IMG/VR virus record: IMGVR_UViG_3300017593_001763
Span: 1 to 37,201 of that record
DNA: 37,201 bases
Origin: a virus
Direction: 5' to 3' (one strand)
Shown here: in pieces, positions 1 through 37,201 of the stretch
How positions within the stretch are numbered: position 1 is the first letter of the stretch
Layout of the letters: the number at the start of each line of letters is the position of its first letter
Program-made: the position numbers and the translations under genes
Notes under the pieces: model-generated
Told to the model about the DNA's origin: nothing
Database searches by the model: none
The model's input: the letters and a program-made list of their open reading frames with translations, nothing else

Positions 1-1
1 T

Positions 2-196
2 CCTCTATTGGCCAGTGCCGTTCAGGTAGCTCCAAGGATAACAGATAGAGAGATTGTAGAAAGGCTGACCAGGCTTGAGGAAGGACAGAAGGCGATTAAT
101 AAACGTATAAAAGAGAAAATCGCCCTTGGTAGAAGAGGCGACAAGAAAGGAAGGATGGGATGCCCCCAAGGGATTAATCAAAAACAGGGGATATAA
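2..196 (+). pseudogene. Fragment of a host protein with 'ITDREIVERLTRLEEGQKA' segment, cut by an IS remnant
   Basis: The open frame enters from outside the window and reads a hydrophobic stretch (PLLASAVQVA, like the end of a signal peptide) followed by APRITDREIVERLTRLEEGQKAINKRI. The second part is a charged, heptad-like segment of a kind I associate with small exported coiled-coil proteins of bacteria; that is recollection, not a search result. After about position 110 the frame becomes unrelated (GRRGDKKGRMGCPQG), and a transposase frame opens in another register at 111. I infer that the gene was broken by the transposon fragment at about 108..111. The function is unknown. Confidence 0.45.
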
Positions 197-434
197 AAGA
201 TACCTAACCGTAGAAAGGGAAGGCATCAAGATTAACCCTAAAAAGGTAGAAGCAGAAAAGAAATACGATGGTAAATATGTAATTACTAGTAACACAGAAC
301 TTAAGGCAGAGGAGATAGCCTTGGCCTATAGGGAGTTATGGAAGATAGAACGAGTATTCAGGGAATTAAAGAGCCATTTTGAGATACAGCCCATTTATCA
401 TTATGTACCAAGAAGGATTAAGGCCCATATCTTT
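111..434 (+). pseudogene. IS-element transposase (DDE, IS4/IS1634-like), middle part; interrupted by the prophage
   Basis: In this frame the protein reads KGLIKNRGYKRYLTV, then FDGK-type KYDGKYVITSNTELKAEEIALAYRELW, then KIERVFRELKSHFEIQPIYHYVPRRIKAHIF. These are the C-terminal half features of IS4/IS1634-type DDE transposases; the E of 'ERVFRELKS' is the likely catalytic glutamate. There is no start codon in register, and the frame opens right after a TAA at 108, so the N-terminal half is already missing. The frame runs into prophage end DNA at 435. Its continuation is at 37030 on the other side of the prophage, in register once the 5-bp duplication is removed. It is a dead IS copy with two lesions. 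Confidence 0.85.
430..434. repeat. Target-site duplication TCTTT (left copy)
   Basis: TCTTT directly precedes the TG that opens the prophage and is repeated at 37025..37029 directly after the terminal CA. Five bases is the target duplication made by phage Mu. Joining 434 to 37030 restores the transposase reading AHIFLCFLA. Confidence 0.92.
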
Positions 435-439
435 TGTTC

Positions 440-483
440 ATTGCAACTTAAAATGAGAAAAATTGCAACTTAAAATGAGAAAA
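440..483. repeat. Two adjacent 22-bp direct repeats at the right end: candidate transposase sites R1 and R2
   Basis: Positions 440..461 and 462..483 are identical 22-mers starting ATTGCAACTT and ending GAGAAAA. Counted from the phage terminus (435 = 1) they occupy bases 6..27 and 28..49, the same positions and unit length as the adjacent R1 and R2 MuA sites of phage Mu. Mu sites also end in a GAAAA-like core. A third, degraded unit beginning ATTGCA follows at 484. The other terminus has a 12/22 match at the same offset (36998..37019), sharing the AGAAA core. Confidence 0.8.
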
Positions 484-490
484 TTGCAGG

Positions 491-507
491 ATAACGTTAG
501 ACAGTTT
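491..507 (+). repeat. Inverted sub-terminal repeat, right-end copy (candidate transposase site R3)
   Basis: ATAACGTTAGACAGTTT lies 57..73 bp from the right terminus. The reverse strand at 36871..36887 (138..154 bp from the left terminus) carries the same 17-mer with one mismatch. A motif in inverted orientation at both ends and outside genes fits an additional transposase-binding site. Confidence 0.6.
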
Positions 508-554
508 CACATGCGTGTCTTTCTTTGTAATTCCGTGTCATTGCGTGTCATCGC

Positions 555-588
555 CTAAAATTGGGTATTGCCTAGCAAGCAATTTTAG
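555..588 (-). terminator. Hairpin downstream of the reverse transcriptase gene
   Basis: CTAAAATTG (555..563) pairs perfectly with CAATTTTAG (580..588), and an inner TTGC/GCAA pair (568..571, 575..578) extends the structure. It lies 12 bp past the RT stop and is the last structure before the phage end, so it may end the long leftward transcript. No run of U follows it, so an intrinsic terminator is not certain. The bases from 508 to 554 hold only short GCGTGTC-like repeats and no gene. Confidence 0.45.
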
Positions 589-599
589 AAATTTATTAC

Positions 600-1631
600 T
601 CACGAAGAGCGTCTTATAAGCACTAACTCATGCAAAATTTCTTTAAGAGTCTTACATCCACAGCAGTGTTTTATGTAGCCAAGAAAGCTCATCAATGAGG
701 CCTTAAACTCCTCAAGCGGAATAAGCTTTCTGGAATATAGCCTTGCAAGCTTCTTTAAACGTCGTCTTGCTCGTTTAACATTGCGTTTCCGAGGCAAAAT
801 ATGTGTAGCCCATGTTCTGTAGCCTGCAAAGTCAACACCTTTATTTGTCGGGGAAATGGAAGTTTTTGGATTAAAGCACAAAAGTAACTTGCAAGCCAGA
901 AATTCTTCTATTCTATACAGCAACTCTCTCAACTCTGGTTTAGCTCTTTCTAAAATTACAAAATCGTCCATATACCGCAGGTAATACTTAATACCCAGGT
1001 CATCTTTAAGATAATGATCTAACTGATCCAAATAAATATTAGCGAACAACTGAGAAGTAAGAGCACCAACAGGAATGCCTTTAACCTCATAGCCACAATC
1101 TTTAATTATTCTTTCGCAAAGCCAAAGTGTATTTTTATCCCTTATTGTCCTGGCTATAATTTGTATAAGTCTATTATGATTTATAGAAGGAAAATATTTT
1201 GATATGTCAGCCTTTAATACATAGACATTTCTCCAATTTCTTTTAGCTCTTCTTAAGAAGGCTTGAAGCCTCAAGGTGGCAGCGTGGATACCTTTTCCTT
1301 TTCTGCAAGCATAACTGTCATAAATAAATTTTCTTTCAAATAAAGGTTCTATAATCTTGACAAGGGCATGGTGAACAACTCTATCTTGAAAGGGAGGCGC
1401 CTGAATAAGCCTCTTTTTGGGGTCGTACACATAAAAGGAGCGAAATTTTCCTGGTCTCCACAGCTTCCATAGGAGTTTGTTTTGTAAATTTATAAGATTT
1501 TCTTCCAGATTATAACTAAAATTTAGCACATCATCTCTATATCGCTTCCCTTTTCTTGCCTCTTTGTACGCCTCAAATAAGTTTTCAAAGCAAGTAATCT
1601 GGCACCAGAGATTATTGAAAGTCTTTGGCAC
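600..1631 (-). CDS. DGR reverse transcriptase
   Basis: RNA-dependent DNA polymerase that copies the template repeat RNA into adenine-mutated cDNA for retrohoming into VR. At 343 aa it has the usual length for DGR RTs. Motif A is LKADISKYFPSI (Asp142), motif B is GALTSQLFANIYL (189..201, the DGR-type GxxxSQ), and the catalytic box is YMDD (220..223, Asp222 and Asp223). A basic thumb region (RKRNVKRARRRLKK, about 281..294) and an FAGY motif (268..271) follow, and there is no maturase or endonuclease domain. The start is GTG at 1631, preceded by AAAAGGAGAAACAA, a good ribosome site. It is the last gene of the prophage and follows TR, as in the Bordetella phage BPP-1 arrangement. Confidence 0.97.
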   Translation of the reverse strand: MPKTFNNLWCQITCFENLFEAYKEARKGKRYRDDVLNFSYNLEENLINLQNKLLWKLWRPGKFRSFYVYDPKKRLIQAPPFQDRVVHHALVKIIEPLFERKFIYDSYACRKGKGIHAATLRLQAFLRRAKRNWRNVYVLKADISKYFPSINHNRLIQIIARTIRDKNTLWLCERIIKDCGYEVKGIPVGALTSQLFANIYLDQLDHYLKDDLGIKYYLRYMDDFVILERAKPELRELLYRIEEFLACKLLLCFNPKTSISPTNKGVDFAGYRTWATHILPRKRNVKRARRRLKKLARLYSRKLIPLEEFKASLMSFLGYIKHCCGCKTLKEILHELVLIRRSS

Positions 1632-1792
1632 TTGTTTCTCCTTTTAAAAAGGTCAGGCCACTTTTGCTATTCTTAGCTACTTGCCGCCTGACCCTGTTTA
1701 TCTTTCCCCATTTGCGAGAGAAGGAACAGGCTCCCTTTTCTCCTTGTGCCGATCAGGCAGCCTTGACTACCCGACATCTGACGAAGGAGGAG
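1632..1792 (-). ncRNA. DGR RNA spacer between TR and RT, with a stem at 1651..1693
   Basis: This 161-bp gap has no gene. In DGRs the RNA that is reverse transcribed includes TR plus the downstream spacer, which Avd and RT recognise and which primes cDNA synthesis. Here GGTCAGGC (1651..1658) pairs perfectly with GCCTGACC (1686..1693) around a 27-base loop, just upstream of the RT ribosome site. The stem is seen in the sequence; its role in cDNA priming or RT translation is inferred. The plus-strand ORFs over this region are not credible genes. Confidence 0.6.
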
Positions 1793-1908
1793 AGCGGGAC
1801 GACAGCCGATGTTGTTGTTCGAGTTCGACCGGTGATTGTTCAGGTTCAACGCAGCCAGTCCAGCATTCGAGCCATTGTTCCAGTTGTCACCGCGTAGAGG
1901 GAAACGCT
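1793..1908 (-). repeat. DGR template repeat (TR)
   Basis: This 116-bp segment is repeated at 2293..2408 with 12 differences. All 12 are T on the plus strand (A on the sense strand) in TR: 1815, 1819, 1824, 1825, 1833, 1837, 1846, 1859, 1866, 1878, 1884 and 1908. TR holds 28 sense adenines, so 12 of 28 differ in VR, against 0 of 88 other bases. The last 17 bases in sense direction (1809..1793) contain no adenine and are GC-rich, matching the expected IMH-type end. In the VR frame TR is rich in AAC/AAT codons. TR begins at the stop codon of avd. Confidence 0.97.
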
Positions 1909-2248
1909 AACGAGCCCGCCCCTGAAATTTAATCCATCCACCAAGCATTTTCCCTATCTCAACCAGCCTGGCGGAAAGCTCTTCGTATTTTTTTGTTGGT
2001 ATAATTTTCAACCCATGTGCAACCCTAATCAATCCGAGCAAAACCTTTATCTCCATATCAAGCTCAAGCAAAATTGGCTTTTTGTTATAGCTGTAATTTG
2101 CCTTAATTATTAGCCTTAAACCCTTCCAGATTGAATTTCTAATTTCACTTCCAAGTGTAAACCGTTCGCTTTTCGGGATATGCCTGAGCATTATATAGGC
2201 ATATCCCGTCATATCTTCCCACTTTTGATATATCTTTAGCTTTTTCAT
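1907..2248 (-). CDS. avd: DGR accessory variability determinant (Avd), four-helix bundle
   Basis: A 113-aa basic, all-helical protein (MKKLKIYQKWEDMTGYAYIM...) of the bAvd / 23S-rRNA-intervening-sequence-like four-helix fold. Avd forms a pentameric barrel that binds the RT and the template RNA and is required for mutagenic retrohoming. Family signs are the aromatic KWEDMTGYAY start, KSERFTLGSEIR at about 26..37, a helix with LLELDMEIKVLLGLIRVAH at about 60..78, and a helix with ELSARLVEIGKMLGGWIK near the C-terminus. It lies between the variable gene and TR, and its TAG stop (1907..1909) overlaps the TR edge. Identification rests on fold-like pattern plus context and is strong. Confidence 0.93.
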   Translation of the reverse strand: MKKLKIYQKWEDMTGYAYIMLRHIPKSERFTLGSEIRNSIWKGLRLIIKANYSYNKKPILLELDMEIKVLLGLIRVAHGLKIIPTKKYEELSARLVEIGKMLGGWIKFQGRAR

Positions 2249-2280
2249 TTCAGATTATCAGTTCATCAAATATCAGATCA
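2249..2280 (-). repeat. Short direct repeats after the variable gene
   Basis: The gap between avd and the VR gene carries imperfect 11-bp direct repeats (CAGATTATCAG / CAGATCATCAG on the plus strand, the second running past 2280). BPP-1 has a cruciform after VR that helps retrohoming. No good inverted repeat is visible here, so this element may lack it or use another structure. Confidence 0.4.
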
Positions 2281-3369
2281 TCAGAGAATAAAAGCGGGAC
2301 GACAGCCGATGTTGCTGTGCGAGGCCGACCGGGGATGGTTCAGGTCCAACGCAGCCAGACCAGCACTCGAGCCATTGCTCCAGGTGTCACCGCGTAGAGG
2401 GAAACGCCCACCATAGTTTCTAACCCATATAGCGCCTTTTGTGCTTTCAAAAATAGAAAGCACAGAAGTGGATGTCCCATCATATTGTTTTGGAGCTATA
2501 CAAAGCTGTTTTAAAAGCTGGGGTGGATCCCAACTATCTTTTATATTTAGTGTCTTCCAAACAGAATTATAATTGTAATCATAGTAACCATCATCTCCCG
2601 CAGGACCTGCATAGTTAGTTATGCTATCGCTTAGAATTGGTTCTCCCAAGTCTGAGCTTCCACTTCCATCACCAGCTGTAGGGCTATCAAAATATGCATT
2701 TTGAGCTGTCCAATTGCTTTCATCAAGATTAAAATCGTTAGTAGCTGGAACATAGATTCTGCCATCTACAAGCTTCATAAGATGCATCCATTCCCAGATA
2801 TTCCCCACCAAATCAGATATTCCTACAGAAGTATTGTCATGTCTCCAGGAAGCAGGGCCTGAACCTGTGTATATCCTGGAAGTCCCGCTTGAGCTGCCAG
2901 GAGTACCACCATCTACCCTGGTTCCAGCCTCATATTTAGCCTCATGAGACCTACCATAGTCTGTATTACCCCTGGGCTCAAATCCATTTTTTAGACACCA
3001 CAGCATTACAGCAGCCCATTCATGGACTGTCATAAGATGCCAACCAGGCCCTTTCGCTTCACAATAGGACTTTGCCTGGTCATAAGTCATATATACAGAA
3101 GGATCTACTCCAGGAAGAGAGCAAGCCCTTCCATCTTTCACAATGGCCTGAAATTGTCCGATAAATATCTCGCTTTTCTCTTGTCCGTTTACTATGAACG
3201 CTGGGTGTACTTCGCTACCTAGATCTGGATCTATGTCTTCTAAATTAAACTTAGGAATCCTGACCATATAGGAAGGATAACCTTTATCATCATAAAGAAC
3301 TGTAACTCTACCTCCTGTTGCTGCCTCTACGGAGGCCCGTAGATCATCTTTTACAAATATAATTGCCAT
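2281..3369 (-). CDS. DGR target protein: C-type-lectin-fold (FGE-sulfatase-like) variable receptor-binding protein
   Basis: A 362-aa protein whose C-terminal half resembles the formylglycine-generating-enzyme/SUMF1 branch of the C-type lectin fold: YDQAKSYCEAKGPGWHLMTVHEW (about 96..118), GSGPASWRHDNTSVGISDLVGNIWEW, and the terminal GGRFPLRGDTW...GCRPAFIL. The same fold carries the variable residues in TvpA- and Mtd-type DGR proteins. VR covers residues 321..359, ending in the invariant GCRPA strand. The N-terminal 75 residues (MAIIFVKDDLRASV...) probably attach it to the fibre. A strong ribosome site (AAGGAGGG) precedes the ATG. The enzyme activity of FGE is not expected; the fold is used as a ligand-binding scaffold. 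As the last tail gene it is the probable host-recognition tip. Confidence 0.93.
   Translation of the reverse strand: MAIIFVKDDLRASVEAATGGRVTVLYDDKGYPSYMVRIPKFNLEDIDPDLGSEVHPAFIVNGQEKSEIFIGQFQAIVKDGRACSLPGVDPSVYMTYDQAKSYCEAKGPGWHLMTVHEWAAVMLWCLKNGFEPRGNTDYGRSHEAKYEAGTRVDGGTPGSSSGTSRIYTGSGPASWRHDNTSVGISDLVGNIWEWMHLMKLVDGRIYVPATNDFNLDESNWTAQNAYFDSPTAGDGSGSSDLGEPILSDSITNYAGPAGDDGYYDYNYNSVWKTLNIKDSWDPPQLLKQLCIAPKQYDGTSTSVLSIFESTKGAIWVRNYGGRFPLRGDTWSNGSSAGLAALDLNHPRSASHSNIGCRPAFIL
2293..2408 (-). repeat. DGR variable region (VR)
   Basis: This is the 116-bp receiving copy of TR, inside the last part of the variable protein gene (residues 321..359). Relative to TR the sense changes are six A to G, five A to C and one A to T. 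Altered residues are T329, S331, S335, D342, H345, P346, A349, H351 and S352; Asn is the TR residue at all but P346, where it is His. One change (Gly337) is silent. The invariant 22-bp end at 2293..2314 is the likely IMH. Confidence 0.97.
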
Positions 3370-3392
3370 CTTTTCCCTCCTTATCGGTTATT

Positions 3393-3713
3393 TTAACAAA
3401 GCCAAAGTATAAGCGTAATCTGATCTGAACTTAAAGGAATCTCTCTTCTCTCTACAATCTCATTTCCCTGATCATCTTTTTCTCCTGTTTTTACTTCCTC
3501 ATATCTCTTAGGTGGAATTATAATGCTTGCAACATAATTGTCTCCTTTTCCTAAAGCCAGACCGCTTGGTGTAGAAAATACATTAAGCCTTATTTCGCTA
3601 TCTGCCTGAAGTTCTCGACAATCTAAAGAAATAGCTCCATTGTCAAATTCTACGACACAATCACTTATTGAAAAATCTACAAAAGGCCCTTCTCCCATTG
3701 TCTTTATACGCAT
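3393..3713 (-). CDS. Small tail-tip-associated protein, unknown
   Basis: A 106-aa acidic protein (MRIKTMGEGPFVDFSISDCVVEF...) with mostly beta-strand-like segments and no motif I recognise. It lies between the tail fibre and the DGR variable protein in the same operon (11- and 23-bp gaps). GGGGAAAA precedes the start. By position it may be a fibre chaperone or an adaptor that holds the variable protein on the fibre; this is inference only. Confidence 0.65.
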   Translation of the reverse strand: MRIKTMGEGPFVDFSISDCVVEFDNGAISLDCRELQADSEIRLNVFSTPSGLALGKGDNYVASIIIPPKRYEEVKTGEKDDQGNEIVERREIPLSSDQITLILWLC

Positions 3714-3724
3714 TTTTCCCCTCC

Positions 3725-4642
3725 TTAAGTTGTATTTTGTATCACCAAATAATTCACTTTCAGGCTATCAGCCACACAACTAACAACAACATTGAACCCA
3801 TTCCCTGCTCTACTCTCTACAATCAGGGCATCTTCTGATGGTTTTGGTCCTTTATAATCAAGTATTTCTAGTCTTAGAGAATAATCTTTCTCAGACAACG
3901 GATACTGCAAAGATATATATTTGCTGGCTGCAGATTGCAGTAAAGTAGGCCAGTATGGTTCTATCCTGCGAATATCAGTAATCTGCACGTCATTTAGATA
4001 GGGGTCTGTAGATTCATTATTGTTTGCTGGGACATCAAGCTGTGCAAGGGGCAGTCCCCACTCTGGAATATCTTCATTAAGCTGAGTGCAATCTATTCGT
4101 ATGTTGTTGTCTTCATCAATCCATAAATAGGCATAAGAAATTGCAGGCACATCTGTATTATTGGACGGGACAGAAGCGGTATTTTCCATATCTTTAATTA
4201 AGCACTGCCGTCCAAACATAAAAAATTTCCCTGAAGAAACATTTAAGTTCCTGGTTGCTGTAGTGCTTTTTGTAACATTCAGTCCAGAAATGACACCTCT
4301 ATTAGGTATAAAAATTTCTCCTTTCTGGATACGCACCTGAAGAGTTTTTTCTATCTCTCTATTAGCAAGTCCAGCACTGCTAAGAGCTTTCTGTATCGAT
4401 GCTAGGATCATGTTTTGTATATCAGGATCAAGTCCCTCTACATTTTGCTCTATTACGTCCAATCTCGCATCCAGAGAAGGCTCCTCCCCTTGTGCCGCCT
4501 GCAGCTCATTTTCAATGCTAGAAGTCCTTGAGTCCAGGTTTTCAAAATTTTCATCTATCTCCTGATACCTACTGTTCCACAGCTCAGGAACAGCATCAGC
4601 ATTGTCTGGAATCCGTGTTATACTTAAATGTGGTATAGCCAT
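3725..4642 (-). CDS. Tail fibre protein
   Basis: A 305-aa protein. The N-terminal part (IPDNADAVPELWNSRYQEIDENFENLDSR) is typical of phage tail fibre/needle proteins that begin with an attachment peptide. It leads into a coiled coil of about 35..95 (SSIENELQAAQ..., RLDVIEQNVEGL). The middle and C-terminal parts are beta-rich (RGVISGLNVTKSTTATRNLNVSSGKFFMFGRQ; VPANNNESTDPYLNDVQITDIRRI). GAGGTGAGC precedes the start. It follows the collar-fibre gene and is the probable shaft on which the variable tip sits. Family assignment rests on composition and position. Confidence 0.75.
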   Translation of the reverse strand: MAIPHLSITRIPDNADAVPELWNSRYQEIDENFENLDSRTSSIENELQAAQGEEPSLDARLDVIEQNVEGLDPDIQNMILASIQKALSSAGLANREIEKTLQVRIQKGEIFIPNRGVISGLNVTKSTTATRNLNVSSGKFFMFGRQCLIKDMENTASVPSNNTDVPAISYAYLWIDEDNNIRIDCTQLNEDIPEWGLPLAQLDVPANNNESTDPYLNDVQITDIRRIEPYWPTLLQSAASKYISLQYPLSEKDYSLRLEILDYKGPKPSEDALIVESRAGNGFNVVVSCVADSLKVNYLVIQNTT

Positions 4643-4652
4643 AGCTCACCTC

Positions 4653-5033
4653 CTAAAATTTAAGTTGTATCTCAATCTCATACTCTTCATCTGCTTCTTT
4701 TATTTTTGGTGCAAAATTTTTGAAACCAAGCAGATTTCCCTCTTCATCTAAAAGTCCTGCTTCAGAAATAGAGACACCAACGAGCTCACCTTTTGCAACT
4801 CTTCCCCTGCCAGTTACAGAGAACTCATCTTCCTGAAATACCTCTACTAGCTCTTTTTTAAGCAGCCGGTGCCGAAGATCTGTTTGAGATGCATCAGGAG
4901 GAATAGGTTCTCCATCTGTATTATGCCCTCCATCCCCAAAAGCCATATACTTTAACTTTGGGAGCGGAGTCCCGTCCATAAAGTGTTTTGCAAGCCTCTT
5001 TCTAAAATCATAAGTAGTTACTGCATTTGCCAT
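4653..5033 (-). CDS. Tail-collar fibre protein (gpH N-terminal-like)
   Basis: A 126-aa protein starting MANAVTTYDFRKRLAKHFMDGTPLPKLKYMAFGDGGHN. This matches the N-terminal collar domain of P2 gpH-type tail fibres (AFGDGG followed by a fibre-attachment beta domain ending in the ISEAGLLDEEGNLLGFKNFAPKIK strand pair). In P2 this domain is fused to the long fibre; here it is a stand-alone gene followed by a separate fibre gene. Start and upstream stop overlap by one base, so translation is coupled to the tail protein I gene. Confidence 0.85.
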   Translation of the reverse strand: MANAVTTYDFRKRLAKHFMDGTPLPKLKYMAFGDGGHNTDGEPIPPDASQTDLRHRLLKKELVEVFQEDEFSVTGRGRVAKGELVGVSISEAGLLDEEGNLLGFKNFAPKIKEADEEYEIEIQLKF

Positions 5034-6496
5034 TAAGCTGCCCTCCTTGCAAATTTAACCTCCAAGCCCGGACCGTTATGCCCAACCACCCATGTACCAT
5101 CTATTTTTCTTGATACATCTCCAACTCCCCATGTTCCATCCAACTTTGTATAATGCCAGCCCACTTTTCTCGCACCAAGAATTGCCTGACTATTAAGTAT
5201 CCAGCTTCCATCAAGCTTTTTGAAAGCTCCAAGCTGCCAGCTGCCATTTACCTTATATGCCCATCTGCTCCCAAGCTTCGGATAGGCTCCAAGTTTTGTG
5301 GGAAGGCCAAAATGTACAAACAGATTTAATTTTAGATCAGATTCAGCTATTACCCCTCTTTTTTTTCTTACCTTCCATGTACCATCTACTTTTCTACCAA
5401 ACATTTCACGCCCAACTTTCCAACCTCCATCAATTCTTCTCCCATCAAGAGCAGGATATTGGCCTAATTTTTCAGGACTAGCAGGATAATCAATCTCAAC
5501 CTTTTGTCTATTTGTTGCCTTAGGTAAAGGTCTGGCATATATTGGAAAACTCTTTGTTATCTTTTTAGATAGCAAAATAAGAATACCATTTTCCCCAAGC
5601 TTCCAGCCACCATCCAGATGAAGCCGCTTTGAGCCAAGCTTTAAAGTAAACCATTTTTCTCCTATAGGAACTTTCTTTAAAACATGGGTTCTACAAAAAA
5701 TGTTACACTGTTTTAAAGCAACGTCTGCATATATAGGTGTTTCCCCACCAACTTTCCAACTTCCATCAACTTTCAAAGAACCATCCAGGGAATATAGCTC
5801 TCCACCAGTTCCCAGACTCCAGCTTCCATCAAGTCTCTTTGTGCACCACGGATAAATCTGGCTAATCTGCTTCTTTAATGAAAGAAAATAAGCAGGAATA
5901 GGAATATCCTCTATTTCTAAGCCCAAAAAGTAAATATACACAGGCCAGGAACGTGTATTTTTTGCTATATCTACTATCTCCTTGACTAATTTACTCCAAT
6001 CTGGCCTCTCCATAGAGGCTAAATTTAGCCTTATGCAAAATTTAGCCCACTTAGACATGTAAGAGAGGCCTGTTACATTGTAATAAGAGACAAGCTTTTT
6101 TGTCCCATCTAAGCACCATGATCCATCCAGCCTTGCCCCACCCAGCTCCTCATATTTCTTTCTTGCCTGCCAATATTCTATTATCTCTGCTTCTACTGCA
6201 AACCATTCCAGTGCTTTTTTTATAGCCCACGGCGTTCCCTTGTACCTATGCCACTTTATACTATTTTTAATGAGTGTTTTTTTTGTTTCTAGGGGAAAAT
6301 CAGGCTTCCAAAAATCCACATGAAACTGCCAGGCCAGTAAAGGCAAGACATCAGAAGGGACATTGCCAATAAGATAAACAAGCAATATATCCAGCTCGTT
6401 CTCAAATGAAAGCGCCTGATCAATAGCTTCACAAAGGGCCTGTATATTCTGGTCATTCTGTAAATTTGGCGGTAATAATTCTTTTGTTTTAGCCAT
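5033..6496 (-). CDS. P2 gpI-like tail protein with long DGSW-repeat C-terminus
   Basis: A 487-aa protein. Residues 1..about 195 match the P2 gpI family of baseplate wedge proteins (LLPPNLQNDQNIQALCEAID..., FHVDFW, KTLIKNSIKWHRYKGTPWAIKKALEWFAV). P2 gpI itself is only about 176 aa. The remainder contains about ten copies of an x-[LVI]-[DN]-G-[SGT]-W-x-[LV]-G motif (for example LDGSWSLG, VDGSWKVG, LDGGWKLG, IDGGWKVG, VNGSWQLG, LDGTWGVG, IDGTWVVG) spaced irregularly. This tail may form a beta-repeat surface that carries fibres. The stop overlaps the J-like gene start region by 8 bp. Confidence 0.88.
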   Translation of the reverse strand: MAKTKELLPPNLQNDQNIQALCEAIDQALSFENELDILLVYLIGNVPSDVLPLLAWQFHVDFWKPDFPLETKKTLIKNSIKWHRYKGTPWAIKKALEWFAVEAEIIEYWQARKKYEELGGARLDGSWCLDGTKKLVSYYNVTGLSYMSKWAKFCIRLNLASMERPDWSKLVKEIVDIAKNTRSWPVYIYFLGLEIEDIPIPAYFLSLKKQISQIYPWCTKRLDGSWSLGTGGELYSLDGSLKVDGSWKVGGETPIYADVALKQCNIFCRTHVLKKVPIGEKWFTLKLGSKRLHLDGGWKLGENGILILLSKKITKSFPIYARPLPKATNRQKVEIDYPASPEKLGQYPALDGRRIDGGWKVGREMFGRKVDGTWKVRKKRGVIAESDLKLNLFVHFGLPTKLGAYPKLGSRWAYKVNGSWQLGAFKKLDGSWILNSQAILGARKVGWHYTKLDGTWGVGDVSRKIDGTWVVGHNGPGLEVKFARRAA

Positions 6497-7616
6497 CTAC
6501 ACTCCCCGCAATTACTATAGAAATACCGCTACATTTAGCTACTTGATTTTGTGCCACCTCTATATAGCCTGGCTGGTTTACAACCACTCGATAAACGCCC
6601 ACTATTTTTTGTAAGCTCCCTATAATCTGCTCTGGCACGATGTCTAAACCTAGCTTTTCACTGTGTGTCTGGGTATATTGAATAAGCGTCTCTTCGGCCT
6701 GCTGCTGAATAACATCAGAAAGCGCACTAGCGGATTTATAAATATAAAGGCTGACATCAATACTATAACTAACCTCTTCAGGCACCTCCACAATTACCTG
6801 ATCAGTCAAAGGCCTAACTTTCTCATCGTTTAAAGTTTTAGCTACTAGATCAAGCATATCCTGGTCTGGAATTTCTCCATTTTTAAGTAACGGTACTACT
6901 TTGACCGTTCCCGGCTCTGGGCTCCATACAGCCGCATCTACAATATCTTGATGTGCTGTTTTCGCCCAATACTCATAAGCCCCACGGCTTCCAGCATTAC
7001 TAAATATTTCAGGAGCAAGTTGAATGCGTTCACGTAAATGATCATCGCTTTCGGTATTATTCCCCCCATAGGTCATAGTGATATTTTCTACGTTCTGCAC
7101 ATAAGGTAATGGATCAACAAGCTGATTTATTTCTCCTGCCGTATAACTATTACCAACTTCACCTGCTTCTGTGCATTCAGCGGCCACATCAATATAGGTA
7201 CTACCGGCTGAGGCATTTGCGTCTTCTTTTGTTACAAAAATGACTTTATTATCTTTACTTTGTACCCGTGTACCAGCAGGGATTAAAAGTTCTGAGGGTA
7301 ATGCTTCAGAAAAACTAAATCGTAAGGTAGTAATAGCCGGCGTAGCAGATAGCCTCTCAACATCTAATAAAGCGCCTAAGTGATCTAAAATTTCACCACG
7401 AGCATACGCTAAAAGGTTCTGTTTTGCCGTTTCCTGGATTAAAATGCGTAGAATATTCTCACGATAGGCAAAAATATCTAAAAGTAGCCTCTCAATTTGC
7501 CCTTTAGATAAAGTTATTCCAGCAGACTGCTCATAGATATCTATGAGCTCTTTAACCTGCTTTACCCAATCAATAGATACAAACTGAGGTTCGGGCAAAC
7601 TATTAACATCCAACAT
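6489..7616 (-). CDS. Baseplate J-like protein
   Basis: A 375-aa protein of the P2 gpJ/Mu gp47 baseplate J family, a wedge component of the contractile-tail baseplate. Features seen: EQSAGITLSKGQIERLLLDIFAYRENILR (about 29..57), the RGEILDHLGALLDVERL segment, the GTRVQSKDNKVIFVTKEDA strand region, NQLVDPLPYVQNVENITMTYGG, and DDHLRERIQLAPEIFSNAGSRGAYEYWAKTAH (about 187..218). Length is usual for the family. No clear ribosome site precedes the ATG (GCTAATGTTGCAGC), which is odd in this prophage; translation may depend on coupling with the W gene 26 bp upstream. Confidence 0.93.
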   Translation of the reverse strand: MLDVNSLPEPQFVSIDWVKQVKELIDIYEQSAGITLSKGQIERLLLDIFAYRENILRILIQETAKQNLLAYARGEILDHLGALLDVERLSATPAITTLRFSFSEALPSELLIPAGTRVQSKDNKVIFVTKEDANASAGSTYIDVAAECTEAGEVGNSYTAGEINQLVDPLPYVQNVENITMTYGGNNTESDDHLRERIQLAPEIFSNAGSRGAYEYWAKTAHQDIVDAAVWSPEPGTVKVVPLLKNGEIPDQDMLDLVAKTLNDEKVRPLTDQVIVEVPEEVSYSIDVSLYIYKSASALSDVIQQQAEETLIQYTQTHSEKLGLDIVPEQIIGSLQKIVGVYRVVVNQPGYIEVAQNQVAKCSGISIVIAGSVDG

Positions 7617-7642
7617 GCTGCAACATTAGCATGATTGGACGG

Positions 7643-7993
7643 CTACCTTGCAAAATCTGCTAAAAACTCAAGAACAATTTCTTGCTCAGTTTGGCTATCT
7701 GTGATAATGCCGGTTATTTTAAAGATAAGCTTTCCTTCTGATGTGGCCTCTAATAAGATCACTTTGGTGGGATAAAATCGGTTTGAATTGGCTTTTAAGG
7801 CCCGATAAGTCTCGGCAATAATCAAGTGCCTGACTAGTTCTATTGGTTTGTCTAGATATTCATAAATACGACTGCCAAATTCTGGCCGATGAGGAATAGA
7901 CCCTAGAGGCGTAGAAAGGATAAGATAAATCTCTTGCTTTATGTCCTCTAGCCCCTTTATTGTTTCTCCTATTGTGCCTAACTTAAGCTGCAT
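7643..7993 (-). CDS. Baseplate assembly protein W (gp25-like)
   Basis: A 116-aa protein of the GPW/gp25 family, part of the inner baseplate wedge. The family core is LGTIGETIKGLEDIKQEIYLILSTPLGSIPHRPEFGSRIYEYLDKPI, with the usual 'RPEFGS' box at about 37..42, followed by the IAETYRALKAN helix. It lies between V and J as in P2. Its last codons (LADFAR) contain one copy of the dispersed motif TGCAAAATCTGCTAAA, discussed under findings. Confidence 0.93.
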   Translation of the reverse strand: MQLKLGTIGETIKGLEDIKQEIYLILSTPLGSIPHRPEFGSRIYEYLDKPIELVRHLIIAETYRALKANSNRFYPTKVILLEATSEGKLIFKITGIITDSQTEQEIVLEFLADFAR

Positions 7994-7998
7994 AATTA

Positions 7999-8469
7999 TT
8001 AATGTGAATGATGATTAGTGTTCCCACCTTCATCAATTATTGCACCCGTTGCGTGAATATTACCTGTTATATTAATATCACCTTGAATTTTCACCCCTTG
8101 CGCTGCAATAATATTCACTTCTCCTACACAATTTATATACAGTCTGTGTGCTATCCGATCATAGTCAATCACCGTACCATCTTCAAACTCTATGTGCCGT
8201 TTATTCTGTTCTATTACAGGCACCTTATCTGCCTCACTATAGATTGCCCCTAGCACAAACCCCTGTTCAAGTCCCTGTCCCAAAAAAAGACAGACCACAT
8301 GCTCACCTACATCCGGCATCCAATAGTCTTTGTCTTTGAGAGTTTTCCGCATGATTACAGGCAACTCATAAGATACCGTATCATCCACATCAACCATCTG
8401 TACACGCACAGTGGCTTTATCCGGATAGGTCTGTGTTACTATTCCAACTCTGACCAGTTCTCTTAGCAT
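7999..8469 (-). CDS. Baseplate spike protein V with HxH tip
   Basis: A 156-aa P2 gpV/Mu gp45-like spike. The N-terminal OB-fold reads LVRVGIVTQTYPDKATVRVQMVD...LPVIMRKTLKDKDYWMPDVGEHVVCLFLG (about 5..65). It is followed by a triple-strand beta-helix segment (RLYINCVGEVNIIAAQGVKIQGDINITGNIHATGA). The protein ends NTNHHSH, and the His-x-His apex is the iron-binding tip known in P2 gpV-type membrane-piercing spikes. It overlaps the hub gene D by 7 bp. Confidence 0.94.
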   Translation of the reverse strand: MLRELVRVGIVTQTYPDKATVRVQMVDVDDTVSYELPVIMRKTLKDKDYWMPDVGEHVVCLFLGQGLEQGFVLGAIYSEADKVPVIEQNKRHIEFEDGTVIDYDRIAHRLYINCVGEVNIIAAQGVKIQGDINITGNIHATGAIIDEGGNTNHHSH

Positions 8470-9461
8470 CTGCGCATCTTAATTGTTGTTATATAACCCT
8501 CATTTTTATTCAGGTTATGTCTTGCCTCTTCTATAAGATATTCTGCTGAAAACATTCCAAAACCAAACAGCTTTACTTTCGCTCCTGCTACCAAAAAAGG
8601 ATCTCCTGTCAAGGTCAGCTCTGCTATTGTTTGCAGCCTGTTTGCCCGTCTAAGCTCTGCTCGGGCTCGCTCAATGGCCTGCTGTAAATTTTCCACACGC
8701 TCTGAAATCTTTAAATAATCACCTGTAACTACATCAATAGGTTCCTCTTCTATATAACTTAATTCCTGTTTTTTAACCGGGTCCCAATACTTTACCATAC
8801 AGCCCTTATAAATTTTATGCGTTTTATCAAAAAATGAATAGCTCTTAAGCCCTGATTTTCCCCGTTCAATCGTGGCTACAATCTGGTATTTCTCAAGCTC
8901 TTCCTTTCTAACAAAGATAAACTTGCCGTGATCTATCTTGGTATAATAACCATACTTATCAGCCAATTCCCGCACAAAGTTTAGATCACTCTTCTCTTTT
9001 TGATCCAGCCGCTTAAACTCAATTTCAGGTCCAACCTTTACCTGAGCATCAAGGCCATGCTCACTGGCAATTTGGAGAACAATGCCAGATAATTTTATAC
9101 TTTCCCAAGCTCTTGTTTTAAGCTGACGCAAACCCTTCTTAATAAAGGCCGAAAGCCCCTTTACCCGCATTATATCAGGTGGGCCGCTGGATTCTACTTC
9201 ATCTATCTCAAAAATACCTGCTTTAAGCCACTTTTCTTCATCTTCTTTTATTCCAATTTTAACTTCTAGCTGGTCTCCCTTTTGCGGATACCAGGCGCTT
9301 TTCCATTTATCGTTTCTGTCCTCAAAAATAAGTTCAATTTCATCACTTTTGCCATGCAGATAATCTGTATAGTTAAGGCTAATAAGATATGGCACAACAT
9401 CTCTACTTACGTCCTTCCCGGTCCAGATAATTTGATAAAGCGGTTCTCTCAGCGCTTCCAC
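8463..9461 (-). CDS. Tail hub protein D (late control D / gp27-like)
   Basis: A 332-aa P2 gpD family protein, the central baseplate hub that holds the spike. The N-terminus is YQIIWTGKDVSRDVVPYLISLNYTDYLHGKSDEIELIFED (about 7..46), followed by the WYPQKGDQLEVKIG strand pair and, in the middle, KGLRQLKTRAWESIKLSGIVLQIASEHGL. DLNFVRELADKYGYYTKIDHGKFIF (about 160..184) and the terminal FSAEYLIEEARHNLNKNEGYITTIKMRR are also family-typical. Length agrees with the family. It overlaps X by 13 bp. Confidence 0.93.
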   Translation of the reverse strand: MEALREPLYQIIWTGKDVSRDVVPYLISLNYTDYLHGKSDEIELIFEDRNDKWKSAWYPQKGDQLEVKIGIKEDEEKWLKAGIFEIDEVESSGPPDIMRVKGLSAFIKKGLRQLKTRAWESIKLSGIVLQIASEHGLDAQVKVGPEIEFKRLDQKEKSDLNFVRELADKYGYYTKIDHGKFIFVRKEELEKYQIVATIERGKSGLKSYSFFDKTHKIYKGCMVKYWDPVKKQELSYIEEEPIDVVTGDYLKISERVENLQQAIERARAELRRANRLQTIAELTLTGDPFLVAGAKVKLFGFGMFSAEYLIEEARHNLNKNEGYITTIKMRRC

Positions 9462-9670
9462 GGTGGTAACTCCTCTGGATAGGTAGGTTCAATATCTAGA
9501 TCAGGGATGTTCAGTACAATGCCAGCCGGCAAAATAAATGCCCTTTTAACCTCATCAGACAAATCCGAATTGGCCCTTATAATCTCCTTATAATAATCTG
9601 GGTGGCCATAAAATTTATAACTGATCTGATCCCATCTATCTCCCTGAATCGTTCGATAAATCCGGGGCAT
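9449..9670 (-). CDS. Tail protein X (LysM-like)
   Basis: A 73-aa P2 gpX-type protein with the LysM-like reading YRTIQGDRWDQISYKFYGHPDYYKEIIRANSDL and ILPAGIVLNIPDL. It is a small hub-associated tail protein, usual length about 70 aa. It sits between U and D, with its start one base from the U stop and 13 bp overlap with D. Confidence 0.92.
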   Translation of the reverse strand: MPRIYRTIQGDRWDQISYKFYGHPDYYKEIIRANSDLSDEVKRAFILPAGIVLNIPDLDIEPTYPEELPPWKR

Positions 9671-10054
9671 TTAATAATACTCCTTAAGAGTTACTTCAAA
9701 CTCAACTACCCTGAGCTTCCCTTTGGCACTTACATTTTTCCAAGTTTCCTGTATTTTCTCAATCACAAACTCCCCCAATGTTTCATTACCAATCACCAGC
9801 ACTAACGGTTCTTTTTTATCTGCTTCTGCAATCAATTTGTCTATTTCTGTCTTTGGATCACAAAACCAATCAAAAAATTTGCCTTTGAAAGTAATTTTAT
9901 CAAGCTGTCTACCCAGCCACTGCAGGCGTGATTTGTCTTTGGCAATCTCATGCTCGGCGTATTTCCAGATATGCTCACGTGACAATTCAGTGACTGAACG
10001 TGCATAATCACTGGATATCTGGAACGCGATACTGCCTAAAGCCCCCCATTGCAT
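9671..10054 (-). CDS. Tail protein U
   Basis: A 127-aa P2 gpU-type protein: MQWGALGSIAFQISSDYARSVTELSREHIWKYAEHEIAKDKSRLQWLGRQLDKITFKGKF, with LGEFVIEKIQETWKNVSAKGKLRVVEFEVTLKEY near the end. This family is a short tail-completion protein with a LysM-associated role near the tube end. The start overlaps the tape-measure stop by one base. Confidence 0.92.
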   Translation of the reverse strand: MQWGALGSIAFQISSDYARSVTELSREHIWKYAEHEIAKDKSRLQWLGRQLDKITFKGKFFDWFCDPKTEIDKLIAEADKKEPLVLVIGNETLGEFVIEKIQETWKNVSAKGKLRVVEFEVTLKEYY

Positions 10055-12900
10055 TACCAGCTCACCCTTTCTTTATTGTAGAAATACCGCTCAATGATTC
10101 GTTTGATAGCCTCTTCTGTTACTGTGCCAATTTGTTTAGCAATCTCCTTTTCCTCTTTTCCTTCTATATTAACATGTTGAGTAAAGGAAATATGAATTGA
10201 TGCACCCGCTGAAGCTAAGGCAGGCCTGGGAGAAATAGGTGCAGTAATTGCCTTCACTGCTGGCATGGCAAGTTTCTCAAAATCAAACCGTACAGGTGCC
10301 GTGATAGCAGCCAGGCTCCTGGGCAGAGTAAGGCGCTCTTTAATAAAACGCACTCTGGCCGTAATGTCTGCCAATCGCCTGGGAATATCAAACCTTTCTT
10401 TAATAAACCTAATCGGTGCTGTAATGGCTGAAAGTGTTTTAGGAAGGCTTAAATGCTCCTTCACAAATTTAACCGGTGCAGTAATTGCCTTCACTGCTGG
10501 CATGGCAAGGTTTTTAAAAAATTGCACCGGTGCGCTAAAGGCACTGATTTTCTGTAACAGATGCTTTATACGCATCAAAAGTGGGTCCGGCTTTATGGCC
10601 TCGGCAATCGTTTGAATGATCCGCACCCGATGCAGATCAGCCAGGGGCCCCTCTTTGGCAGGGCTAAAAGGCAGCAGGTTACGTATCTTATGCGCCACCC
10701 ATCTCATGGCATGCACCGGGGCCATGATATACGATTTCATTCCATGCCATAAGGTCAATATAATCTTTCTGCCTGCCTCAGTTAAATCAATACTCTTTGC
10801 AAAATTTACCAGTGCCCTGATGGCATGATAGGCCATCCCCAAAGGCGTCAGGTTAAACGCAATATAAAGACTTTTAGCAAAGGCCTTCTTTAAAACCTCC
10901 CAATGCGCCTTCAGTTTAGAAATACCCCAGCTAATTAGTTTGATGGGAATCAGCACAGGGCATAAACCATATACCAACATCTGCCCGGCAATTTTACCCA
11001 CTTGTCCTAAGGTTTTCAGCGCCCCGGCACTGGCATGAATAGGTCTAAATAACCAGGCAATAGCACTACCAATGGCTTTAACCAAACGCCAGAGAAGAAG
11101 CAATGGCGACAGCACAACTTTAAAAAGCGGTGCCAATGGTGCAAGGGCGTTTTTGATGCCCGCAAACACACCCACAAAGAAGGCCTTAATTGGCCCCCAG
11201 AATTTATAAATCAAAATGGCCGCCCCGGCCAATGCCAATCCAATCCAGCCAATAGGAGATGTCAGCAAGGAAATGGCAAAGGCCCGCATTGCCAGGATAG
11301 CACTTTTTATCCCATTTATCATATTAAGCGCAAATGCCCTACTAAGGCCAATGATACCGCCCTGGGCAGCAATTGTAGCCCGAAGTGATGACCACTGGGC
11401 AAGCGTCCAGGCCTTTATGGCCGTGACTCCCTCCCAAAAACGATATTTCAATCTTAAAAGCTGAAAATCAAGAAAGTTTAATATTCCTCCTCTATACTTT
11501 ATGGCCGCATAAAATCGCCCTAAAACACTCCCCGCCTCAAAGACACGACCCGAAAACCCGATAAAGGCCTTTCCGATTTTGGCCAGTGCCTGCAAGCCAT
11601 AGCCTGAGAGCATGTAAAAACCGCCTATCAAAGATAAAAGCGGTCCTAAAACACCCAAAACCCCAGCCGTTATTGCAAAGAAAGTAACCCCAATTTTGGT
11701 AAGAAATTTATGCGATTTAGCAAACTTGTCTATAGCATTGGTTAAACGCACAACAAAACTAACCCCTTTATTGATCAGGGGCAAAATATAAGTTGCTAAC
11801 TGCATTTTTACGGCAATAAGGTTGTTCTGCATAATCTGTAACTGCATAGCCGCCGATGACTCAAAAAGGGCCTGGGCCTTTGCTGCCGCACCAGCAGAGT
11901 TTGCCACCATCTGCTGTGCTTTTTTAAGTGCTTCTATTTTATTAGAAAGTAGAATAACTGTCCTTAAACCCTCCTCTCCAAAAGCCTTTTGAAAAGCTTG
12001 TTGCTCTTCGTTAGAAAGCCTAGTTAAATCACCATAAACTTGCCTGATGTTCTCAAGTGTCTTTATAAAGTCAAGACTGCCATCAGCGGTTCTGGCTATT
12101 TGAAATCCTAGTTTTTCTGATCCTCTAATCAACTGTCTTAAACTTGCCGCCAAAGCCGTGCCAGCCATAGAACCCTGAAGCCCAGAGGTATTTAACATAC
12201 CCACGGCTGTGTTTAACTGCTCAATGCTCATTCTAAATTGTAAGGCCGATGGAATAGCATATTTTAGGCCTTCTGCTAATTGGCTAAGATCCTTAATTTG
12301 GAAAAGCTGCTGAGTTTTAGTGATGACATCACCTATTCGCTGCATTTCTCTTTGTGCATCAGCCGCTTTATTGCCCATGTTGTTGTAAACCATTGCCACA
12401 AGATTAGCCGCCTCAATGTGATCCCCCATCGTTGCTGTTGCTACAGTCATAGCTGTTTTTGTTGCTTCAATAGCAGCCTTTTCATTTAAACCCGCCGAAA
12501 GCATCATATATGTGGCGTTAATAAAATCCTGAGCTGTATCCTTATGTGCTTTAGACCAATTTATACCAGCCTGCTGCACCCGTTTTGTCGCTTCAGTAAT
12601 TTGCTGCATATTATACCCGGTAGCCTGAAACATCGTAGCCACTTTAGCAATCGCATTATCCGCTTCTAATGCTGGCCCTACTAGACCACGCAAGGCAGAA
12701 TTCATCTGAGTTGATGCCCCACTGACCAATGCTCCCGCTAACGAAATACGTTCACCGGTAGCCCTGAGTTGCTCTCCCATCTGTGCTGCTTTTTGCACTG
12801 CATTAGTGAATCGCTTCACCTGTCTGGTCATTTCAGTCATTGGTCGGGTGAGGCGGTCATAGGCCGTAAAAAGCAGAGCTACCTTGAAAACATCTTCCAT
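10054..12900 (-). CDS. Tail tape measure protein
   Basis: A 948-aa protein that sets tail length and helps DNA ejection. The N-terminal 400 residues match the TP901-type tape-measure core (TRQVKRFTNAVQKAAQMGEQLRATGERISLAGALVSG; ATMFQATGYNMQQITEATKRVQQAG; AMTVATATMGDHIEAANLVAMVYNNMG). Hydrophobic stretches follow at about 405..435 (FFAITAGVLGVLGPLLSLIG) and 545..580. The C-terminus (about 790..900) has repeats of about 27 aa around xITAPV(R/K)FxKExLxLPxxL; at DNA level 10238..10272 and 10475..10509 are identical. The start has GGAAGGA upstream. By P2 order it follows E/E' and precedes U. Confidence 0.94.
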   Translation of the reverse strand: MEDVFKVALLFTAYDRLTRPMTEMTRQVKRFTNAVQKAAQMGEQLRATGERISLAGALVSGASTQMNSALRGLVGPALEADNAIAKVATMFQATGYNMQQITEATKRVQQAGINWSKAHKDTAQDFINATYMMLSAGLNEKAAIEATKTAMTVATATMGDHIEAANLVAMVYNNMGNKAADAQREMQRIGDVITKTQQLFQIKDLSQLAEGLKYAIPSALQFRMSIEQLNTAVGMLNTSGLQGSMAGTALAASLRQLIRGSEKLGFQIARTADGSLDFIKTLENIRQVYGDLTRLSNEEQQAFQKAFGEEGLRTVILLSNKIEALKKAQQMVANSAGAAAKAQALFESSAAMQLQIMQNNLIAVKMQLATYILPLINKGVSFVVRLTNAIDKFAKSHKFLTKIGVTFFAITAGVLGVLGPLLSLIGGFYMLSGYGLQALAKIGKAFIGFSGRVFEAGSVLGRFYAAIKYRGGILNFLDFQLLRLKYRFWEGVTAIKAWTLAQWSSLRATIAAQGGIIGLSRAFALNMINGIKSAILAMRAFAISLLTSPIGWIGLALAGAAILIYKFWGPIKAFFVGVFAGIKNALAPLAPLFKVVLSPLLLLWRLVKAIGSAIAWLFRPIHASAGALKTLGQVGKIAGQMLVYGLCPVLIPIKLISWGISKLKAHWEVLKKAFAKSLYIAFNLTPLGMAYHAIRALVNFAKSIDLTEAGRKIILTLWHGMKSYIMAPVHAMRWVAHKIRNLLPFSPAKEGPLADLHRVRIIQTIAEAIKPDPLLMRIKHLLQKISAFSAPVQFFKNLAMPAVKAITAPVKFVKEHLSLPKTLSAITAPIRFIKERFDIPRRLADITARVRFIKERLTLPRSLAAITAPVRFDFEKLAMPAVKAITAPISPRPALASAGASIHISFTQHVNIEGKEEKEIAKQIGTVTEEAIKRIIERYFYNKERVSW

Positions 12901-12933
12901 TTGTGCTATCCTTCCTTAAAGGAGGCTTTAATA

Positions 12934-13137
12934 ATGTGGCATTTTTTAAGTGTTTTCTTCATCTTCTTTGGTATTGGTGCAGTTTTAGGTCTTGTCTATG
13001 CCCTTATGCGTGGACTACCCTTTATCTTTCGTAGCTTTAAAATCCTTTATCAGGCATTTCAAGAGGGCTGGCGGTCTGGTGTTGTTCAGTCTCAACTAAC
13101 TCATTTACCTTCTGTGCCCAAAAGAAAAATTCACTAA
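12934..13137 (+). CDS. Small membrane protein on the opposite strand inside the tail operon (candidate)
   Basis: ATG at 12934 is preceded by TTAAAGGAGGC, a strong ribosome site with 8-base spacing. The 67-aa product (MWHFLSVFFIFFGIGAVLGL...) has one long hydrophobic helix (about 4..27), then a basic amphipathic part (RGLPFIFRSFKILYQAFQEGWRSG) and a basic end (VPKRKIH). Minus-strand frames over 12901..13036 are full of stops, so nothing else explains this gap. The last 100 bp are antisense to the E' extension of the tail chaperone. Possible roles are superinfection exclusion or another lysogenic function; none is shown. A shadow ORF is not excluded. Confidence 0.45.
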   Translation: MWHFLSVFFIFFGIGAVLGLVYALMRGLPFIFRSFKILYQAFQEGWRSGVVQSQLTHLPSVPKRKIH

Positions 13138-13446
13138 TATCCATTTCCATTACTTCTCTATATCCCCAGCCGGTGTAACGGCTGATGGTAATGGCCGTCC
13201 AAGCATAGTCGGTAAAGGGACACCAGACATGACCTCATTTTGCAGTGTCATATAATCAGATAAGTCTAACTCTAAAATATCTTCATAGGCCTTTTTCTGG
13301 CCATCAAAAACACATAAAACTGACATCAAAGCCGCAATCACTTCTTCTGGCTCACGCGCCATTTTCTGTGCCGTGATCAGGTCACGGCCTTTACCATTCT
13401 TTATTTTAACCTTTTTACCAGATACAGGCAGCACAATCTCTCTCAT
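13037..13446 (-). CDS. Tail assembly chaperone, -1 frameshift product (gpE+E'-like)
   Basis: Ribosomes that slip -1 at C CCT TTA (13213..13219) leave the 98-aa frame and continue to a stop at 13037, giving a protein of about 136 aa. The extension reads TDYAWTAITISRYTGWGYREVMEMDISEFFFWAQKVNELVETEQ, a compact domain ending in a tryptophan-containing helix like P2 E' and other tail-chaperone extensions. The -1 frame has a TGA a few codons upstream of the slip site, so the overlap window is short and includes the heptamer. Frameshifting at this locus is conserved in tailed phages, where the long form binds the tape measure. Confidence 0.85.
13150..13446 (-). CDS. Tail assembly chaperone, short form (P2 gpE / Mu gp41-like)
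   Basis: A 98-aa protein: MREIVLPVSGKKVKIKNGKGRDLITAQKMAREPEEVIAALMSVLCVFDGQKKAYEDILELDLSDYMTLQNEVM. This matches the Mu gp41/P2 gpE family of tail chaperones, which keep the tape measure soluble during tail assembly. It lies between the tube and the tape measure as expected. The zero-frame stop TAA at 13150 is passed by the frameshifted form listed separately. Confidence 0.93.
   Translation of the reverse strand: MREIVLPVSGKKVKIKNGKGRDLITAQKMAREPEEVIAALMSVLCVFDGQKKAYEDILELDLSDYMTLQNEVMSGVPLPTMLGRPLPSAVTPAGDIEK
13213..13219 (-). promoter_or_regulatory. -1 ribosomal slippery heptamer C CCT TTA
   Basis: In the zero frame the codons are GTC CCT TTA CCG, so the heptamer fits X XXY YYZ exactly. 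A slip here enters the open E' frame. No strong downstream hairpin was evident by eye. Confidence 0.75.
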
Positions 13447-13449
13447 CTA

Positions 13450-13971
13450 TTATCCTCCTAAAGTTGATTTTATCTCTGTCAGGATGTCCTGGCCTTTGAC
13501 TTTATAGATGTAATTAAACTGATCAATCTCCACTATCTCCTGTCCATCAATCTCAAGCTTAAAATAATGTGCTGCATAAGAGGCCTCAGATTCCACATCA
13601 GATGCTTGTTTAAAATCACTCAGTTTGATCTTTTTAAAAAAAGCCCTTATAGTCACTTTGACTGGATAGGTCTTCATCTCCCCTGTGCTAGGGTCATATT
13701 TCTGAATAGCTGCCCTGGCATCAAGAAGTGGCGCCTTTTGTGGATTATAAAGCACATTCGCTGCATCAGCCGTCATGGACTTAAATTTGATTGTGCCTTC
13801 CATTTTGTCCGTATGCCCGATTACCGGCACTTCCACCGTACCCGAAACGCCAAAAGCAGCATAGTCTACCATTTTCTGTGCAATTTCAGGTAGACTTACC
13901 TCTGCCTTCCCTAGCCAGTTGGCCCCATCCACATAAATATTGGCATCGTTTAAAACGTTTGGAACCTCCAT
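13450..13971 (-). CDS. Major tail tube protein (P2 FII-like)
   Basis: A 173-aa protein, the same size as P2 FII (172 aa). It begins MEVPNVLNDANIYVDGANWLGKAEVSLPEIAQKMVDYAAFGVSGTVEVPVIGHTDKMEGTIKFKSM and ends with FKLEIDGQEIVEIDQFNYIYKVKGQDILTEIKSTLGG, both family-typical. It polymerises inside the sheath. It is preceded by AGGAGG and follows the sheath gene with a small ORF between. Confidence 0.94.
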   Translation of the reverse strand: MEVPNVLNDANIYVDGANWLGKAEVSLPEIAQKMVDYAAFGVSGTVEVPVIGHTDKMEGTIKFKSMTADAANVLYNPQKAPLLDARAAIQKYDPSTGEMKTYPVKVTIRAFFKKIKLSDFKQASDVESEASYAAHYFKLEIDGQEIVEIDQFNYIYKVKGQDILTEIKSTLGG

Positions 13972-13972
13972 T

Positions 13973-14086
13973 TTATCCTCCTATTTTAAAGCTTATTTCT
14001 GTATTAAGATTGTAAACCCTCTCAAACTTCTTTAATGCCTCAAATGAACAACCGCATTTACACACAAACTTTATCCTTTCAAACAC
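13973..14086 (-). CDS. Tiny Cys-rich ORF between sheath and tube genes (candidate)
   Basis: GTG at 14086 overlaps the TAG of the sheath gene by one base and has GGGGGTGAG just upstream. The 37-aa product reads MFERIKFVCKCGCSFEALKK and on to a Gly-Gly end, with a CKCGC cluster but no second cysteine pair. It fills the only space between the two genes, and its stop lies one base before the tube start codon. It recalls one half of the Mu Com zinc-finger, but similarity is too short to call. Confidence 0.4.
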   Translation of the reverse strand: MFERIKFVCKCGCSFEALKKFERVYNLNTEISFKIGG

Positions 14087-15483
14087 TACTCACCCCCAAA
14101 CAGATTGTTAAAATAAGCCACATCAACTTCTAAAATATATTCAATCGTCTCTGCTGGAGGCGGTGCAAGATAGGTGATGTAAAAGCGAATTATGCCATTT
14201 GCCAAATCTGTCAGCGGATTATCCTCTGGCCTAAAATAGACCTTCGCACCCAGTAAAAAGCCCCTGCCTGTAAGGCCGTTAAGCCAGATATTTACCGTGG
14301 ACACTACCGTCTCTATTAGCCTCTTATTCATTGGATCATCAACTTTCTGCCAAGTCAAAAGAATCAGGTTGTTTTCAATCCAATTGGCCATCCGCCGGCA
14401 CGGGATAAAGGTGTCTTTAATGTCTGTATTTTCAGGAAAGGCAGCTGTCCGATTACCCCACAACTTCCAGCCGGTCATCATCCGAAAGACGGTAGCTATT
14501 CCCTGCTCGTTTAGATAATTGGCCTCCTGCAAGGTAAACACCTTTGCTGGACCATCTATGCGCAACTCTTTATTAGAAGGGCTTTCAAAAGGAACGCCAG
14601 TATTTTTCTCATCCACTTTAGCCGTTAAACCTGCTGCATGTGAAGCCAGCCAGTGCATATCATCGCCATATTTTACCTGTGGATAAAAAATAACAGCATG
14701 AGGGGAACCAAAATCCTGTTTCCAGGAAAACGCATCAGCTGGCTTGGCTTTATCGGCCGGTACATCAATATAAGCCATTGCTTTGAAGTGGTTATTGATA
14801 TTTTCAGCCTTAGCAATCATGGCATTGGCAACGGTAGTATCATTTGAAAAGTCAGGACATAAAATTGTTCCCACCACCTTGCCAAATCTAGGAAATACCT
14901 CTTCAATTAACTCAAGTCCAGTGCGCTTGCCAGTTGTGGCATCCACACCACCAATAATATCCTCGCTTGTTATTCCAGTTCTTGATTTATAGCTTGCACT
15001 TATCGTCGCCCCAGAAGTAGGAGCAGTATTGAAGGTAGCAGAGTATTCGCCTGTAGTATAATCTATTGTGCCTGAACCATCACCTGTTAAATTGCCATTA
15101 CCATCATCTGATAAGACCTGGGTTCCATCAGAGATGCTAAGGCCGCCTTCAACAATAGGTATATTACTTAAAGTCCCCGAAAAACTAGTGGTCGTACCAT
15201 CACCTGTGCCTATATTTTCTGAGACTGAATGTCCTATAGGCACAACGACAACAGGTGCCATACCATACAAAGAAAAATAAATCTTAAAAAATCTGGGTAA
15301 AATATAATTTTCTTCATTCCCAAAAGCATTAACTGCCTCTTTATAGTTAAAAATTAGCTCTAGTTCATCTACTTTGCCTTTGGGCACATTCCCCACGACA
15401 AAGGGCAACGCACTATCTACCGTGCGCACGCCCAGAATCTTTGTATCCAATTCCTGAATATAAACACCATGTTGAAAACTCAT
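14086..15483 (-). CDS. Contractile tail sheath protein
   Basis: A 465-aa sheath subunit. The N-terminal part is FQHGVYIQELDTKILGVRTVDSALPFVVGNVPKG. The C-terminal part has GWKLWGNRTAAFPENTDIKDTFIPCRRMANWIENNLILLTWQKVDDPMNKRLIETVVSTVNIWLNGLTGRGFLLGAKVYFRPEDNPLTDLANGIIRFYITYLAPPPAETIEYILEVD, which is the conserved sheath core. Residues about 91..168 form an inserted Ig-like module (IGTGDGTTTSFSGTLSNIPI ... SGATISASYKS) that is also in the head protein at 19353..19928. AAGGAGG precedes the ATG. Confidence 0.95.
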   Translation of the reverse strand: MSFQHGVYIQELDTKILGVRTVDSALPFVVGNVPKGKVDELELIFNYKEAVNAFGNEENYILPRFFKIYFSLYGMAPVVVVPIGHSVSENIGTGDGTTTSFSGTLSNIPIVEGGLSISDGTQVLSDDGNGNLTGDGSGTIDYTTGEYSATFNTAPTSGATISASYKSRTGITSEDIIGGVDATTGKRTGLELIEEVFPRFGKVVGTILCPDFSNDTTVANAMIAKAENINNHFKAMAYIDVPADKAKPADAFSWKQDFGSPHAVIFYPQVKYGDDMHWLASHAAGLTAKVDEKNTGVPFESPSNKELRIDGPAKVFTLQEANYLNEQGIATVFRMMTGWKLWGNRTAAFPENTDIKDTFIPCRRMANWIENNLILLTWQKVDDPMNKRLIETVVSTVNIWLNGLTGRGFLLGAKVYFRPEDNPLTDLANGIIRFYITYLAPPPAETIEYILEVDVAYFNNLFGGE

Positions 15484-15500
15484 TGTTTATGCCTCCTTAC

Positions 15501-15815
15501 TTAAATATTTTTAAGTCTTCCTTCCTTGATCAAACGCTTTACCTGTGGGGCACCCTGTGGCAGGTTATCATAAACACAGTTAGGTATAAGCTGATACATT
15601 TCACCATTGTGAAAGAAGCTCAGAATGGTTTTACCTATATAGCGCATCTTGCCGGATTTTTCCTGTTCTTCTTGTCTGAGCTGTATCTTAGGCTTTTCCT
15701 GGAGTTTGTCATCAACAGATTCTGTTTCGGATACCCGCCTGGCAATTTTATTTTCTGGCCGGACATTTTCCTGTTTTACTTCCTGATCAACTTTTTCCTT
15801 TTTCTTAGCCATCAT
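15501..15815 (-). CDS. Small protein upstream of the sheath gene (Mu gp38/DUF2635 position)
   Basis: A 104-aa protein with a charged, low-complexity N-terminal half (KKKEKVDQEVKQENVRPENK, about 4..55) and a compact C-terminal part (MRYIGKTILSFFHNGEMYQLIPNCVYDNLPQGAPQVKRLIKEGRLKNI). The C-terminal half resembles small phage proteins that sit before the sheath gene in Mu-like genomes, but I cannot name the family with confidence. GCGGAGGGGT lies before two consecutive ATG codons; either may start. Confidence 0.75.
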   Translation of the reverse strand: MMAKKKEKVDQEVKQENVRPENKIARRVSETESVDDKLQEKPKIQLRQEEQEKSGKMRYIGKTILSFFHNGEMYQLIPNCVYDNLPQGAPQVKRLIKEGRLKNI

Positions 15816-15844
15816 ACCCCTCCGCTGTTTTTACTTATTTAAAC

Positions 15845-15881
15845 ATAAAAAGACAGGCAGGTGTGCAAAATCTGCTAAATC
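15845..15881. repeat. 37-bp exact repeat, copy 1
   Basis: Identical over 37 bp to 21085..21121, in the same orientation. It covers the last codon and TAG of the gp37-like gene and the gap after it. It contains the core TGCAAAATCTGCTAAA, which also occurs at about 7651..7666 and, with one change, at about 26894..26909. Confidence 0.9.
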
Positions 15882-16342
15882 AGAGAAGAATAGGGAAAGT
15901 AAAGAGAGACCTCAAAGTTTTCCTCATATCGATAGGGCATTGCGCCCTCTTCGGCATTTTGGGAAAAATGCCCACCACTGCTTTTTTGTGCCTGCACCGT
16001 AAAATTGCCAGTAGGTTTTGTTTCGGCTCTGTCATTTTGTATAAGATGCACACTAAAGGGTCTTTCAAAAAGTTTTCCTAATTTAAATGAGGCCTCAAGT
16101 ACAGCCGATAGAAATTTATCTGGTCCATCACCAAAGCCTAAAAGTGTAACCAAAAGATTTAATTCCACTGTATATTGGCCGGCCATGTAATTATCTGTTT
16201 GTCCTTCTCCAATAAAAGAAAAACTCTTGGCCAAGATACGTACATGCGGCTCTTGGATATTGACCGGTTGGGGTTCAATAAAAACCTTCAAACCCGTTTC
16301 CTTTTCTATATGCACCGCCAGACTTTCTAAAAGCCCAACCAT
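15875..16342 (-). CDS. Mu gp37-like (DUF1834-type) tail terminator/neck protein
   Basis: A 155-aa protein with ESLAVHIEKETGLKVFIEPQPVNIQEPHVRILAKSFSFIGEGQ, a central YTVELNLLVTLLGFGDGPDKFLSAVLEAS and a C-terminal EENFEVSLYFPYSSLI. The pattern and length match the gp37/DUF1834 group of Mu-like phages, probably head-tail joining or tail-terminator proteins. It starts 16 bp inside the preceding gpG-like gene. The stop codon lies in the 37-bp repeat. Confidence 0.75.
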   Translation of the reverse strand: MVGLLESLAVHIEKETGLKVFIEPQPVNIQEPHVRILAKSFSFIGEGQTDNYMAGQYTVELNLLVTLLGFGDGPDKFLSAVLEASFKLGKLFERPFSVHLIQNDRAETKPTGNFTVQAQKSSGGHFSQNAEEGAMPYRYEENFEVSLYFPYSSLI

Positions 16343-16935
16343 TTTAATACTTTTTGCTTAATTACTTTTTTGTCTTTCTCATCTATACCCAAAAATGGCC
16401 TGGCCGGAATTTCAACCTGCCTTTTCAGAATAAAAAGCACAAATGGTTTACCTCTTTTACCAGTTCTAGCCATGATCACCTTTTTACCCTTTGGCCGATA
16501 TACCTGATATCCAGCCCGCTTCATTCCCTCAATACACCTAGCCGGTGTTGCTCCAAACTTACGCATTAACTGCCGTGTTTTCCAGGAAGCAGGGATATAA
16601 AGCTCTCTTGCTTTTTTAGGTTTAATCACACCGCCAAGTTGCTGGATTCTGGCATATTCCACATCTGCGCCAATAACTGCCTTTTCACTGTCCGCCTTAT
16701 AGGTAATAGAAGAAAGCAACCTACCTGTATCCCTCAAGGTCAACTTACTGCCCTTTTTATATGCCCTGGTAAGCGGTACATTTGGCGGCGGCACTCCCTC
16801 TTTTATCTTGCGTTGCGTGGAAGAAACCATGTATCTACCAACTTCATTCGTTAAAGAGGACATAGTTTGATATTGTTTTTTAAATTTCTTAAGCCACGGT
16901 GTAAACTCATCTCTGGTAATTTCTATCTTAATCAT
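16327..16935 (-). CDS. Virion morphogenesis protein (Mu gpG-like)
   Basis: A 202-aa basic protein: IEITRDEFTPWLKKFKKQYQTMSSLTNEVGRYMVSSTQRKIKEGVPPPNVPLTRAYKKGSKLTLRDTGRLLSSITYKADSEKAVIGADVEYARIQQLGG, ending EIPARPFLGIDEKDKKVIKQKVLKWLG. This is the gpG/phage virion morphogenesis family (tail completion, head-tail joining); LRDTGRLLSSI, YARIQQLGG and PARPFLG are the usual motifs. A 4-bp overlap links it to the preceding gene. Confidence 0.92.
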   Translation of the reverse strand: MIKIEITRDEFTPWLKKFKKQYQTMSSLTNEVGRYMVSSTQRKIKEGVPPPNVPLTRAYKKGSKLTLRDTGRLLSSITYKADSEKAVIGADVEYARIQQLGGVIKPKKARELYIPASWKTRQLMRKFGATPARCIEGMKRAGYQVYRPKGKKVIMARTGKRGKPFVLFILKRQVEIPARPFLGIDEKDKKVIKQKVLKWLGF

Positions 16936-17525
16936 CTATTTAAAGTCCTGAATGGTTGCAGGTTTATTGTGAAAGTATATTTGTAGCGTTTAGGGAGTTC
17001 ATCTGGGCTAACATTAAAGTTTTTCCAGCCTAACAATAGTCTTGTCCCTTTTATCTGCCCGTTTTTCTCCCACAGCTTTAAGCCTATGTAATACATGGGA
17101 TAAATCTTACCGTTTTGAGTCCTTACCTCCACATATGCCCTGCCTACATGTCCCCAAACTTTTGGTCTTTTTATTGTGCCATAAATATGCTTTTCCACTA
17201 CTACATCATCAACCCCAAGCCAATGTTTAAAATTGCTGATAGGGTTTCTAAAAGCTGTCCATAGATAACGGCAATAAAACTTTTTATACTCACCTTCTTT
17301 TCTTTTCCGCCTCCAGTTAACATCCCCATCTATACCGTCTTTGTAGTTATCCCAGGGCCAGAAAATCTTTAGCATTCTATGACTAGGCTGGCTATTTTTA
17401 TTCCAGGGTTCAAACTCCCTGGGGAATAGCAAGCCAATTGGGACCATAAACCAACCAAGAACCGTCAAAAAAATACAAAAGAAATAACGAAAAAATATTT
17501 TAAAGATATTTCTTAAATGCTTCAT
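16932..17525 (-). CDS. Membrane-anchored phage protein of unknown function
   Basis: A 197-aa basic protein with one N-terminal hydrophobic helix (FFRYFFCIFLTVLGWFMVPIGLLF, about 11..34). It continues with aromatic-rich, soluble sequence (MLKIFWPWDNYKDGIDGDVNWRR; YLWTAFRNPISNFKHWLG; GRAYVEVRTQNGKIYPMYYIGLKLW; TRLLLGWKNFN). The 'WPWDNYKDGIDGD' and 'WTAFRNPISNFKHWLG' segments recur in proteins of unknown function in other prophages, to my recollection. Its place among head-completion genes (4-bp overlaps both sides) is unusual for a membrane protein. No function is proposed. Confidence 0.8.
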   Translation of the reverse strand: MKHLRNIFKIFFRYFFCIFLTVLGWFMVPIGLLFPREFEPWNKNSQPSHRMLKIFWPWDNYKDGIDGDVNWRRKRKEGEYKKFYCRYLWTAFRNPISNFKHWLGVDDVVVEKHIYGTIKRPKVWGHVGRAYVEVRTQNGKIYPMYYIGLKLWEKNGQIKGTRLLLGWKNFNVSPDELPKRYKYTFTINLQPFRTLNR

Positions 17526-17905
17526 TTGAATCCCTTCCAGTCAGTTCTGCCCGGCTGTACAAACACAACCGGAAGCCCTTTTTCTTCTTTCTGTACTTTC
17601 TGTGACTGGTCATCCACACAATTACCAAAGTAAGCCCGCAAAAGCTCAATTGCATCTTCCTTTTTATCAGCTGCAAGCCCTTCATTTTCAGCAAAAGAAT
17701 AAAGCTCATACAGTGCACGCTTTAAAATAGCCTGTTTTATAATATCATCATTTAAATCAATCTCAACTCCGCACTTTCTTACCTTAGCCATCACCCATAG
17801 AGTTGCCTTTTCAATACAGCGCTCACCAACGCTATCATCGCCACCGGTAAGGGTCTTATAATTATATTCCTTAATCTCTTTTTTGAGGTCATCTAGTGTT
17901 ACCAT
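17522..17905 (-). CDS. Mu gp36-like (DUF1320) head-completion protein
   Basis: A 127-aa protein read from ATG 17905: MVTLDDLKKEIKEYNYKTLTGGDDSVGERCIEKATLWVMAKVRKCG...KQAILKRALYELYSFAENEGLAADKKEDAIELLRAYFG. This is the DUF1320 pattern of Mu gp36, a helical connector protein at the portal-neck. The frame is open to an ATG at 17923, but GGAGGCAAT directly precedes the 17905 ATG, so that start is preferred. Confidence 0.85.
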   Translation of the reverse strand: MVTLDDLKKEIKEYNYKTLTGGDDSVGERCIEKATLWVMAKVRKCGVEIDLNDDIIKQAILKRALYELYSFAENEGLAADKKEDAIELLRAYFGNCVDDQSQKVQKEEKGLPVVFVQPGRTDWKGFK

Positions 17906-17943
17906 ATTGCCTCCATGCCCCATTCCTAAAATCGTCTCTAAGG

Positions 17944-17965
17944 CGTTTATAAACGTTTATAAACG
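17944..17965. repeat. 20-bp perfect palindrome near genome centre (copy 1)
   Basis: GTTTATAAACGTTTATAAAC (17945..17964) is a perfect palindrome, extended to 22 bp by flanking C/G. The same 20-mer occurs at 36834..36853 near the phage left end. It lies in a 177-bp gene-free gap, about 0.7 kb from the exact middle of the prophage. It could be an operator or a chromosome-organising site. Confidence 0.85.
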
Positions 17966-18008
17966 GGGGGTCAAAACAAAACAGATATTATTTACCTACT
18001 TAAAAATT

Positions 18009-18041
18009 AAACGGCCTCTATAAGCTTTTTAGAGGCCGTTT
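18009..18041 (-). terminator. Strong hairpin after the capsid gene
   Basis: AAACGGCCTCTA (18009..18020) and TAGAGGCCGTTT (18030..18041) form a perfect 12-bp stem with a 9-base loop. On the minus strand it is followed by TTTAATTTTT. It lies 42 bp past the capsid stop and before the gp36-like gene, so it probably acts as a terminator or attenuator that gives more capsid mRNA than downstream mRNA. Confidence 0.85.
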
Positions 18042-18082
18042 TGCTATGTCCATTATCCTAACATCCGTTCAAAACAAGCAAA

Positions 18083-19069
18083 TTAAATCACTTGTGCCGC
18101 ACAAATAGCCTTTGGCACAGGTACAGGAAGTGGTTTGCTCTTGCCGATAATTTCATAACCGCTTGGATTTTTCTTCTTTATAGGCATTGCGTAAAGAGGC
18201 ATAGGCAAAAGATTTGCATCTAAGTCATCAATAGCACAGTAATAAAGGGTAAAAGGTGCATCAGTGGCAATAGCATAGAGCTTATTGGCCTCAAGCACAT
18301 CGACTACCTCGCCCGTTTGTGGATTTTTGTAGAATCCGCTAGCAAGCTCAATCTTAAAATTTGCCACATTAATTGCCTGCTCGGTCACCTGGGCATTAAA
18401 CCTCTCATTTTTTGCTGCCAAATTAAGCACTTTGTCTGCAAGTGTCACAAAAACGTCAGCCCCGGCAAACCATATAATCTGTGTTCCATATCCCTGTTTT
18501 TTAATCAGTTTCCCAATTTCAACTAGGTCCTTTAGGATCTGCCCAATTGTCTTATCGGCATTACTCCATAAAGCATCTGGTGCATATTCCAGCGTAGAAC
18601 CAAAAGTAACCATATATGTATCATATCCCCCCTGAACCTTCATAGGATATGAAATAGTACCAGTTAGACTTTGGGCTGCAAGTGCCTCTGTAGTCCACTT
18701 AATGGCCCTTCTAATATCGGCAATTTGATTATTTACCCAGATCTGAATGTCTTTGGAATCAAGCAATTTTAAGTTGTTCAGTTTAACCGCATCTAAAAAG
18801 GAAGAGGTCTCAATAGGTTGAGGTTCTATGTATTGAATTTGCCTAGCCTCGCTCTGAATGGGCACCGCAGGTGTCCCACGTCTTATTACAGGCACGGTTT
18901 GAATAACCTTTGTAATCTCATCTATTCCCAACACAGGCAAAGGCCACTGTCTCTTGGTCGTATATACCCTGTCGAGGATTTGGGTAGGAATAGGCGGCAA
19001 GGTTTTAAGCGCCTCTGCTACCGCCTTTGGCGTAAAGTATTTTCTTAAATCTACTTCTAAAACTGGCAT
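18083..19069 (-). CDS. Major capsid protein (phage major capsid protein E family)
   Basis: A 328-aa protein. LDRVYTTKRQWPLPVLGIDEI (about 32..52), VIRRGTPAVPIQSEARQIQYIEPQPIETSSFLDAVKLNNL (about 61..100), then a spine-helix region (IQIWVNNQIADIRRAIKWTTEALAAQSLTG) and the IWFAGADVFVTLADKVLNLAAK segment match the lambda gpE-type HK97-fold capsid family; length is usual (about 340). It differs from the Mu gpT family, so the head is mosaic. TAAGGAGGGATAACCC precedes the ATG. A strong hairpin follows the stop. Confidence 0.9.
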   Translation of the reverse strand: MPVLEVDLRKYFTPKAVAEALKTLPPIPTQILDRVYTTKRQWPLPVLGIDEITKVIQTVPVIRRGTPAVPIQSEARQIQYIEPQPIETSSFLDAVKLNNLKLLDSKDIQIWVNNQIADIRRAIKWTTEALAAQSLTGTISYPMKVQGGYDTYMVTFGSTLEYAPDALWSNADKTIGQILKDLVEIGKLIKKQGYGTQIIWFAGADVFVTLADKVLNLAAKNERFNAQVTEQAINVANFKIELASGFYKNPQTGEVVDVLEANKLYAIATDAPFTLYYCAIDDLDANLLPMPLYAMPIKKKNPSGYEIIGKSKPLPVPVPKAICAAQVI

Positions 19070-19082
19070 GGGTTATCCCTCC

Positions 19083-19337
19083 TTAAATATTTTCTTCAGG
19101 CATGTTTTTGTATGCTCCTATTAACTTCTGAATCTCACCCTCCAAGATAATCCTCTTGCTCACAAGCCCCTCAAGCCGATCCAGCTCTTCTTTTAGGAAT
19201 TCTATTGTCTTCATATCTACATTCTTTTCATCAGCCACAAAGGCAGTCCTTTTTAGCACTTTTTTTATTTCCTTTTTAACCCTCTCAAGCTTTTCTTTTT
19301 CGTGTTCTATTCGCCCTCTAAGCTCATCCCTATTCAT
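19083..19337 (-). CDS. Small coiled-coil protein between capsid and decoration genes
   Basis: An 84-aa highly charged helical protein (MNRDELRGRIEHEKEKLERVKKEIKKVL...IEFLKEELDRLEGLVSKRIILEGEIQKLIGAY), probably two coiled-coil helices. It lies in the head operon 13 bp upstream of the capsid gene, with an AGGAAGAG-like ribosome site. It might be a small head accessory protein; no family was recognised. Confidence 0.75.
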   Translation of the reverse strand: MNRDELRGRIEHEKEKLERVKKEIKKVLKRTAFVADEKNVDMKTIEFLKEELDRLEGLVSKRIILEGEIQKLIGAYKNMPEENI

Positions 19338-19352
19338 AGACTCTTCCTATAT

Positions 19353-19928
19353 TTAAATTGCATAAATGTTTGAGAGTCTTTCCACATCGGTCTGTGTAGC
19401 TGCTGCACCTGCAACAAGCAGAGCAGATTTTATCACAACTCCATGCACCACTACTCTACCAACAGTCTCCTTTGTCGTATCTATTTTATCCAAAAGCACC
19501 CCTACGATCTGATTGGCATAGTTAACTGAAACGGCTGCATCAGTGGCAGGTGCCGCATTAAATGTGGCTGAAATTTCACCAGTCTTATAATTTACTGTTC
19601 CCGAGCCATCTCCATACAGACGGCCGCACCCATCGTCATAAAGCACCTGAGTGCCATCTGTAACAACCACAGACCCTGGCAAAAGAGGCACATTAGTTAC
19701 TGTACCGCTAAAAGCAGTAGCAGTACCGTTTCCAGTACCAATTGATTCACTAAAATTATTATAAGGTACTATCTTTCCATTTGTATCTTTAGCTACAATC
19801 TGCCCAACCTCAAGTTCTCCCTGATTAGCCTTGACTGGCATGGCCAGTACAATTGCCGGATGCATAGTGATATCAATAATCTGTTTTTCGGTAAAAGACT
19901 GCTCTCCCAGATTTGCATTAAATGTCAT
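19353..19928 (-). CDS. Head decoration-type protein (DUF2190/gpD-like position) with Ig-like insertion
   Basis: A 191-aa protein. The N-terminal part (IIDITMHPAIVLAMPVKANQGELEVGQIVAKDTNGKIVPY) and C-terminal part (VGVLLDKIDTTKETVGRVVVHGVVIKSALLV) resemble small trimeric head-decoration proteins: a 'GxIVAKDTNGKIVPY' strand pair and 'VGVLLDKID...VVHG'. Between them, at about 62..140, lies an Ig-like module (IGTGNGTATAFSGTVTNVPL ... AAVSVNYANQ) shared with the tail sheath. GGGGAGG precedes the ATG, and it directly follows the protease gene. Confidence 0.85.
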   Translation of the reverse strand: MTFNANLGEQSFTEKQIIDITMHPAIVLAMPVKANQGELEVGQIVAKDTNGKIVPYNNFSESIGTGNGTATAFSGTVTNVPLLPGSVVVTDGTQVLYDDGCGRLYGDGSGTVNYKTGEISATFNAAPATDAAVSVNYANQIVGVLLDKIDTTKETVGRVVVHGVVIKSALLVAGAAATQTDVERLSNIYAI

Positions 19929-19943
19929 TTTTACCTCCCCTTT

Positions 19944-20303
19944 TTATACATATTTAACTAATTCGGCATAATTGATTTCCTCTTTTGGCAAATCACCCAT
20001 GTTCTTTTGCCCGGGTTCAACGAGAAGCGGAATAGCCTTAAAGATGTCAATGAGAAGGTCTATGGCTGATACCTTGTGTTTTCTCCCATTTTCATCTGCA
20101 AGTTCAATACTTTCCTCAAAAGAAAGTCTGTCAGCCAACTCCAGGACAAGTCCATGTTTTTCTTTTGGGAGCTTGCCTTCTATAGCCTGCTTCAAAGCTT
20201 CTTTTTTTTCTGCCTTTAATTTGGCCTCAAGGTCCTTTAGTCTCTCCTCATAGGGTTTGATTGCATCGGCAAATTCTTTTTTCTCTTTTATATTATCCTT
20301 CAT
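19944..20303 (-). CDS. Nested capsid scaffold protein (Mu gpZ-like), internal in-frame start
   Basis: An in-frame ATG at 20303 is preceded by AAAAAGGAGGAGGCA, one of the strongest ribosome sites in the window. It would give a 119-aa protein, MKDNIKEKKEFADAIKPYEERLKDLEAKLKAEKKEALKQAIEG..., a charged coiled coil followed by a short hydrophobic end (IDLLIDIFKAIPLLVEPG). Mu Z inside I and lambda Nu3 inside C have the same arrangement. The internal initiation is inferred from sequence only. Confidence 0.8.
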   Translation of the reverse strand: MKDNIKEKKEFADAIKPYEERLKDLEAKLKAEKKEALKQAIEGKLPKEKHGLVLELADRLSFEESIELADENGRKHKVSAIDLLIDIFKAIPLLVEPGQKNMGDLPKEEINYAELVKYV

Positions 20304-21056
20304 TGCCTCCTCCTTTTTCTTTTTTTCTAAAAGTCTTTTTACCTTTGGCTCAACGACCCTTAAAACCTCCTCCGGAATATTCGCACCACGCGCACCGTGA
20401 AGGTAGGCAAGAGCAGCAGATAAGGCCTTTGCCACAATAACTGGCTTATTGTTTACAATGTCTACTACCAAAAACTTATAGGCAGTTTTGTTTTCAGGGT
20501 CTGCCTCTGGATCCCGGAAAAGACAATATGCCTTAAGTCCTTCTATTCCATATTTCTCAAATACCCGCTTTCTTGCCTCTGAAACATCCCAGGACCTATC
20601 CACTACCTCTAAAGAAGACAATGCAGGGGGTTTGGATGTATCAGCCAGGTCAAAGGTCCAGGTTTCATCCACATCGGCCATAAACATCTTGCCGTCAAGG
20701 ATTTTTAAATCCCGAATCTTGGGTGGAACCGCACCCAAAAAGGCCACGTGATGTAGATAACATTTCCCATCATTTGCCCTGTGCCTGATACCTACTGACC
20801 ATTTTTTATATAACTTCGCATCAAAGGCATCTTTAAGCAGATCAGAAAGGTCAATATCTCCATAAAGGGTCTTCTTTTCAGGATCGTATTCAACACCCTT
20901 CACCCAGCCAAAGGCCGGCATCCAGTCTGCAAGTGTGTGCCCAAGTGTAATCGGCACTTCACCCCCAAAAGTTTCGGCTACATCTTCCAGGTCTACTTCA
21001 GTTACAGGTGTACCATCTGCCCCAAAAATGCCTACTTTGGCCAGCTCAATACGCAT
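19944..21056 (-). CDS. Prohead protease-scaffold (Mu gpI-like)
   Basis: A 370-aa protein from ATG 21056 (MRIELAKVGIFGADGTPVTEVDLEDVAETFGG), chosen because AAAGGAGGAAGAC precedes it; the frame is open to 21125 but would overlap the upstream gene. Mu-like protease features are VPITLGHTLADWMPAFGWVKGVEYD, KKTLYGDIDLSDLLKDAFDAKLYKKWSVGIRHR and YLHHVAFLGAVPPKI (His and Ser of the protease core). A charged linker (about 250..285) leads to a helical scaffold end with its own internal start (next entry). The protease should cleave the scaffold and itself during head maturation. Confidence 0.92.
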   Translation of the reverse strand: MRIELAKVGIFGADGTPVTEVDLEDVAETFGGEVPITLGHTLADWMPAFGWVKGVEYDPEKKTLYGDIDLSDLLKDAFDAKLYKKWSVGIRHRANDGKCYLHHVAFLGAVPPKIRDLKILDGKMFMADVDETWTFDLADTSKPPALSSLEVVDRSWDVSEARKRVFEKYGIEGLKAYCLFRDPEADPENKTAYKFLVVDIVNNKPVIVAKALSAALAYLHGARGANIPEEVLRVVEPKVKRLLEKKKKEEAMKDNIKEKKEFADAIKPYEERLKDLEAKLKAEKKEALKQAIEGKLPKEKHGLVLELADRLSFEESIELADENGRKHKVSAIDLLIDIFKAIPLLVEPGQKNMGDLPKEEINYAELVKYV

Positions 21057-21084
21057 GTCTTCCTCCTTTAAAAGACAAGATAAT

Positions 21085-21121
21085 ATAAAAAGACAGGCAG
21101 GTGTGCAAAATCTGCTAAATC
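21085..21121. repeat. 37-bp exact repeat, copy 2
   Basis: Identical to 15845..15881. Here too the repeat starts (in sense) at the end of a coding frame, supplying 'ATT TAG' as the last codons of the head morphogenesis gene, and fills most of the gap before the protease gene. Confidence 0.9.
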
Positions 21122-21888
21122 TCAATACCCAATTCTTGGGCTATTTTTTTAATTTCTAACCAAATGTCATACTTTTTTGCCCGCTCGATCATTTCAGGAG
21201 TTAATTTATAGAAACTGCCACTATCAATTGGATTGGCTCCGAAGCCTTTTTGTGGTGAAGCAATGTTTTTCAACTTGAAAGGTTGTGTAATTTTAAGACC
21301 AAATGCCTCAAACTCATCCCGATCCACAACACGAACAGTTGAACGACAGTTAAAGTGGAGAGGCGGCCAGTTTGAACTCCACCAGGGATCATTTGCTGGC
21401 CTGATCACTCCTGACCTTGCCTGACAAATAGGCGTTTGCCTTGCATCTATGATCCCCACGAATTCAAGATACTCCACAGGCATTTTCCTAATCTGTATTG
21501 CTCTACCAGCGTTGTAGGCAGTCTGAATATTCGTTCTAAATACCGTCTCCCAATACCAGGGGTTGCTCTGATGAAAACCTGCCCTCATAAGCAACTCATC
21601 ATGTCCGCCCTCAATCCAGAACTGCCGCAAAGTTTTTCCTTCCTCTAAAACCTCAATCAAACGCTGCCGTACCCTTTCAATTGCATCAAACTGTGTAAGC
21701 CTCGCCACGGTAAATGCCCGAAACCTAAGTTTTTTCTCCAGTTCGTAAAATTCCTTTTTTGTGAGCGGGATACGGTGTTTCAAAAATGCAATTGCCTCTT
21801 TAAAAGAAAGAGGTTCTGGCACAACCTCTGCCATCTCAATGTTTATAAAGATATGCTCCGTACCTAAAAGAAAGGATAGCACAAGCAT
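21115..21888 (-). CDS. Minor head morphogenesis protein (Mu F / SPP1 gp7-like), probably made as -1 frameshift extension of portal
   Basis: The 257 aa from the ATG at 21888 contain the Mu F domain: EVLEEGKTLRQFWIEGGHDELLMRAGFHQSNPWYWETVFRTNIQTAYNAGRAIQIRKMP (about 88..146), EYLEFVGIIDARQTPICQARSGVIRPANDPWWSSNWPPLHFNCRSTVRVVDRDE. The frame is open and protein-like upstream of 21888 to about 22095 (DFSEPAIPVHLIQEDLKAKEVDRIALQYQQAVIKEISHLLEHYISHFNKRPYKPPKSS, about 65 residues), but this part has no start codon or ribosome site of its own. It joins the portal frame at the A9 run. I infer that the true N-terminus is the portal (fusion of about 721 aa). Confidence 0.85.
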   Translation of the reverse strand: MLVLSFLLGTEHIFINIEMAEVVPEPLSFKEAIAFLKHRIPLTKKEFYELEKKLRFRAFTVARLTQFDAIERVRQRLIEVLEEGKTLRQFWIEGGHDELLMRAGFHQSNPWYWETVFRTNIQTAYNAGRAIQIRKMPVEYLEFVGIIDARQTPICQARSGVIRPANDPWWSSNWPPLHFNCRSTVRVVDRDEFEAFGLKITQPFKLKNIASPQKGFGANPIDSGSFYKLTPEMIERAKKYDIWLEIKKIAQELGIEI

Positions 21889-22037
21889 TTCATAAACATT
21901 ATGGATAAGATCAGAGGATTTAGGTGGCTTGTATGGCCGTTTATTAAAGTGGGAAATATAGTGCTCAAGCAGATGACTAATTTCTTTTATTACCGCCTGC
22001 TGGTATTGAAGGGCTATGCGGTCAACCTCCTTTGCCT

Positions 22038-23279
22038 TTAGGTCTTCCTGGATGAGATGAACAGGAATGGCCGGCTCAGAAAAGTCTTTTTTTTTATATC
22101 ATCGGAAAGATTAAGCCCCTTAGCACTTACAAAGGCATCCTCCATATTTATTGGCTCAGGGATATTGTATTTTGTATAAAGTGCCTGTTTTGAAACAGAT
22201 ACGCCCCTATCCATTGCATCTTTTACAATCTCCCATGATGCATATTCATCCAGTTCAAACTCGAGAATTGGCACTGGTGCATCTTTACCAAAATTAAGCT
22301 CCGTAATCCAGCTAATTAAAGTCCGATTAAGCGTCCAGGCAAGCTCTTTGGCATCACCCATTGCAAACTTTTTAAGCATTTTCTCATGCACCTCTGCCTG
22401 TGCCTTTGTACCGTATTTTGACTCTGCCGTGGCCAGTGATTGTCCTGTCAGAGCATAAGAAATCTCATTATTACAGCAATCAATCAAAACTTTAAAATCT
22501 GCTAGATCCCCCTTTACTTCAAGCGTATCCACATCTTTTATGTTTGCCAGGGCTATTGCGGCATCATTTTGAATATTTGATAGTGCCTCTGTCAGCATCT
22601 GTGCTCTGGCTCTGGCCTTATCTTCATCATCTGTCTCAAAGATGGCCAGCACCGTTGGCACGCCAAATTTCTCCGCCGCCGTCATCCAGAATCGAAAGCC
22701 AGCCTTTTTAAACATCCACGGCCAATAACACTGCTTAAGAACCGAGTTTCCATAGGGATTTTCTGCCTGTGGGCTGTGGCGGTGAATAATAAATTTATAA
22801 GGGTCATTCAAAAGACGCAGTGGTTTAACCGGATCAACAATCAAAACCGCCGTGCCGTCTGGCCTAAAACCAAACCGTTCCTGTTTGCGGCTCTTTAAAG
22901 CCTTTGATATCCAATAGCCATTTTTAAGCTCCCAGATAACCTCTGAAACAGCAAATCCAAATTCAAGCGCCGATAAAAGTTCCTTAAACTCCTGGTAACA
23001 ATTAAGCCTTTCAAGACAACTATCTACAAAATCGGCTATCTCTTTGGCCTTTGGCGTCTCGTCGCCCGGTTTAAGGTGAAAGGGAAAGTTAAGTACAGTT
23101 GTTTTACGCAATCCAAGCAAAGAAGAGATACGGGCATCAAGCAGCATCTTATGGTATATCTCGAGCGTTTCGCCCGTTTCCTCGAGCAAGAGGTCAGGGT
23201 TGGGCATATAGGTTAAAAACTTTCCAAAATAACTTGCAACTGGGCTGATTATCTCAACACTTAGGTTATTATTTGCCAT
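22038..23279 (-). CDS. Portal protein (DUF935, Mu gp29-like)
   Basis: A 413-aa zero-frame product. DUF935 features: LLEETGETLEIYHKMLLDARISSLLGLRKTTVLNFPF (about 30..66), ALEFGFAVSEVIWELKNGYWISKALKSRKQERFGF, HSPQAENPYGNSVLKQCYWPWMFKKAGFRFWMTAAEKFGVPTVLAIFE, LTGQSLATAESKYGTKAQAEVHEKM, ending EYASWEIVKDAMDRGVSVSKQALYTKYNIPEP. The portal is the dodecameric DNA gate. The final 15 residues after the A9 run (TFLSRPFLFISSRKT) look non-native, whereas the -1 frame continues into the minor head protein. GCGGAGG precedes the ATG, directly after the terminase stop. Confidence 0.93.
   Translation of the reverse strand: MANNNLSVEIISPVASYFGKFLTYMPNPDLLLEETGETLEIYHKMLLDARISSLLGLRKTTVLNFPFHLKPGDETPKAKEIADFVDSCLERLNCYQEFKELLSALEFGFAVSEVIWELKNGYWISKALKSRKQERFGFRPDGTAVLIVDPVKPLRLLNDPYKFIIHRHSPQAENPYGNSVLKQCYWPWMFKKAGFRFWMTAAEKFGVPTVLAIFETDDEDKARARAQMLTEALSNIQNDAAIALANIKDVDTLEVKGDLADFKVLIDCCNNEISYALTGQSLATAESKYGTKAQAEVHEKMLKKFAMGDAKELAWTLNRTLISWITELNFGKDAPVPILEFELDEYASWEIVKDAMDRGVSVSKQALYTKYNIPEPINMEDAFVSAKGLNLSDDIKKKTFLSRPFLFISSRKT
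22087..22095 (-). promoter_or_regulatory. A9 run with A AAA AAG: candidate -1 frameshift or transcriptional slippage site
   Basis: In sense, zero-frame codons are GAT ATA AAA AAA AAG ACT. A AAA AAG is the dnaX-type slippery heptamer. The -1 frame has a TGA two codons upstream of the run and is then open for about 980 bp to the end of the minor head gene. A one-base indel in the host genome or an assembly error in a homopolymer would look the same. Confidence 0.65.
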
Positions 23280-24788
23280 TTAAAACCTCCGCATCACATA
23301 GTTTGACATGCGCCGTATGCCTAAAGGCTGAATATATGGATCGCCTTTTTTACCTCCAATACAATATGAAACGGCCATCTCAAGGGCGTCTGGTAAATCA
23401 TCATGATCTTTTGGGAAATTCTCAAGCTGCGTCAAAAGCAAAGTCTGCTCTTTTCTAAAAAGAATAATCCCTGCTTCAATAAGCGGAGAAAGCTTGCTAA
23501 TCCTAAATTTTTTATCGCTTGTTTGCTTAACTCCTGTTATAGGTAAAACGACACCTTGTTTAAGGGCCTCTCTTAAAAGCTGATTTTTATAAATTTCCTG
23601 AAAGGTCTGTATTTCAAAGACAACCTTTTCTGGTTGCCAGAGCCTATATTTCTCAATAATTCTGTTTATAAGCTTTAAATCCGATATCTTAGCCCCTTCA
23701 GCATCAAGCATATAGAGCATACCACCACTACTAAACCCCACTACTACAATTGCAGAATAATCTCCTGTCTCCTTGCCTGTAGCTGGGTCAATGGCCATTA
23801 CTTTTCTTAAAGACAATAAATTGACATCTTCTAGTTCAAAATACCTAAACCACTCCTTCTTAAATTTCTTTTCCTCCTCTGCAATCGGTTCATTATCCCA
23901 CTCAGTAGCATAAATGGCGGCTCCTAGCTTTTCTTTTTTCTCTCTTAAATCTGCCAGAGTCCACCGCTGTGGCCATAAAGGTTTGCCCTCAGGGGTAGTT
24001 GCAGAAAATTTAAAGCCTACCCAATTTTTCAACCTGCCATCTTTGATTTCTCCTAGGAGCCTGCTGGGCAGGTCATCCGGGTGCATAATTGTATTAACAA
24101 CAATAATAAGCGCCCCTTTGCCAAGATTCATAATGACCCGCTTAAACCACCTATAAAGTGCCTCACGGAGGCTGCGGCTTTCCACATCTTTGTCCTTTAG
24201 TAAATCATCACAGATTATGTGTGTTGGTCTTCTATATTTGTCTTTGATGCCCCTTATTCCTTCATTGGCTCCAACTGCCGCAATAGCATTGCCGTTTTTG
24301 AGTGTGATTTTATTTTTCTTCCAGGTACGCCCTTTTAAATCACCGAAATCCTCTAAAATTCTATCATTATTCTCAAGCTCAAGCTTGATACTCTCTATAA
24401 AATTAGTAGCGCTTTCTTTTGATACTCCAACTACAACAGGGAAAACCCCTTCTCTTGTCAGCGCCAACCACAGTGGAAAGGCTTGAGACATACGAGTAGT
24501 TTTGCCATGATCCCGGGGTTCTAAATCTAAAATACCTTCAACTTTTTCTGAAATTTTAAGGTAAATATGCCTGTCTTTTTTAATAAATTTTTTAAGAGAT
24601 TTTACATCTGCCTCTGTAATGGCCTGTTTATTAATAATGTCTATGATAATCTTTTGATATTCTGCAAAGGGAATAGGAAAAGCTTCTTTAAGATAATACT
24701 GGCAAAAATAGGCAAAATCTTGAGTCGCACGTTTGATGCGGGCTTCTTTCTCTGGGTCGGTCGGGCCGATGAGGTCTTTGATAATCAT
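23280..24788 (-). CDS. terL: Terminase large subunit
   Basis: A 502-aa packaging motor. Walker A is EPRDHGKTTR (90..99), Walker B THIICDDLLKD (199..209), and the coupling motif region is ALIIVVNTIMHPDDL. The C-terminal RNase H-like nuclease has AIDPATGKETGDYSAIVVVGF (342..362; first Asp 344) and ends DDLPDALEMAVSYCIG, with further acidic residues. The type matches Mu gp28-like headful terminases. It overlaps the small-subunit gene by 4 bp. Confidence 0.95.
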   Translation of the reverse strand: MIIKDLIGPTDPEKEARIKRATQDFAYFCQYYLKEAFPIPFAEYQKIIIDIINKQAITEADVKSLKKFIKKDRHIYLKISEKVEGILDLEPRDHGKTTRMSQAFPLWLALTREGVFPVVVGVSKESATNFIESIKLELENNDRILEDFGDLKGRTWKKNKITLKNGNAIAAVGANEGIRGIKDKYRRPTHIICDDLLKDKDVESRSLREALYRWFKRVIMNLGKGALIIVVNTIMHPDDLPSRLLGEIKDGRLKNWVGFKFSATTPEGKPLWPQRWTLADLREKKEKLGAAIYATEWDNEPIAEEEKKFKKEWFRYFELEDVNLLSLRKVMAIDPATGKETGDYSAIVVVGFSSGGMLYMLDAEGAKISDLKLINRIIEKYRLWQPEKVVFEIQTFQEIYKNQLLREALKQGVVLPITGVKQTSDKKFRISKLSPLIEAGIILFRKEQTLLLTQLENFPKDHDDLPDALEMAVSYCIGGKKGDPYIQPLGIRRMSNYVMRRF

Positions 24789-25303
24789 TTCTGAATCTCA
24801 ACATTTTGGATAATCTCTAAAAGTCGTGCCTTTAAATCGGGGTACTTCTCTATCTCTTTTGCTACAGCTTGCATAATCTCCTTTTTTGCTGCCTCAAAGC
24901 CTTTTTGATAATCAAGCCGTAACTTTGCCACTCGCACCTGTGCTTCAGAAAGTTGATTAACTGCTTTGACAAATGCCATAGGATTATCAAAATCAAGTTC
25001 TTCAACTGACTTGGCAAACTCAAAAAGCTTATGCGCCAGAAGTGAATTGGTCACTTCAACCACATCTGTATTGGGATTATCTCTAACCGTCTCTAAAAGA
25101 ATTTTAGCCTCTTCTAAGCTCTTTTTATATACCTCAGCCACCTCTTTTGCTGACTTAATCCGGCGCCTGATGCTCTCCCTGCTAATATCATAACCTTCAC
25201 TGCGTAAAATCTGCTCAATCTCTGCAATGGTCTTGCCTTCCTCATACAGTGCAAGCACCTGCTCAACCAGTCCATATATATCTACTTTTGAACGTCTTGA
25301 CAT
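24785..25303 (-). CDS. Terminase small subunit (DUF3486, Mu gp27-like)
   Basis: A 172-aa helical protein. An N-terminal helix-turn-helix part (RSKVDIYGLVEQVLALYEEGKTIAEIEQILRSEGYDISRESIRRRIKS, about 4..51) precedes a coiled-coil segment (AFVKAVNQLSEAQVRVAKLRLDYQKGFEAAKKEIMQAV), as in DUF3486 proteins. It should recognise phage DNA at the packaging start and load TerL. It starts immediately after the previous stop and overlaps TerL by ATGA-type coupling. Confidence 0.92.
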   Translation of the reverse strand: MSRRSKVDIYGLVEQVLALYEEGKTIAEIEQILRSEGYDISRESIRRRIKSAKEVAEVYKKSLEEAKILLETVRDNPNTDVVEVTNSLLAHKLFEFAKSVEELDFDNPMAFVKAVNQLSEAQVRVAKLRLDYQKGFEAAKKEIMQAVAKEIEKYPDLKARLLEIIQNVEIQK

Positions 25304-25591
25304 TTAATCCTCTAAAAGCACACCATCATCTCTGATGGTGCCTTCATAAATATCAATTCCTTTGGCTGTTAACCTATAAAAAACCTGTTTTTCATAACGA
25401 TGCACAGGATGCAATCTTTTTATTTTTTCTACATACCCTTTATCCACAAGATATGCTAATGCTTGCCTAATATGCTTATCACGATAGTCCTGATAAAATA
25501 CCCCAATTATATCCAGCTCAAGGACCATTGTGGGGTAGACACTTTTTAAAAAGTCCAGAATTAAACCACGCAATGCCCTAAAACTCTTCAT
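25304..25591 (-). CDS. Winged-helix phage protein (Mu gp26 / VpaChn25_0724-like)
   Basis: A 95-aa winged-helix protein: MKSFRALRGLILDFLKSVYPTMVLELDIIGVFYQDYRDKHIRQALAYLVDKGYVEKI, then a wing, and YRLTAKGIDIYEGT. The small family precedes terminase genes in Mu-like phages. Role unknown; it could modulate packaging or late transcription. Its start overlaps the preceding gene by 14 bp. Confidence 0.85.
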   Translation of the reverse strand: MKSFRALRGLILDFLKSVYPTMVLELDIIGVFYQDYRDKHIRQALAYLVDKGYVEKIKRLHPVHRYEKQVFYRLTAKGIDIYEGTIRDDGVLLED

Positions 25592-25907
25592 TTTTTTTGT
25601 CCTTTAATTCCTCATATCGTCCTTTCAAATAAAAAAACTCTTCTCGTAAATTATCTATCTTCGTAAATAGTGTCTTTACATCTCCTCGCCAGCCAGAAAT
25701 ATCTCGATATAAATCTTCTTTCCTAACATAACTCTGTTCGATAAAATCAGTTTTATTTTTCAGCTCCTTAAATGTATTTTCCAGCCCTTCTATTCGCCTG
25801 CCAATTTCTTTATTAAAAAGGAGAATTAAAACACATAGCAAAATCAGTGCTGGTGCTGTGCCATATTGTAAAAGAAGTTTTAAAACAGTAATCTCCATAC
25901 GCCTCAC
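25578..25907 (-). CDS. Membrane-anchored coiled-coil protein (Mu gp25/DUF2730-like)
   Basis: A 109-aa protein with one N-terminal membrane helix (LLLQYGTAPALILLCVLILLF, about 10..30) and a coiled-coil remainder (IEGLENTFKELKNKTDFIEQ, KIDNLREEFFYLKGRYEELK). In Mu-like phages a DUF2730 protein sits here; a spanin-like role is another possibility given the lysis genes next door. The start is GTG at 25907, two bases overlapping the previous stop; an ATG at 25898 is the alternative. Confidence 0.8.
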   Translation of the reverse strand: MRRMEITVLKLLLQYGTAPALILLCVLILLFNKEIGRRIEGLENTFKELKNKTDFIEQSYVRKEDLYRDISGWRGDVKTLFTKIDNLREEFFYLKGRYEELKDKKNEEF

Positions 25908-26074
25908 ACTAGTTCTAGCAGCCTTTCAAATTTCTTTATCAACTCCATGAGCCGCTCAGCAGTTCTACGACATTCCTCAGGGTCTTCAACCTCTCCACAC
26001 CTAGTCCTGGCCTCAAAAAGCCAAGCCTTTAATAGCGTCACAAAACCCCTTGCTCTTGCAATCTCCATCTTCAT
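25904..26074 (-). CDS. Small helical protein between holin and gp25-like genes
   Basis: A 56-aa ORF that closes an apparent gap: MKMEIARARGFVTLLKAWLF, followed by a charged helix with two cysteines (TRCGEVEDPEECRRTAERLM). Its ATG overlaps the holin TGA (ATGA), and its TGA overlaps the next gene's GTG (GTGTGA), the tight coupling seen throughout this operon. The charge pattern is strongly helical. No family was recognised. Confidence 0.8.
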   Translation of the reverse strand: MKMEIARARGFVTLLKAWLFEARTRCGEVEDPEECRRTAERLMELIKKFERLLELV

Positions 26075-26478
26075 TTCCGTGGCCAGTCTTTCACAACCTT
26101 TTCAGCACCCCTAGAAACGATATATCCCCCAACTCCAATCTTTAAAAGCGCCCACATATCAGGTGGAATTTCTGCAGGATGCAACGCTATAAAACAACTA
26201 AGAATGGGCACTGCTGCATAGTTCCAGGCAATAATGAATGTAAAAACAGTCATAAGAAGTGGCCGCCAGTTTCTTTGTAACCAGGAGTGTCCTCCTGCTT
26301 CAGCAGCTAATATCTTTGCTTTAGCCTCAATCTCTTTCTCAATTTTGTGATAATCTAGTGTGGTTATGGCCTCTGTTAGTTCCTTTTGTAGTTGTAATTT
26401 TAAATCCTTATCGGTGACAGACTTATCTATAATCTTTAAAAAATTATTTACTATACCGCTTATTACAGGTAGCCACAT
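26071..26478 (-). CDS. Holin (3-TM, GTA-holin-like)
   Basis: A 135-aa protein read from ATG 26478, chosen because TAGGAGGGAAT precedes it. MWLPVISGIVNNFLKIIDKSVTDKDLKLQLQKELTEAI starts the protein, then an amphipathic helix and GGHSWLQRNWRPLLMTVFTFIIAWNYAAVPILSCFIAL with PPDMWALLKIGVGGYIVSRGAEKVVKDW. The 'SWLQRNWRPLLM' box and the C-terminal glycine-rich helix are typical of the 3-TM holin family. It controls timing of lysis with the neighbouring endopeptidase. Confidence 0.9.
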   Translation of the reverse strand: MWLPVISGIVNNFLKIIDKSVTDKDLKLQLQKELTEAITTLDYHKIEKEIEAKAKILAAEAGGHSWLQRNWRPLLMTVFTFIIAWNYAAVPILSCFIALHPAEIPPDMWALLKIGVGGYIVSRGAEKVVKDWPRK

Positions 26479-26486
26479 ATTCCCTC

Positions 26487-26837
26487 CTAGTACAGCCACA
26501 CTCTCGGATATGGCTTTGTTACTATATCAATATCTGTATGAATAAAGTTTTTAGCAATTCCTATTCGCCTGAAACCAGCCTTAATTAAACCATAAAGGAT
26601 TTTATAGCGGGTTTCGTTATCAGGCACAGCAATATCCGCCGCCAGCCCTCTCAGATGCGCTGAATTTGGTACACCGCCTATTTTCTTATTGTGTTTTGCA
26701 CAACGAAAGCCAGAATTAATCACAAACGGCACACCTGCTAGTTCCCGGGCCCTATCAAGTCTTTGCAAAAAATCATTATCCATCTCACATCTACCACAGC
26801 AAGGACATTTAAACTCAGCCAGCTTAAAAAAATGCAT
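26487..26837 (-). CDS. Peptidoglycan endopeptidase, peptidase M15 family (endolysin)
   Basis: A 116-aa protein from ATG 26837 (MHFFKLAEFKCPCCGRCEMDNDFLQRLDRARELAG), which gives the usual M15_3 start; the frame is open to 26957 but that part is not family-like. Zinc-site features are FVINSGFRCAKHNKKIGG, SAHLRGLAADIAV (His and Asp ligands) and IHTDID near the end (third ligand His). It cleaves peptide cross-links of the cell wall at lysis. No signal peptide is seen, so release would depend on the holin. Confidence 0.9.
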   Translation of the reverse strand: MHFFKLAEFKCPCCGRCEMDNDFLQRLDRARELAGVPFVINSGFRCAKHNKKIGGVPNSAHLRGLAADIAVPDNETRYKILYGLIKAGFRRIGIAKNFIHTDIDIVTKPYPRVWLY

Positions 26838-26916
26838 TATGGCACCCCCAGATAACATCCTAAAACACGAATAACAGAAAATTAAGGTAGCAATGCAAAA
26901 TGTGCTAAAGAGGTTC

Positions 26917-27153
26917 CTAAAAAGAGTCTTCCCAGTTGAACGGATGCCTTCTCTCAAGATATTCTAATAAAGATGAGCGAGGGACTCTCCAGCATCCTGC
27001 CACTTTTGTGGCAGCAATCTCGCCCACTGTGATAAGCCGATAAATTGTAAAGTAATCTACTTGTAAAAAATTTGCTACCTGCCGAATGGTTAAAAAATGA
27101 GGCATTTGATTGACTTCACTTCTAATGGTTTCAATGCAAAATTTAAGAGCCAT
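26917..27153 (-). CDS. Helix-turn-helix DNA-binding protein (excisionase/MerR-like)
   Basis: A 78-aa protein with FLTIRQVANFLQVDYFTIYRLITVGEIAATKVAGCWRVPRSSLLEYLERR (about 20..69), the winged-helix fold of excisionase-type regulators. It is the last gene of the early/middle region, just before the lysis and head genes, the position of the Mu late activator C, but it is not of the Mor/C family. The start may be ATG 27153 or ATG 27105. A regulator of late genes is a reasonable guess. Confidence 0.85.
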   Translation of the reverse strand: MALKFCIETIRSEVNQMPHFLTIRQVANFLQVDYFTIYRLITVGEIAATKVAGCWRVPRSSLLEYLERRHPFNWEDSF

Positions 27154-27191
27154 CTTCTTTGATTAAGTTAAGAATCAATAACAAACAATTC

Positions 27192-27281
27192 CTAAAAATA
27201 TCCATTAGTCCACGAAATAATACCTTCTTTCCCACAACCATCACATTTGCCAAATTTTATTCCTTTTAATCTTTTCGCCAT
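27192..27281 (-). CDS. Tiny CxxC peptide ORF (candidate)
   Basis: ATG at 27281 follows AAAGAGAGGAAG and opens 29 codons (MAKRLKGIKFGKCDGCGKEG... ending in TNGYF) with one CDGC pair. It occupies the 145-bp gap between neighbours. It looks like half of a zinc ribbon and could be a remnant or a real small protein. The rest of the gap (27154..27191) is AT-rich with no feature. Confidence 0.35.
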   Translation of the reverse strand: MAKRLKGIKFGKCDGCGKEGIISWTNGYF

Positions 27282-27298
27282 TCTTCCTCTCTTTATAT

Positions 27299-27637
27299 TC
27301 AATGCTTACTCACTGTGGTTTTTGAAATGTCATATTCCTCTAAAATCGCTACTTGTTTATCTGCTTTAGTCATGGGTAAATTAGCCAATATAAATTCAAT
27401 ATCTTCTAGAGTTAACCAAATACCAAAATAGCCACCAAAGGTAATAAAAAAGAAATTCTCGCCACTTTTTTGGACCTCTTTTTTAATTCTTTGTAATGTC
27501 TTTATAAAGGTAACCTTCTCAACTCTTCCATGCAGATAAAAAGTAAATCGTCCTTCAGCCATCGTAAGTGCATAATCTTCATCCCCCCTATCTGTTCTGC
27601 ACCTAATTCTCCACTTATTGTTTTCAGTTATAAGCAT
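27299..27637 (-). CDS. Hypothetical protein of the early region
   Basis: A 112-aa protein (MLITENNKWRIRCRTDRGDEDYALTMAEGRFTFYLHGRVEKVTF...) with beta-rich N-terminal half and a helical end (LTLEDIEFILANLPMTKADKQVAILEEYDISKTTVSKH). The final segment is reminiscent of the beginning of a helix-turn-helix, but the protein stops there. AGGAGAAAAA precedes the ATG. I recognise no family. Confidence 0.75.
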   Translation of the reverse strand: MLITENNKWRIRCRTDRGDEDYALTMAEGRFTFYLHGRVEKVTFIKTLQRIKKEVQKSGENFFFITFGGYFGIWLTLEDIEFILANLPMTKADKQVAILEEYDISKTTVSKH

Positions 27638-27645
27638 TTTTTCTC

Positions 27646-28116
27646 CTATTCATATAGTTCATAACTAAAACTTTCCTTTAATTTTCTTTCAGTGCCCACT
27701 AAAAATAGCTTTTCATCCGTCCATTTTTCCAGGACATCCCATCTGACAGACTTACTTACTTTAATAGCCTCAGTCATACCCAGCTCCTCAAGTTTATCTA
27801 AGACCCCCCTTGCCCGCTTAATCTTCCATTCCGCATGATACAAAAGCGCCCCATGCTGAAGCTCCACTCTTTGTGTCTCAGCAAAGAGCTCCTCCCTTTC
27901 ATACTTGCAAAGGGTTTTAATCTTTTTGTCTAATGCTTGAATAATTGACTCTAAATCTTTTATTTCTGCCACATATTTCCCCCTAATCTTAGCTATTTCC
28001 GCTTCAGCCCTATCCTGAATTGCCTTTAATCTGCATTTATATCCAGCCATTTCCATCAATAATTGATCTGCCTCTTTATGTGCCTCTGATAAATATAATT
28101 TCCTAGCTACCCTCAT
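27646..28116 (-). CDS. Gam-like double-strand DNA end protector
   Basis: A 156-aa protein: EADQLLMEMAGYKCRLKAIQDRAEAEIAKIRGKYVAEIKDLESIIQALDKKIKTLCKYEREELF (about 16..79), then VELQHGALLYHAEWKIKRARGVLDKLEELGMTEAIKVSKSVRWDVLEKW. This is the coiled-coil-then-small-domain plan of Mu Gam, the Ku-like protein that protects linear phage DNA from exonuclease. Length is close to Mu Gam (174 aa). It overlaps its upstream neighbour by 4 bp. Confidence 0.85.
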   Translation of the reverse strand: MRVARKLYLSEAHKEADQLLMEMAGYKCRLKAIQDRAEAEIAKIRGKYVAEIKDLESIIQALDKKIKTLCKYEREELFAETQRVELQHGALLYHAEWKIKRARGVLDKLEELGMTEAIKVSKSVRWDVLEKWTDEKLFLVGTERKLKESFSYELYE

Positions 28117-28496
28117 ATCGCCTCCCTTGTTAAATTAAGTTGAATTTGCCCTATCAGTTGAGGTAATGTTAGACGCCGCAACTTTGCTTCCATTGCCAAA
28201 GCCCTCAAGGCCCTTTGCCTGAGCTTTTTACAATATACCTCTAAATCCGAGCCCACCGAGGCTAAATAATATCCCCCTCCTGTTTGCTCGGTTGAAGAAC
28301 AAATAGGCACCCCTTCTTTTCTTAGTTCCGTAATGATTTGTCTTATTTCTCTAGTGCCTGTAATTTTATCTTTTGGTTCTTTCTCAAAAACAAGTCTGTA
28401 GAGCTCGGCCATACTTATAGCCCTTGCTTTACCAATATGCCTTGAAAGCACAGCCAAAAGTCGTGCTTTATACCTCTCTTGTTCTTTTTTTCTCAT
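28113..28496 (-). CDS. Predicted DNA-binding protein, winged helix
   Basis: A 127-aa basic protein: RLLAVLSRHIGKARAISMAELYRLVFEKEPKDKITGTREIRQIITELRKEGVPICSSTEQTGGGYYLASVGSDLEVYCKKLRQRALRALAMEAKLRRL. The segment up to GGGYYLA is a winged helix with the wing at 'GGGYY', a form common in Mu-like early regions. It starts 29 bp inside the upstream gene and overlaps gam by 4 bp. Confidence 0.8.
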   Translation of the reverse strand: MRKKEQERYKARLLAVLSRHIGKARAISMAELYRLVFEKEPKDKITGTREIRQIITELRKEGVPICSSTEQTGGGYYLASVGSDLEVYCKKLRQRALRALAMEAKLRRLTLPQLIGQIQLNLTREAI

Positions 28497-28701
28497 TTTC
28501 TCCTCCTTCTAACAACAATTGCTCTACTAGCGTGCACACCTTAATAAGCCCAGGAGCCTCCTGCCCAAACTCGTCAAGCCCCTGGCTTGATTTTAAAAAT
28601 TTGTTTAATTTATGCACCTCTTCGTAAGTAAGACCTGTTCTCAAAATACCTATATATGACCTAATCTTTGCCTCTATTACTTTTGCTTGTTGTTTATCCA
28701 T
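28468..28701 (-). CDS. Small early protein, unknown
   Basis: A 77-aa helical protein (MDKQQAKVIEAKIRSYIGILRTGLTYEEVHKLNKFLKSSQG...LIKVCTLVEQLLLEGGENEKKRTREV). It overlaps both neighbours (8 and 29 bp), consistent with a compact early operon. No family was recognised. Confidence 0.75.
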   Translation of the reverse strand: MDKQQAKVIEAKIRSYIGILRTGLTYEEVHKLNKFLKSSQGLDEFGQEAPGLIKVCTLVEQLLLEGGENEKKRTREV

Positions 28702-29236
28702 TGCCTTCCCGCCTGCAGGTAATCCCTAGCGACTTCTTTAATTCCCACACTATCTGTGTCTCTAGCGACCTTAATTCTTCAGCCGCCTTTTGTTCTAATT
28801 TCTCAAATGCTTCCGGGGATACGCTAAAATCAACCCAAATCCGATATTTGCTTACAGCAGGTCCCTGTTTTCGCTGTATAGGTGGTAATTGGCCCCTCTT
28901 TTTCAATCTTTCATAACAAGCAGCGCAAAGTCCTCTAGCCTTATGGGGCTTTCTCCGCCCACATTCTGCACAAATTATTATCTTCTTACTTTCTGCCATT
29001 ATCTTCTCCTTTCTTTTATCTACTTTTTGTTCTTGACAAAGCACCTTCCATTCTGTGCAATCTTCACATACCCCAGGCATAGGAAATATATTAGAGTTTG
29101 TCCATCGCCCAATTTCCCTCAGCTTTGGCCTTTTTCTGTTTGCCTCACACTGTTTGGGACTGATCCGTCCTAAACCATGTGGACAAATAAATGTATTAAT
29201 TTTGAGCCACCTTTCCAAGTTTTTGTCTATGCTCAT
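28694..29236 (-). CDS. Two-zinc-motif early protein with possible internal start
   Basis: A 180-aa protein. The first half has CPHGLGRISPKQCEANR plus CEDC (about 18..60), a zinc site in which C18, C30, C57 and C60 can be ligands. The second half (from about 86) has IICAECGRRKPHKARGLCAACYERLKKRGQLPP, a CxxC...CxxC ribbon of the HNH/recombinase-associated type. The in-frame ATG at 28999 (residue 80) has AAAGGAGAAGATA before it, so a separate 100-aa protein may also be made. The DNA or RNA target is unknown. Confidence 0.8.
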   Translation of the reverse strand: MSIDKNLERWLKINTFICPHGLGRISPKQCEANRKRPKLREIGRWTNSNIFPMPGVCEDCTEWKVLCQEQKVDKRKEKIMAESKKIIICAECGRRKPHKARGLCAACYERLKKRGQLPPIQRKQGPAVSKYRIWVDFSVSPEAFEKLEQKAAEELRSLETQIVWELKKSLGITCRREGNG

Positions 29237-29450
29237 CGCGTACCTCCTGCGCCATCTTCAATACCAATTCCTTTGCTCGTTCTACCGTGTTTAAATACTC
29301 ATTAATAGACCTGGCCAGTATCTCACATCGCCTCCCACATTCCTTCAAATCTAAATTTCTCCTATTTCTCGCCACAAACGACACAAGCTCCCAAATATTA
29401 TCCTCTACTGCCTCTTTATATCCCTCTAAAATCTCTCTTACCTTATCCAT
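29196..29450 (-). CDS. Small helical early protein, unknown
   Basis: An 84-aa protein read from ATG 29450 (MDKVREILEGYKEAVEDNIWELVSFVARNRRNLDLKECGRRCEILARSINEYLNTVERAKELVLKMAQEVRDEHRQKL). AAAAGGAGATTAAG precedes this ATG; the frame is open to 29606 but that part overlaps the upstream gene and is not protein-like. Mostly helical and charged. No family was recognised. Confidence 0.75.
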   Translation of the reverse strand: MDKVREILEGYKEAVEDNIWELVSFVARNRRNLDLKECGRRCEILARSINEYLNTVERAKELVLKMAQEVRDEHRQKLGKVAQN

Positions 29451-29451
29451 C

Positions 29452-29703
29452 TTAATCTCCTTTTTTCTGAGGCAGGCCATGTCTGCCAACATACACAGTA
29501 ACAAGCACTTGCCTTTCTTCATCCAGCTTAAACAATAAATTCTGCCTGTAATTCCAGAAAATCCCAAGCACACTCTGCCCATTGACATTGCGATATGGCT
29601 GCACACAAATGGCCTCTCTTAATAAAGATATTACCTGTTCATACCTCGGCCATTCTCCTAATCGGTCATGCCATTTTTCTTTGAAATGTTTAGAAAGACG
29701 CAT
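29452..29703 (-). CDS. Small early protein, unknown (DUF4258-like size)
   Basis: An 83-aa protein (MRLSKHFKEKWHDRLGEWPRYEQVISLLREAICVQPYRNVNGQSVLGIFWNYRQNLLFKLDEERQVLVTVYVGRHGLPQKKGD). 'SKHFKEKWHDRLG...' followed by strands '...LLFKLDEERQVLVTVY' recalls the RelE/BrnT-like or DUF4258 small folds, where a helix is followed by beta-strands; this is a weak resemblance. It overlaps the gp16-like gene by 14 bp. Confidence 0.7.
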   Translation of the reverse strand: MRLSKHFKEKWHDRLGEWPRYEQVISLLREAICVQPYRNVNGQSVLGIFWNYRQNLLFKLDEERQVLVTVYVGRHGLPQKKGD

Positions 29704-30184
29704 AAATCACCTTACCTCCCTTTTTTTGCTGTCTCCGCATAAATCCCCAAATGTGCCTTAACTCATTAAAAGTTAAGAAACGCAGATCATCCTTGTTAAA
29801 AACCTTCCTGCAATATCCCCTAAGCCTTGCCTGCCAATTCTCTCCTAAATACCTCTCTGCCTCTGCCTCTATTTTTGTCACCATCGCCAAACGGCTATCA
29901 TTCATCGCTTCCTGTAAAGTGCCCCGCTTTTTAAACACAAATCCTGCTAGTTCAAAAACCTTAATAATTCGCTGTAGCTGTTCTCTATTCATATATCCGC
30001 AGCTAGAAAGTCCTGTGCAGTTTAAAAGAAACCTTCTATAATCCATCTCGCTCATCTGCCTTGTTTCTGCACCACAACTAGGACAAACTCCTTCAAAACA
30101 AAGCCGTCTGCAATTATTGTTTGTGCAAATTCTTGCCTGATTTGCGGCAATATGAATTTTGGCTAACATCTTTTGCCGATACAT
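29690..30184 (-). CDS. Mu gp16-like (DUF1018) early protein with zinc ribbon insertion
   Basis: A 164-aa protein. LAKIHIAANQARI (about 7..19) and MSEMDYRRFLLNCTGLSSCGYMNREQLQRIIKVFELAGF (about 44..82) are the two ends of the DUF1018/gp16 N-terminal domain. Between them lies a zinc ribbon, CTNNNCRRLCFEGVCPSCG (about 20..38), not present in Mu. The C-terminal part (YCRKVFNKDDLRFLTFNELRHIWGFMRRQQKK) is helical. Function is unknown; the family sits in the replication-associated early region. Confidence 0.82.
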   Translation of the reverse strand: MYRQKMLAKIHIAANQARICTNNNCRRLCFEGVCPSCGAETRQMSEMDYRRFLLNCTGLSSCGYMNREQLQRIIKVFELAGFVFKKRGTLQEAMNDSRLAMVTKIEAEAERYLGENWQARLRGYCRKVFNKDDLRFLTFNELRHIWGFMRRQQKKGGKVIYASF

Positions 30185-30594
30185 GGCCTCTCCTTTAAAT
30201 TTCTGTCTTTAAGCCGATAAACCGCCTCATAGCCAAACTGCGTCTTTTTTCTGCCAATCTTTTCCACATAGCCTGCCCGGCAATAAAGCCTCACGTACGC
30301 CTTCACTATTTCTCTATTTGCTTCCACAAGCTGTGCAATCTCATTCACTGTCCACTGCGGACAATACCGCCACGCCCGCCAGATTTTATCTATTAACTTG
30401 TTTTTAGGCCTATCCCGATACCGATACATCCCATCTTCAACCACTAACTCCCCACGCCGTAAAAAATCCCGCACCGTATAATTTGCACTGTGTCTGTCTA
30501 CACCTACCGCCTCACTTAACTCTTTAATTCCCTTAACTGGCCAGACCCTGACTATCTTCAAAAGCTTTCTGATTTTTTTAGCCGCTCCCTTCAT
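30163..30594 (-). CDS. Tandem winged-helix protein
   Basis: A 143-aa basic protein with two similar winged-helix units: residues about 8..58 (LLKIVRVWPVKGIKELSEAVGVDRHSANYTVRDFLRRGELVVEDGMYRY) and about 66..130 (IDKIWRAWRYCPQWTVNEIAQLVEANREIVKAYVRLYCRAGYVEKIGRKK). It overlaps MuB by 4 bp and gp16-like by 22 bp. It is probably a DNA-binding early regulator or replication accessory. Confidence 0.8.
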   Translation of the reverse strand: MKGAAKKIRKLLKIVRVWPVKGIKELSEAVGVDRHSANYTVRDFLRRGELVVEDGMYRYRDRPKNKLIDKIWRAWRYCPQWTVNEIAQLVEANREIVKAYVRLYCRAGYVEKIGRKKTQFGYEAVYRLKDRNLKERPCIGKRC

Positions 30595-31478
30595 ATCCCC
30601 TTCACCACATCCATTGTTACGGCTTGAAGCCTATTAGCATTCATGATCCGCACTACCGAAAAGGCATCCCTTACCACCAGCCGAAAATCTCCTTGAGACC
30701 TTTGCCACAGCGCCTGAAGCACATCCCCGGTCAGCGTGATACCAATTGCCGTCTGATAATAGGCAGCTATATCCGTGAGCAACACTGGCTCAAACACCAC
30801 CACCTGCCTCACTCTGCTTTTAAGTCTTCTCTCACTTTCAAGCGCCTTTCTTAAAGGCTCCTCCCCGACCAAAATCACAGGACAGGCACATCTTTCATTG
30901 ATACCCCGTAGCATTTCAAAATACTTTTTAGGCATTTTATCTGCTTCATCTATAATAATGAGGCGCCTTTGCTGAAGAGTGGCCTCGTCAATCACATCTA
31001 GACATGCCCTGAAAGTACGTGGCCTGATGCCGCCAATCTCAAAAGCAATCTCCCGTGCCACATCCACTAGGCTAAAGCCGTCTATAAAAAGCACATACAC
31101 CGCCTCTGGATGCTGCACCGCATAATGCCTGGCAGCCTTTGTCTTCCCTCGTCCTGCCCGGCCAATATTCACCCCGATGGATGAGGTAAGATCACCGTCC
31201 GGGGCCAGCAATTCATCACAAAGAGTGTCAAACTTGCGCACATTTCCAGTCTTGATAAAAACATCCCTCTTTACCCGCCATTTCTTAAAATCACTCTCTA
31301 TTCTATACCCCGCCTCTACCAGCTTCCTAACAATCTCTGCCTCCACTTCACCTTGACCATTAGCCTTATATTTATTATTCTTAATCAGGCTAATGGTTGT
31401 TTTTGAATAGCCGGTGATGCGTGCGACATCGCCGGCGCTTAGCTTAAAATGCTCCATAACCTCTCTTAACCCTACCAT
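30591..31478 (-). CDS. MuB-like transposition ATPase (target selection)
   Basis: A 295-aa AAA+ ATPase that binds target DNA, activates MuA and gives target immunity. The N-terminal helix-turn-helix (FKLSAGDVARITGYSKTTISLIKNNKY, about 11..37) is MuB-like. Walker A is GRAGRGKT (106..113) and Walker B RRLIIIDEAD (171..180). The C-terminal part holds a helical domain (LTLTGDVLQALWQRSQGDFRLVVRDAFSVVRIMNANR). It lies 6 bp downstream of MuA and overlaps the next gene by 4 bp. Confidence 0.95.
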   Translation of the reverse strand: MVGLREVMEHFKLSAGDVARITGYSKTTISLIKNNKYKANGQGEVEAEIVRKLVEAGYRIESDFKKWRVKRDVFIKTGNVRKFDTLCDELLAPDGDLTSSIGVNIGRAGRGKTKAARHYAVQHPEAVYVLFIDGFSLVDVAREIAFEIGGIRPRTFRACLDVIDEATLQQRRLIIIDEADKMPKKYFEMLRGINERCACPVILVGEEPLRKALESERRLKSRVRQVVVFEPVLLTDIAAYYQTAIGITLTGDVLQALWQRSQGDFRLVVRDAFSVVRIMNANRLQAVTMDVVKGI

Positions 31479-31484
31479 TTCCTC

Positions 31485-33845
31485 TTAACCTCCTTTCTTA
31501 AACTGCTTTTCTTGCCCATAAACCCGTCTATGTATATTCCAATACTGTCTTTCATCCTCATCCATCTTTGCCTCATATTGAGCCATAAAAGCCCTGTCTT
31601 TTGCTGTTAGCCTTTTCCCGGCAAGCTCCATATCTAGACACCAGCGATAGTATTCCCACTCGTCCTTAAATACCCGCCTTTTGCTCACTATTGGCACAAC
31701 CTTTTTATCTTCCAGACTTTCCTTAACCATCCGCTCTGCGTCCCGTTTGATTTGCTCAAAATCAATCTGCGAAATCTGTTTGGCCTGTCTGGCTGCTGCT
31801 TTGGCCTGCCTTGTCCGCTTGCTATATTCAATGATCCCAGGCACAGGTCTGGTGAGGCGCCTGTAATGTTCTGTAACCGCCTGCATCATCTGCCGTTTCC
31901 AGGCCATAAGTTCACTGGTCTTCTGCCTATCTTTCATAGAAGACACAGGCACAGGCTCAAGTCTCCTGATACTTCCATCTGGAAACACCGCTATGACCTT
32001 TGCCCAATCAAACGGGTCATACCTAATCTCAACTTCCGTTTTATCCGGTAAATGCCATAAGCCCGCCTCAAGGTTATTATTTGATAAAGCTTCTCCCTGA
32101 TACCAAATATGGTTTAAAAGAATACGCCCACGCTGAACCTTACGAGAAGTCCGTGCCAAAAGCACAAAATCAACCTCTGCCTCAGACAAATATCTGGGCA
32201 CAAAACCTTCTTTTTTTACTGCCCGCCAAAGTTCCTCTATTGGCGACCTATGCAAGGCCGCATGTCTGCGCTGATTATAAATTCCAACCGCCTTAAAGAC
32301 ATTAATCAAAAACTCTTCAAAGGTAAAAAGTTGATTGGTTTCAATAAGATGCTTTAGGCGTTTATCCGCAAAGGCCTTCTCCTCTGCAACACCCTTTAAC
32401 CCCCGCACAAGTCCCGGTGTCCCTAAATCTCTTAAAATACCTTCAAAAGACCTAAAAAAACGCTCAATAGGTTTCGCCTTCGCATTATAAGCACGGGCAC
32501 GCCGGTGCCACATCTGAGGACTGGAAACACTCTCTATAGGTTCACCGTCAGGCCCCTCAATGACATAACCCTCATCTGTCTTATATAACTCAGCAATATC
32601 CTTAACTTGGCTGCCCCAAGCAGTAATATCATTAATTATAGTATTCACATATTCGCTAATTTCAGGCTTGCCATTGTCAGTATAACAACTCTGAAACATA
32701 CCCCACCGCATCATGCCCATTCGTATTGCATGACCCATTAGATAGCGGTCATAATGCCGAGCAATAGAAAGCCCATATATTAGCCTTGTTCGTAAATCCA
32801 GCCACAAATAGCACTCAGGCCTAAAAATATTCCCTGTCTCCGCATCCCGCACCCAAAAATCAAACCGGTGCTGGTCCCCCACATTCACTTCAAATGGAGC
32901 GAGGTCCTTGTATTCCCGCATAATGTAAAAGACATTATCTAAAGTTCTTCTCCCACCACGGGCATATTTCTCTAAAAGAGGATTTAACCTTTGTAGGTAG
33001 AAAAAGGCTGATGACTCACTCCCAATTCGCCACTCCTTTTTCTCTGCCTCTGCTATAACTGCTTGATACGCCCTACGCTTTGAAACCTGTCCGCACTCAC
33101 GGACGGACTTAAGATAAACACCAGTCATAAAATCAAGAGCTTCCTTATCCCAAACCACCGGTCCCTTTTTCTCTCTCGGTTTAACAAGCCCACAAAGCCC
33201 TTTCTCCCGATATATCTTTAAATCTCTGTAAAGTGTCTTATGCGAAATCCCAAACTCTTCCGCCACCTCTCTGATCCAGACTGACTTCTTCATGCCAGGC
33301 GGACAGGTAAGGGCCTTTTGAATGGCCTCCACCTTCTTTGCCACCTTATTTTTTAGACTTTCTTTTGTAAGCACCTCTAACCCCACACTCTCCACCGGCG
33401 CCGTGAGCCTTGTAATCTCCCACTGCGCCTGGGGAAGTAATTTATTTTTGATGTATTCAGGAAGAGTCTTTGCTATCTCTGGGTTTTGCTGCACCCAGGC
33501 AACCTGGGCCTGGGCAGGAAGAGAGGAAAGGGCAATTTGATAAGCAGTGCCACCAAGCTTCTTGACCTTGCGGGTTTTATATTTGTTTTGTTTGCAAGCT
33601 TTTTGAACGCTTTGTCTTTTTTGGCCTAATATGTTAGCTACTTCCCTGACACTCAACCATAAGTCGTCAATATCAGTGGCCTCACGGTTGGCACTTTCGG
33701 TTGGCACTTTCACTTTTAAGTTGGCACTTTGGTTGGCACTTTTGTTTTGAAAGTGCCAACTCATTTCATTGCGCACTTCCCTAAATTGTTGCGCACTTTC
33801 TTGCGCACTTTCAGTTTTAAAGTGGGCAATCTCCCGTTCCCTCAT
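31485..33845 (-). CDS. MuA-like DDE transposase
   Basis: A 786-aa transposase (from ATG 33845). After an N-terminal repeat-rich tail comes a Mu-type winged helix (LWLSVREVANILGQKRQSVQKACKQNKYKTRKVKKLGGTAYQIALSSL, about 62..109). A second HTH is at about 187..215 (SVWIREVAEEFGISHKTLYRDLK). The catalytic core has GDQHRFDFW (Asp324 or Asp329), YTDNGKPEIS (Asp390) and KAKPIERFFRSFEG (Glu461), and the MuA C-terminal beta-barrel domain follows. GGAGGCAGAG precedes ATG 33845, which overlaps the upstream TGA; a TTG at 33872 is the longer option. It drives integration and replicative transposition. Confidence 0.95.
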   Translation of the reverse strand: MREREIAHFKTESAQESAQQFREVRNEMSWHFQNKSANQSANLKVKVPTESANREATDIDDLWLSVREVANILGQKRQSVQKACKQNKYKTRKVKKLGGTAYQIALSSLPAQAQVAWVQQNPEIAKTLPEYIKNKLLPQAQWEITRLTAPVESVGLEVLTKESLKNKVAKKVEAIQKALTCPPGMKKSVWIREVAEEFGISHKTLYRDLKIYREKGLCGLVKPREKKGPVVWDKEALDFMTGVYLKSVRECGQVSKRRAYQAVIAEAEKKEWRIGSESSAFFYLQRLNPLLEKYARGGRRTLDNVFYIMREYKDLAPFEVNVGDQHRFDFWVRDAETGNIFRPECYLWLDLRTRLIYGLSIARHYDRYLMGHAIRMGMMRWGMFQSCYTDNGKPEISEYVNTIINDITAWGSQVKDIAELYKTDEGYVIEGPDGEPIESVSSPQMWHRRARAYNAKAKPIERFFRSFEGILRDLGTPGLVRGLKGVAEEKAFADKRLKHLIETNQLFTFEEFLINVFKAVGIYNQRRHAALHRSPIEELWRAVKKEGFVPRYLSEAEVDFVLLARTSRKVQRGRILLNHIWYQGEALSNNNLEAGLWHLPDKTEVEIRYDPFDWAKVIAVFPDGSIRRLEPVPVSSMKDRQKTSELMAWKRQMMQAVTEHYRRLTRPVPGIIEYSKRTRQAKAAARQAKQISQIDFEQIKRDAERMVKESLEDKKVVPIVSKRRVFKDEWEYYRWCLDMELAGKRLTAKDRAFMAQYEAKMDEDERQYWNIHRRVYGQEKQFKKGG
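33678..33832. repeat. Cluster of AAAGTGCC/AAGTGCGC repeats at the start of the transposase gene
   Basis: On the sense strand the first part of the gene contains repeats of (G/A/C)AAAGTGC(C/G): GAAAGTGCGCAA twice in tandem, GAAGTGCGCAA, AAAAGTGCCAAC, CAAAGTGCCAAC, AAAGTGCCAACC and GAAAGTGCCAAC. A GTTGGCACTTT appears in the opposite orientation among them. In protein the repeats give SAQE/SAQQ and SANQSAN/ESAN. The cluster may be a regulatory or enhancer-like binding array within the coding region. Confidence 0.7.
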
Positions 33846-34117
33846 CTCTGCCTCCGTCCCCATATTTCCCAAGCCCTCTTAAAAGAGCACATATAAAAAG
33901 CCTTTTTGCCTTGATATTCTATTAATGCTAAGACATCACAACCCAATCTAGCTCTTGGAAATATCTCTTTAGGATTAAAAAGACCCCCAAAAACACCATT
34001 TTGAGCAACTTGTTTATTAAGATGATAAACAGGCAACTTGCGTAAACTATGTAATTTTTTATACCTACCAACAAGCCCCATAAAATCAGCTTTCCCAAAC
34101 CCTGTGCGTATATCCAT
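33842..34117 (-). CDS. Small early protein upstream of transposase, unknown
   Basis: A 91-aa basic protein (MDIRTGFGKADFMGLVGRYKKLHSLRKLPVYHLNKQVAQNGVFGGLFNPKEIFPRARLGCDVLALIEYQGKKAFYMCSFKRAWEIWGRRQR). The TGA overlaps the transposase ATG. A basic, possibly beta-rich fold; no family was recognised. Confidence 0.7.
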   Translation of the reverse strand: MDIRTGFGKADFMGLVGRYKKLHSLRKLPVYHLNKQVAQNGVFGGLFNPKEIFPRARLGCDVLALIEYQGKKAFYMCSFKRAWEIWGRRQR

Positions 34118-34303
34118 TTACTTCTTCTTTAAATATTCTTCAGGACAGCCATGTTCCAAAAGCCAATTGACTACTCTTGAGGAAGTGCTTTGCCCCTGCA
34201 CCACCAAAACCACCGCTACATGGCTTATACCAAGCTCTCTAGCTATTCGTGCCTTTGTAATCCCTTGTTTTTTAAGCCATTCATTTATTTTTTTAGTCTT
34301 CAT
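34118..34303 (-). CDS. Small helix-turn-helix regulator (Ner/Cro position)
   Basis: A 61-aa protein with KINEWLKKQGITKARIARELGISHVAVVLVVQGQSTSSRVVNWLLEHGCPEEYL, an XRE/Cro-type helix-turn-helix (about 5..50). It starts one base after the upstream stop and lies before the transposase genes, like Mu Ner, the early negative regulator. The assignment to Ner function is by position. Confidence 0.85.
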   Translation of the reverse strand: MKTKKINEWLKKQGITKARIARELGISHVAVVLVVQGQSTSSRVVNWLLEHGCPEEYLKKK

Positions 34304-34975
34304 CTAAGCCGCCTCCCTGAACTTCTTATTAATCCAAAAATATACGGTAGAAATTGGCACATTCAGTCTTTCCGCTATCTCCTTGCCTGTAAGATTTTCC
34401 TCAAAATAAAACCTACGAGCCTCTAGGTACCTATCCTCATACTTACTTATTCTTTTCTTTCTCCGAGGCATTCTTATTGGTAATCCTGCTTCTAATCTAG
34501 ATAAATGCCGATAGGCTGTCGCCCGACAAATTCCAAGCTTTTGGGCAATTGTTTCCACAGCCCTCCCACGCCCACGCATCCCTTTGGGCAATGCCAAGAC
34601 ATCCGCCAGATTACCTGCTGTTTTAAAAAACTTTAAATCCCCTCGCATATACGCATAAACCAACTTTGCAACGGCAATTTTATATTCAATCGCTTTAGGT
34701 TGATGGGATTCCATCACAATTAGCTGGAGACCTATTGGATTATAAACCTCTGTCTGATATTGCTTACCATCAGTTACCGTCAATTTGACGGTAACTGAAA
34801 ATTGTCTAATATAAGGATTCCTTTCAATAATCTTATCAATAGCCTTCTGTGGATACTCATACCCTAACCATTCACCAATGGCTTTTCTTGTAAAATAAGG
34901 CACATCTTTGATCCAACATGCCTCTTTCAGTTTCACTTTATTAAAAGTGAAAGGCACAATGCGTTTTCCTTTCAT
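34304..34975 (-). CDS. BRO-N-like protein with C-terminal helix-turn-helix domains
   Basis: A 223-aa protein. Residues about 20..112 (WIKDVPYFTRKAIGEWLGYEYPQKAIDKIIERNPYIRQFSVTVKLTVTDGKQYQTEVYNPIGLQLIVMESHQPKAIEYKIAVAKLVYAY) match the BRO-N/antirepressor domain, which in phages opposes repressors. It is followed by two helix-turn-helix units: VETIAQKLGICRATAYRHLSRL (about 141..162) and FYFEENLTGKEIAERLNVPISTVYFWINKKF (about 189..219, resolvase-like). The combination suggests a DNA-binding early regulator. A 4-bp overlap links it to the gene upstream. Confidence 0.85.
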   Translation of the reverse strand: MKGKRIVPFTFNKVKLKEACWIKDVPYFTRKAIGEWLGYEYPQKAIDKIIERNPYIRQFSVTVKLTVTDGKQYQTEVYNPIGLQLIVMESHQPKAIEYKIAVAKLVYAYMRGDLKFFKTAGNLADVLALPKGMRGRGRAVETIAQKLGICRATAYRHLSRLEAGLPIRMPRRKKRISKYEDRYLEARRFYFEENLTGKEIAERLNVPISTVYFWINKKFREAA

Positions 34976-35406
34976 ATCCTTATTTCCTCCAATAACTGCC
35001 GTGTTTTTCGTGATAACTCACGCCTTTTAATCTCTACCTTTGCCCACTCAAGCAACTTAAGATCCTTCCCAGTTATAACCGTAGCCCCAAGCGGAGCCAC
35101 CAACGCCTGAAGTGGCAAAATACTCCCTGTAACCCTGCAAAAAATCGGCAATACCTTCCACGGAATAATGTGAGTCGCCTCCTGAGCCACCCACTTGTCA
35201 AGTAAAGAAAGTGAAACTTTGACATGAATATTCTCAATCTTGGCCAATCTATTCATCTCATCTACAATTTGCTCCCTAGACAAACCGCACCCTTTTATCG
35301 CTTGCCTCATAGCGGCCTTCACTTTAGAAACAGGATTTAAGGAAGGACTGCTAAAAAGTGGCCTTTGTCCTAACAACTTGTCTGAAAAAAACTGTTGACT
35401 TTCCAT
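34972..35406 (-). CDS. Early regulator-like protein of Mu-type phages
   Basis: A 144-aa protein from ATG 35406 (MESQQFFSDKLLGQRPLFSSPSLNPVSKVKAAMRQAIKGCGLSREQIVDEMNRLAKIENIHVKVSLSLLDKWVAQEATHIIPWKVLPIFCRVTGSILPL). The pattern 'AAMRQAIKGCGLSREQIVDEMN...LLDKWVA...IPWKVLPIFC' recurs in early regions of Mu-like phages of Desulfovibrio-type bacteria, to my recollection, and looks like an HTH. The frame is open to 35466, but that overlaps the repressor start and the promoter region. The ribosome site is weak (AAAAAG). Confidence 0.8.
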   Translation of the reverse strand: MESQQFFSDKLLGQRPLFSSPSLNPVSKVKAAMRQAIKGCGLSREQIVDEMNRLAKIENIHVKVSLSLLDKWVAQEATHIIPWKVLPIFCRVTGSILPLQALVAPLGATVITGKDLKLLEWAKVEIKRRELSRKTRQLLEEIRI

Positions 35407-35474
35407 CTTTTTATAAGTTAAGTTTGTAATAGGTAATTTACTAGCACATATTGCGATAAATGTCAAGGGGAAAA
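35407..35474. promoter_or_regulatory. Divergent lysogeny/lytic control region
   Basis: A 68-bp gap between the leftward early operon and the rightward repressor gene. On the minus strand TTGACA (35466..35461) followed after 17 bases by TGC-TAGTAA is a plausible early promoter with an extended -10. On the plus strand TTGTAA (35425..) with CATATT 17 bases downstream is a plausible repressor promoter. The two overlap and face away from each other, as in Mu. No clear operator repeat was found by eye. Confidence 0.5.
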
Positions 35475-36158
35475 ATGCAATTTGTGAAAATTGAAGAAAT
35501 ATTAAAAAGGTTAAAACAATTAAAAGGTTTAAAAACCGATACTGAATTAGCTCAATATTTAGGGGTTAAACAAAATACTATATCGAGTTGGAAGAGAAGA
35601 AGAACTATTCCTTATAATCTATTTATCTCAAAGTGCGAAGAGGAAAAAATCAATTTAAACTGGCTTCTCACCGGCCAGGGAGAAATGTTTATGAAACCTG
35701 CTAAACTAGAATTTAAACACATGACCACAGAAGAAATCTTAAAACAATTTCCCCAAGCTATTCCTGCACATCCGGTCCCAGTAATAAATATTCAAGTCCC
35801 TGCTGGCTTTCCTGAAATGCCGTTAGATAAGGAACAAATTATAGATTATCTCTATTTACCTGACATTCCTAAAGGTTCTATGGCAATTCGGATAAAAGGG
35901 GCAAGCATGGAGCCTACAATAGAAGACAGTGATTATGTAGTTTTTCTGCCTTTAGACAAATTGCAGGAACCGATAAAAAGCGGGGATGTAGTTATCATAC
36001 AAAACGAATGGAATGAGCTAATCTTGAAGCGATATAGAGAAAAAGACGGAAAAATCTACCTTACAAGTGATAATCCTAAATACCCAACAATTGAACCGAA
36101 TGAATGCTATAAAATAGTAGGGAAAGTTATTAGAAGAGTAAAAGAGGAAAGATTTTAA
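35475..36158 (+). CDS. CI-type repressor with S24 (LexA-like) domain
   Basis: A 227-aa repressor from ATG 35475, with AAGGGG four bases upstream; ATG 35460 is possible but has no ribosome site. The N-terminal helix-turn-helix is LKGLKTDTELAQYLGVKQNTISSWKRRRTIPYNLFISKCEEEKINLNWLLTGQGEMF (about 15..71), a CI/phage-repressor type domain. The C-terminal S24 fold has IRIKGASMEPTIEDSDYVVFLP (Ser of the Ser-Lys dyad) and NELILKRYREKDGKIYLTSDNPKYPTIEP (Lys). It should keep the prophage silent and may respond to DNA damage by self-cleavage. It differs from the Mu c repressor. Confidence 0.94.
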   Translation: MQFVKIEEILKRLKQLKGLKTDTELAQYLGVKQNTISSWKRRRTIPYNLFISKCEEEKINLNWLLTGQGEMFMKPAKLEFKHMTTEEILKQFPQAIPAHPVPVINIQVPAGFPEMPLDKEQIIDYLYLPDIPKGSMAIRIKGASMEPTIEDSDYVVFLPLDKLQEPIKSGDVVIIQNEWNELILKRYREKDGKIYLTSDNPKYPTIEPNECYKIVGKVIRRVKEERF

Positions 36159-36179
36159 AGAATAAAGAGGGAGAGTAAT

Positions 36180-36815
36180 ATGATAGGAATCTTTTTAGTT
36201 TGGTTAGGTATTATTTTATTTATCGCTACATTTATAAAAAAACTAAAACTTATCCAATATAAAAAAACATTTAGAATTTTAGCTATTATATTTTTTGTTG
36301 CTGGTTCATTTATTGCGGGAATAAAAGAAAAACCAACACCACCCAAGATAAACCATCACGAAAAAATTACAGAAACAAAGCAAAATAAAAAAGAATTACC
36401 AAATATCCCTAAAATCAATGCAGAACAATATCCTGAACATTCTCCCGAAAGAGCTCTGGCTAACTACCTTTTATGCTGGCAAAAACAAGATTGGAATAAA
36501 ATACTTGATTACACCCAAATCACATGGGTTAGTGAATCAACAGACCCTACAGAAAGCATAAAAAATCACTGTTTAGGAAGAGGGAAACTATTGGGAGCAT
36601 CTGAGATTAAAAGAGTAGGCGGAACTCCTTATATGGCACAAGTAACAGCCATAATTTACTACAAATGGGAGACAGACACATTTAAACAACCTATCAAAGC
36701 CAATGTTATTTGTGAATCTGCACCTTATACCCCTAATCTCGGCGGTAAATGGGGCGTTAACCCTATTTCTATAGTTAATATAGGACCTCCAACTGTAGTT
36801 GGAGTAAAACAGTAA
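36180..36815 (+). CDS. Membrane protein co-transcribed with the repressor (lysogenic cargo candidate)
   Basis: A 211-aa protein with two hydrophobic helices (FLVWLGIILFIATFI, about 4..18; FRILAIIFFVAGSFIAG, about 31..47), a polar Lys/Glu/Pro linker (about 48..85), and a folded domain (HSPERALANYLLCWQKQDWNKILDYTQITWVS, then beta-strands to VNIGPPTVVGVKQ). The last domain has the look of NTF2/DUF4878-like small domains outside the membrane. GAGGGAGAGTAAT precedes the ATG, 21 bp after the repressor stop. As the only other gene on this strand in the lysogeny unit it is probably expressed in lysogens; exclusion or defence is possible, not shown. Confidence 0.8.
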   Translation: MIGIFLVWLGIILFIATFIKKLKLIQYKKTFRILAIIFFVAGSFIAGIKEKPTPPKINHHEKITETKQNKKELPNIPKINAEQYPEHSPERALANYLLCWQKQDWNKILDYTQITWVSESTDPTESIKNHCLGRGKLLGASEIKRVGGTPYMAQVTAIIYYKWETDTFKQPIKANVICESAPYTPNLGGKWGVNPISIVNIGPPTVVGVKQ

Positions 36816-36833
36816 TAAAACTATTTAAAAGGT

Positions 36834-36853
36834 GTTTATAAACGTTTATAAAC
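36834..36853. repeat. 20-bp perfect palindrome (copy 2), left end
   Basis: The same GTTTATAAACGTTTATAAAC as at 17945..17964, here 19 bp past the membrane-protein stop and about 170 bp from the phage terminus. Confidence 0.85.
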
Positions 36854-36870
36854 CCCTAAGCCCATTTGCA

Positions 36871-36887
36871 AAACTGTCTAAAGTTAT
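36871..36887 (-). repeat. Inverted sub-terminal repeat, left-end copy (candidate transposase site)
   Basis: The minus strand reads ATAACTTTAGACAGTTT, 16 of 17 identical to 491..507. It is 138..154 bp from the left terminus, close to where Mu has L3 (about 151..172). Bases 36888..37024 hold no gene; an AATAAGAAAAA-like core (minus strand) near 36980..36990 and the L1-like block at 36998..37019 are further candidates. Confidence 0.6.
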
Positions 36888-36997
36888 CTTGTAACAACCC
36901 GTCTAAACAAGCCAAACCCCATACAATTACAACATTACCTGAGACAAAACTTTCCCGCATTTTTCTTACAAAAAACCTCTTTTTCTTATTACATAAG

Positions 36998-37019
36998 ATT
37001 TCTAAAAGTTAATTATATT
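36998..37019. repeat. Left-end candidate transposase site L1
   Basis: Bases 6..27 from the left terminus (minus strand) match the right-end 22-mer at 12 of 22 positions, with the AGAAA core at the same place. It is degenerate, so this is weak support on its own. Confidence 0.45.
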
Positions 37020-37024
37020 TTACA

Positions 37025-37029
37025 TCTTT
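37025..37029. repeat. Target-site duplication TCTTT (right copy)
   Basis: Second copy of the 5-bp duplication, directly after the terminal CA of the prophage. Confidence 0.92.
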
Positions 37030-37201
37030 TTATGCTTTTTGGCCTTATTGCTTGAATGGGAGTTTACAAAAAGGTTAAAGGAGATGGAGCCAGATATATC
37101 CCCCCATCAGGTAATAAAAGACCTTTTAACCGTAAGGGTGGTAAAGCTTAAGTGTAGTGACAAATACTATTTAGTAAGGACTGAATTAAATGGCAAAGCC
37201 T
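37030..37201 (+). pseudogene. IS transposase C-terminal part, continuation after the prophage
   Basis: In register with the fragment that ends at 434: the codons TTA TGC TTT TTG GCC follow ATC TTT. It reads LCFLALLLEWEFTKRLKEME, then PHQVIKDLLTVRVVKLKCSDKYYLVRTELNGKA. The hydrophobic FLALLLE after 'AHIF' is the usual continuation of IS4/IS1634 transposases. The frame remains open at the window end. Confidence 0.88.

Follow-up and report, generated by a model that had tools for sequence, protein, structure and literature searches.

The window analysed here, the whole of a 37,201-nucleotide stretch of viral DNA (IMG/VR record IMGVR_UViG_3300017593_001763), contains a complete Mu-like prophage that carries a diversity-generating retroelement (DGR; Table 1). 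The prophage ends are Mu-like and are bounded by a 5-bp target duplication, TCTTT, at 430-434 and 37025-37029; an inverted site of 24 bp with 21 matches lies near both ends. Joining the flanks in silico produces a single transposase reading frame and restores the empty site. Encoded within are Mu-type head proteins (Portal_Mu, 4.9e-85; Phage_Mu_F, 2.1e-11), a DDE transposase (Mu-transpos_C, 3.8e-07) next to an ATPase gene matching AAA_22 and TniB, a P2/Mu-type baseplate (Baseplate_J, Tail_P2_I) and a CI-type repressor. In a search with the portal protein, one phylum yielded matches of just 24-32% and a second phylum yielded none; the IS flank has no match in four genomes that hold relatives of the RT.

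The RT is of the DGR type. It has the motifs YMDD and GALTSQ (the latter with the DGR-type SQ), which are invariant or nearly so across 12 aligned sequences, and a profile built from 12 relatives aligns at 1.5e-88 with 8UB7, a reverse transcriptase of solved structure. The accessory gene that many but not all DGRs possess is represented by avd. An AlphaFold (AF2) model of the target, which was based on 12 relatives and has a mean pLDDT of 63.5 with low confidence in the VR part, matches TaqVP (PDB 5VF4) in Foldseek with E 9.4e-28 and 42% identity over the whole length. The target is probably a tail receptor-binding protein, with receptor binding as its predicted role. Between TR and RT lies a structured spacer RNA of the Rfam family RT-14. 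In an Rfam comparison covering the spacers of 16 loci, RT-14 was also found between TR and RT in six relatives, and BPP-1 has the Rfam family Phage_DGR there. Because the same family occupies the same place in six relatives, RT-14 is, on this evidence, the DGR spacer RNA of the window's clade.

TR and VR are offset by exactly 500 bp and differ only at TR adenines. Read on the sense (minus) strand, TR has 27 adenines, of which 11 are changed, and 88 other bases, of which none is (hypergeometric p = 1.8e-8). The changes fall mainly in AAY codons, turning Asn and His into Thr, Ser, Asp, His, Pro or Ala. The VR is within coding sequence, with the target stop codon 9 nt past its end, and there is no further VR in the 37-kb window besides 2293-2407. 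At the 116th position (1908/2408) the two copies already mismatch, within the avd stop codon, and the sequence beyond it is non-homologous, so we take the safe repeat to be 115 bp with 11 mismatches.

The initial annotation had counted 116 bp and 12 mismatches. Its confinement of all mismatches to adenines stands, and its length and count are refined by one; the TR/VR coordinates, the offset and the A-only pattern were reproduced by repeat comparison. The A-only differences also support its view that the VR has gone through at least one rewriting since its last homogenisation with TR. Pfam and PHROGs matches (for Avd also NCBIfam) agree with its description of an intact RT, Avd, TR and target in the order target-avd-TR-RT, the prophage, with its Mu-type head and transposase genes, Baseplate_J and Tail_P2_I, is Mu-like and carries the DGR at its fibre end as claimed, and the IS said to be broken is indeed an IS1634-family gene, split by 435-37024, with the TCTTT duplication and a restorable frame.

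Table 1. Features of the prophage and its DGR (positions are those of the window)
Feature	Position	Strand	Details
Left part of interrupted IS1634-family transposase gene (host side)	126..434	+	NCBIfam IS1634 2.5e-28
Complete Mu-like prophage, 36,590 bp	435..37024		TG...CA ends; target duplication; Mu-type portal, MuF, transposase
RT, 343 aa, GTG start	600..1631	-	RVT_1 6.6e-24; phrog_1423 1.3e-133
TR–RT spacer RNA, Rfam RT-14 (RF02921)	1649..1794	-	Spans the whole model (1-144) with 61.7 bits, above the gathering score of 48.1
TR	1793..1907	-	Starts at avd stop codon; aligned to VR
avd, accessory variability determinant, 113 aa	1907..2248	-	bAvd 4e-30 (Pfam); DivGenRetAVD 1.8e-32 (NCBIfam, above cut-off)
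Phased YTG array, five units	2250..2287	-	Directly 3' of VR; no hairpin
Target, C-type-lectin/FGE-like variable protein, 362 aa	2281..3369	-	FGE-sulfatase 3.7e-05; phrog_2889 4.3e-134; VR at 3' end
VR	2293..2407	-	Copy of TR over 115 bp with 11 mismatches, each at a TR adenine
Right part of interrupted IS1634-family transposase gene	37025..37201	+	Starts with duplicated TCTTT

The site downstream of VR

A GRNA-loop hairpin is frequent in phage DGRs and is not among the three defining DGR components. In phage DGR targets this GC-rich structure has been reported 4-34 bp past the VR (PMC3240598). In BPP-1 it is needed for efficient homing, which is more than 1000-fold lower without it, and it was proposed as a conserved requirement (PMC3240598); later it was judged important, not strictly required (PMC12875486). 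We found no hairpin stem in the 75 nt after the window's VR and no stable DNA fold there (z +0.49, versus -1.9 to -3.6 in loci L034 and L007 and in BPP-1).

What follows the VR instead is an array of five YTG units, at 2282-2284, 2274-2276, 2267-2269, 2259-2261 and 2251-2253, in steps of 8, 7, 8 and 8 nt. The first unit overlaps the target stop codon and the fifth adjoins the avd start codon. The initial annotation overlooked both the array and the lack of the expected hairpin. A chain of at least five YTG at 7- or 8-nt steps is unique in the 37 kb, both strands included, and is reached by 1 of 5000 shuffles.

To place this array within its family, we analysed the 45 nt after the VR in 84 dereplicated loci, with dinucleotide shuffles and the 45 nt after TR as controls. 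The hexamer AATCTG occurs 83 times in the 84 loci, as compared with 5.6 +/- 2.1 times in shuffled sequence and once after TR. Successive YTG units are 7 or 8 nt apart in 207 of 263 cases (about 22 expected), and chains of at least three follow the VR in 58 of 84 loci versus 2.6 expected, the corresponding figure after other genes of the same loci being about 1 of 387 stretches. The usual array in relatives has four to five units, and the sequence after TR lacks it in the loci examined. The autocorrelation of TG after the VR peaks at lags 7, 8, 14 and 15. In the 33 loci without a YTG chain the period is still there (identity 0.364 at lag 7 and 0.312 at lag 8, versus 0.27 in shuffled sequence), and some of these carry other units, for example TCATG.

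Samples drawn in other ways contain the same pattern. Chains of at least three were present in 13 of 22 loci drawn by Avd from two groups of bacterial genomes, a sample that includes a few loci from the RT-drawn set. A protein-free scan of viral contigs with the DNA pattern returned 13 hits; 8 lie immediately upstream of an avd, and for 6 TR/VR was confirmed. The array is nevertheless a feature of one DGR clade, not universal, because it is absent from the post-VR sequence of hankyphage, whose DGR is active, and weak in BPP-1. The open-licence literature that we searched makes no mention of direct repeats after the VR; an earlier description may exist elsewhere.

Homing, the hairpin and the array

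Given its position in the window, the array could be an RNA element of the target-avd transcript, acting in avd translation control or transcription termination and unrelated to homing. The avd start lies about 25-190 nt from the VR in most loci, and the contact of the fifth unit with the avd start codon in the window fits such a role. Counter to this, two different genes of phage nd12 each contain a VR, the VRs lying 12 kb apart, and an array (in a CTT/CTG form) follows both; one of these genes is 12 kb distant from the DGR. In FP_Mushu the array is within the coding sequence of a target placed after the RT. Moreover, where genes separate the VR from avd, which is then 373-962 nt away (L044, L048, L064, L096), the array and hairpin remain with the VR. 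We thus consider an RNA element quite unlikely, and the nd12 and FP_Mushu arrangements specifically disfavour an avd leader.

Array and hairpin are found apart as well as together. Hairpins were called with simple rules for stems, and by eye in four borderline cases; on this basis the hairpin is missing in about 20 of 84 loci, 16 of which retain a YTG chain of at least three; conversely, 22 of 64 hairpin-bearing loci are without a chain of three. On the RT tree, branches with good support show no fewer than 10 switches in hairpin presence, at loci with intact TR/VR. One hairpinless group consists of four loci (L125, L126, L128 and L135; L120 is the same sequence as L125). Between their VRs, 10-15 of the 22 A sites differ and 0-2 of the 85 non-A sites; the TRs differ at 0-1 of 107 positions, the flanks by 4-25% (flanking target and RT together about 5-25%), and the first 59 nt after the VR are unchanged. 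The A-site bias of the VR differences indicates that homing proceeds without a hairpin and with the array present; judged by these sequences, homing works in this group.

Alternatively, the array may be a functionless by-product of replication slippage or of repeated cDNA integration at the VR end, as could be suspected from the near-perfect tandem units of some loci (AATCTGTAATCTG). We regard this as highly unlikely. In most loci, the window among them, the units differ outside TG and the 7-8-nt step is kept. The array is also conserved among loci with RT identities down to 37-45%, stays the same in hairpinless loci despite target-gene differences of 5-25%, and is preserved inside coding sequence between FP_Mushu and a relative.

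Could the spacer RNA pair with the array and so guide the cDNA to the VR? CAGA, the complement of TCTG, is in 66 of 84 spacers, mostly 10-13 nt past TR. The longest spacer complement, however, averages 5.99 nt for a locus's own array and 5.95 nt for those of other loci, and lineages with the TCATG unit retain CCAGAAG in the spacer. Pairing of this kind is hardly plausible, and we set it aside as unsupported, the complementarity not being locus-specific.

Activity in the window and its relatives

Nearly all relatives of the RT have A-only TR/VR pairs and the same gene order. In three loci (L089, L090, L093) the TRs are identical and the VRs differ at 12-16 A sites and at no other sites. Between VHML and VP58.5 the VR differs at 11 A sites and 0 others; among ACA1, ACA2 and proACA1-A it differs at 11-19 A sites and 1-2 others, the same differences being reported by the authors of the ACA phages (PMC10612066). 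Since VRs vary at A sites over identical TRs, relatives of the window's DGR are clearly active. Three sets of near-identical loci (L003/L018, L011/L013/L022 and L016/L026) have identical VRs and are probably the same organisms. One genome (G593) has four near-identical prophage copies whose VRs are identical, and so gives no sign of activity.

For the window itself, one further copy was found. A second assembly, IMGVR_UViG_3300017593_001681, is identical over 9,982 bp (346-10327), including the VR and the IS junction, and may represent the same population. Scans of viral contigs with the target protein and with the exact TR both gave nothing beyond this assembly. Because the sole other copy is identical, no variation was observed in the window's VR. 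The initial annotation saw here a good candidate for a live tropism-switching system; a complete DGR with a VR rewritten at least once holds, and the word live finds no backing in the one other assembly.

It might be argued that the window's DGR is a relic, in which a single writing of the VR was followed by loss of the hairpin and an end to homing. The missing hairpin, read against the loss of BPP-1 homing (PMC3240598), and the identity of the VR in both assemblies would be consistent with such a history. On the other hand, the three genes are intact, the catalytic motifs are kept and the spacer RNA scores above the Rfam threshold. Little time can have passed since the last homing, because there are 0 differences at the 88 non-A positions. 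Repeated A-site rewriting in the hairpinless group, and the many changes of hairpin presence on the RT tree at loci with intact TR/VR, also speak against a relic. We think this history unlikely and the window's DGR probably active in mutagenic retrohoming.

Proposed mechanism and relation to known systems

Looking across the entire analysis, the likely reading is that the Mu-like prophage carries a complete DGR whose homing is probably independent of a hairpin and relies on the YTG array 3' of the VR. The TR transcript, with its RT-14-type spacer, would be reverse-transcribed by RT-Avd, which would make its errors at adenines; as far as the cDNA, this scheme is that of the established BPP-1 model. 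The mutated cDNA would then replace the VR and so rewrite about ten residues at the C-type-lectin tip of the putative tail receptor-binding protein. Retrohoming into the VR probably does not use the usual hairpin, absent in the window. Rather, we infer that the array serves as a homing mark: five YTG units with 7-8-nt spacing, lacking at TR, would designate the VR as recipient and act as its target-recognition element. A ring protein making one contact per unit would fit the regular step. Avd, which is pentameric in Bordetella and has five chains in structure entry 4DWL, is a candidate for this part.

The array may play the part that in the BPP-1 IMH falls to a 21-bp directional segment, of which it would be an extended form. 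In that direction-setting segment five bases differ from TR (PMC3240598). We note that these five VR-specific bases give rise to a CTG that precedes a TTG by 7 nt. A wider claim, which we advance tentatively and which could well prove wrong, is that throughout a large DGR clade four to five YTG units, phased at 7-8 nt and placed directly 3' of the VR, form a cis-acting recognition element not described before. It would be an extended counterpart of the BPP-1 directional segment, would be sufficient without a hairpin and would possibly be read by a ring-shaped complex of Avd or RT-Avd that makes one contact per unit.

The DGR as such is of an already known type, because its target resembles TaqVP, whose DGR lies in a Mu-like prophage region. 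That DGR, from a prophage of Thermus aquaticus Y51MC23 (5VF4; PMC6328139, PMC4605624), shares the order target-avd-TR-RT with the window, and its CLec target is the 42% identical match described above; it belongs to a different phage, a thermophile prophage in a region with Mu-like genes (PMC4605624). The Bordetella phage BPP-1 (PMC3240598) likewise has target-avd-TR-RT, A-only TR/VR and a spacer RNA between TR and RT, but it differs in having a GRNA hairpin 4 nt past the VR and no full array, only the CTG-TTG pair at 7 nt in its VR-specific IMH segment, and its spacer RNA is RF03022. Further related DGRs are those of the phages Bacillus BalMu-1, Vibrio VHML and VP58.5 and Pseudoalteromonas ACA1 and ACA2, with RTs 41-47% identical to the window's and FGE-like targets, which in VHML, VP58.5 and ACA1/2 are 43-47% identical; ACA1 and ACA2 are phages that differ mainly in the VR. 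All of these have CTG- or TTG-type repeats after the VR together with a GATA/GGTA-loop hairpin, which the window lacks.

Transposable phages with DGRs are also known. Hankyphage (Bacteroides phage p00) is, like the window's prophage, Mu-like and transposable with a DGR, in its case without the array, and its DGR activity has been shown by experiment (PMC12135933). FP_Mushu, another such phage, has its array inside a Hoc-like target. What looks new in the window is the target site, which has no hairpin and a YTG array instead.

How the DGR cDNA finds and replaces the VR is a step that a 2026 study of BPP-1 calls incompletely understood (PMC12875486). A conserved, compact mark that is linked to the VR and persists without the hairpin makes the choice of VR and not TR directly testable. 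The array could also serve as a short tag for directing DGR mutagenesis to chosen genes of laboratory strains.

Prophage ends and a second assembly

Removing the prophage in silico between its duplicated ends (table) regains the empty site of the transposase gene, in frame. Window 346-10327, a stretch of 9,982 bp that takes in the IS junction, is matched without any difference by a second assembly, IMGVR_UViG_3300017593_001681. The two therefore carry the same insertion, which reflects either a fixed prophage or a shared sample.

Features located in the window
Feature	Position	Strand	Remarks
Prophage ends, 5-bp duplication	430-434 and 37025-37029		exact; inside IS1634-family transposase gene
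Rfam RT-14 RNA	1649-1794	(-)	coincides with TR-to-RT spacer of the DGR
Tail_P2_I protein	5033-6496	(-)	extended C-terminal part, numerous LDGSWKLG-like repeats

Observations on relative loci

Post-VR repeats with a period similar to that of the YTG array, built on different units (TCATG, ATCTT, ACCTTT and TTATTTG), occur in other DGR lineages (loci L049, L051, L053, L056, L059 and L076; L140; L182 and L206). Genome G593 holds its prophage in four copies (L209-L212), with TR identical and VR identical across all; their target is organized like that of the transposable phage FP_Mushu, with the array retained within the coding sequence. In the proACA1-A prophage copy (L033), a frameshift, also remarked by its authors (PMC10612066), breaks the RT, and the VR differs from those of its siblings.

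The TR-to-RT spacer RNA

Within the spacer RNA, the post-TR region has a conserved CAGA in 66 of the 84 dereplicated loci, mostly 10-13 nt from TR and frequently extended to (G)YCAGAAG.

Rfam lists RT-14 as an sRNA family whose title does not mention DGRs. Like the window, six relatives (L017, L034, L045, L054, L062 and L089) have RT-14 as their TR-to-RT spacer. Because the positions coincide in all cases seen, the spacer RNA of DGRs in the window's clade is probably RT-14, the counterpart of Phage_DGR RNA in BPP-1.
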